Below, piece by piece: positions 1 to 64,000 of a DNA stretch of 64,000 bases (positions are counted from its first letter, which is position 1; each line of letters starts with the position of its first letter). The notes beneath the pieces were generated by a model. That model worked only from the letters and a program-made list of their open reading frames with translations, was not told the origin of the DNA and did no database searches. This stretch comes from Polytrichum commune (taxonomy: Eukaryota > Streptophyta > Polytrichopsida > Polytrichales > Polytrichaceae), in the NCBI GenBank assembly GCA_950295325.1, contig OX485803.1:36037554-36101553 (forward strand), read 5' to 3'. A program made the translations under genes and the position numbers.

Positions 1-8814
<8,814 letters not shown>

Positions 8815-9480
8815 TGAATGGCAGAGGTATTTTGGTGGCTACCATCGCTCAACCCTGTGGTGTTTGGCAGTGTGGCACTTCTATGTTTTGATCATCATTT
8901 AGCTGAAAACTTTTGATAGGGAGGCATGGATAAGGTTAGCAATGAGAGAGCATCCTGGGCTTCTTGTCCGTCAGTTGTGAAACAGAATAGACTGGAGTTT
9001 TTTTGTTAGCTTGCTCAGGTCTCGTACCGTCTTTCTGCAACGACACCCACTTTTGAAGAGGAGTGTTGAGATCAAAACATGTCACTCTTCACATTGCACC
9101 TATCTTAAATGCTGTGTTTTGACTATGCAACATCATTTAACTTTAATGTTTATACAAGCCTGTAGGCATATTGCCCTTTCCTGAAGCACTAGCATCATGC
9201 GCTTGGAAAAGCATCCAAGAGAGTTTTTGTGCTGTGTCCCAAGAGAGTGAGGGTTGGTTGTGGTCTTTGTTTCTGTATTGATTGTACTTCATTGAGTGTG
9301 CAGGTTCAATGTGGAATCTAGTTGTAGAGGAGCTTTGGATCTTCGTTCCCTAAGATCTTTGCCGAGACTTGTCTGTGTACTTGTGCCTCTCATAGAGCAA
9401 TTCTTTTGCTTGTTGAAGACATTCCTATTGTACATAGCAATTCCATGAGATCATAAACATTTTGCAGTGTTCGCAATACA
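8815..9480 (+). other. Probable 3' UTR and flank of the remodeller gene
   Basis: No open frame worth reporting follows the TAA at 8812-8814. The stretch is T-rich on the plus strand and resembles a plant 3' UTR. No single polyadenylation signal stands out, so the transcript end is not placed. Confidence 0.4.
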
Positions 9481-10435
9481 TACCTTTGAAGAACTCATGT
9501 TGGGCCTCCTGTGCAACTCACTACTTTGCCCTTTTATACTAATGCTCGTCTACCTTTCTAGCTCAAGACGATTCTTTCTTATGTTTAATCTATGTGAATA
9601 GATTAGTCCATTTGAGCTACCTTCATTTGCTTGTAATGAGTTGATTGATAGAGTGCGAGATTCAGAACAGAGCAACCCAAACTGATAGTTCATTGCTGGT
9701 TGCTTATAGTATGTGTTTGGGTTCCTTTGAGAAAAAATACTTGGAAAGCAATCTTGAGTTACAGTTCAGGTGACATGAACCAAGTGGTATTATAGGAGAG
9801 GCACTATTCCCAATCAGGACCCCATCGGCAATCTTTAGGGTACAGGATTTTCGATCAGGCTGAGACTGAATTTTGATCAGGCTGGGATTGAATTTTGACC
9901 TGGCCGGAACAAGTCGTGCTATGACACCTGTCCTGCTTTTGAGTGGTAAAGTGAGGAGGAATGAGTGGTTAAAATGAGCAGTTATGGTAGACTCTAGATG
10001 GTGGTAACTTTTGGTTTCAAAAATTGGTAGTAACTTCAATCTAAGGAATAAAATTACCAAAAAAAGTTGCAATCCTCCTAATTTCTATCTTCCTACATGG
10101 GGAAAATTTGCACCACCTTATACTTCTCCAGATTTGGTGCAAAAAAAGTGATGGGTTATGGGTGCCTCTACTCTAAGTTAGTGGCGGTTTACATTTAGGT
10201 TGAAATGATTACACATTAAGGTACAATACCTCAGAAAATTGTTCCAGTGTTGGAAAAATCTACCTTTGATTAAATTTAAATGCCACCAAGCAAAAGCTAA
10301 TGGCCATGTGTAAGTTCCAATTTACTTCTAATGCAAGTCTAGAGGCCACATGTCATAAGCAATGGCATGCAAAAGCACACATGCACGATAATCATAAGCT
10401 CAAAGCCACATAAATCAATGGAACAATTTTGTGAG
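9481..10435. other. Intergenic, no gene recognised
   Basis: A minus-strand open frame at 9704-10072 has no recognisable domain and mixed low-complexity composition. A 22-bp unit (TCAGGCTGAGACTGAATTTT and similar) is repeated twice near 9857-9900. Nothing else is supported. Confidence 0.4.
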
Positions 10436-10560
10436 TGCATTGTGTACAAGAACTTGCTTTGTTGTAGAGTTGTGCAGATTGATTAGACTTGTAGTCTTGC
10501 CCTGTAGAGTTGTGCAATATTGATTAGACTTGTACTCTTGTTGTAAAGTTGTGTATACAC
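10436..10560 (+). repeat. Short tandem repeat, unit about 40 bp
   Basis: The unit TGTAGAGTTGTGCA...GATTAGACTTGTA.TCTTG occurs twice in full, followed by a partial third copy (TGTAAAGTTGTG). It lies immediately upstream of the Tc1-like fragment and could be part of the same old element. Confidence 0.6.
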
Positions 10561-10617
10561 ACACCATTTGTTTTGATTTTCTTTGTATTTTGAAGTCTCT
10601 GCTCCCAAGTAGAAAAG

Positions 10618-11037
10618 ATGGCTTGTCCATTATCTTCTCATAAGAAATCAAATGTCATTTCCATGTTGCAGAGAGGGGTTGGTGTTAGAGAAGTGTCAAG
10701 GGGTTTGCATGTAGGTGTTGAAACTGTACACAGGCTTCGAAAGAAATTTGTTTCTACTGTAGAATTATCACATGGAGGTAGACCAAGAAAATTGACTCAT
10801 GCAATGGAACGGTCTTGTGTGTTGGATATGACTAGAAAGAAGCTTAATACTGTTGTAGAGGCTACAAAAAATGTGCAAGAGGCATTTGGGATGCAAGTGT
10901 GTGTTGAAACAGTGAGACATCGCACATTGAAGTTGTTACACATTCGAAGACCACACCAAGCCCACACCAAAGTTTGCGCTCCAGAGCTGATCTACACCAA
11001 AGCTGAGGATTGCACCCACAACCTAGATCTGCATTGA
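10618..11037 (+). pseudogene. Tc1-like transposase N-terminal fragment (helix-turn-helix)
   Basis: The 139-residue frame starts at an ATG and reads like the paired DNA-binding region of Tc1-type transposases. Residues 10-45 resemble a first helix-turn-helix (SMLQRGVGVREVSRGLHVGV ending in ETVHRLRKK). A GGRPRKLT hook follows, then a second helix-turn-helix with VCVETVRHRTLKLLHI near residues 97-112. No DDE/DDD catalytic domain follows. After about residue 115 the sequence becomes repetitive (HTKVCAPELIYTKAED) and stops. Either this is a truncated element or the start of a domesticated DNA-binding protein. The Tc1-like assignment rests on motif shape only. Confidence 0.55.
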
Positions 11038-12289
11038 AGCTGAGAATTGCATCACAGCAGCCCACACCCCGACGTCGTAACCAAGGAAGCCAAGAGAAGT
11101 GAGCTATCTCAACACTTGCAACAGCTGAGAAGCGCATCCGCAACATAGGAGAAGCCACAGATCAGACCACAAAACAAAGAAGCTACTGTCCACAACAACC
11201 TTAGGAGTGAGTGACCAGATCAGAGCTAACACACTCAAAAAGAGACCCTGCACTAACCTTAGGAGTGATTGAGGATATCTTGATACGACTTAGAGATCTT
11301 ATCTTGGGTTCACAGAGAAAGATTTAGAGCTTAGCAAGAATCAAAACTTGTGAGAATTTAGTTCGTCCTTAGTGAGAATCAGAAACATCCACCCGAGCAT
11401 ACTAGCTTTGTGAAGATCGCATAATACTCATAGTTCTAAAGAGTAAGAAGGAGGGAAAATTTATTATAAAAATTTTAAAACAAAAAAAACTTCAGGAGCC
11501 CCCAACTCTGATCCAGAAAAGTAGAAGCAAAGCCAAAGGAGATACCAACCTCCAAAATCAAAAGGTAGAACTAGAATTGAAACCCAACTTAGAAATCTGA
11601 AACATGATTTAGGTAGAAACGAAAATCTTGATACAACTTTAGCACTACTGTAAGAATACATAGCCTCGTACAGTCTTAGTGAAAGAGATCAGAAGTTCCA
11701 ACTCTCCCCCCTTAAGATTCATCTTGAAACGGTGAAGGTTCAACCCCGGAGGAGAGTTGTCCAACATGGGAAGAGAAAGGGGAGGGGGATGACTATTGCC
11801 TTTATTCCCAAGAACCTTGAGATCAGAACTATTGTAACCATTTCGCAACAGATCTGTTTCTACTGGAAGCAATTTCCCTTGGAGCTGTCAACATTCACCA
11901 CCGAAGCTGTTGGGACAGTACCATTTAAGTGTTGTTGTAAGAATAATTTCAAAGAAAGAAAGAACTTTGTTGTCTAAGTACAGGCTGGTGGACACGAGGC
12001 TGTGTTGGGGCACACGAAGTTGTTACTGCAGTGCAACTGAGGTTGCTACTGCTGTTGTTGCTAAACCGAGGTTGCCCCTTTGCTGAACTATTGTCTGATG
12101 GAGGCTTCTGTTGCTACTGAACACACTGCCGAGGGAGCCGTTGCATGTGAAGAAGATACTGCCCGAATATATTAGAGTTCACCAACACTTAGAGTGCTGG
12201 TGGTGGATGTGAAAGTTGTTGTTGCTACCGGATATGGAGTTCTTGTTGTTGCTGGCTGCGAGGTTGCTACACCTAAGCTCACCAGTACC
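11038..12289. other. Repeat-like intergenic DNA, no intact gene
   Basis: Short repeated phrases occur, such as CACTAACCTTAGGAGTGA-type sequence near 11200-11265. Minus-strand (11645-11872) and plus-strand frames have no recognisable domain. The composition suggests an old retroelement flank, but no LTR pair or primer-binding site could be identified. Confidence 0.35.
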
Positions 12290-13914
12290 TAGGTATAACC
12301 CAGACACAATCACAATCCTCGTAACACCAGACCAAAACTGGTATCACAACCTCAACCCCCACGAGGGACCTTTTCCAGTCTCACATGTTATCGCACACTT
12401 CAAAGCTGACACCATCACATACAAAGAACCAACAATTCCACTAGAACTACGTATTGAACCTAGAACAGAAAGTCGCGCCATACACACTCTATGCGTCCAC
12501 CACAAGGCACACCCATTGGATTAGAAGGATATACCCAACAAATGTACAATATTGCTAACACCATCCAAACATATGCAATGTTCACCCAACCTGCACCACC
12601 TACACCGCAAGACACCCCAGTAAACCGTAGTATAAAATGATATAAACTCACATACCCCCCCCCCCCTTCACCCACCTACCACCCAAACCCCCAATACTCC
12701 ACTAATCACCAAAATCGACAGATGTCTACCTCTCAAATACCTACCACAATTATGTTATTACACAATTGGATCATTCAAACCACCTAAAGAAACATCTCAA
12801 GGACATTGGAAACGCGAACAAGCAAGGTATGGTATCTACAACTCTATAAAAAATCTAAAAATTGCAGTAAGACTACCAGGGCTACAAAACATACTACGAG
12901 CAAAAATGATGGCCATACACCACACTCTCCAACTCCTGACCACCACATATCGTGATGAACCAACACATATCTTCACGGATTGCCTCAATGTCCTATATTT
13001 ACTAAACACTCAAAATCAAACACCCCACACTACATAATAGCCACCCCTACAAAAATATCCTTGAATCCATGACCACAATGCTACAATCCCGCAAACAAAT
13101 CATCACACTCCATAAAGTCAAAGCCCATGCTAACATTAATGGCAATGAACAAGCATACACATTAGCCAAATTAGGATGCGAACTAGATCATAGAGACACC
13201 GCAATGCCACATGAACATGCATCATACTACCTCCAAAAAGACTGGTGGCACTCAGTGCAAGAAACACTAGACAAAGGCCCCACATGACACCTTGGAAAAC
13301 ACGTCCTCAAATATGACAAAAACCATAATTTAGAGGTCATAGCTAACCAAACACACCAACTACACAAGTGGCTCGAAAATAAAGATATTGACAAGACATT
13401 ATCAAACAATTCTTGGACAAATCCAAGTATTACGGATAAATTAAAAACATGGCTAATCAAATTCTGAACGCGACGGTACATGGGCCACGCCCTCTCATAA
13501 AAATAAAAAACACATTCCAACAAATTAACATAATCGCCACACAATATGCACACTCAATACTAGTCCATAAACGAAGACTAGAGAACCGACAATCTGTCAC
13601 AGACCTTCAAGACCTAGCATAACTAAATAAACTAACTTATAGCACGGTACACTTTACCCTGTAAAACAATGCCGCTATACTAGATAAACCCCACTAACAA
13701 CAATCACATGCTACCGGGTACCGGTTAACCGGCTATTAGTTATTAATATAGTGTCTACTCTCTACAAAGGGTGAAGTAGTTCTACATCTAACTTCATTGC
13801 CCTAGGGCGTGGCCAAGGATGTTCTACGAACAAACACTCTATTCACACTATTCACTCCAGCCTCCTCCGGAGACCGGAGTTCTTCTTCTTCTTCTTCTTC
13901 TTCTTCTTTGTTTT
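12290..13914 (+). pseudogene. Decayed non-LTR retrotransposon (LINE) with dead RNase H
   Basis: A frameshifted remnant of a LINE ORF. In the frame entered near 12754 it reads YYTIGSFKPPKE...ILRAKMMAIHHTL...IFTDCLNVLYLL, and in another frame LHKVKAHANINGNEQAYTLA (13094-13160). Together these form an RNase H domain. Around 13440 it reads LIKF, a stop and RRYMGHA, then jumps to a tail (NIIATQYAHSILVHKRRLEN, from about 13520) that matches the C-terminus of the second LINE copy at 55.6-56.8 kb. The zinc-knuckle/endonuclease part is therefore deleted. The 3' end is CTCCGGAGACCGGAGTTC followed by a (TTC)n tail ending near 13914. No target duplication was found on the left, so the 5' boundary is approximate. 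Confidence 0.75.
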
Positions 13915-14041
13915 TAGTTGCTAAAAACACGCCTTGAAATAAGATGCTGGAGAATGGGTAAAATCTATCATATCAGTAAACATGTTATTGTTCTTGCATA
14001 GTTAAATCTATACACAAAGGGTCACTTATAAAGCACTATAT

Positions 14042-14366
14042 CACTTAAGGTAGAGGGGCCCTTTCCCGCTCGGGTCCTTAAACCGCTCACTAGACCTATC
14101 CAAACAAGAGGTACATTATAGCTTCCAACCTCAAATTTCTATGTAATCATGGTGTACATTTTTGGGGTGAGTGGTTTTGGGTACCCCTATGAGTTCTCCT
14201 TCCAAAATTCATAACTAATTCAATATTAATCCAAAATTAATTATTCCAATTGGTCCAATTTCCAATGTACTTTGCACATCTTCCAAGATTGATTCACCCT
14301 TAATAACTCCCCAATGAACATGCCAATCTGAAATTCGAGCGGGAAAGGGCCCCTCTACCTTAAGTG
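14042..14366. mobile_element. MITE with 31-bp perfect terminal inverted repeats
   Basis: The first 31 bases (14042-14072, beginning CACTTAAGGTAGAGGGGCCC) are the exact reverse complement of the last 31 (14336-14366, ending CTCTACCTTAAGTG). The 325-bp element has no coding capacity. Flanking bases give no convincing target duplication. If the outer TTAA on each side were the duplicated target, the element would be slightly shorter. The superfamily is not assigned. Confidence 0.8.
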
Positions 14367-16703
14367 GGAAGGAAAATTGAGTGCGAGCCCCTAGGAGTTA
14401 GTACAAAGCGGAAAGACGAAGAAATGGGTTTTCAGGTAGTATGTTAAGGTGAAGTAGAATTTTCCTTGAAAGTGTTGATGGTCCCATCTCAACACACTAG
14501 AACCATGCCACCAAATTGGTTCTAATGAAATCTAACCATTAAAGCACATTGCCTTAATACCCGTATGTTGATAAAATATGTTGATAAGATGATGTTTTCT
14601 TTGGTTCAAATAAAGGGATATCAATATTTACTAATCCATAGGGATTTTGTCCAAATGAGAATAGATGGCACATTGAACTACTTGTGAAACAAAATTGGAT
14701 TAGATATTCCACAAGGAGTTTTCATTTGCTTTTTTTTTTTTTTTTGAAATGGCAAGTGTGTTCAAATCCATGCACAATCGGCAAAACTTTCTTTACTAGT
14801 GGAGCGCAATAAAGACACAAAAATACTTTATAAATGATGGTTCCCATGTCCAATGGTCACTTGTCAACGAAAAAAAATTGTTAGTAACCTTCTATACAAG
14901 ATATTGATGCAATTTACATATGGCTTGGAGAATTTTGGTAAAAAGGACCTATTAGGTCATGTGCACATTCCTTGAACAATCGTGAGCATTAACATTGAAT
15001 GGAAGAATGAAATGCTTACTAGTAGTTGCATGTTGTTTATTTCTTGCATGGCAACTGAACTATTTTCTTTAAAACATACTCACAAACTTGGAATTTTCTG
15101 GAACCTAGTTGAACACAATGTGTATGAACTAGGGAAGGAGAGAAAGAGACAATATAAATGCAAGGAAGAAGGAGGAGATGGAGGAAGGGGGGATGGGAGG
15201 AAAGAAATATAGATCTTCCTTCTTTCTATGAGACAAATGTAGTCAATTTTCCTTGGGGGGCACACTTCCAATATTTTTCAAAAGAAGGTGGAATATAACA
15301 TATGGTGACATTTATTTTTCAAAAGTAAAAATTATAATTAAAAATGATGGCCTTTACACCTAACACTTGGGTGGAAAAAACTTTGCCTACTAGTTTATAG
15401 GTGATTTTTAAAATAAAATTATATGCAACATTTATGGACAAATGTCCCAAGAGAAAAATCAAAGTTTTGTTGAGAAAATATGAAGAAAATGTATGCCAAA
15501 TGAAATTTTCATTGCTATGTTTTTGTGTACCGGAATCTTGAAATATGTCTTTATTACTTCTAGTCCTACTTTCAAAGTTTTTAATTTCTTAAGGTAAATA
15601 TATGGTTATGGATATAAAAGCTCCAGATTTTATAATTAACATACCATCCCATCACAAGGCTTGAAGTCCAATATCATGTAATTATGGGTCCTCAAAATGT
15701 ATGCCAAAAGAATACCCCCTAAAATATGTTGGATATTGCACATGTATGCAACATTTTACACTGGGTGACCCCATGTGCAATTTTTGAATCATATGGCACC
15801 TCTACAAAATACTCTCTAAACATGGTCCTTTATTTATTTCGCAATTTCTTTTTGGTCATTTCATGGTTTATAGTGACTTTACAACCACACAAATGCCTAG
15901 TGTTCTTCGAGCATCTAAGTGTTGCGGTGACTATCTTACTTGGAAGTTATGTTTCCCTACTCGCTACAAACAACTATCCACATGAATTCACCTGCAAATT
16001 GCACTTCCTCATGTGGTTCACATGGTTAAGTGAACTGACGACCAATAGATGAATGCTTCTGATTTTTAGTTTGTAATTTTTTAAATAATTTTCCCATGTT
16101 TCTAGTGCCCCTAATTTCTATATCCCCTCTTATTACAATTATCCTTAAAAGGTCAGATACAAGGCAAAACACGAGAAAAATATCTAGAGTTTCATCATAT
16201 TTTGTATAGTTTGCCTCTCCTTTGTTAGGACCTATAAATAAACACAAGGTTGAGAGGTTTTCCTCCTATTCTTGGCCTTACTAGACTTTTAAACTCGAGT
16301 TTGAGTTTTTTCTTTGGGAACATGTACATTGAACTTGGGAACTTCAATATCCGAAGTATGTGTTCGAAACAAATAGTCTCCAACCAAGAGCACCTCTAAA
16401 CACCGGATGGTTGCACCCAACCTTGGTGAGATCACAAGCTATATACTTTTGTAAACCATGTCCGGTTAGGGATTAATTAAGGATGGGCTATTTATTTAAA
16501 TTTCCTGAATTAATGGCACCCTATTAGTAGATAAAATGGTACTTTGAGGTGTTTGTTAAGACCCTATAGGTAAATATAATCTATACCATGAATTTATTTT
16601 AAAATCTCTATTTTGTGTGGAAACTATACCATTTATCAAAATATTGAAATTTTAACTTATTTTGATGTTAATCCATAACCAAACAACCGCACTACATTAA
16701 CGG
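14367..16703. other. AT-rich intergenic DNA, no gene recognised
   Basis: Several short open frames (14982-15212 and 15726-16052 on plus, 16026-16247 on minus) have no domain signature or splice context. A poly-T run lies near 14731-14745. Nothing is supported here. Confidence 0.4.
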
Positions 16704-16715
16704 TACATGCAAATA

Positions 16716-16755
16716 CTCCGGAGACGGGAGTTCTTCTTTTTCTTCTTCTTATTCT
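16716..16755 (+). mobile_element. 40-bp LINE 3'-end micro-insertion with 12-bp target duplication
   Basis: The 40 bases starting CTCCGGAGACGGGAGTTCTT and running into a TTC-rich tail are flanked by identical TACATGCAAATA repeats at 16704-16715 and 16756-16767. The insert matches the 3' terminus of the decayed LINE (13865 onward) apart from one base, so it is best read as an extremely 5'-truncated retrotransposition of that family. Confidence 0.75.
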
Positions 16756-17209
16756 TACATGCAAATAAATTGAATGGTATATGGTTGTAACACTATTGTG
16801 AAACTCTCAATGACCACCCCAGGCTTGCCAACATCTAAATTCGATGATTTTTAGTCAATTGAAGCAAATTCTTCATTTAATGCAAAGACATCCTTTATTC
16901 CTCACACAAATTGTTCTATCCCTCCAAATATAACACACTTTACTTTATTAATAAAAGTTAAATACTACCTATATGTTTCACCCACCCTATTTTGGATATA
17001 ATATTATATGGGTCATTCCATCCAAGCTATAGTATTTCCGAAATTTGTATAAAAAAATTCTCTCTTAACTTAAAAGTAACCTATATTTTTTCTCATGTGA
17101 TTTCATAAAATTTCAACAACAACCTCCCTGTGCACCCAACCCTTGAAGGATAACTTTAATAGGAATGAAGAAAACGATAAGATAAATGTGCCTAAATTCA
17201 ACATAGCCA

Positions 17210-17322
17210 TTAATTTGGACACCCATATTTGAGTGATATGTGGTTAAGGGTGGATCTAAGAATGGAAACTAGAAAGAACAAGTGTTCAAAAGAGATTGGA
17301 CTACGTGCTCGGAACATGCCAA
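17210..17322 (-). repeat. Dispersed repeat copy 1, distal half, split by the CACTA insertion
   Basis: The reverse complement of this flank (CCACCCTTAACCACATATCA, CTCAAATATGGGTGTCC) matches the 3' part of the repeats at 53758 and 57867 (CACACCTAATCACTTCTCAC, CTCAAATGTATGTGTC). Its proximal half continues on the other side of the transposon. Confidence 0.55.
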
Positions 17323-17351
17323 CACTACAACAGATTGGGTATTTTGTGACT
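17323..17351 (+). repeat. CACTA left terminal inverted repeat
   Basis: 29 bases beginning CACTACAACAGATTGGGTAT, identical to the reverse complement of 32502-32530. The match breaks at the 30th base. This is the expected transposase recognition end. Confidence 0.97.
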
Positions 17352-17960
17352 GTAATTTATGACTGCCTTAAGTAATAAAATCCCAAAATATGACTGACAA
17401 GGCTCCGGATGCGGATGACGCGCGCGGTGACTGGGTCTAGTCATTACCGACGAGTCGCTTCGGACATGAGTCATATGAATATATACGGTTGTGGAGGCGT
17501 ATAAAAGGACAGATTCTACGATCCCCACTGCACGTGGGGCATACCTTGACTAGCCTTGGAGTATGTGCCCTTTTTTGACCTGCCCGGGCAGAAAAAATAC
17601 CAAACCGACGTGGCATGTGACTCCATGTAGTCATGTTTTCTGCTGACGTGTAATATGACTTGCATGTGTCATAATTTTGCTGACGTGGCAAGCCACGTGG
17701 AATGTGACTGCTAGTTTTTTGACTGCTTGTAGTCATGTTTTTTGGGGCGTTGGTCACATTTCCTGCGGGGATGACATTATTGTATGACGTTCTGTAGTCA
17801 TATTCTTAGTAACATGTGATGCATAATGTGACATGATGGAGTGATATTCGCGTAGATGGAGAGTCACATTGTGTAGTTCTTTGTGCGTTGTTGTAACTGT
17901 ATTGAGTTAGATTCGTATTACTTGCAATTTTGAATATCAGTCACATTTTGTGGCACATTC
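17352..17960. repeat. Left subterminal ATGACT/AGTCAT motif region
   Basis: Many TATGACTG, TGTGACT and TAGTCAT copies in both orientations, including paired forms such as GTGACTCCATGTAGTCATG near 17621 and GACTGCTTGTAGTCATG near 17718. In En/Spm the TnpA protein binds repeated short subterminal motifs. These are the obvious candidates for such sites here. Confidence 0.7.
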
Positions 17961-18141
17961 CAAGCAATGACGACACATTCAAGTCATGTGCTACATGACT
18001 GAGCCAAATAAGAAATTGAGCACACAAATTGAGCAGATAAATTTCAATAACTTGAACAATATTATGTAGTCTATGTCTCCAAGCATATCCAAATGTGTTC
18101 ATCTTTCCTACATGATTCCTGAATGCGTAAACTACCAAAAT

Positions 18142-21100
18142 CTAAGTGGTTTGTTGAGCTTCCGGCGGGATAGCCTTCAATGCTTCCACAGGCCACTTGG
18201 TGATGGACTTCAGTGCATCGCCCAGACGCAGCATCGGAGGATCGTCGTCGTTGTTGCCCTCGTACAACAACACGGACTCTGCTCCCGGCTCGATTGAAGA
18301 CACGCAAACTGATATGTTGCCCTCCTCAATGAGGCGCCCGTGGAGTGAGCCTCCTGCAAGGCTCACGATGATGCCTTGCGCCACTACGTTCGCCTTGGCC
18401 TTGTTCTCCTCGTCCAAGTCAAACAATTTGACATTGGACCCCGTGGCCAACGGCAAGAGTGCGTCCTCCACCAACGCATTAGCCGTCTCCGACAATACGA
18501 GAGTGTCATCTTCTGCTTGTGTCTGCAGCAGAAAACGTAATTATCAACAATCAAAACAATCCGCGTGGAGTTACTGGAGCTTCAATACTTAAAATATAAC
18601 CTCACACTAGGCTATGATTGCATAATATGACAGGACATACTCATATAACGCACCGTAGTCATCAGATATGACAACAATGAGTAATATAATTACGACCTAT
18701 AACTGACCATAGTCATATGATTGGATATAGTCATACAACCCATGACTAGCCATAGTCATATGAATGAACATAGTCATATTTCCTATGACTGACCATAGTC
18801 ATATGACTACACAGAGTCATATTGTATGACCACAATAAGTTACATATTCACCTAGGGTCCTCATATTACTTCGTGGAGTGACATACATATGCGGACATAT
18901 GTTATCAACATTTACCTTGTTTGCTATTGGAGTGAGAACCAAATAGAAACAAAATATATCCAAGAGCAGCTTACCTGTGTCGATGAACCCACCAGGTTCG
19001 CAGGTACCGACGCTAGATGGACCTCCTTGGTAAGATACGCCAAGCAATATTCAATATCGGATTGCTTGCGGGCCAATGCTTCGAATGGCCCGCAGATTTT
19101 GCGGAGGAAGTCATCGTTGGGGTTTAGGGGATCCCAAAGCGGAAAGTTTAGGACATTTGAAGAGGGGGGACGCGCCGTCGCCGTTGTATCCCAATCGATT
19201 TGGAGACATCGTGTTGAGTCGTGCGTGGGGTCCGGAATCATATCAAATAGATTGCGAAGGTCTCTTATTGGGTTCTGGAGGGGGTAAGTCCTCCCCCACA
19301 GAAAGCTCCATTGAGTTGTCGTTCCCGATGCAAGAAATGCACCTACAACCTCTAGTACGTTCTGCTCTACGGGGGACCATATCCCGACATCAAAATTAGA
19401 GAACAATATCGACAAAAACTTGTCACAGTCGGTTCTTTTATTTTATTTTTACATTCAGGTCCTTTGCGTGGTGGATCACTAGATCCGGGCCCCACTCTCT
19501 CATATCGTACAGAGGTCTGATATCGCAAAGAAGTCCTACAACATTCAACACTATAATTTTCCTACGCCCGGAGTCCGACACTCTTACCGAGGGGACCTTC
19601 GCAGCTAACGGCTGTATCTTCGGAGCATTGCCAACCTTCTTCTTCTTCTTCTGTGGACTGCCTCCTTTATGTGGCCGTTTTGCCGGCCTCTTCGTCGCAG
19701 GCTCCTCATGGTCTTCGTCCTCCTGCAAGTCCACGGGTTGATCCTGACTCCCTCCAACCGTCATAACCTGGAAGGCCACGACCCAGTAACACTCTAGCGT
19801 TAGATTATGACTCGGCCCTGTCATACATGACTGCTTGTGATAACCTCATGTCATGTTATATGACTGCTACTTCTCATGTTTTATGACTGCAGTGAGTCAT
19901 ATAGTATGACCGCCTATAGTCGTATAACATGACTGCCTAGAGTCATATTATATGACTGCCTACTGTCATATTATGTGACATAGTCATATGACTATCCAAT
20001 GTTGAGGCCAAATTAAAGACATAAAGCTTGCACGTAAGTATAACTATCTGACAAGTATAATGTGCATATGACATGAATGCCAACCTCTTTCTGTCGAGCC
20101 ATTGCATGCTGGGTAGGCCGTGCATCGCGTTCCGCCAATAGCTTCTCCGCTTCGCCCTTCCTCTTCTTGGCTATGGGTTTCTTCTTTTGAATGACGGGTT
20201 GGCAACCCATATCTGCTAGGGTGTTACGCAGGGGCTCCGATGCCGCAATCGACCCAGTATGCCCGGATTCTGCCGACTTCCCAGTTGCCTGCATGTTCTA
20301 ATGATCCACATGAGGCGTGTATTAGTGAACGATCTTCATGCATGACATACAACATGGCTGAAGCAAAGGTGTTCCATACATGTACTCGAAGCGAGTACTA
20401 GAGGGTATACATACGCAACCTTTTCGGCGGTTACTTGGATCACGTCGACTCCCGCTTCCGCCGTGGCTGGCGGTTCCATGTCCGTGGCCGTCGTTCGCTT
20501 CTGCACCTCCAGTAGCAGCTGCTTCACCATAGCCTTCATATCTTCCATCTCCCCCTTCATGCTATCCTGGAAGTCGTGCAGCTCGGTCCGCGTAACAAAG
20601 AGGGCTCTATCTCCCGCTCTTGCATTTGGGAGTGGCCCTCTGGACGATGATGACCGGCCCCGTCCTGATTTCCCGGGTGTCGCTAGCTCGGTCTCCACCT
20701 CCAGCTGTGTCGGGGGCCGCTCTAAATCTGCGGCCTGTGAAAGGAGCAACTGTGGATCCATGAAAAATACGTAAACATACTAAATATGACTAGGTAAAGT
20801 CATATGACTCAGAATATGACTATCTAAAGTCATATTACTCAACATATGACTAGGTGAAGTCATATGACTCTCAAAATGACTAGGTGAAGTCATATGTGTC
20901 TGAATATGACTAGGTGAAGTCATATTCAGGTCACATGTGATTATCTATGGCCATATGACTCACGGTATGACTATGTAAAGTGATATCATTCATTATATGA
21001 CTGAATTGTATGACTGCAGGTTGTCACCTATTTATGTTTGAATGACTTGCACACAAAATCACTTACCAGTCTAGAGCGCACCTCCCCCTCGGACCTTCCA

Positions 21101-23622
21101 GAATACGACATGGTCTGCACGGTCTGCCGTGCGGCTTTCATGCGCGTAGCTTCCGCGATTTTGTCCGTCCGGGCAATTAAACGCTTGAAGTTGTCGACGT
21201 GCACCTTCTTCACATACGGTGGGAGCGGGCCACAACTCTCTATGAGTTTCTTCATGTTTGACTTGCGAGTCCGCATCTGCTTGCGCAAAATCTGGAAAAA
21301 AACAGCTTCAGGCACGTCTCCGAGTCCACCACGGTACTCGAACTGTGCTGCCATCTTGTCTTTAATCGCCAACAACAAGGGCTGTGGGTGTGCCCTGAAG
21401 TTGTCGACGCTCCAGTCGAGGTCGCGAGAGTACCCGCGTAGTCGCGTCAGCCAGTCAGGCCTGTGTATCCCTGTTGGGCACCCGGCCTCGTCGACGTCGA
21501 CCCACAAACGCTGACCACCACTGGAAGTGTGCAGCTCGCCACTCTTCTTCAAGGACCGCCTAAGGTTCTTCAACTTCGACTGTCGATGCCGCGCGTTTCC
21601 GTCGTCACCTTGAACCTCTGCCGTCCGGCCAAGGCAACGCACCTTCTCGCGAAGTTGTGTCGGATCGGCTCCTTTTTGAGCCATACGCCGCAAAATGCTG
21701 ACTTCCCGGAGCTCCAACTCGTCAAGGAGCTCGTTACGATGCCCTGCGCCATCCTCTTCCTCCTCGCTGTCCGCCGATGCGTCGTCGACGTCCATCTCGC
21801 AAACCCGGAGAGTATCTTGCATGTCTTGGGACAGCAGGATATCCTCCTCATCGACCGCCTTGCCCTTCTTTCCACTAGATTGCAACGGCCATGACCTGGG
21901 TTCATTTGCATTTCCCTGCACACCCAGACGTACAATACATTATATGACTGCATGGAGTCACCCTACATGACTGTACTAAGTTACATAATATGACTGGACA
22001 AAGTCATATGATTACCTATAGTCATATGACTACCTATAGTCATATGACTTCCTATAGTCATATGACTACCTATAGTCATATGACTACCTATAGTCATATG
22101 ACTACCTATAGTCATATGACTACCTATAGTCATGTAGCGCGAACCACTGAATGCGGAAGCAAATGCAAGAAACTACGGAGATGTATGTTTTTACCTTCCG
22201 CCTCCTTGGTTTGGGCCGCTCGTCCTCAGAAGTCTCCTCTTCGTCCTCTTCGTCCTCGTCATCATCGAGGTCCGTTTCAGGATGTTGTTTCTTTCCCTTC
22301 GCTCGAGTGGTCACACCCCAGCCACCACCCTGCTCTAGAGATGGGCCCGGCTCTCCCACAGGCACGCCACGGCTGCTCTCAAAAACACGCGCAACCTCAT
22401 TCCCCACTCTCTCCAAAACCGGCAATGAAATTGCCGGGAAACTAGCAATTGTGCGAAATACTTCCACTTGCATGCCATCAGGCAGATTAGCTATTTTTGT
22501 TATCAAATTGACTAGTACATTGTTCATTTCGGCATTTTTGGTGGAAGTCGCGGGAACCACACTGTTCAGTACAAGCGGGGGTTATTAGACGGACATTACA
22601 TCTCACAAAATTGTGACTCCAATACATGCCACAGCTGAAACATGACTCAAATGAGTCATGTGGGTGAAAATTAGTATGACTGGGAGGAGTCATAATCATG
22701 AAATTGTTCACAACATGTAATGAGGATGGTTGAAAATAAAAATTGAAATTGAATGTCTATTACTGGAACTCAGTTCTACACATACACAACACATACACGT
22801 ACACATACACATACACAACACATACACATTGTCAACACATAAAATTGAGTTTGAACCTTTGTGAATTCATCTTACGAAAGGAATATGTAACAAACACATA
22901 CACGTGCTCTAGCTAGTAATAATTGAGTTCCAATGATTCAAACTTTCATTATCATCACGGGCACCAACCAATCATGCATGTGGGCAGCTTAGTTAGCCCT
23001 CACTACATTGTTCCTCAATATGACACCCGAAATATTTAGCCTATGCATTATGGTTTCAATTCCCTTTCAAATTTGGTAACTCTGGACTGTTGGGTAGTAT
23101 GGAATTATTCATTCATTATGTGATGTCAAACAAAAACATTGTTCATACACATGATCATAAATGCACAATCATAGACAACCAATAGAAGCCACATATGATG
23201 CACAACAACAAAGTTGTGGGAAGAAGTTACAATATTTTTAGGACTGGGAAGAGTCATACTCACAAAAATGTGACTGGACTGTGTCATAATGACCTTAAAG
23301 TATGACTACAGTGAGTCATAATATTCTGGACTATGACTACAGGGAGTCATAATACTATGAACTATGACTGCAAACAGTCATGTCTTCGGCAAGTTGTATG
23401 CATTTTATGACTACAAGGACTCATAAATGTTTCAAAATTCAGAAGCAACCCTAGCGGTAGCGGGTCCGTTGTATTAGGGTTTGGTCATACATACCCGGGG
23501 TCCTCAGGCCTCTTGAAATGAGAAGTCCCAATCGGTGACAGACCCAGTTCCCGCAGCTTCTGGTTGTTGGCCTCGATGTTTTTCTTCCGCACCCTCTCAT
23601 ACTCCGGAATTTCCTCCTCCAT
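18142..23622 (-). CDS. CACTA TnpA-like / Ptta-type accessory transposon protein
   Basis: Read on the minus strand as 23622-23495, 22561-22195, 21915-21067, 20749-20420, 20288-20085, 19767-18975 and 18522-18142, all joined in phase by GT-AG introns (about 1015 residues). Exon 1 has the EYERVRKKNIEANNQKLREL pattern common at the start of such plant transposon proteins. Exon 2 ends in acidic then basic tracts. Exon 3 carries the part resembling the plant transposase (Ptta/En-Spm) family, with VHVDNFKRLIARTDKIAEAT near its end. Exon 4 has a probable coiled coil (FQDSMKGEMEDMKAMVKQLL). The last exon (ANVVAQGIIVSLAGG...ISVCVSSIEP) resembles the DUF8039-type domain found in these elements. Exon 6 needs a 1-nt shift near 19440, within an A-rich run, to stay open. 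The protein is probably the DNA-binding partner of the transposase. Exon limits are hand-made. Confidence 0.7.
18600..18840. repeat. ATGACT/AGTCAT cluster in last intron of the minus-strand gene
   Basis: Repeated CATAGTCATATGA phrases alternate with ATGACTGACC copies inside the intron 18523-18974. It is one of several intronic clusters with the same core motif. Confidence 0.75.
19800..20005. repeat. ATGACT/AGTCAT cluster in an intron (19768-20084)
   Basis: Alternating TATGACTGCC and AGAGTCATATTATATGACT phrases at roughly 25-bp spacing, ending near 19994. It lies wholly between two coding exons of the minus-strand gene. Confidence 0.75.
20785..21030. repeat. ATGACT/AGTCAT array in intron 20750-21066, unit about 34 bp
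   Basis: Units of ATATGACTAGGTGAAGTCAT followed by about 14 variable bases repeat at least five times. Each unit holds the inverted pair TGACT...AGTCA, so each can form a short hairpin or bind a dimer. Confidence 0.8.
21940..22135. repeat. 18-bp near-palindromic array, seven copies, in intron 21916-22194
   Basis: The unit CATATGACTACCTATAGT is repeated seven times with very few changes between about 22007 and 22135. Looser TATGACT copies flank it on the left (21940-22000). The unit is almost its own reverse complement. Confidence 0.9.
22640..23430. repeat. First intron of the minus-strand gene with scattered TGACT/AGTCA motifs and an ACACAT microsatellite
   Basis: TGACT/AGTCA pairs occur near 22640-22695 and 23240-23430 (for example ATGACTACAGTGAGTCATAA). 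Near 22780-22850 there is an ACACATACAC-rich simple repeat. No coding sequence was recognised within the intron 22562-23494. Confidence 0.65.
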
Positions 23623-24199
23623 GATTCTACAATACCCAGATGCACATTAGTGTTCATTGAGGACAATAAGGCTGTCCCCATTGCTGCCGTTCCAGCTACA
23701 CCGTGAGCTGCGGAGGTGTCGAACAACCAACACCTCCACAACTGGAAGACACGGAAGTTGCGAATTCAAATGAGCTCACCTTTCTCCTCTTCGTATTACT
23801 TTGTGTGTGTGGGGTATTAGTATGAGGCTTCTATAGGAATCCACTCCGAAACCACATTTACAATCCGAATTATGATTGATCATTTCTCAATTTACATGTC
23901 ATCTTTCAAAGGACAAGTTTTGAGATTTTTGAAGTATTAACATTTAACCTAAAATCTTAGCCTTGGAGATGAGAGAGTGCACAACCTTGGAGAGTGAGAG
24001 AACACGGTAGACAGAGGGAGAGCCCTCCCTCTCAATCTTGAAGAGAGAGACGCTTTGTAGAGGGAGAGATTTGGTGTCCGAATTAGGGGTACCCTCAGCG
24101 TCGAAAGTGAACAAATGCTGCTGGGAAAACCCAGCACTTAAGTACCCACAACACCGAAGTAGAAGAATCTGCACCGAAACCTGCACTATCACAAGCCAC
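23623..24199. promoter_or_regulatory. Upstream region of the minus-strand transposon gene
   Basis: The region 5' of the ATG at 23622 on the minus strand probably holds its promoter and leader. No TATA box is placed with confidence. A minus-strand frame at 23944-24192 is serine/leucine-rich and not recognised. Confidence 0.35.
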
Positions 24200-24560
24200 C
24201 CAGCTCAAATTTGGTCCTTGAACCCAGCACCGAACCCCGCACTCTCACAAGCCACCGAACCCTACACTCTCAGGAAAGCCATACAGAAGTCTGCACCCAG
24301 CCTTTCACAAGCCACCGAACCCAACACTCTCAGGTACCTCCGAACCAAGTTTTGCACCCAGCCTTTCAAAGTAGCTGCCCAATCCGAGGACCCTGCACCG
24401 AATCCACCGAGTTAGAAGAACCCAGCCCTGCACCGAATTGAGCAACCCTGATTAGACTTTGTGGAGAGGTAGAAGAACTCTCACAAGCCACCAAATTGAG
24501 CAACCCTGTTTAGAGTTCAGCCCGAGGTAGAAGAACCCAACACTGGGAAGATGCTCCGAA
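24200..24560 (+). repeat. Imperfect repeats with CACAAGCCACCGAACCC phrases
   Basis: CTCACAAGCCACCGAACCC, CTGCACCCAGCCTTTCA and ACACTCTCAGG phrases recur in irregular order. Plus-strand frames here (for example 24038-24415) only reflect the repeat and are not called as genes. Confidence 0.55.
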
Positions 24561-24659
24561 CCCAGCAAGGGCGATTTCGAATCTGGATGAAGGCCGCAGC
24601 TTTACTTTCGAATCTGGTAGAGGCAAGAGCTTTACACATTCGGCAATGAGAAATCAGAG

Positions 24660-24766
24660 AGAGAACGTAGGGAGGGAGAGAGGAGGGAGGGAGGGGGGGC
24701 GGGGGACCAGATGTGCGCGTGGTGAGGGAGGGAGGGGGAGGGGAGAGAGAGAGAGAGAGGGAGTCT
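24660..24766. repeat. G/A-rich low-complexity tract
   Basis: GAGG, GGGG and (GA)n runs lead into the minisatellite. It could act as a GAGA-like promoter element but no function is shown. Confidence 0.6.
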
Positions 24767-24767
24767 G

Positions 24768-25270
24768 GTGAAAATTAGGCAATCAAGGTGAAAATCGGGC
24801 AATCAGGGTGAAAATTAGGCAATTGGGGTGAAAATTAGGCAATCAGGGTGAAAATTAGGCAATTGGGTGAAAATTAGGCAATCGGGGTGAAAATTAGGCA
24901 ATTGGGTGAAAATTAGGCAATCAGGGTGAAAATCGGGCAATCAGGGCGAAAATTAGGCGACATGGGTTAAAATTAGGCAATAGGGTGAAAATTGGGCGAA
25001 CAAAGTGAAAATTAAGCAACCAAGGTGAAAATTAGGCAATCGGGGTGAAAATTAGGCAATCGGGGTGAAAATTAGGCAATTGGGTGAAAATTAGGCAATC
25101 AAGGTGAAAATCGGGCAATCAGGGTGAAAATTAGGCGACATGGGTTAAAATTAGGCAATAGGGTGAAAATTGGGCGAACAAAGTGAAAATTAGGCAATCA
25201 GGGTGAAAATTAGGCAATTGGGTGAAAATTAGGCAATCAGGTGAAAATTGGGCAATCGAGGTGAAAATTA
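24768..25270 (+). repeat. Minisatellite, about 20-bp unit GTGAAAATTAGGCAATCGGG
   Basis: About two dozen units of 18 to 21 bp, each GTGAAAATTRGGCRA plus a variable GGG/TTG/CAGG end, run almost without break. They lie between the divergent starts of the two CACTA genes. A higher-order repeat is visible: the run containing GACATGGGTTAAAATTAGGC and GCGAACAAAGTGAAAATT appears twice, near 24958 and 25136. Confidence 0.9.
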
Positions 25271-25563
25271 GAGAGAGAGACAGTAATTTTCAGAAATTAT
25301 AAAAAAGGAGTTGGGCCGAAAATAGACCATCAATTTTAATTTGCACGTAAAAAGTTGAAATTTTACATTTTTTATAGTAACAATTATTGGGCTATAAAAA
25401 AGTGAACAAATATTGTCATGGATGATGGATGAGTTCATCCATCAACCAAAGCCCAACATTCTCCCCCCAAGAACTTTCGATTAGTTGTTGTCATGGATGG
25501 TTGAATTTTGGATGAAAAATAAGTGACTATAATTGGAACAGCATAAATCTATAATAACCCAAA

Positions 25564-25914
25564 AAGTGAAAATCAAGGTGAAAAGTGTTATCGTTTTCAA
25601 GAACAGGGTAAAAAGGGGTCCGACTATGGATTTACTTAGGGCCCCATTGAAATTGCTTTTACAAAAAAAGTATGCGCTTCACCACACTTACGTATAACTG
25701 GGGTATATGACTCCCTTGGAATCGATTACGATATATTTAGGGGAAGCTTAAAATTAGGCAAACAAGGTGAAAAATGTTATCGTTTTCAAGAACATGGTAA
25801 AAAGGGGTCCGATTGTGGATTTACTTAGGGCCCCATTGAAAATACTTCCAATAAAAAAGTATGGGTTTCATCACACTTACGTATAACTGGGGTATATGAC
25901 TCGGGTGGAATCGA
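25564..25914 (+). repeat. Direct duplication of about 165 bp
   Basis: Two similar copies, 25564-25724 and 25749-25914, share TTATCGTTTTCAAGAACA, TTTACTTAGGGCCCCATTGA and ACACTTACGTATAACTGGGG. The minisatellite phrase AATTAGGCAAACAAGGTGAA begins the second copy, which ties the duplication to the neighbouring array. Confidence 0.8.
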
Positions 25915-26399
25915 AATTTCTGTTAAGTACTCAAATTTAGAATATCTAAATGAGATTATGAAAACTTATCCCTAAATTTAATGCTCAAAAGAAAAATGTG
26001 TAAATCTGGTTATGGGCGTAAGTTTCATAACCCAAGTTAGTTTGGGCTTCGACTTTTTGAAATTCCTTGAATTTTCTATAAACTTAGGGACATCAGAAAT
26101 AATTCTTCAATTACCATCAATTTAACATAACTCTATTGTAATGGCGAAATTTTGAAATAAATTACTTGTTCAAAACCACGAACTTGCACACCACAACCTT
26201 TGTAAATTAGTATTCTAAAATTTATAATTTGTTGGCTTGACAAGATATAAAGCTAGTACCTATATAGTTTAGATTCACTTTCACCTAAACCACTCCGGAA
26301 CAAGGTGGTAGACATTCTCGTGGTTAACATGTGGTTATTGTGTGAGATTCGCCGTGTGTTGGTTTTGGGTGGGAGACAACAAGGACATTCGTATTCTCA
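25915..26399. other. Non-coding part of the CACTA central region
   Basis: AT-rich sequence with no frame, domain or repeat that I recognise. It precedes the motif cluster upstream of the transposase gene. Confidence 0.4.
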
Positions 26400-26560
26400 C
26401 GCTTTCTAGTCATGAGCTGATGACTGTCGTTCGCTTATATGACTGGCATGTGTTATATGACTCCCGTGGTTATATGACTGACATGTCTTATATGACTCCC
26501 CTGTGTTATATGACTGCCTTGGGTTATTTGACTCCCCTTCCGTATGTATCCACATAGATA
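26400..26560. promoter_or_regulatory. TATATGACT repeats upstream of the transposase gene
   Basis: Five copies of TTATATGACTSSC at about 22-bp spacing lie 90-210 bp before the first transposase ATG at 26649. The same core fills the subterminal regions, so this may be where the accessory protein acts on transcription. Confidence 0.55.
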
Positions 26561-26648
26561 TGTGACTGCGTGCATACGAGCACTTCCTCCTTGTAAGGTA
26601 TTCCCATATCACAAATTGACCCGCCGCGTATGCCGTGCACACCACAGG

Positions 26649-29600
26649 ATGGCAGGAGGGGAGGTCGAAAGTTTGAAGCATCTACAGTTATGGCAAGAAG
26701 AAGAGGTCCAAGCAGACGCAATGCGGCTATCCAAGTACCCATGCCCATGCATGGAGTGTGCAGGAGGGAAAGTCCTCGATCGAGCCACAATTCGAAAGCA
26801 TCTTCGCAGCAAAAAAAGGGACCCTGTGTTTACAGCCTCTATCTTGGTAAGTCATTCCAAGAAACGACTTTTGAATGAGCGTAAGCGGGTGGTCCTGCTT
26901 TGAGCGAGTTTTCATCTTTGTGTACATGAATTTTGTAGGCCCGATGGAGACGCATTGTAAAAGCTGCTTGCAAGACATCCCTGAGAAAGTTTCTAGGAGG
27001 ACACGAAACGCCTTCACAGTCCATGCCAAACACAACGTCTGCAAGAGTACGAGCCTTGCAGACATGGGGGTCAAACGTGTATGACGGACAGTGGTGTGAC
27101 GGGCCCATCCCAAAACTTATAAAGTTTTCATACTGGAATAGAGAATGGGAAGTAAAGGTGTCCAACTTTCCATTCATGGGTTGGGGTCTCTTTGCACTTC
27201 AACCCGCCAAAGAGGGAGAGGAACTGCTCCCATTTGTAGGACCGCAATACACCTTGGGAGAATACAGAGCGTTGAAGAAGGCACAACCTCGAGTGAAGTC
27301 ATATGCGATGCAAGTTGAGCCGGACTTGTACATCGATGGAGATGTAATGAAGGGGAATGTCGTTGGGTTCATAAATAGTTCCATAGGACGCAAAGAAATA
27401 GGAAATGTGGTGTAGGAATTTCGCATGTTGCCCAAACCCTGGAACAAACAGGAATGGGGGTATGTAATCACCATAGCCACAAAGGACATTTTGGTCGGAA
27501 AAGAGTTGTATGCACATTATTCTTTGAACCCGCACACCACATTGTAGGCTGACACCCATTAGTCCATATTAGGAATGACCAAAGTGCGTCATGTGTTCAC
27601 TAACACGACTACACCAAGTCATGTTTTATTTTGACAAAATTTTGTATACATGTCCGGACCATGGTATACATGTGTACGTGGAACATGACAATTTTTTTAA
27701 ATCCATTGTTTGTACATGTATGTTGCATAAAATTTATTTTACCTGACACACTCTTGTCTTCATAATCGCCCAACACCCCCCCCCACGCATGTTACACGTT
27801 CATGTTATATTCGGCGTTTTATGATTGCCCCTCGTTAGAAACAGCGCGCATTTTATGACAGAATCATGTAATACAGAAATCACAAATTTATGACTCATCC
27901 ATGTGATACAAAACTACTTGTGATTGCTCCTTGTCGTTTTCTTACATTTGTATATAATATGTCCATGTTATTTACAATTCGTGTTCTATGATTGTCATTG
28001 TTATGAGTCCTTGTCCTATGTTTCTGTCAAAGCGAAAATATATAACATGCGCACAAATTTATCACTCTCTGCAGGACGAGTACAACCCGATTGACTTGTA
28101 CTCCCACGCACCCCGGACTGGGCAAAGAAACCAGACATACTGTAACACAAACGATGGACAAGCTGGAGAAGTTGAGGTTCTACGTATGGTGGCAGAGTGC
28201 TTCGGCAAGTACGATGGCCTTAAATTTGACGGACACGAAACCGAAGCCACCATACACGAGGGACTTGGGGATGCATTGGTTGAAGACGTTGAAGGGGAGG
28301 ATGGTTTCACAACGAAGGACAGTGAAGGTAGCGAGGGGGAAAGGGAAGAAATGAATGACCCCATGGAAACAAGAGGGAGTACCATGAACAGTGAGGACCC
28401 CAGTGGGGTAGACCACCATAATCTCTTATGCGAAGCTGGAACTCCACTTTATGAGGGAAGCCCCTCGAACCGTCTCACATCGACACTCTTGATACTTTTG
28501 TGTTGCACCACCTTCGCCGTACCAAACAACTTTGTGGATGAGTTGTTGAAGTTGTTGAAGCAAACAATTTTACCCAATGACAACACACTACCGAAATCAT
28601 TTAACGAGGCGAAAGGCTTGTTGATGAAGTTGGGGTTGTCCTACAACTCAATACATGCTTGCAGAGATGGATGTTGTTTGTTTCGGAAAGAATTGGAGGA
28701 TGCAATGGAGTGCCCAACATGCCACAAATCGCGCTTTGTAGAGAACTCCAATACTATTCCAGTCAAAGTTTTGAGACATTTTCCTTTGATTCCTCGTTTG
28801 CGAAGGATGTACAACTGCACGCGGATCGCGGAGCTAATGAAGTGGCATGTAGGAGGGAAAAGTAAGGACAAGGTGATGAGGTCCGTGGTGGACTCGAAGG
28901 CTTGGGACCACGTAAATAATAGGTGGCCGTGGTTTGCGGAAGATGAACGGAACGTTAGGCTTGGCCTTGCACTGGATGGCGTAAATCCGTTTAGGAACCA
29001 AAGTCTCAGCCACTCTACTTGGCCCGTGGTCATGCTGAACTACAATCTCCCCCCTTGGTTAGTGACCAAAAACTTCTTCATGATGCTTGCGCTAATCATA
29101 CCAGGAAAAGAGAGTGTGAAGGACAGGAACGTGAATGTGTACATGGCACCTTTGATTGAGGAGCTCCAAGAGCTTTGGAAAGGGATCGACTGCTTGGACG
29201 GATCGCAAGGAAACTCCAAAGAGAAAACATTTAAGCTACATGGCATGCTTTTGTGGACGGTGAATGACTTCCCGGCGTACGGTTTGATTTCCGGGCAAGT
29301 AACAAAAGGACATAGGGCTTGCCCCGTGTGTGGCCCCAACGTGGCAACACGGCGTTCCAAAGCGTTGAAAAAGAATGTTTACCTTGGACATAGACGACAA
29401 TTGCCAATGACCCACCAATGGAGACGACAGAGGTCCAATTTTGATGGGCAGCCGGAGATGAGACCACCGCCAAGAAGGATGAGTGATCGAGAGCAATTGC
29501 GATATGCGAACGAGCGAGAAGAGTGGACGAAAAAACACTACGGAAAACAAACTGGGCAGACGACAGACCCCGTACACGAACATGGAGTGAAGAGGAGGAC

Positions 29601-31875
29601 ATGTCTATATGACCTTCCATACTGGAAAGTACGTGTATATTATTAGCCGAATTAAGGGAGTGGACGTAGTCATATGATTGCATATAGTAATATTGTTTAT
29701 GAGTATTATGTGAGTAGACGTAGTCATGTACAGTCACATGATTGCACGTAGTGATATTGTGATTTGTTGTCACAAATTTCTCACTGGCTCGAGTCACTGT
29801 GCAGGATCTTCTAATTCGACACACACTGGATGTTATGCACTGTGAGAAAAATATCGCTGAGAATGTGATGAAAACCATATTTGGAGAGAATGATACACTT
29901 GGAGTTCGTCTAGACATGAAGGAGGCAGGTATACGCCCGCATCTTTGGCCCGTAGCAGGAACAAAACCCGGTAGCGTGATTCTACCTCGGTCCTCGTACG
30001 TTATGACGAAAGAAGAGCGTGAAGTCTTTGTGGAGCAAGTGCGTGCACTGCGAACCCCCACTCACTATGTGGGACAGTTGAAGAAGCGCGTAAACGTGGA
30101 TGGGACAATGAAAGGCCCGAAATCCCATGACTACCATGTCCTCATGCAGCAAGTGTTGGCACTATGTGTCCGCTGCACAATGGAAAAGGAAGTGCGGACA
30201 TCAATAATAATGTTGAGCCGTGTATTCAGGAGGGTGTGTGCTAAGTCCATTGATCCCGCAACAATACACGAGATGAGGTGTGAAGCGGCCATAGCACTAT
30301 GCATGTTGGAAAAAAAATTCCCGCCATCAATTTTTGACATCATGAGCCATTTGGTCCTGCATCTCGTGGAGGAAGTGGAAATTTGTGGACCCGTACATAC
30401 ACGTTGGATGTACCCTATAGAGAGGTACCTGAAGACTCTAAAAGGGTATGTCCGAAACCGTACTCGACCAGAGGGTTGCATGGCTGAAGGCTATGCCATA
30501 GTAGAAGCATTGGAATTTTGTACGGAGTATATGCAAGAATATACAGTCACCACTCGAAGAGTGTGGGATGACAAAGAAGACCCCTCAATGTATGATGAGA
30601 TCCTCGAAGGTGGCGAGCGGGCGCGTCATCTCCCATCCGACCTTCGACAATGGATACATGAGTTCGTGGTGAACAATGCGGCACCACTGGAAGAGTGGAG
30701 GAGATGAGTTCACATTGTAGTAGAAGAACCTTAAATGCACCAACTCTCTTAGAATAACAGTGGAGTCCATACGAACTACAACAAAATTCATCTTTTGTGA
30801 CCAAAATTCATGACTGCACTCAGTTATATTTTGGGATTTATGACTGAGTACAATCACAAAATGTAGTCGTAAAATATGCATTTCGTTGTAGTTATCGCGA
30901 CACGGCACGACTACTGCTGTATGCATAATATGACTGTCCTTAGTGATTTCAGCATGTCACGGGTAATGATGTGTTGGGTTGTATCCAAAATGCAGGAAAC
31001 ACGAGGATGACATGTCACGGCGGGAATGTGAGCGGCACGAATACAGGCGCAAGAAGCGGAAGGCGCGGGTAATGTACCCAGCGGAGTTGCGCGACGAGGA
31101 TTTCCACATTTGGTTTCCAAAAGCAGTGGTGCGTGCCATAGAAAAAGGGACTGAGGAGGTACAAGAAGACGTTCGGGCCTTGATGTTACCTCCATCGGAA
31201 GCAGCGAAGTCGTATCGATCCATGTATGCGTTTGAAAACCACATCCGTGTCCGAAGCGCACAGGCGCAATTGACAACGATGGACTCTGGGGTGGCCGCAA
31301 CATTTCGACAATTATGTCGCTCGGGCCTGAAGGACACAAATCCAAAGGCAGCGGAGTTGGAGTATGTGGGTTGGGTTGAGGAAATCCTCTCTGTGGACTA
31401 TGGATTCTTCGAGGTGGTGGTCCTCTATTGCAATTGGGTCGTTGCAAACATTAAGGGAGATGGGGCGACGATGAAGCGCGACGACTATGGTTTCACCATT
31501 GTAAACTTTGACAGATTGATTCCTTACTCAACACAATCGTTTGCCTTTCCTCTCCATATCGAACAAGTTTTTTTTGCACCTGACGTCGCGAATCGTGGAT
31601 GGGAAGTTGTTTTGCGCAAGGAACCGAGAGGGGTTCGGGTATTCTCCAAACAACAAAGAACGGATGAAGTACAATGCATAGCACTAGGTAGGACTTCTGA
31701 TTTTCCCGGATTACAAGTGACAGCCTTACATGACGATATCGTACCGAAGACACCCATATTGGGCGATGCAGTGGAAGTAGGGCCAGGAGTGGTTGCCAAG
31801 GCATTAGAATGTCTAGAGGGACCGGACGACGCATCGGTAGATGACTCCGAGCTTTGCGACTCGGACGGTGATTGA
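26649..31875 (+). CDS. CACTA TnpD-like transposase (TNP2, DUF4218-like, DUF4216-like)
   Basis: Exons read as 26649-26846, 28075-29628, 29805-30694 and 30996-31875, all in phase (about 1173 residues without the SET exon). Exon 1 has a Cys/His segment (YPCPCMECAGG...TIRKHL) like the transposase-associated N-terminal domain. Exon 2 is the TNP2/Transposase_21 core: PLYEGSPSNRL, a CPTCHKSRF knuckle, LRHFPLIPRLRRMY, RNVRLGLALDGVNPF, YNLPPWLVTK and WTVNDFPAYGLISG with ACPVC. It ends LPYWK, which runs into LLIRHTLDVMHCEKNI in exon 3 as in the family. Exon 3 is DUF4218-like. The last exon is DUF4216-like (YVGWVEEILSVDYGFFEVVV...EQVFFAPDV). The final splice (GA|GTGGAG to AG|GAAACAC) keeps the frame open, and without it a TGA falls at 30705. 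The product should excise and insert the element. Coding capacity looks intact. Confidence 0.88.
26939..27547 (+). pseudogene. SET-domain (lysine methyltransferase-like) exon inside the CACTA transposase gene
   Basis: An exon following TTTTGTAG|GC reads, in phase with transposase exon 1, a linker and then a SET core: FPFMGWGLFALQP, EGEELLPFVGPQYTLGEY, YAMQVEPDLYIDGDVMKGN, VVGFINSSIGRK, GYVITIATKDILVGKELYAHY, ending LNPHTTL and TAG at 27545. SET domains use an N-H-S motif and a late E-L-x-x-x-Y to bind AdoMet and shape the active site. Here the first is N-S-S and the second is present. One in-frame TAG (27413-27415) falls in the middle, yet recognisable SET sequence continues after it in the same frame, so it looks like a recent point change. 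No good donor links it to the TNP2 exon, so it could be a separate zinc-SET transcript, a fusion exon or a captured fragment. Confidence 0.75.
27548..28074 (+). other. Gap between the SET exon and the TNP2 exon
   Basis: AT-rich, with a C-run at 27776-27785 and scattered degenerate motifs (TTTATGACTCATCC, ATGATTGCCC). It probably functions as intron sequence, ending at the acceptor CTCTCTGCAG before 28075. Confidence 0.5.
29640..29790. repeat. TAGTCATATGATTG motifs in transposase intron 29629-29804
   Basis: Copies such as GTAGTCATATGATTGCATAT and GTAGTCATG...CACATGATTGCACGTAGTGA show the same inverted core, somewhat decayed (ATGATT instead of ATGACT). Confidence 0.65.
30800..30960. repeat. 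ATGACT/AGTCA motifs in transposase intron 30695-30995
   Basis: CATGACTGCACTCAGTTATA, TTATGACTGAGTACAATCA and ATATGACTGTCCTTAGTGAT appear in a region that must be intron for the transposase frame to stay open. Confidence 0.65.
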
Positions 31876-32239
31876 CTTCCCGTCCGAGCAAGAAGTTGTA
31901 TAAATGAAACTTAGGTGGGTATATATTTAAGTTCAATTATATACACGTTCAATTAGTCTCTTGGCAATAGTAAAAATCAAATTTCCTCCCCAATTTCCCC
32001 CCTATACTCCCTAAAACATCAATCAATTAATTATTCAATAAATAAACATGGGCCATTCCCAATTTTCATTGTCGTTCATACTATAACACACAAAGTACTT
32101 AATTTTGACCAAAATCTTTCATTATTAAATAAATAATCCAAACCATAATACTAGATAATGAGTCATGGGGCAAAAACACAAGAGGCCCGTCTAGGGCAGC
32201 CTGAATTATCAAGGGCTGCCCAAAAAAAGGAAAAAAATG

Positions 32240-32501
32240 GTCCTAGTCAGAATGTGACTGAAGAATATGACTCGCAGAAAAATGTGACTGCCACATATGA
32301 CTGGGCGTCCACCATACACGTTCCCCGTCGTTCCCTATAATGGCAGTCGTCGTTCCCATATGCCGTATACAGTACATTTGCCGAATACGACAGTAAAATA
32401 TGACTGCGAGTCATATTTTTGAATTTCGTACACCCCAAAGGTCGAGGCCTGGAAAAATGTGACTGCATGTAGTCACCAGTCATCCCCAGTCATATTTCCC
32501 T
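32240..32501. repeat. Right subterminal ATGACT/AGTCAT motif region
   Basis: Copies such as AATGTGACTGAAGAATATGA, ATATGACTGCGAGTCATAT and GTGACTGCATGTAGTCACC lead up to the right end. They mirror the left subterminal region and are likely protein-binding sites needed for transposition. Confidence 0.7.
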
Positions 32502-32530
32502 AGTCACAAAATACCCAATCTGTTGTAGTG
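32502..32530 (-). repeat. CACTA right terminal inverted repeat
   Basis: Ends in AATCTGTTGTAGTG on the plus strand and is the exact reverse complement of the left end. It is followed directly by the CAA target copy. Confidence 0.97.
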
Positions 32531-32533
32531 CAA

Positions 32534-32730
32534 CCATTTCCATGCTTAATAATGAACATAATTTGAGGGACTGATATGACCATTTAATGAGAACAAGAAT
32601 CCTCACTTTGATAATGAATAAAGACATTCATACGAGCTCCATAAATTACATGGAAAATGGCTACACCCATCAGTGTTTGTGTGTATGTGTTTCATATCCT
32701 CCAAGAAGTGGGTGTAGAGAGAAAATCATC
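32534..32730 (-). repeat. Dispersed repeat copy 1, proximal half, split by the CACTA insertion
   Basis: Its reverse complement contains GGAGCTCGTATGAATGTCTT, TCATTATCAAAGTGAGGATT, CATTAAATGGTCAT and CAAATTATGTTCATTATT, all shared with copies at 53758 and 57867. The CACTA target CAA lies inside this repeat. Confidence 0.7.
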
Positions 32731-33345
32731 CAAATAACACATCCTCGGGGAGGTCACTGGCGACTATCATAGAAACAACGTGCGATGAAAAATAGGGTCT
32801 AATATATTCATTGTAGATAAATTTTGCAAAAAAACGTGCATATAATATAGGGGTTTTTAAAATAATGAAACATGTTTACATGTAAAATGTCATCACATAT
32901 AATGACCTCTTTTATTAAGTCAATACATGTAAAATAACGTGGAAACAATTACTAGGGGTAGCGGGTCTAGGGTAGGGTATGTGCTAATGGATGAAAAGAG
33001 GTAATTTTCTGTTGAAAAAACTTGGATGGATGACTTCGCAGGTTGGCTGGCTTGAACGTTATTGAACCAACGTATCCAATGTGGAGTTGATGTTCTCTAC
33101 CTACATGCCGGGAGGGGAAATTTCAGTGCGTTGTTTGAATGGCAATCTTCTTTCCATTTTTCTTTGGCAGTGTAAGTAAAATAGGGTATTTTAAAATGAT
33201 TCCCCCAAGAAATTATAATTATTGAACGCACAACCAACTTCTTTTCATCATAATTTGAACGCACAATCCAACTTCTTTCAAACACAATGCTTTTGGGTAT
33301 CCATTCATGAAGCCACACCTGACACTAACCACTCAAATATAGGGG

Positions 33346-33568
33346 ATCCAATTAAGACACGTCTAGGGGGTTAGGACCATTTAATGAACACGAGAATCCT
33401 CTTAAATCTTCTCGTTAAATAATACTTTGAGATGAGCTCCAAAATTATGAGGAAAGTGGCTATGGCATCGATTTGGATTCGCTAACGATCTCATATTAAC
33501 GTAATCGTGTGTTTCATATGCTAGCAGAAGTGGGCCAGTAGGAAAAATAAGTAACCATTTAAGACCCA
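33346..33568 (-). repeat. Dispersed repeat copy 2
   Basis: The reverse complement begins GTAGATGGGTCTTAAATGGT, passes through GAATCCAAATCGATG and GGAGCTCATCTCAAAG, and reaches TTCTCGTGTTCATTAAATGG. A short piece at 33290-33345 (TATCCATTCATGAAGCCACA) matches the family's far end but in plus orientation, so this copy is rearranged. Confidence 0.7.
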
Positions 33569-33589
33569 TCTACCTTACCCACTTAATAT

Positions 33590-33953
33590 GTATCCTCTTA
33601 AGGCCCCTGGGCCACGTGGCCCTTCCCTGCCCTGCCCTGCCCGGAAATTTGTTTCCCATCTGCCCGAGTCTCCTCTGGAGGTGGCTTCGGCCTCAAGGCA
33701 ATTGTGTGTCGTGATTGCACTGCCATTTTCCTCTCGCGTCGCTTGCCTCCGTGTTGTGCTTATGGGTGCGTCCGCCATCGCCATAAGCCATCGCTCCTCC
33801 GGTGCTTCGGCGGCGACAAGCCTCCATGAGAGTCTCGCGGGGCACTGTCGCCCTTCCTTCCTCTGACGCCGGGGCGAAAGTTTGGCTCCTTGCATGCGTG
33901 TTTTAATTCAATGAGAGTGCAACAAATAATTTGCGGAAGCTTCTGGCAAACTG
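33590..33953 (+). promoter_or_regulatory. GC-rich island, probable NAC promoter / first leader exon
   Basis: A GC-rich block (CCTGCCCTGCCCTGCCC and CCTCCGGTGCTTCGGCGGCG) stands out in AT-rich surroundings. It runs to a good donor CTGGCG|GTGAGC at 33953-33954. Placed 1.8 kb before the NAC start codon, it could be a 5' UTR exon. Frames within it (33588-33866) are not recognised as protein. Transcription evidence is needed to confirm it. Confidence 0.4.
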
Positions 33954-34666
33954 GCGGTGAGCATCATATCTTCAAGCTCTTCGTTTCCGTAATTCAGTTA
34001 TTCTAATTTAAGTGAATGCGATGAGCCACGAAGCACGAATAGAATCCCCGCTATGGCGGTGGCGTGCACCGCACGCCATGGAGAGGAATTTGAGTTTGAT
34101 GGTAAACAGAAAGTTCAATGTCCAATGGCTTCAGAATCTTTGCGAAGGTGTAATGATATAAGTGAAGCTACCTATGTTTCTATATTAGTTAGGATTTCTT
34201 TAGTTCTTTAATTTTATAAGGTAGGTCGGGTTTTTGGCCGAGGGGTCGGCCATCCTTTGTCTCTAAATACCGCAGGCATGGTGCTAGTTGTTGCCAGCTG
34301 GAGAATAGACGGACAGACAAGCTTTTCCACTACCCTCCAGCTGTTTCATGTACATGCCTACAGTTTGCCTCTGGAAGGAATTTCATGGAAGGATCGCATT
34401 CCAGGAGAATTTAGCACATTTGATTTTGCGAGTCTTAACCCCTAAAGGGTTTTGGAACTCGATTTGGCCTCTCGTACATACGCCGTTTTGAAACTGTACA
34501 ACGCGAACATAGATTGCGATTGTGATGGGACTTTTAGGAAGATAGTGCCATCCATGAAAAAGTAATTTGAAGACTGTTTGATGAAGATTTTATATTATTA
34601 AGTATGTAGAGAGGCTATCTGATTAGTATGAACATGCTAAAAGGCTTTAGGGCGGAGATCGTATAT

Positions 34667-34698
34667 CTGACTGACTGACTGACTGACCGACCGACTGA
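34667..34698 (+). repeat. (GACT)n microsatellite
   Basis: About seven CTGA/CCGA tetranucleotide units in the presumed NAC leader or intron region. Confidence 0.8.
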
Positions 34699-34934
34699 TG
34701 GTGAGTCCAGCAAAGACAAAGTCAAATGATGTCTGCAGACTGTCGGCATGCATGCACGCGTCACTCTATCAGAATGGCATGATAGTTATGGTGCCCTGAT
34801 GTTAGCGACGTAGGGTTTGTTTCCTGTTGTTGCATATATAGTTCTCCTTTCTTGTACAGAGGTTTCAGTTACCTAAACCTCGCGCACTTCCTTTCTTACT
34901 CAGTTGCTCGCACACAGGGGTGTATACATAGGTG

Positions 34935-35483
34935 GAGTGTTTGCTTGTTCTCGTTTTGTGTGATGATGATTAGTCGCTCAAATGGGGATGAATTCCCATA
35001 CTTCATTTATGGATACTCTCCCATCTTATGTTGATGAAGTTCTTGCTTGAGAATAACGCTGAGGTTGGTGAGATTTACTGGATATATTGGGGTGCCATGT
35101 GTTTTTGTTACTCCACATCTAAGTTCTAGAAGAGATTGTTTTTGTGTAGTGTATTAATCATGTTTCAGGCTACTACCTATTGACGTTGTGAATTCTGAAG
35201 CATCCTGGTTCTGTTTCAGGAGTTGAGTCTTTTGCTTGTTCTTGTTTTAGTGTACAGTGTCGCTCAAAATGGAGTTATCTTTCTTCATCTATACATACTC
35301 TCATCTTATGTTGAGAATGAGGCGCTGAGGTTGGAGATTTACTGGACATTGTGGTACCATATGTTTTTGTTACTCCACATCTTAGTTCTAGGAAAGATTG
35401 TTTTGTGTAGTGTGTTGATCATGTTTCAGGCTACTACATCTTCATTTTCTGATTTCTGAAGCATTCCGTTTCTTGTTCCAGGT
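34935..35483 (+). repeat. Tandem duplication of about 270-290 bp before the NAC start codon
   Basis: Units 34935-35222 and 35223-35483 share TTTGCTTGTTCT, AGTCGCTCAAAT, TACTCTCMCATCTTATGTTG, GAGATTTACTGGA, TTTTTGTTACTCCACATC and ATCATGTTTCAGGCTACTAC, in order. Both copies contain TTTCAG acceptor-like sites and TTCAGG/TCCAGG ends, so the 5' leader could have alternative exons. Confidence 0.8.
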
Positions 35484-35760
35484 GTTGAGGACGCAGTGAC
35501 AGAGGGTTGCTTCAAGCAAGAAACTGCGAGACATTTTTCTGTACCTGGGTCAAAGAAGTTTTCTCTGTTATCTAAGCTTGGTATTAAGTATATTATGTTT
35601 CTGAAAAGGAGCTGAAATATCTGCTGGATACTGTGCCCGTCTCTTTTGCCAATCTCAATCCCCTACAATTTATTAACGTTGTGGAATTTAGGAAAGGCCC
35701 CAAAAAAACATAGTTGTTGAAAAGAAAGAGAAGTGGAAGTGCAAGATACCCTAAGCTTTC

Positions 35761-38386
35761 ATGGCTCGTCCACGCCTTCCCCCTGGCTTCCGGTTCCATC
35801 CCACTGACGAGGAACTAGTTATTTACTACTTGAAACGCAAAGTGAATGGGAAAACTATTGAATTTGACGTGATCAATGAGGTGGATCTTTACAAGTGCGA
35901 GCCTTGGGATTTACCTGGTATGTTACTAGAGCCTCTTCTATGCAACATAGTCTTACATGCTGGTAGAATAATATGTCTTGGGAAATTGTTAATGATTGAC
36001 TGTTCATGGTGTTTTTTCAGACTGCAAAAAAGTAAAATGCTCATGTGCTGTCTTGAATATGTGTTGTTTTTACTCTCAGTTCTGCTTGGTGAGATGGGTA
36101 ACTCAATTCAATGTTGTTGCAGATAAATCTTGTCTTGGGAGCAATGATCAAGAGTGGTACTTCTTCAGTGCTCGAGATAAAAAGTATCCTAATGGATCGC
36201 GCACCAACCGTGCAACAGAAGCTGGTTACTGGAAGTCTACAGGGAAAGACAGGGTTGTGCAGTCTGGACAAAGAACTATGGGCATGAAGAAGACTTTGGT
36301 GTATTATATAGGCCGTGCTCCCCGAGGGCAGCGCACAGATTGGGTCATGCATGAGTATCGAATGGATGATGAAGTGTATAAGAACCTGCAAGGGGCCCAG
36401 GAAGCTTTTGTGCTTGCTCGCATCTTCAAGAAGAGTGGGCCGGGTCCAAAGAACGGGGAGCAGTATGGTGCTGCATTTGTGGAGGAGGCCTACAGGTCAC
36501 CTTCTCCTGCAGAAACCTTGGAGGAGCCCTCTGCTGATGGTGAAGAGGCACTTACCGATGATGCCCCGGTGTTGTTTGAGCATGAGTCAACAAAGCTTGT
36601 GGACCCAGTAGAGGAGCGGCTGGAGGATTTTTTGGAAGGCCACAATAATGGTCTTGTCTCTACTGAGGTATGGAGTTTTTTCTTATTTGGTTTCTGACTT
36701 GCATTTTCCTATGTTCCAAATTTTCTGCTATATTTAAAGATTGGAACATAGGATTCCCAATGAGATGAGAGATCTTTAGTATGTTTCTGTTTCCCATTTC
36801 AGGTGGACCTAATGGATGTTTACTTTCTTTTTCAGAGAGCTTTGGAAGAGATGCTCAACGCGGCAGAACTACCCACCACATTAGTACACCCCGGGCCTGG
36901 ATTATGGGAAGGTTTCCCTACACCTGAGTATGTCTCAGAGTATGGTCCAGAGTATGCGGAGGATGGCCTTCTGATGCAAGAGATGGTTGATCATGCTCAG
37001 GGGACATCTCTGGATGTACAAGGGGAAGCTTGGCACGATGCTATTATTGATGGAATTTCCTGGGAGGAGGAAGTGCAGAATGACAGGGATTATGTTAGCA
37101 GCAACATGGGTACTTTCAATGACGGAATGGGGCAATTTGCAATGGAGAATGTTTCAGGATCTGGTTTTGATGATGTGGTGGCAGGTGACTTTTTAGAGGT
37201 GAATGATATTTTGGGCCCTGCAGGCGGTCAGGAGTTATCTTATCCAGGAGAAACCGCCATACAACTTCAGCCACGCAGGAGTCATGTGACAGCAATGCAA
37301 TTGAATTCTCAGGGTTCTTCTGCTCGTAGAATACTGTTGCAGCAAAGCCAAGTGCCACACGGTCAAGTTGAGAATGTTACAAGTTTTTCAAATACATGGG
37401 ATGGAGGTTTATCTGCAGCAGGTGTAGGTTTTGGTACCGAAGGTGGCCGTGCTGTTCTTGACTCAGGTATGCTGTCTGGACGTGGAATTAGAAACTCAAT
37501 ATTTATCAGCTCTGGAGTGACAGGTGGAAGTCAAAAATGCAAGAAAGATGCATGCATCTTGGAGGTTCTTAACTAGGAATCAGAGTTAATTCAAATTGTA
37601 AAGAGTGTTGGCTCGGAATTGATAGGGATTTCTTTATTTCGCTGTGCAGATTTGTTGTTATACTCTGCAGATCATCCTGTACCACAAAGCAATCCTGAGC
37701 AGACTGCACGCCCTACATCCTCTCAAGATTATGCAGAGGAAGACTACGCAAGTCTTTTCTCGTTTTTGACTTCAGAGGAGAATCATGCACCCCAATCGTC
37801 ATTACCAGATCCACAGGGCACCGGTGCACATGGCTACGGAGGAAATCTGCAAGCTGATGTGGTTCCTCCTCTTGCCATTGATTCAACCCAGTCCTGGCAA
37901 CAGCCAGATTTCTCACCTCCACCTCCTCTGAAATCTCTGAAATCAGTGGCGGACAGTAGTAAGTCTTCTAAGTCATCAGGCATCAACAACTTCATGCCAA
38001 TACTGCCAGCCTCAGCGGCTGAACTACCTAGCTTTAGCTCCACATATGTTACGGCCACTGAAACACACCTTACTGTCTTCACTGTAACCTGTTTGCGCTC
38101 TGAAGATGGTGCCAAGCATGTTCAGGCTGCAGTGACTGACTATGCTGGAGGGAAAGTGCACCAGGAGGTTTTGTCAGGAACATGGAAGCCATGTACAGCC
38201 AATTGCAAACAACAAGCCTGTGACCAATGTGGTCCGCGGAGACAGCCTCAAAGACAAATGATCAAGGGGTCCAGGAGTGGATACGTCTTTGTATTTTTGC
38301 TTGGAGCTGTTTCAGCCCTTTTCTGGTTTCTGTTGTTTCGAGGAACATGGCGAGTTGCGCAACATATGTATAATCTCATTTTGTAA
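35761..38386 (+). CDS. Membrane-tethered NAC transcription factor (NTL type)
   Basis: Exons 35761-35917, 36123-36667, 36836-37466 and 37671-38386 give 682 residues. The third exon may instead start at 36803 and the fourth at 37650, both in phase. The N-terminal 155 residues are a complete NAC domain: [28 protein letters not shown] split over the first intron, [44 protein letters not shown] and [20 protein letters not shown]. It binds DNA as a dimer. The middle is acidic and Ser/Gln-rich, as in activation regions. One hydrophobic helix near the C-terminus ([19 protein letters not shown], about residues 646-664) would anchor the protein in a membrane until proteolysis or relocation frees it for the nucleus, as known for plant NTL proteins acting in stress signalling. 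The start codon is the first ATG before the NAC domain and is the usual family start. Confidence 0.93.
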
Positions 38387-39200
38387 ATGCTGCTTTGCTA
38401 GTTTAGTTAGGTAGATCTTCAATTGTGTACATTGTGCTCCCTTTTGCAGGAGAGAAACCTAGAGAATTTGTCATTCAAAAAACAGACCCTGCCACTTTGC
38501 ATGCCTTTGAGACCTTAATGCATATAATTGAAATTTGCCAGACAATGCAGCTCTAAAAGTTGAAGCTCCAGGGATCGCAGGATGAAGCTGCCTCTATTCA
38601 CTATTGGTGTGATTATCAGCTCTGAACTCAAGTTCTAAACGTAGAATGATGCTGGGCACCTCTGCCACTGCATGTTATGATTCTCAGCTAATCTGACCTT
38701 CCAATTTCTCATGAGATCTTCCTATAGGAAGATATCTGGTAATTCTTAACAGCCATATATTTTCAGCTCTTTTTCTATCAACCTAATGCAGGGGAAATCT
38801 CATGATTATGTAGTGTATGAACTTGTTGAGCTTTGTGTGTCATTCTCTCGCCTGTAAACAGATTTATGGTGGTGGGATGGATGCAGATTTTTTGTAAAAC
38901 CACTTCAGCCCTTACAGCTAGCAATATGCGTTGTTCAGAAAGTACCTATGGTGGTATCATGGATGAGTAAATTCTCAAGATAGATTAGTGTTCTTCTAAA
39001 AGCATTAGAAACTAACACAAACTTGTTTGTAACAGAGAACATTATGCACAATTTACCATTATACATGCCTGTATTGGGTTGTGATACCTTATCTGCACTT
39101 GCGTGATTTTATGGTCTGTCATAGAGGTGGTCTTTGAGCTCCTTTGTATTGTTTACGCAGCATATGTGTATGGAACTCTCATAGGCTCACCCATTGTTTT
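38387..39200 (+). other. Probable 3' UTR and flank of the NAC gene
   Basis: No open frame with a recognised domain follows the stop at 38384-38386. T-rich plus-strand sequence fits a 3' UTR. Its end is not placed. Confidence 0.4.
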
Positions 39201-41354
39201 TGAACAGATGCAGTAATTCATCGGGCCATGTTTTAGTTGGCAGGTCATTGTGAGTTTTATTGCATAGCAAACTTCCTTGTTTGTACTTCAAGCAGGCTAC
39301 AACTGGCCAGATCACAGTGAGTTCTATTCCCATTGCATAACAAACTTAGTTCACTGCACAGGTGATTTAATGTGACATCAAAATGGGTTAAATAGTCATA
39401 TTAGTGTGGGCTACGACAATTCTCTTGAGCTTAAAATTGCCTGATAATCAACCATGTCATGTATAACCGCTTAATGTTAGCCTTGCCTCGAGACATAGGC
39501 TACCTCAATGAGTACTGAGGTTGAATGCTCTAAAACCACCACACCCCTCATAACCGTAATAGAAAATGAATGAACAACCACCATCTTTGTGATATTCATC
39601 CGTGATTTTTGGAAATGGGTGGAAGACAGTATGGTTTTAGGTGCAGCGGCTGCTTGCATGGGCTCAAGGCAACTTAGAAAAAGGGTGCAATGCATACTAG
39701 TAAAGGCGGGTTGATAATATTGCCTAATTTAGGTTCTAGCTCACTAACATTGTCAGTGCACTAATTTGTCGGTTTTGCTTGAATAGAGTTACAACTTTTT
39801 AGCAAGTGGTCGGTGGTCTTGGGTACACTCATGCACGGTATAGAAGGTCACAGAGTGTGTAATCACATCGTTCCTAGGTCTAAGCTTACTTTGCACTCTG
39901 GTATTTTCTTAAAATTGAGGAATTTTAGGATGGTGTTACAATTTTATGTAGTCCTCATCAAAATCTATTGTGGATCCTTAGATTTCTTCTTTGGTAAATA
40001 TTACACACCCAAAATTAGGTTGAACTAGTTAATTTGATGGTTTTAGAGTATTCAACCTTACATACCAAACATTTTGTCACAAGGAACCTTGCTACAACAT
40101 GTAACAAAGTAACGTGTGTACAATATTAAGCGTAGTGCTCACCATATCATGAGGGCCGCTTACTACAGTCTATATTCATCATGCCCGTGTCCAATAAGCA
40201 CATGACACATGACAAGTCAAGAATAAGATGGTGAGTGTTGTGTAAATTTGTTAAAAAAAAAATCATGTTTATATTCAATGATGTTAAAAACACCCATCTA
40301 CCGTCAACCACATGGATGGCTCCACTTCTACCATTTGAGAAAACACATCCATTGCACTATATTTAGAGGATGACAAAATGATATACATCACTACCACCAT
40401 ACGAGTCTCGTGTAAAACATCATGCTCGAACGCCATCCAAGCTTGGTGGAGGTGAGTATGAAACTTTTATTTGCCTCATTCAAGCACGACATGAGCATAG
40501 TATTAAGATGAGAACATGCTTGGTCCAAGTGTTTGCTTAAAACTGGTACATAAGGTAGAGAGTGCTTAAACCAACACTCTCAGCTATTGCACATACATAT
40601 AGCTATGTGGTTGATACAGAAAATGTATATTCACTTTAGCCTTTGGGCTAAACATAGGTACAAAGAAAAAGAAAAAAATTAGCCTCGATTGAATATTCAA
40701 TGAATATCCAAAGCCCAAACCCACTAGCTTCCTTAAACCAATTCCTAGGCCCCGTGTATGATGACCTTGCATATGATGAGGACCCACACCTTCATTGCCT
40801 AGAATTGACACAACGTAGTTGGGTATTAGACCCAAGCTACTGTAGATGGAATCCTAACATGGCCACCTCCATTATCCCACCTGCTTCAGTTGTAGAACCT
40901 TCCCCTTGCATCCCAAGTACCGACACCCTTTGTGCCCATAATCGATCCCCCTGGTGAATAGAATGGCTAGAATAGACACTGACAAGTCACCGCAAACCCA
41001 TCTTAAACCAACCTGAGATAGAGTGCAGCATGTTACCTACCCTAAATGGAGGTAGTGGAGGCTAGTATGAGGCAACACCATTGATGGCACCTAAAACTAT
41101 CACTTGTGAACTTGGGCACTCCTACACTAGGGGGGAACAGTTCAAGGTAGTAGAGTGTTGGCAATTGGAAAGCGTTTATAAGTGTTGGTTTTGGGTGGGG
41201 TGTTGGTTTTAGCACCATCTACCTTATGTGTGAGCTTCAGATTCTAGAGAGACGGTATACTCACAGGGAAAATAGACTGCTACTATTTGTTATTCTACAG
41301 GGAATACTCCACCGAAACACTGAATACCTTTTGACACCGTATCAGTATAATATG
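39201..41354. other. Intergenic DNA, no gene recognised
   Basis: Frames at 39477-39695 (-), 39813-40028 (+), 40700-40957 (+) and 41226-41435 (+) show no domain, splice context or composition typical of coding sequence. An A-run lies near 40253. Confidence 0.4.
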
Positions 41355-41627
41355 GACTCAAGTATTTGGGCCGGGGATTCGTGGCACTCACTAAAAATCA
41401 TCAGTGCGGATGAAAAAAACACAAGAATCATCTAAATGGCTATTTTTGGGCAATTTGATTCTGGAAATAAAGTCAAAGGCCCCGAATTAGTCTACTGACG
41501 TCACATTCGAATGAATCGGCCCTCAACCCCATAGGGGAGCTTTTTTTATTGGAGCCACTTCATCCACGATATATTGGATGGATGATTTTTAGTGAGTGCC
41601 ACGAATCCCCAGCCAAGTATTTGAGTC
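41355..41627. mobile_element. MITE with about 48-bp imperfect terminal inverted repeats
   Basis: Left end GACTCAAGTATTTGGGCC then GGGGATTCGTGGCACTCACT. The right end is its reverse complement with a few differences and one indel, finishing TATTTGAGTC. The inner 31 bases differ at one position at most. The interior (CCGAATTAGTCTAC, GAATGAATCGGCCCTCAACC) has a diverged relative near 54720-54780. No clear target duplication was seen. Confidence 0.75.
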
Positions 41628-41709
41628 TAGTATAAGTATGCACTTCCTGCAAATCTTATGATGGCGATGATATATCAATCTTTGCTTCAGATTGTGATTT
41701 TGGACACTA

Positions 41710-41927
41710 CACTAAATATTGTATTTAGCATCACTTGCTATTCGAAGTTACACAATGCTATACCCTTTTACCATCACTGCAATTCTTTTACCAAGTAAAG
41801 ATGTTAATGTTCTCTCGTGTCCAAACAACCAATTTGACCTCTGTTGGCAAAAAATGACACATACACTAAATAGTTTTAGTGTTATGTAATTCCAAATAGT
41901 AAGTGACATTGAATCAAATATTTAGTT
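41710..41927. mobile_element. Probable TA-flanked MITE, imperfect inverted repeats
   Basis: CACTAAATATTGTATTTAGC and CATCACTTGCTATTCGAA on the left pair with the reverse complement of TTCCAAATAGTAAGTGACAT and AAATATTTAGTTT on the right. A TA dinucleotide sits outside each end, as for Tc1/mariner (Stowaway-like) MITEs. The ends are diverged, so the boundaries are tentative. Confidence 0.45.
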
Positions 41928-43472
41928 TAGTTGGACTGTAAGTTTAGGCACTTCGATTCCAAAATCGTATTTAGTACATGTTACATTCACTTATCACAAG
42001 TTATATGGAATGTGACACCCTCCCCTCAAGAGGATGATTATTTTGCACCAAAACGGATAAGGTACTGCAGGCACACCTGAACAATACTGGTCTCTACCAT
42101 AGAAGCAGATCCCATCACATGATACCCAACCTCGAATGCTTCTTGCCAAACAACAAGACCCTTTCTCTCAGTAGAGTTTTCATGAGCATTATGTATGATT
42201 ATGAAGGCTGACCTTACGCACGCACAATGCAAAAAGATGCAATGAGCATAAGCAGAAGCCCTCAATAAAAGCTAAGATGAGATAAGACAAACTCAAATGT
42301 ATCTGCCAGAAATACTGTACCAGTATTGATTGAAGAGCTGCATTTTTTTTAAATAACAGAGGTCACTTTCACCTGTGATAACATTTTAGATCTGGCATTC
42401 CGTTAGTTGTAACACTCACAAGCCTTCACACACCTCTTGAAATTCATTAGTTTGTTGGATCCAAGTCCAACAAGGTGTCACATGGCTTTATATAGGTAAA
42501 GGGATGAATATGAGATACTTCTAAATAGAACCAACATTGTTGATTTCTTCATTGGCCAATAGATGTAAATAATAGATTAAGCTCCTATTGGATATACCAT
42601 TAGACTTCATGTGACCTTGGGGACCCTATCTATTGGCTATAATAAGAGAAATAACTGGCAGAGCTCCAGGCTCATCTTTTATTATGGAGATACCTCATTA
42701 TCAAGATTGAGATCTCGATATGCCCAAAAAGAATAATGCTTGTGAAATTTCTGCAGGATTTCATTAGCGCACGGCCCAAGTGGGACACTAGGCTCGACAC
42801 TCCAAGAATGTTATTATTCAGTCCTACGGAAATTCCATAATATAGCAGCTTCAGAGTATTACCCACATATTGGCTGTCATTCGATTTGCTGGACCTCGTA
42901 TGCCACACCTACCACAAAATTATCAACATAGTCCAGCAAATGCCCACCAGGTAATCATGACTGCAACAATTCACCTGGCAAGCTCCAAACAAGTGAGGGT
43001 TCACACTTGAACATGATATAAATCACATCAATGACTACCTTTTCTACACTGAAATGATGAGCATATCAGATAATGATGAACAGACTGGACATTTTGGAAT
43101 TCCAGTTGAAAGAGGATAACAATGAAACTCCTAGCACCCGATGGCACTATGTATCCACTGAAAAACTACCTGATGGTCATTCCTGAGACGCCTGACCTTC
43201 AGTTCATCCATTATGACAGATAACTAAACCTCTGCAGACGGAACAAACCGCCTTGTATGCATCACTAACTGGGGATTGGCCTGCCAGTTGAGTGACAAAA
43301 AATCGATAAATTGGTACAAACTATACCCAAACTATACAATGGTAACAAGGGTATATAGAAGCATGTGACATATACTCTACAGATGACAGGAAGGGGCATT
43401 GCCTTCCTGCGAGTACAACCTCTCCTGTCGAGGGGGACTGTCTGAAACCATGACAGTTTCAGGAGCCAGATG
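41928..43472. other. Flank / 3' UTR of the sterol glucosyltransferase gene
   Basis: The part nearest 43472 is probably the 3' UTR of the minus-strand gene. Frames at 42038-42265 and 42672-42908 are not recognised. No repeat is called. Confidence 0.35.
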
Positions 43473-46400
43473 TCATCGAGAAGGCTGTAGGCTTATAAAG
43501 GAGATGAAGGTCCTCTTGAACTTGGTGAGAGTTTTCTTGTAGGCTCCATGTTCGTGGTGCAATACAGACTTCGAATCACACAGAAGTCTTGGCAACTGCC
43601 TCTGGATGTGTTTATGAAATGCATTAACAGCTCCCTCAATACCATCTTCTTCTTCCATGCCCTTTGCCAAGTTCACTGCAGCTGCTTTAACCTGTCATGT
43701 AGGATCAGATTACGATGAGAAATAATTTAGCCTTATACATTTATGATTTCCTCTCACTAATCAAATCTCTAGAATATGGCCTAGTGGATTAAATTAACCT
43801 TGCAACTGCAAATCAAAATCATTTTCTCAATTTCATGACTTATTTTGGTACGGTCCTCTCCGCCTCTTGGACTTCTCCGTAACCATCCATAGGCGCCTTC
43901 CATCCTTTGGTGCCTTCTCCCAAAGGCAGAGAGGCGGCTTAGGTTGTGTTGCAGGAACTATGTGCCAGGTGGGGTAGGTTGTTAGCATGAGTGTAGTAGG
44001 ATCCTTTGTCAACTTGGGGCCCACGCCGTTAAAGCACTCCCAGGTTGTGGAAGCCCAAGCCATGTGTGTAGACCAAAAAGCTTTAAGCATGAACATGCAA
44101 GGCACTTACAAGCTTGTGGGTGCACTCCTTGGACCTCTCAAGTTGATAGGCAGTATAAATAAGAGTGCAAGAAAATGAAAGTCCCTGAAGATCTCTCAGA
44201 TCAACCACAAGATATTCCTAACTTTACATGTTTGCTGATATCTAGTGCCCAACCACCCCAGCAACAACAGGCCACAAAATCCTCAATGTTTATTGGCCCC
44301 TTCAGTGAAGACAATTATGTCTTTGCAGAATTCAAGTCAACCCACTGAACAGCTGCACAATCCTTCGAAAGAAGCAAAAATACATACCGCAGGGTCCAGC
44401 ATAAAGTCAATGGCTTTAACAAGCTTCTCCAAAGAAAAATGATTCACTGGAATGGGTGCTGGTCCTACGCCTTTTTCATGGACACGCTCCCCCCAAAAGG
44501 GTTGGTCTCCAAAGAAGGGGATGATTGTTGTTGGGCACTGCAGACACAGAAATGTCAATATTTTACCAACTTTCTGCTGACAATTGTTCTCTAAAAACAA
44601 CAATGGCCCATACCATATATCAATGCACTTGCAGTATCTAATAGCTGCAAGTACCAACAATCATGGCCAGACTTCTGATTTTATCAGATACTCTTCCATC
44701 ACTCAAGTTAGGAATGTCCCAGGATTCAAGGGCAAACTAAGGTAATACAATACTGGTCAGGATAATCAGGCATACAGAAAGAATGATCCGTGTCACAATT
44801 ACAGGTAAGTATAAAGATCACAGCCTCCTCTTCACTTTCAGGGGTTAAACTTTCTGTAAGTATTTCGGGATAGACTTGCATTTACAACTGGGTGACAATT
44901 GACTAGATCATTTGGACACTCTGAAGATTAACCTTTCGAGGAAAAAACTTCGAAAAATAGATAGCATGCACAGCCTCAAGGAGGGAGGGCCAGTAAGGAA
45001 TAAAAATGAAGTACCGCAGCTTTGAGACCTGCAGCTGTTGTTCCCGCACCCCCATGGTGAACCTGTCAGCAGATTGGTAGCGTCAAAAACACTATTTCGT
45101 GATGGCACAGGCTTCAACAACTCCAGGAACAATGAGGATTTGCACAGAATGAAGCAATTTGCATTGTAAACCCCAGAATTGTTTCCCAAGAAGGTGTGAA
45201 GACAAGTGTACCACTGCAGCACATTGTGGGAAGAGCCAATCATGAGGACAGTCGGTTAAAAGAAAAATATTTTCTGGAACCTCGGTCACTGCACACAACA
45301 ATGGATTCACATCAATGGAGTGCGATTTGGTACTATATCTGCAGTAAAATACTGAACAAGGTGTATCATCGACAAAACACATGTTTTAGTCCTTTGATCC
45401 AAATCACACCAGATATCATGCCCAAGGGTGTACTCAAACACAGAGAAGTCTGGACAAAGAAGAGTTAAGACTCCACTAGTGTATGTACAGAAAGCAATAA
45501 TAAAAGCAACCTATGAGAAGGCAATTCTTCATGTCAGGGGATTCTGGATTCTGGTACTTAACGGTTTCCAATTCCACCCCATCCCTTGCCGATAATACCT
45601 CGTTGTCCAGTTTTTTTGAGTGCTTCAACAATGATCTTTGTCATCCCTTCAGGATCTTCCACAGGCTGCAAAACACCACATCATGTTCCACTGGACAATA
45701 TTACTATGCATCATTGATTCACAACAACATAGTAGTGGATTGTTAGTTTGAAATGCCTCCATGATTGTCTCTTGTATGCTGTTGCAGGAATTACAGGATC
45801 ATCCAGGACTCTCTTGAACTTTTCAACACTTACTGATCAACCTGGTAATTAAAACACCTTGACAGTTCTTTGACCTGTTATCTCCACCAAGCTTCTTCAA
45901 GCCTGACTTGGAATAAGAAGCTACCAAAGGAGTTCTATGCTCCAATGTGAACAAAATACAAAAGTTCCATCAACACTGAGAACTATTACATGTACAAACC
46001 TCTATATACCTGTCAGAACTCAATTCCCAGCAGTACAACGTACAGCCGAGATATGATTCAAACAGAAGGGACTACTGTGACAAACACACTGTAGCCAGAC
46101 AGTGACATGTACACCCACTGGCAACTTCTCTGCTTATGAAAGGGTTTCTAGGGGATGCACAAGTATTTATGTCTAAAGATAAAGCATAAAAAAAATTATG
46201 TAAAGTACAAAGCAACAGATTGGCTCATTCAAAGCCAAGTAGATCTGCATGATAAGGGTAACTCACAAGACTTCCAAACCCTATGTAAATGGGAGGTGGA
46301 CCAGCTTTCAACCACTTGACCAGATCCTCCGGAGCTCTATAATTTGTAGCAAGATTCAAAAAGCAGAAACCAACCACATCAACTTTTGGTCCCCAATCTG

Positions 46401-49400
46401 CAAACAGAGCACATTTTCACACTTGTCACCTTACACCTTCTGAATATCATTCACACTAAATTAGAAAAGACTTCCAGAGTTGACAACACCAACTAGGCCC
46501 ATCATATTCGTCCTTACGCAGCAGCTATAGAACAAAAGCTTCTGGAGAATTAAGATTGGGACATTGACAGCTCAAAGACTACGATAGTATAGCTTAAGAG
46601 TTGTGCAGGCACATACCCCTTGGTTTAGGAACAAGGTGTGGACTCCATATATAGCCTGTTGGCAATTCATTAATAGAACCCTGAGAGCCACTCAAATAAG
46701 TTATAGGTCGAAGCTTTAGCTTCTTCTTGCGGTAGCTGTTGATAATTCCTCGAATCCCCAACCAAATCAAAGAGTCTACAACTTGGTATGACAACTGTCA
46801 TATCAACACAATAACACCCCAGTCAGTATAGAGAGCTGTGGATCATCTGATGCATTGTAAACTTCAGCTAATTGGACTCCATATTGTCCACACTACCCAA
46901 CTGGGATGTAAGAAGCTAATGTCACACTCATGCTAAAACCAACGGCGATTAATCAGAAGGTGAATGCCATACGAAGATCGAGATCAGTAAACTAAAAGAT
47001 GCTTATAAACTTACTCGATTCCCAGCTGATTGTTTAACTCGGGATAGAGGATGCGGAAATGCATTTGTTGGACTGCACATTGCACCAGTACACCATCCAC
47101 TAAGCTCAGACAAATCATCTACAAACCATGTACACAAAAAGGCTGATAATACTCAAACAGACATAAAGTGATGCAGCAAGTTAATGGATGACCTGTCATT
47201 GGGTTTCTAAAGCTAAGCACAACCTCACCAGATTTTGTAAGAAACTCTGAGCCAAACATACATACAAATGAAATGGAACACAGGAGCATGGAAAAGGTCA
47301 AAGAACGTACGTCCAAGGCATCGTAAAGAAGATGTGCAGTGGCACCTTTAGGTATTCAGCCACATGAACATGCCCTGTGCAAAGACACCCACACTGAGAC
47401 CTCCTGCAATTTTTCTTCCAGAATGTTCATAACAATGTAAACTCAACAAAACTGTCTACACATAATTTCTTAGATCAAAGAGAAAAATAGCTTGCTCAAA
47501 ATCATAGCAGAAAGAGAACAGACACGTCAGAACTTTGACATCGGATCCAGAAAACCCGATAGACCTCATCAAAATCCAGCTACTAAGCAACTGAAAAAAT
47601 CCTGCAAATGACCTGGAGAAAAGAACATGTGAGTGTGTTTACCATAAGCTGGTGGGTTGGCAATGATAGCATGAGGGTGAAAAGGGACACCAGAATCCAT
47701 ATCTGGGTCAATGCATGCTGGTAGCAAAGAGTGTACAATAGCTTTGATTTGTTTTCGCTGCACAGAAATCTCTGAAGGTCCAGATGGCAAGAAGCCCTTG
47801 TTCTTCACCATATCTAACACCAGCACACATTCACCCTGACTATCAATAGGAAAACAACATATTTCCTTTTAGCAAAAAGTGTTCAGTACAAAATTTATGC
47901 AAAACAGATTGTTGTCATGTTTGTACAGCCTCATTAGCCAGCTCCTCATGAGCCTAACAAGCAAGCTGTGTCAACAAGGAACATTACTTGGAATTTGGTT
48001 ATTTGAAACAGTTACTCACAGACATCAGTATCCGTAATAATCTGCAGATGTAATAGTTTCAGTCACCATATTATATGGAAAAAATGATGGTAATTATTAT
48101 ATATAATCAGAAAAAAAGAACATACATTCAGCAAGAATCTTTGGATCCCCTCCCAAGGGATAGAATTCTAGGCCCTCCTTCTTCACAAAGTCTCGGAAAT
48201 TAGCATGTGATGCCAACCTCACTTGGTGTCCATATTCCTGCACCAATTCAAACAACAAAGGATAACTTGATTGCCAAGATGCTCAAGACGGAGAAATGAT
48301 GACCAATAATGCAATACCACACTATCAGTGAAAATGGCACATCTAAACTGATCACAAAAACACACCAAGTTTTGCTGCAGCAGTAGGCACCTGCAGTTTC
48401 TTGCCAATGGCAATAAATGGCTGAACATCTCCGCGAGTTCCAACAATCAGCATAACAATCTTAAGAGGAGGAATTGTTTGCATATCACTATCGTCCTCTT
48501 CGTCTCCCACTCGATTTTCATCTGGATAAGTGTTCTCATCGTCATCTATTACATCTTGTCCAAAAAGGTTTTTTGCAATGCGAGCACTTTGGCCTATGTC
48601 AAACTCCACTGCACCATCCCTTTTGATTGTGGCCAGCTTCTTCATTAGCTTTTTCTGCAGAAGTCCACAACTGTGTTGGTAACAAGAATGGCACCCGCTT
48701 CTGCTACAATAAACCGGTCTATACAGTACAAGAACCAAAGAACAAGTAAACAAACTAACCTTTTTGCGGTCTGACAGCTTAGGATCTATAGAACGAAGAT
48801 TTGCACTGTCCACATTCTTCTTTGTTCTTCTCTTTTCTGTACTTGAACGTGGTAGAACTCCTATATGGGAAACCGGAGCTGGAGCATCAGTATTTGGGCT
48901 CGCTGGCATTGATTTCGTCCTGGACACTGATCCATTTGGAACAAGAAGTCATGGCTTAGATAGAGGTATCCCCTTACAAAGTTACTAAAACAGTTTCTTA
49001 CACATTACACATATGATCTCTGTCACACATGTTTCAATCATATAGTAAGCATCATTTAAAACACTATCAAAAAAAATTACTCAAAGCATGGAATGAATAT
49101 CAGAGCGGGTGTATGGAGAAGCACAAGGAGCCAGCTGATTCAGCAGCTTCAACGATGAATTTAGATAAGAATGGTCCGTGAGAATAGACCTGTTGAGGAT
49201 TCCATGTCCTTGCCATGTACACTGTGAATACTGCTGTGAGCACTAGGAAGGCTCTTCTCCTTGCTGACCGCCAATACTTCAGGAGTTTTGACAGGTGAGG
49301 CTTCTGGTGAGTCTTCTGAATCCTCAATATCAAATCTGCTAGTGACAGAAGATGGCATCCAGACAGGCATCGACTGAGTTGCCTGCAGGTACCTCTCATC

Positions 49401-51304
49401 CCTGGTCGGCAACTCTTCTTGCTTCCCATCCTTCAATAAATCCAGAAGCATCAAATTAAGAAAAATTTGGCTTTCAACCATGAAGACAGTTCTATGCTTT
49501 CCATGTCTTGGAAACAAAATGGAAGGAAAATAAAACCAGTGACAACAGGAATTTACAAATCCTTTAACCAAACCTAAAGAGCAAGGTTGCTGTTAGAATC
49601 TACTCACAAGTAGTCACAAAGTATCAGGCTGATACAGGAGGCATTATTTCCAGCCTACATTGCACACTTCCAAGAACTGATTTCCAGTGTGCAATATGGA
49701 CTTGGCAAGTGACTTTTTAATCAGTCAAGGTTCATCAACAACTTGCACACCAGCAAGCAGGGATAGCATCCAGATTCAAGATGTGAAGTGTAAGAAACCC
49801 ATAGGTCATCCTAGGTGAGAACCAGCCCTGCCGTATTGCAAGAAAAAGAAAAATAATCAAATAAGCCTTCCAAAATATCTTACCTCCAGATCAATCTGAG
49901 ATGCTGATAAGTAAACAGGTTCAGCCTCCTGAGGATGCTGCAAGTCAGATGGACGTACTAGAGGTTGAGGGTCATCTCGCATAGCAGAAACCTTTGCAGA
50001 AGAACATTTCAGCTTTGGACAAAGAGGTGGTCTTTTTCCAGCCGGCATTGTTTCTTGCATAACAGCCACTTCAGCGTGTTTCCCAGTTACCAAAACATTA
50101 CCATTGCTGGTGGAGGTATTTGACCTGATCAGCATTGGGAACATATAACTTTATTATAACATTCATGATTGCCTTCTGGACCTTTTGGTCACTAATGTTT
50201 GCTATGAAATGAAATCTCCATGTGAAAAAGTGAAAGTCCTGATCTCCTCTCAAAAAGAAACACCAGATGAGTTCAGTGTCTATGGAGAAAGATATGAAAT
50301 GATTCTTAAAAAACCATTTCTCAAAGATGATAGGCAACGAACAGAGTAATACTAAGAAGAACATGAGTAAATGGAAGCTGTAACAACTACCACAACCGAA
50401 GACTGACAATCGAAGGAAAGAATGCCATTGCCATAGTACTTCCAAACAGGTTATGCATAAACATGAAAACATAAAGAATCGATAAAATAGATAGATAGTA
50501 GTCCAGGCGCATGTAGTGTGAATATTGCTCTATTGAAATAACTAAACTCCAGAACGAGTGTACCCTAACAGTAGATTTAAGAACTGGATAAGCAAAGTCT
50601 AAAGAGAGAGAAACTAACCTGGAAACAACACCATTTGATTGTCCATTCCCAATCAACCCAACATGAGATTCAGTGGTTCTGTGTTTGTCATTAGAGGGCC
50701 AAGTTGTTTCCCTTGGAACAGGCTGCTTCCCAGCTTCAAGGCTCCGTGTCAAATCTGCGCTATCTTCAGATAAAAGAGCAGACATGAGGCCCGGGCTTTC
50801 CTCATCTCTGCCGGTCGCATCGCCAGCACTTGAAGCCAGATCAGCCAGAATACCTGGGGGTAGCACTATTGGAAAAGTGGTCTGGAGAGGAATCCCATTT
50901 CCACTAGGCAATGATCCTGGCGTTATAAAGGATGAACCAGGTGAACCTGCAGGAACGTAACTAGTACTATTTGATCCATTTTCCCCACGGCTGCTACTCC
51001 ATTGTGCAGTAGAGCATCCAGGAGTGACTGATAACCGAGAATCAAAAGTAATTGGGGACACAGGGAGAGGTTTAGGGTTTAGGGACATGACAGAACCTTG
51101 GGGCAGGGAGAGGGGGCTTATGGGTGATTCTGGAGTTGCATAGTGATGAGCACCTGAAGTGGAAGGAGGAGAGAATCGATTTGTCAAGTCAGACAAATAG
51201 GGTTGTGGGGGTGTGGAAGGTGGAGGAGCAAGGCTATCCCTGGATGGTGTGCATGAAGAGTCTAAGCGGAAATGGGCAGGTAGGAGATCATCCATGGCCG
51301 ACAT
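43473..51304 (-). CDS. UGT80-like: Sterol 3-beta-glucosyltransferase, UGT80 family, with long N-terminal extension
   Basis: Transfers glucose from UDP-glucose to membrane sterols, making steryl glucosides. Sixteen in-phase minus-strand exons: 51304(or 51428)-50619, 50124-49884, 49430-49190, 48926-48760, 48654-48391, 48237-48126, 47813-47643, 47374-47311, 47072-47015, 46794-46617, 46397-46267, 45665-45563, 45288-45212, 45062-45015, 44537-44388 and 43691-43473. The conserved half has IVMLIVGTRGDVQPF (glycosyltransferase 28-type N-domain), [82 protein letters not shown] then TAAGL, and PFFGDQPFWGERV. A Ser/Pro-rich region of over 400 residues precedes it, longer than in UGT80A/B of flowering plants as I know them. 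The start at 51304 is the first in-frame ATG after an acceptor at 51429; the frame stays open upstream to that acceptor, so a further 5' coding exon is possible. Confidence 0.92.
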
Positions 51305-51428
51305 GGCCACAAAGCGGTTCTCCGAATTCTTCACAACCTCCAACGGCTTAGGTACCCTCTCCAACGGTGGCTGTACACCACAATCAAGAGGTCCATACTC
51401 GCTGAACAAATAACGCACGTGTATAGAT

Positions 51429-52968
51429 CTGCAGTGTTAAGATAACACTGTAAATAGATTCCATGATTTGAGCAAAATGGAACAACCTCTACACATATTC
51501 AACCCTCAAATAGCCACGGCAACCCAGAGATTGTTTTCTCTCCACCGAATTAACTGAAGCTAAAATTATAATACATTGCATCTACACAATTGAGCAATGT
51601 CCTTGAGCATCTGCCTTCATTCATGAAGGTTCTAAAGTCCAGAAATAGTTTGAGAATTGGCTAGAAGGCCAATCCTACGACAATCACACCAATTGAAAGA
51701 ACATGGTGTTATATAACCCCAGCACCTGTTTCCAAACACTGAAAAAAATTCATGCATTCATATTGGCATTTCTTTGTTTGTTCATGTTCTCCTGTAAGCC
51801 AGTGCTGGTGTCAATCGGTTTCAATACTTAATGAGTATTTATGACTTCTGTCCATCAGAGGCAGAGAATCTTCCTAAGTTCCGAGAGGATACGTTTCACT
51901 GCCAAATGAATTGTTGATAGTACTTCACAACTTCAATTGGCATGAAAGGGAAACAGGATTGGAGGATCGGAACCCAGATATATAGAAATTTAAAAAATTA
52001 AAGTAAAAAAAAACAATACCTCTCACAAGTATATCCCCTCTACCATAGAACTTTCCAAGGGTTTTGTCTTAAGAGGCAATGACCGCTTCAAATCTATCCA
52101 AGAAGGTTCTCTGGAAATACTCACAAGTAGAGAAGTGCTTAGCTCCAGGCAACTTCGTAAATGCAATTTTACTGACTGAACAATGCAGAAATGAACATAG
52201 AAATGCTAGCCGTGCAAAATTAAGACGATTCGTCTTCCATTAGAGTGACAATCTTCCTTTCTCTATCGCCGTGAAATAAATACACCGTCCACGACATAAG
52301 ATGACCACATGAAACGATCTACGCGAAAGGTTGAAAACAATATCAAAATGACAGAATAAGCTTCCGGAGCTGTAAGAAGCGCTCTTGTGTGAGACAAACA
52401 GAAAGAAAGAAAATTTCCACGTCGCTCTTGCCGCGTGATTTTCAAAAATTCATGTCTAGCATTGAATGAATGCAGAGGGGCAAGGTGCAAGAATCCACAT
52501 AGTAAGAAAAATAACTCCTAAAACGTGGAGAGTGAGATTAGTCTGAAGGGCAACCACGGAACATCATCAACCTTGGAACTATCTCTCCTCATCGATTAGT
52601 AGACACAGCTACCTATTACACGAACTTAGTGGTGAAGCAGTTCGCCGAGCAGGAAAAGATGTCAAACCAGATGAAAAGATGTCGGAAAAAAATCCTAAAC
52701 TCTAACCTAGCTAGCTGCAACCTAATCACCTCGCTCTACCTCGCACTATGCTGCTGGCAACCTCATAGATAGTTTGAGAGGATCGTCGAAACTTACTCGT
52801 CCACAGATTATAAATAAATTTCGAGGAAAGGGAAAGGAGGCGCAAGAACTTAGCCTATGGAAGCCTCCTCCTAAATATTGCGACCTCTATTTGCAAGATC
52901 TCAAGGGCCGAAGCTTTAGTGGACTCACTGACTCACTGACCGTGACGAGTGATGATGATGAATATACC
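51429..52968 (-). other. Probable first intron of the glucosyltransferase gene
   Basis: A good donor (minus strand TTGCCAG|GTATAT, exon end 52969) and the acceptor CTGCAG before 51428 would define an intron of about 1.5 kb. No recognised gene lies inside. The proposed exon and the first coding exon are not in one open frame, so the upstream exon would be 5' UTR. Confidence 0.4.
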
Positions 52969-53757
52969 TGGCAAGCAGAGGCCACTAAAAAAACCTCCAG
53001 ACATGCTGATTCCTTCCCTTGTATCGCACCGTCAGTCGGCGAGTAGAAGAAGTAGAACAGCATTGCCAAGACTCCGAAGGAACAGACCAGAATCAAAACC
53101 AGGGGAGCGGAGCGGTGGCGAAGCCACCACACAACTCCCTCCACGTCCAAGAAAAGAAAAATTGACGAAAATGACCTGGAAAACTTCCTGACGTGGTTCC
53201 TGGACACTGGGGAATGTCTTGGATCAATTTTCGGCAGTCGGGGCAAGCTAATAAGCCGACTCAACCTGAGCCGATTAACTTACTTAAGTTAACTCTAAGC
53301 ACGGCGGCATTCAGCTGCAGTTTCCGAATACCGGTTGAGAAACAGCGAATTACTAAGTTAGCGGGCCGCGACAATTCGGGAAAACATTCGCTTCCTTCCT
53401 TCCTTCCTTCCTTCCTTCCCTGCCCAGGCCAGCCTCCCCCAAGCTACATAAGTTAGCTTAGTCCGCTTTCCTTGCGCCGCGATCGCACGCAGGAAAGTGG
53501 TGGCGATGCTGTGCTATGCTATGCTACGGCGGGAAAAAGTCAGCCATGGCACTGGACCTTGCACGCGCTCCGCTCCTCCGCACCATAGCCAGGCCTCCTC
53601 CTCTCCGAAACCACTCCCCGAGAGGAGACACAACGCCCCCGCCGTTCCCTTCCCACCGTTCCCTTCCCGCCGTTCCCTTCCCGCCGTTCCTGCACCGTTC
53701 CCCGCCTCTCCCGAAGCCACTGCCCGAGACGAGACGCCGTCCCCTCCCCGCCGTTAA
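52969..53757 (-). promoter_or_regulatory. GC-rich promoter / leader region of the glucosyltransferase gene
   Basis: GC-rich block with a (CTTC)n run (53393-53420) and a tandem of about four CCGTTCCCTTCCCGC units (53640-53704). A dispersed repeat begins exactly at its outer edge (53758). A minus-strand frame at 52887-53264 could encode a 125-residue peptide with one hydrophobic helix, but it is out of frame with the downstream enzyme and is left as leader. Confidence 0.45.
53640..53704 (+). repeat. Tandem repeat of CCGTTCCCTTCCCGC, about four units
   Basis: 15-bp pyrimidine-rich units, CCGTTCCCTTCCCAC then CCGTTCCCTTCCCGC twice and a partial unit, lie in the presumed promoter of the minus-strand gene. 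Confidence 0.8.
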
Positions 53758-54040
53758 GGTAGATGGGTCTTAATTGGTTACCTCTTTTTCCCCCACTAGC
53801 CCACTTCTAACTAAGATATGAAAGACACCCCATTAGTATAGTACTAGGTGGTTACGAAATCAAGAGCAAGGTCGAGCCACTTTCCCCCTCGCAATTTTCG
53901 GAGCTCGTATGACCATCTTGTTCATGATCAAAGTGCATATTCTCGTGTGTAAATGTGCACATGTCTCTTTGGTTTTCGTTCATGGAGTCACACCTAATCA
54001 CTTCTCACTCAAATGTATGTGTCTCGTATGATTGAGATTT
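53758..54040 (+). repeat. Dispersed repeat copy 3
   Basis: Begins GTAGATGGGTCTTAATTGGT and continues through CCACTAGCCCACTTCT, GGAGCTCGTATGACCATCTT, TGATCAAAGTGCATATTCTC and CACACCTAATCACTTCTCAC. It has the same start as copies 2 and 4. Confidence 0.75.
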
Positions 54041-55603
54041 GTAATTGAGTTGGGCACATCTATTTTATGCCTCTTGTGCATCTTTGCGTTTCAAGAGTGG
54101 GTTTAAACTAGGGTCCAAGAGTGGAGAGTACTGTGAAATCTAAAAATCTTATCGGTTGAGAGCATAATTCTAGACTCGAGGAGAATACATTGTGGCATGG
54201 GCCCAAGGTCTAAGAACATGAAGTGGCACTATTGTGGCATCGCTTTCCCACCAAACCTTGGCAGTCCCAACTTAAGAAAAATGTTACTCTTACTCTGAGG
54301 AACGGATCGTCAAGCTCGGGTCCAATCTTGAGCCCCAAAGTAAGGTCCAACCAATAAAAGCGTGTTATGAACCCCGAGTTTCTTGACCACAAACTCTCAT
54401 GTAAAACCCAACACTAGTGCAATTTCCATGGCCACTAAAAGAATTGACTGTGTCAATTATGTTTCAAGGATTTTTCGAGGGCAAGGTTGTATGCTTGTCA
54501 TCCCACCCACCAAAGCCCAAATTTTTCCAATCTTTAAGTTATATGTAAAATCGATAGGAGCAACCCTCCAGTGTTTGGAGATGCATCTTGTCTGTGGTAT
54601 GTTAGCCAAAAACTCTAGAGTCCATTGAAATCTCCAGGTATACACATGCCATGCCCACCAATATTGTTACTCTTAGGCATTTCCATACTCAGTTTACATG
54701 TTCCCAGTAACTTCCAAACCCCCGGATTAGTCTACATTACACATTTGAAATGAATTGACCCTAACCCTACAAGACTCTTTCTTTTATTCTTTTTTTTTAA
54801 TAAAAAAATTGCAAGGATGGATGCAAAATTTGCTCATATGCAATAAGTGTCTCTACTAATTTGGGTTCTTTGACATGGACCAATCACAATGTCCCACTGG
54901 CCCCTATAGCCACACAACCTACCCACTCTCTTCCAAAAAAAATATTAAAAAAAACGTTGATTCCAACACCTTCAATGGATTGTAATGCAACACCAAGACC
55001 AGTTCACCAATTTAATGTAAACCTTTCATTTCCTCACTTACGTGTCTTTTGGAAGAATTGGTGCCTCATTAGTTCAAAATCGCATCCAATGAGCTTAATC
55101 TTGTGTTCATTGACACAAAGCTTATATTTAATATGCTAAAAATAGGGGAACTTTATTTTACAAATGTTCACATGGGTTCCCAACCATGATGAGCCAACCA
55201 CCATTAAAGCAGGCATGTGGTGCTTGGGGGCTTGAATGATACATAACATTCTTTAGGGTTGGTTTACATTGGTAATTGATGATGATGATCACCAATTTCT
55301 AAACTCTTTCCATCCATTAAGAAATGAGTGGCAGTTTCACTTCGTTTTATACAAGGTCATCTAAAATAATAGTGACCATGAGTGATCATGTCAACAAATG
55401 AATAAGAAAGTGACATGATATCCTACATGTTCATAAATGGATAATGTTTGGTGGTCACCCAAATTTTGCAGCAAGAGAAACCCAAGTAGATTGTCCTAGC
55501 AGAAAACAAGGGTGACTATGTCATAGAACAATATATATTTGTAGTAGTTTTTTTTAAGTCATTTAGATTTATATTTCATTCAAAACACTACACCCGGTCT
55601 AAG
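54041..55603. other. Intergenic DNA, no gene recognised
   Basis: Short frames only. Near 54710-54800 there is weak similarity to the interior of the MITE at 41355-41627 (GGATTAGTCTAC, GAATGAATTGACCCTAACCC) without visible inverted ends. Confidence 0.4.
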
Positions 55604-55617
55604 TTCACTTTACCTAT

Positions 55618-56802
55618 TAGCCAACGAAGGAACACTGAAAGAAAAACCAGACAAGACCCCACACATACACATAGCTCACACTACCCCCTACTTGCTAGCA
55701 AGTTGCCCAACAGCCACACATGATGGAGCCATACGCAACTTAGGCACATTCATAACAAAAACACATGAAAACTACGAAGCCGCATTAGCCAAAAGGAAGT
55801 TCCCATATGTCGACAAATGGCTTTCAAACGAACAAATCAACCAAAAACTCTCCAACCATTTTTGGAAGAACGTAAATGTACCAGACACCCAAATCACCCA
55901 AACTCTAAAATTTAGATTCGCCCAATACATGGGTAACCATAGGAAAAATATTTTTTGGCCCCTCAAATATCCAAACCCAAATTGCACACTATGTCGCAAC
56001 AACAACAAAGACACGTGGCCTCACCTACTATCAACATGTGAACACCCGTATCTAAAGGGATTAAGAATAGCAAGACACAACAAAGCAACACACCTCATTA
56101 CCCAAACATTGCAAGCCAACAAAAATACAAGATTCTACACTTTGACGGGCTATGGCAACTTAAACAACCAACCAGTCCCAACAGTCCTAGAATGGCTCCT
56201 CAAGTGCACATGCCCCCAACAACCTTGTCAATGCCAAGCCAAATTAAGACCTGACATCCTTTGTATACTTGGCGCCCCCAACCGAATACAAACACCTATC
56301 TCACCCTCCACAAACTACACCGTACAATTCATCGAATTCACATGCCGCCACGATAGATTCCCAGAACAAGCCAAAACACACAAACACACCAAATATGATC
56401 CACTAATCCACAATATACAAAATAACGGATGGAAAATCAACCCCCTCATCACAATCACTACTGGAGTAAGAGGGGCCATTCATGAACACTCTATCGAACA
56501 ACTCAACAAACTTAAACTCCCAAAGTCTAGCATTAAAACACTCATGAAAAATTTACACCAGAATGCCATCAAATACCTTTCCTACCTAGTCCTTGACAAA
56601 AGGAAACTTGATAATAAACAAACCCCTACCCCCCCCCCTCCCTAAAGGGAAGCTGACTAAAATTACACCACCGGAGCCCACCTCCCAAAGAGGCATAACG
56701 CCCCATACTGCATCATGAGTAACCTAATCTGTATCGGGTTAACGGGCTCACATTCATGCCGGTACATGGTACGGGCGTTATTTTTTCTTTTCTTTTCTTT
56801 TC
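55618..56802 (+). mobile_element. 5'-truncated LINE with RNase H end, CCHC knuckle and restriction-like endonuclease-type tail
   Basis: An identical 14-bp TTCACTTTACCTAT flanks it (55604-55617 and 56803-56816). One frame runs open from the left boundary to a stop at 56643-56645, about 342 residues. It begins LANEGT, the usual end of an RNase H domain. Then come CTLC...HLLSTC (C-x2-C-x9-H-x4-C, about 55984-56040), ARHN, RPDIL and FIEFTCRHDRFPEQAKTHKH, matching the CCHC, RHN, PD and E/D order of restriction-like endonucleases in R2/NeSL/Dualen-type LINEs. A (TTTTC)n tail ends the copy. RNase H plus such a tail in one ORF is characteristic of Dualen (RandI)-like elements. The domain call rests on motif order only. 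Confidence 0.85.
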
Positions 56803-56816
56803 TTCACTTTACCTAT

Positions 56817-57866
56817 GATGTGTGACCAAGGCTTTTATAATGACGTGGATTCCTCTTGGCCATGGGCTTTGCACCACTGGCCGTGACCATAATTAACCAT
56901 AAATCATTTTATTTTTCTTGTGGTTGTTGGTCACGTGTGTAAAATGGCCCTTAGTGGTACCAAATTGTCCAAGACTCTACTAAAAACATTAGGACCATTG
57001 CCCTCTCCACGTCAATTCAACTTGAGTGGAGGGGGATTTCTGCATCCGAAGCATATATTATTGAATAATGTGTGTGGGGTCTCTTTGACCAACTGAAATT
57101 ATTGCAAGTATTGAAGAATGCGAGGACATGGTTTGCGATAAGTATATACCACACCATGTTGTATGGTTCAACACTTTGAGTGCCAAGACTGATTTCCACA
57201 TTGGATTGCACATGGTCTTGACCAATATGGAAATGATACGTGACCACAAATAACATAAAATAATTGTTAGTAAAACATACAATACCATGTGGTATTATAA
57301 CAAATGCATTGGCATCGAAGTAGTATGCGGTGGAGCACAAGACCTTAAAAAGTCCATTGAGCTCCGCCCTTGGAAACTACACCATCTCAATCATATACCC
57401 AACCCTCCGATATTTTCAAATAACACTCTTTGTGTTGGAAATGAGCCCAAATACAAGATACGGTTTTAATGAGACAAGTGAGTACAAGTAACATGGACAT
57501 TGACTTATAATGGCTTCTAATGTATGGATAAATCTCCAAGTATGAAAGGTACAAACATGGAATAAATATACCATAAAAATATCTTTAAAATTCAATTCAA
57601 ACATTTATGAAGAAACTTACAAATATAACAAGCTCAAGTCTCCACATTAGTGCTCCGCCTCCAACTCAACTCTCACTTCATCACTCCTTTGTCACTTTAT
57701 AATAGAGACCCAATAAGATCCCACATGGAAATAACATACCCTCCCTCAAAATGACACACCAAAAGGCCGTCATCGGACATGGTCCCATAATGGTGGCGGC
57801 TTATTAACTTGATGATTAAGTGAAGCACTTTGCCCAAGATTATCTCATGATGCAACACTTGCCCAA
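56817..57866. other. Intergenic DNA, no gene recognised
   Basis: Frames at 57017-57340 (-), 57287-57469 (+) and 57416-57604 (-) have no domain or splice support. Confidence 0.4.
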
Positions 57867-58215
57867 GTAGGTGGGTCTTAAATGGTTACTTTTTCCCACT
57901 AGTTTTCTACTTCTTCGACGACACATGATTGAATGTGTGAGTAGTATGAGATGGTCACCAAATCCAAATCAAGGCTTTAGCCAAATTGCTCATAGTTTTC
58001 AAAGCTCGTATGAGTATCTTATTCAATATCAAAGTGAAGATTCTTTTGTTCATTAAGTGGTTGTTCATGTCTATCCAAATTATGTTGATTATTGGACCTA
58101 GAATGATTATCATATTATGAGCATGTATTTTAATATCTTTAAGCATGTGTATATTTTGGTATCCATTTTTGTAGCCCACACCCAATCACATACCCATCAA
58201 ATGTAGGTGTATGAT
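57867..58215 (+). repeat. Dispersed repeat copy 4
   Basis: Begins GTAGGTGGGTCTTAAATGGT, then CACTAGTTTTCTACTTCTTC, CCAAATCCAAATCAAGGC, AAAGCTCGTATGAGTATCTT and AATATCAAAGTGAAGATTCT, ending around CACACCCAATCACATACCCA and CAAATGTAGGTGTATGAT. This is the longest uninterrupted copy here. Confidence 0.75.
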
Positions 58216-58730
58216 ACAGAAAAAATATCTGAATTGCTTCAGAACTTCATTATGAAGTTACTTCACAGTGAAGGGATATATATATATATAATTTCGTGAA
58301 TTACTAGGTGGGTGGTGAAACGTAGAGAAACATCATCAATGAGAAGTAATTATTGCATAAGTTGCAAGCGCACCTCTCATTCATCCAACATAAAAACCCT
58401 TGAATAATATGAATCTCGAACAATTGTTTATTTAGTTCATTTGACACAAAAATTAGCTTTAGAGACCCTGAATCAATTTAGTCCAAGTCAAGTGAGTTGA
58501 ATCAACCACAAACCTTCCGGATGTAAAGTGGATACTAACATGCAACAATTTTGTGGATAAAATTTCCCACTGCAATCAAATTAAATGTCAAACTTAAGTA
58601 CTTGCCTAGGTGGCTTGGGTTTGTGGAGTATGTGTAACCTCATCCATCAAAGGACATAGGGTCTCTAGTAAAAACATGAACCCTAGATGTTGAGAGCCAA
58701 TGCTTTTCAAATTCCCACTAGAATCCACTA
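58216..58730. other. Intergenic DNA with a short (TA)n run
   Basis: (TA)n at about 58278-58292. Otherwise nothing recognised. Confidence 0.4.
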
Positions 58731-59133
58731 CACCGTTATTGGTATTTAGTGTCACATACATTATTGACAAAATGATTCAAACCAGATGCTTAGAGTCCTC
58801 TGCTAATTTGTCAACATGACACTATATGCCAACATACACAACAAACTTTTTGAAGTGTGTGCTTGTTTATGGCATGGTAAACTCAACATAGCATATCAAA
58901 GTGCTCGACGTGATGGTTCTACGTTTCAATATGCAAGAGGACTACTATATTGAGCATACTAATTCCAATGTGTTGACACTTGAATTTAATGTAATCATTA
59001 ATATCTTGGCATTAGTATGTACAATAATATCATGCGGTCTATACGTAGGTTACACAGTGGTAATGTGGTAATGTTGGCCATTAATAGGGTAAGTGACACT
59101 TTATGCATGTGACACTAAATACCATAAACAATG
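58731..59133. mobile_element. TA-flanked MITE, about 32-bp inverted repeats (Tc1/mariner-like)
   Basis: CACCGTTATTGGTATTTAGT then GTCACAT on the left pairs, with about four changes, with the reverse complement of ATGTGACACTAAATACCATA and AACAATG on the right. TA lies outside each end (58729-58730 and 59134-59135). No coding capacity. Confidence 0.65.
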
Positions 59134-59700
59134 TAGACTAATGTAGAGTCTATAATTCAATGTTTGGAGTCAAACATGTTATAAACTATATATTCATACT
59201 AGATGATAGCTTGTTGCATGTTCACCTTCCCTATGGATGAGTTTCCATGTAAACCACAAAGCTCTTGCTATTGAGCTCATCAAATACATGATGTGTGTGT
59301 GTTCGTTATTCATATAACAACACCTATATTCATTTGTAGTTCATGTCTTTAGACTATGCATGAATGCATGTTTGAGTATATTGGCATCACAACTATTAAC
59401 CTACCTCATAATAACAATAATAATAAACTACACTTACATGATTATAGTATTGGAGTTGTTTACGTATTGTTATCGCATATAATTGAAACACCAATTAAGA
59501 ATCACCGATTAAAATATCATGGGGTTCAAACTATATCTACACGGAATCTAGTATACAAGTATGATAAATTTGGATGCGTGGTGTCTACATAAACTCATCC
59601 ATTGGGAAGGTGATGTTGTAATAAAGTATTGTATAAGTTATACAACTATTTGAATATGATTTGAATCCAAATATAGCATTAGAGACCATGAACTAGTATA

Positions 59701-60331
59701 CATTCTACCCTCTATAAATGTTAACCCTCGGGAGTGGATCAAAGTTAACATTTATAGAGGTGTTAACAGTTAACAATTATAAAATTACTTTTTGGAGCAA
59801 TATACAAATCTTAACATTTATAAATATAAGCAATTGTGAAGAGTCCTTGCGAGAGAATACCATTCATAAAATTGCAAACCCAATCAAAACTTTATTCAAT
59901 ATCAAGTTTACAAATCACGGGTGAAGTATGAATCAATGGTTCTTTGGTGAGATTCATCTGCATGCACAACTTGCAAATATTTCTCAATCTGCACCAACAA
60001 ACCCACATACTTGGACACATCACATGAACGTGATTCCATGTACCTTCTAATGGTACCAAAACTAGATTGCAAGTCACTATAAGATGGAACGGGTTCCACC
60101 TCACACTCCTCTCCCTCACATGTAATTGGATGTGTAGTTTTTATCATCCATATTATGGTTGTATTTCATTCGTTAACATTTATAGAGTCAAATTTACAAA
60201 GAAGGGAGTACCATTTTGTTAACAGTTAACACGTTTAACATTTATAGTGTGCAATATGTGGGGAGTAGAAGAAAGTTAACATTTAGAGAGGGTTAACACT
60301 TATAGGTGTAACATTTATAGAGGGTGGATTG
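59701..60331. mobile_element. TA-flanked MITE with CCCTCTATAAATGTTA inverted repeats
   Basis: Left end CATTCTACCCTCTATAAATG, right end the reverse complement of CAATCCACCCTCTATAAATG, with TA immediately outside both (59699-59700 and 60332-60333). Inside, TTAACATTTATAGAGG and GTTAACAGTTAAC motifs repeat several times near both ends. The minus-strand frames at 59892-60147 are not recognised. Confidence 0.7.
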
Positions 60332-60445
60332 TAGTGGGATTCAATCATGAACGAGTTTGCTCTCCACGTGTAAACTTAGGGTGTTATATTTAAAGCACAT
60401 TCATTCTCGGGTTTACATAGACAACACAAACTCAAAGCCACCTGA

Positions 60446-61045
60446 GGGGCTATTTACACCATGGACCATGAAGTCATCCCAAGGCCCTGTAAAATATTTG
60501 ATTGGCGGTTGAACTTGTCCCAGGACCACTTCGGTTTACATCAAGGAGAAAATGATAGAGTGATCATGGAGTTCGAGGTCCCCAAATGACATATTTCAAG
60601 ACCTACATTATCCACTAACATGGTCCACCATGTTTTGCGGTGGGAGAGGCAGAAGAGGTGCTTTAGTAGAAGAAGGGACAAAACAAGGGCCCATGGCAAA
60701 GAAATGTTGTTATAATAAATCTTCAAAAAAAATGTTTTTTGGGGGAGGAGAAGATGAAGGTGAAAGAAGACAAGGGAATGGTCAAACTTGATTGATTGAT
60801 TGATTTATTTATTCAAAACTGCCTCTTTTGGGCATATTTATTGTCTAAATTAACACATTCATTTATTGGTGCATGGTCATTCCTCTTGGTCCACATTTGG
60901 TTTACACCTAGTGGAGGGGGGGGGGGGGGCGGGGGCAAAGGCTTTGTAAAATGGATTTTTCAAGAAATATGAACATGGAAGTTGGACCATGGGAAAAACC
61001 CATCTTCCATGGTTTGACTTCATGGTCCATGGTGTAAACCGGCCC
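60446..61045. mobile_element. 600-bp MITE with GGGSYNRTTTACACC inverted repeats, possible PIF/Harbinger type
   Basis: Left end GGGGCTATTTACACCATGGA then CCATGAAGTCA. The right end is the reverse complement of GGGCCGGTTTACACCATGGA then CCATGAAGTCA. TGA and TAA flank the two sides, which would be an imperfect 3-bp TWA-type duplication. A homopolymer G run lies at about 60915-60935. Confidence 0.7.
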
Positions 61046-63370
61046 TAAGATGTTTGCATAAATTATGGACATGTTTGTTTTGTTGTCTATAACAATATTA
61101 GTTCATCAATTCAAACACAAAAATCAAGAAAGCTTATGACAAATTTGGATTTTTGGAAGTAAAATATATGGGAATATGCCTTGGGGAATGGGAGATCCCA
61201 TGACAAATTTAAATTCTTTAATCCCCATGACCATGCATGCATTTAACCTTGCACTCAACTGCACGGTGTATGTGATATTGAATATTATTAAGCCTCCATT
61301 AGATTACTCAACTCCTTGGTTGCGTTCCGTGGGACCAAGTATCGGGCAAGCATACTTCTCCTTTGATTCCAAGATATCTTCATTTATGGGGAGCACTCAT
61401 GTTGTATAATGTAGAGTTTCAAGAAGCATCTATAACGTACGAGAGTTTTTAAATCACAACCTTGTTCTTTGGAAAGACACCATCATCTAGTTGCTTAGTA
61501 ATGATGTGTGTTAGATGGTGGTACATACAACACTATATGAGCATCAGTTGGTTTATTTTGTAAATTATGCTATGATTATACAAGGCTTTTGACTCATGAC
61601 TTCAACTATGATAAACCAACCACAATATATGAACCTGATTAGAACATAAGAGCAACTCTATGCTAATAGTGATGAGAGGATCTCGATACCATTGTTGGAC
61701 TGGAAATACATAGGAATGCATGGGGTGTCAATAGTGAACATCAACAAGGGTGTCAAAGAACCTACCCGTGAGTATCCAAATTGAAATACCAATCACATGT
61801 TGACATTTTGTGGGTATGTCGAGGTCAGAGAATCTTTGTATGCATGAAATTTTATTTCTACTAGTACTATTCCAACCTATATTGATGTTATGGTGAATCT
61901 ACGTAGCCATGAAGTTTTTAAAATGGTATATATACCAAAATGGTGTTAAAAACATAAATATACCGTCAATATTCATACCACATTGGCATCAAAAATTGTG
62001 AAATCGTCATTATAGATACCCGAATGGTATTAAAACCGAAAGACAGTACCTATCCACATTCACACATTGACAATTTGCAAAACACGTGATTAATGAATGG
62101 CTCTCGAATGGAGCCTATGACCAGTGTCAATATGGATGAGAAAAGTTGGATGTGAAATAATGAGTACCCCAAGTTGGATGACCTTCAAGTCTTCCATCTC
62201 CTTGTGTTTTGCGGCAAGGAGGGGTTGGGACCCGAAAGCCATAAGGCCGTCAACCCTATTACCACCAATTACCGATGAAATTCATCCTAAATCTGGCATC
62301 CGATAATGAAGTATTTATGTGGTCAATTCTTCATAAGTGCCACTACCTTAAGGCCGTTTTACACAATCGACTAATGACCACAAGAAAAAAAAATGGATAT
62401 ATGCTTTATTGTGTTCATAGTCAGCAGTCCAAAGATCATGACCAAGAAAAATTCAAATCACATTTTAAGAGTCTTGGTCATGTGTCATAATGCAAATTGG
62501 ACTGTGACCGGGATGCAATATTTTTGAATGAAAATAAACTCATACATATATTCTAAAACAATCTTTTTATACGATCATCCTTATTTTCCACTAAGACAAC
62601 TTATTTGGGTTCGCTCATTGTAAAATCCGAGTGAGCACCAAACATTTTTGCCCATGTTGGATTCCATTGTCATTTCTAACGTGCTCACCCATGGTCACTT
62701 CTATTTTAGGTGGTTTTAAAAATAAAACAAAGTGAAACCGCCACTCGTTTCTCAACCAAGGAGAGATTTTAGAGAGTGGCGATCATGATCACTGGACACC
62801 AGTGTAACCCGACACTCGTATTAGTTAAGAAAGGGGACAAAATTGGCTTAAGTTGGTTGCTTAGTAGTTAATTGGTTTCATCTATAAATTTGTCATCCAT
62901 TGGGGATGGATGAAGAAATGCAATAAGTTGGTCTTATCTTAGTGTACACAAGATGTTTTGCTCAAGAAGGATAATTGATTCGGAAGCTACGGTTGTGGAG
63001 TGTCTTCCAACTTATTACACCGTGCACTTAACTCAAGGCCAAGTTTCCATGGCCGTAGTGGAACACTATGGTGATGTCACCCCAATATCTTCCTTTGACA
63101 AGACTATCGATCGGTGTCCGGGGAGAGTTTTGGGCATAGCAAATTCCGTCTAAATCCTAGTGTTTCTAAGTCCAACCGGTAACATTATTGTGATCTTCTT
63201 GATTTCTTGATTACTTTGAGATACATTCCATAGATTCCTCTCAAACGCAATGTAGTTTTATTCAAGTCTTGAACTTTAACCGGTCATTTTTCAAGCTCAA
63301 CCGGTTTCTCCCCCATTCATCGATGTTGATCATTTCTAGGCCATGGAGTCCGAAGCCAAAGTTAATGTTA
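61046..63370. other. AT-rich intergenic DNA, no gene recognised
   Basis: Frames at 61176-61409, 62124-62306, 62275-62490 and 62953-63153 lack domains. Near 61918-62045 AAATGGTATATATACC and TGGTATTAAAACCGAAA phrases recur imperfectly. Confidence 0.4.
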
Positions 63371-63492
63371 TTCCTTCCGTCCCAAAATGATTGTCCTACC
63401 CCTAGAGTTTCATGTCCCAAAATGTTTGTCAGACAAACATTTTGGGATAGAAAATTTCGGGGGGTAGGACGATCGTTTTGGGACAGAGGGAG
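63371..63492. mobile_element. Stowaway-like MITE, 122 bp
   Basis: Left end TTCCTTCCGTCCCAAAATGA, right end the reverse complement of CTCCCTCTGTCCCAAAACGA, flanked by TA at 63369-63370 and 63493-63494. These are typical Stowaway ends. A second palindrome, CCCAAAATGTTTGTC facing GACAAACATTTTGGG, lies at its centre. Confidence 0.88.
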
Positions 63493-63669
63493 TATATATT
63501 CGAGGCGGAGCAGTGTTGTAGGTTTCTGCAAACCTCTATGGTAAGGCAAGTTGGCCTTAAACAAAGATTTTTAGGTCTACACCCACTCTCGTAAAATATA
63601 AAACACACAATTGAAGTGCGAGCGAGTATTGCCAATTCCAAATTGTTTTCATAATCCATTTTTTTGCGT

Positions 63670-63780
63670 AAATCTTGAAACTTCTATGAATATCTTATTC
63701 ATTGTCAAAGTGAAGATTCTCATGCCCGTTAAATGATCATACATGTCCTTCCAAATAGGGGTGCTTCACATGAGGGCCCA
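63670..63780 (+). repeat. Dispersed repeat copy 5, partial
   Basis: CTATGAATATCTTATTCATT, GTCAAAGTGAAGATTCTCAT and CGTTAAATGATCATACATGT match the middle of copies 3 and 4. The start of the family is missing. Confidence 0.6.
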
Positions 63781-64000
63781 AGGCCAATTCAACTTGCTCG
63801 CGCCGATTGCTCGGCCAATGAGAAGGTCAAAGCAACATCGATCAAAGCCAAAAGGCCTTTACATGTGACTTACAAGTTAAAAGAGCGGTGGGTTTAAAAG
63901 GAAATGGATTTGGGACATGCCCTAACACAACCTTAGGTTCAAGAACCGGGTTGGACGCGTTTAGAAACCAATTTGTGACCTTGAGGGCATCATCGGACTT

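Follow-up and report, generated by a model that had tools for sequence, protein, structure and literature searches.

The window, by which we mean the whole 64,000-nucleotide stretch of Polytrichum commune contig OX485803.1 that was analysed, contains a CACTA element in which a SET domain is carried between the first exon and the TNP2 exon of the transposase (Table 1). The ends of the element are CACTACAACAGATTGGGTATTTTGTGACT, identical over 29 bases and with CAA outside both, and the terminal inverted repeats begin with CACTA (CACTACAACAG..., 29 of 29 end bases identical), as is characteristic of the CACTA superfamily. The same assignment follows from the target-site duplication, which is 3 bp long here (CAA) and in two other complete copies (TCC and AAA), and from the TNP2 domain of CACTA (En/Spm) transposases (PF02992, 242.7 bits against a cut-off of 28.6). 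For the heptamer TATGACT or its complement we counted 77 copies within the 15.2-kb element versus three in 48.8 kb of flanks; examined as possible subterminal repeats, these copies were found to be spread throughout the element, without restriction to the vicinity of its ends.

Table 1. Features of the CACTA element in the window (positions counted from the first nucleotide of the window)
Feature	Position	Strand	Basis
Whole CACTA element, 15,208 bp	17323..32530	+	Ends and duplication; separate duplications around two other complete copies
Left 3-bp target-site duplication, CAA	17320..17322	.	Matches 32531-32533
Right 3-bp target-site duplication, CAA	32531..32533	.	Read in sequence
Left terminal inverted repeat, CACTACAACAGATTGGG...	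17323..17351	+	29 of 29 bases common to right end
Right terminal inverted repeat	32502..32530	-	End comparison
Second gene region, multi-exon	18142..23765	-	Open frames, Pfam, tblastn; bounds are the outermost open frames
Exon 1, 66 aa, CPCxxC...HL zinc-type	26649..26846	+	Phase-0 donor at 26847
Inferred 92-nt intron, exon 1 to SET exon	26847..26938	+	GT/AG kept in 30 of 30 aligned copies
SET exon, 202 codons and terminal stop TAG (27545-27547)	26939..27547	+	Translation, Pfam, alignment
In-frame TAG interrupting the SET exon of the window	27413..27415	+	Open frames, translation
TNP2 transposase exon (PF02992, 242.7 bits)	28078..29628	+	Phase-0 acceptor; 3' donor by eye
Transposase C-terminal frame, DUF4218 (PF13960, 125.3 bits)	29805..30707	+	Start by eye
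Last coding frame of transposase region, DUF4216 (PF13952, 30.3 bits, cut-off 30.6)	30970..31875	+	

The first-pass annotation had described a SET-like protein with named motifs that was encoded in phase with a zinc-type exon, between that exon and the TNP2 exon and inside intact CACTA ends, and this description was borne out by the translation, the splice sites and the ends. Exon 1 ends in phase 0, and both the SET exon (acceptor at 26937-26938) and the TNP2 exon open in phase 0. SET domains are recognised by the motifs GxG, RFINH and ELxxDY-type. The landmarks that had been listed are all present, but they are interrupted by the in-frame TAG, and the last of them, KDILVGKELYAHY, lies behind this stop. 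In the profile comparison with PF00856 that had been proposed as a check, the frame with X at the stop reached 33.6 bits (E 5.8e-8), over the cut-off of 22.4, and the part before the stop reached 19.8 bits, under it.

The stop within the SET exon is a property of some copies. In an alignment of 30 copies of lineage A, namely the 30 best SET matches with the window among them, 18 SET exons are open to the terminal stop and 12, that of the window among them, are not. The terminal TAG is the same in 30 of 30 copies, as are the GT of the exon 1 donor and the AG of the SET acceptor, and the TNP2 acceptor is kept in 29 of 30. These conserved sites suggest that the first exon of the transposase is spliced to the SET exon. 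Exon 1 itself fell below the cut-off for the transposase-associated domain PF13963 in all four sequences tested. A U-box match of the window's exon 1 (23.1 bits, cut-off 21.4) was rejected, since the other three sequences scored 15.8 bits or were unlisted, and it is taken as a zinc-like chance match.

Several other features of the window were recorded. Six of the seven frames of the minus-strand gene are 88-96% identical in two other full copies, and its outermost frame is 76-78% identical there (tblastn). One of its frames, 18924-19442, came close to the cut-off for an NIF/FCP1-like phosphatase (21.7 bits against 21.8); the usual motif of such phosphatases is DxD, which by eye looks replaced. 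A tandem array of GTGAAAATTAGGCAATC-like units was seen by eye at 24740-25280, inside the stretch 23676-26434. The flanks of the element contain NAC (NAM) frames and CHD-type frames, which mark the host as a plant. At 10594-11034 a frame of 147 aa weakly resembles a helix-turn-helix transposase (21 bits, cut-off 24.9) and is possibly another transposon remnant.

Copies, lineages and relatives of the element

The genome that was searched comprises 408 Mb in 64 contigs, seven of which are 42-78 Mb long. The SET part of the window gave at least 150 matches (the best 150 of 189 candidates scored), which rules out a chance occurrence of the frame. Among the 150 matches listed, 41 are at least 80% identical, five 65-79%, 46 50-64%, 39 40-49%, and 19 less. 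Exon 1 was found on the same strand, not more than 2 kb upstream, for at least 104 of these 150, namely, from the closest to the most distant band of the matches listed, for at least 35 of 41, 5 of 5, 39 of 46, 21 of 39 and 4 of 19. An exon 1 on the opposite strand within 3 kb was found for none of the 150 listed, and there were no SET/exon 1 pairs on opposite strands and no SET/TNP2 pairs out of order among the matches listed. For 42 of the 150 SET matches, neither exon 1 nor TNP2 was nearby among the matches listed. Some short SET matches of 30-40% identity, for example C6:9212764, C3:17252307 and C5:35666564, each contain several stops, and among the matches listed neither exon 1 nor TNP2 lies near them; these are perhaps remains of older element lineages.

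The searches with the other exons gave a similar arrangement. At least 150 rows were obtained with exon 1 (150 of 405 candidates scored), and among those listed 101 are followed by SET at a distance of up to 3 kb, whereas the other 49 are not; of these 49, 19 have TNP2. With TNP2 at least 84 rows were obtained (83 of 729 candidates scored, one A copy being split into two rows), and among those listed SET lies upstream in 40 of 44 rows of lineage A, in 21 of 21 of lineages B and C, and in none of the 19 rows of a third group, so that SET is not needed for amplification. A Pfam SET search of the same genome gave at least 119 SET matches (150 of 155 candidates scored), of which, among those listed, 90 overlap rows of the window-SET search and 82 have exon 1 within 2.5 kb upstream. 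Because of these 82, the SET exons of the elements would inflate any count of host SET genes in this genome, which is of concern for its annotation.

Four other copies were taken with long flanks for comparison of the ends. Two are complete, with the same ends as the window and duplications of TCC or AAA; one has the 3' end, its 5' end being beyond the stretch, and for one neither end was found. Because the window and the two complete copies each have their own duplication, there were three or more insertions of the SET-carrying unit. Identity of the two complete copies to the window is 94.5-94.7% over positions 9113-15208 of the element and 89.4-91.4% over positions 1-6353, and for positions 6354-9112 (window 23676-26434) none of the four copies gave a match of more than 250 bases.

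The matches include four lineages, A to D, in which SET, 50-100% identical to that of the window, occupies the same position. In lineage B, SET is 53-57% identical to that of the window, its exon opens in phase 0 directly behind TGTAG, exon 1 ends in ATATTG|gt, the copies examined have a candidate phase-0 TNP2 acceptor in common, and a stop lies right behind the domain in seven copies. Lineage C (three loci, SET 50-53%) and the distant lineage D (one locus, 54% over a part) have the same exon order and donor, with a phase-0 acceptor that was picked by eye; the SET frame is shifted or interrupted in all four loci. Position, phase and spacing are fixed features of the lineages that were read. 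The ends of the element were found, for stretches of lineages B and C, for locus L037 only; the other stretches may be too short. L037 (3167-6041 on the SET strand) is a lineage B element shortened by deletion and bounded by CACTA ends and CAA duplications. It retains exon 1 and SET but gave no TNP2 match, and its SET frame continues directly into the DUF4216 region.

L051 is the one SET-less locus that was read; TNP2 comes directly after exon 1 there. The TNP2 tree, which is midpoint-rooted and has a weak A+B branch (79/74) and a partial, long-branched row for D, places L051 as sister to lineage C with support of 97/96. Since L051 is sister to C and A, B, C and D carry SET, a loss of SET is simpler than several gains. 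The search among other copies that had been suggested in the first-pass annotation thus recovered related elements with the exon as well as a lineage lacking it; no host donor gene was recognised, L052 being the one match examined for this among the 42 without exon 1 or TNP2 nearby. The tree of the SET sequences reproduces lineages A, B1, B2 and C, and its long branches are those of L052, D and three metagenome rows. L052 (132-1109) encodes a 326-aa SET-like protein in a single frame, approximately 36% identical to the element SETs in its SET part, and one public relative was found for it, 94% identical over 56% of its length. It was followed as a candidate host donor, and its branch in the tree is very long.

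Public protein relatives of the element SET numbered 46, and 94 in a second search (86-229 aa); longer host SET proteins could not appear among them, because the search admits proteins whose length is 0.55-1.75 times that of the query and that have short words in common with it. Of these relatives, the metagenome protein P0017 is probably from another species, because its matches in this genome are 49-58% identical, and P0005 likewise has at most 78% identity here. Searches for such loci in viral contigs and genome contigs gave no relatives outside this genome.

Constraint and fold of the SET protein

Selection was estimated as the Nei-Gojobori ratio dN/dS. Because the copies had been picked as good SET protein matches, several of them for an open frame, the SET ratios lean low: in lineage A the ratio is 0.42, or 0.36 without the first 28 codons, and between B1 (three copies) and B2 (four copies) it is 0.173, or 0.125 for codons 42-198 and 0.51 for codons 1-41. 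For comparison, exon 1 has a lineage A ratio of 0.29, the first part of TNP2 one of 0.51, and intron 2, when treated as codons, one of 0.90, and reading SET in its two alternative frames gave 0.69 and 1.02; between B1 and B2 the ratios are 0.148 for TNP2 (two versus four alignable copies) and 0.088 for exon 1 (three versus three). Judged by these ratios, SET is under purifying selection with approximately the same constraint as the transposase. The SET linker looks unconstrained in lineage A, as codons 1-28 alone have a ratio of 1.08. In lineage A, SET is less diverged than TNP2, but this was left unused, because the copies were chosen by SET similarity.

The predicted structure has a SET fold, and its nearest folds in the fold search are active lysine methyltransferases. 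The model relied on was the second, built from 69 sequences including P0047, a relative of L052; a first model from 20 sequences had a pLDDT of 55.9, and its fold search likewise listed SET proteins. The claim that a SET domain travels in a CACTA element is accordingly upheld by profile, fold, copy number, fixed position and selection together, and the refuting outcome named in the first-pass annotation, no SET hit or an exon lacking from related elements, did not occur. GWG, the asparagine of FIN and the tyrosine of ELxxxY are invariant in 20 A1 sequences. The residue after FIN is a serine, not the histidine of NH, in 20 of 20 of them, and the SET protein ends shortly past the last SET motif without a post-SET cysteine cluster, and for these two reasons its activity is uncertain.

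How the SET exon may be expressed and used

We consider it probable that this is a long-lived CACTA lineage in which SET is a normal gene, with exon 1 being spliced either to SET or to TNP2 and the product being self-targeted and retained by selection. From the anatomy we infer that exon 1 would be spliced in phase to the SET exon, with its own stop, or past SET to the TNP2 exon, giving two proteins with a common N-terminus, a SET protein of approximately 268 residues and the transposase. Most likely, the shared N-terminus would direct the SET protein either to the DNA of the element itself or to the complex of the transposase, where it could methylate a histone tail or the transposition machinery; if such methylation keeps the element expressed, selection would retain SET. 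These arrangements are suggestive of a transposon that makes its own chromatin-modifying protein, and we hypothesise that this protein may act on histone marks. It is possible, if doubtful, that alternative splicing places the N-terminal module of the transposase on a SET methyltransferase, which the element thereby directs to its own DNA to write a mark that keeps it active. If true, splicing would have split one transposase gene into a cutter and a writer.

The shared exon is also compatible with a different role, in which the SET protein is a pseudo-enzyme or acts on something other than histones, as a partner or regulator of the transposase and not as a writer of chromatin. The serine in place of the NH histidine and the missing post-SET cluster speak for this, as does the exon common to SET and transposase; given that the three invariant motif residues and the nearest folds point instead to an active methyltransferase, we regard it as rather unlikely. 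Also unlikely, in our estimate, is that SET is a real, selected gene of the element whose translation starts at an internal methionine or uses a separate SET transcript, so that no exon 1-SET protein is made. Since the linker looks unconstrained in lineage A, translation could begin at a later methionine; candidates precede the conserved part closely, at codon 29 in the window and codon 42 in lineage B (also codon 15 in B2), and the predicted metagenome proteins begin at such methionines. However, the residues back to the SET acceptor can be aligned among lineages A, B and C and P0017, the lineages have no common start methionine in this stretch, and the ratio for codons 1-41 in lineage B and the conserved donor, acceptor and phase in the lineages read also speak against this reading.

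CACTA elements capture gene fragments, and in Pack-CACTA the captured sequence varies among elements. A host gene fragment captured recently and carried along as a passenger, one form of the host-gene capture that the first-pass annotation had offered as an alternative, would agree with this habit, and a host relative could hide among the 42 of 150 listed SET matches without exon 1 or TNP2; no close host donor gene was recognised from L052, the one of these that was read, or among public proteins of lengths near that of the query. However, the sequence does not vary in place, as SET has the same position in four lineages that are 50-100% identical to the window in SET, and its dN/dS is as low as that of the transposase. 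The deep shared position rules out recent capture, which we hold to be very improbable, and is compatible with an old one. Even less credence can be given to SET and TNP2 forming one polypeptide as in SETMAR. They are adjacent on the same strand and in phase with exon 1, but the SET stop is the same in 30 of 30 lineage A copies and lies behind the domain in seven of lineage B, which rules out such a fusion unless an unseen donor inside SET is used.

Comparison with known systems

Hosts use histone and DNA marks to keep transposons silent, and some transposons have countermeasures. As SET and the transposase are under approximately equal constraint, in several lineages and probably in two or more species, the element seems to gain from a methyltransferase-type protein. 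Because SET-bearing and SET-less lineages share one genome, the possible use of a transposon-encoded histone methyltransferase against silencing is directly testable.

The parallel with SETMAR (Metnase) of primates, which had been drawn beforehand, is sound insofar as SET and a transposase occupy one locus, and fails insofar as there is no fusion here. In SETMAR, as described, a host gene and an inactive mariner transposase are joined into a single protein, whereas SET of the present element is a product of its own, and the element amplifies. A likeness in architecture is that of En/Spm, in which tnpA and tnpD come from one transcription unit by alternative splicing, so that a CACTA element likewise makes two proteins from shared sequence; to our knowledge, neither is a SET protein. 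A reference for tnpA and tnpD is cited in PMC4158355, and Pack-CACTA is named in the reference list of PMC8616336.

In the literature searched, to which Repbase and subscription journals did not belong, no SET gene was named in a CACTA element or a plant transposon in the text that was available. Three systems described in PMC12730594 are nevertheless comparable. Plant VANDAL/MuDR elements are described there as carrying a regulator of their own silencing. They are likewise plant DNA transposons with an accessory protein acting on silencing of the element itself, but of another superfamily. We know of no SET domain in this regulator. HarbingerS and MuDR transposons of Phytophthora carry a SET lysine methyltransferase (Kojima and Jurka 2014 Repbase Reports, via PMC12730594) and are, as described there, likewise DNA transposons with a SET gene. 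They differ, in a comparison made by description and not by SET sequence, in their transposase superfamilies and oomycete host; the element here has TNP2, CACTA ends and a 3-bp duplication and not a Harbinger-type transposase. Finally, fungal EnSpm elements carry TET/JBP (PMC12730594), and they are likewise of CACTA type with their own enzyme for chromatin or DNA marks, proposed in that source to serve in escaping silencing; their enzyme, however, is a DNA-methylcytosine dioxygenase and not a SET protein, and their hosts are fungi, whereas the element described here resides in a plant.
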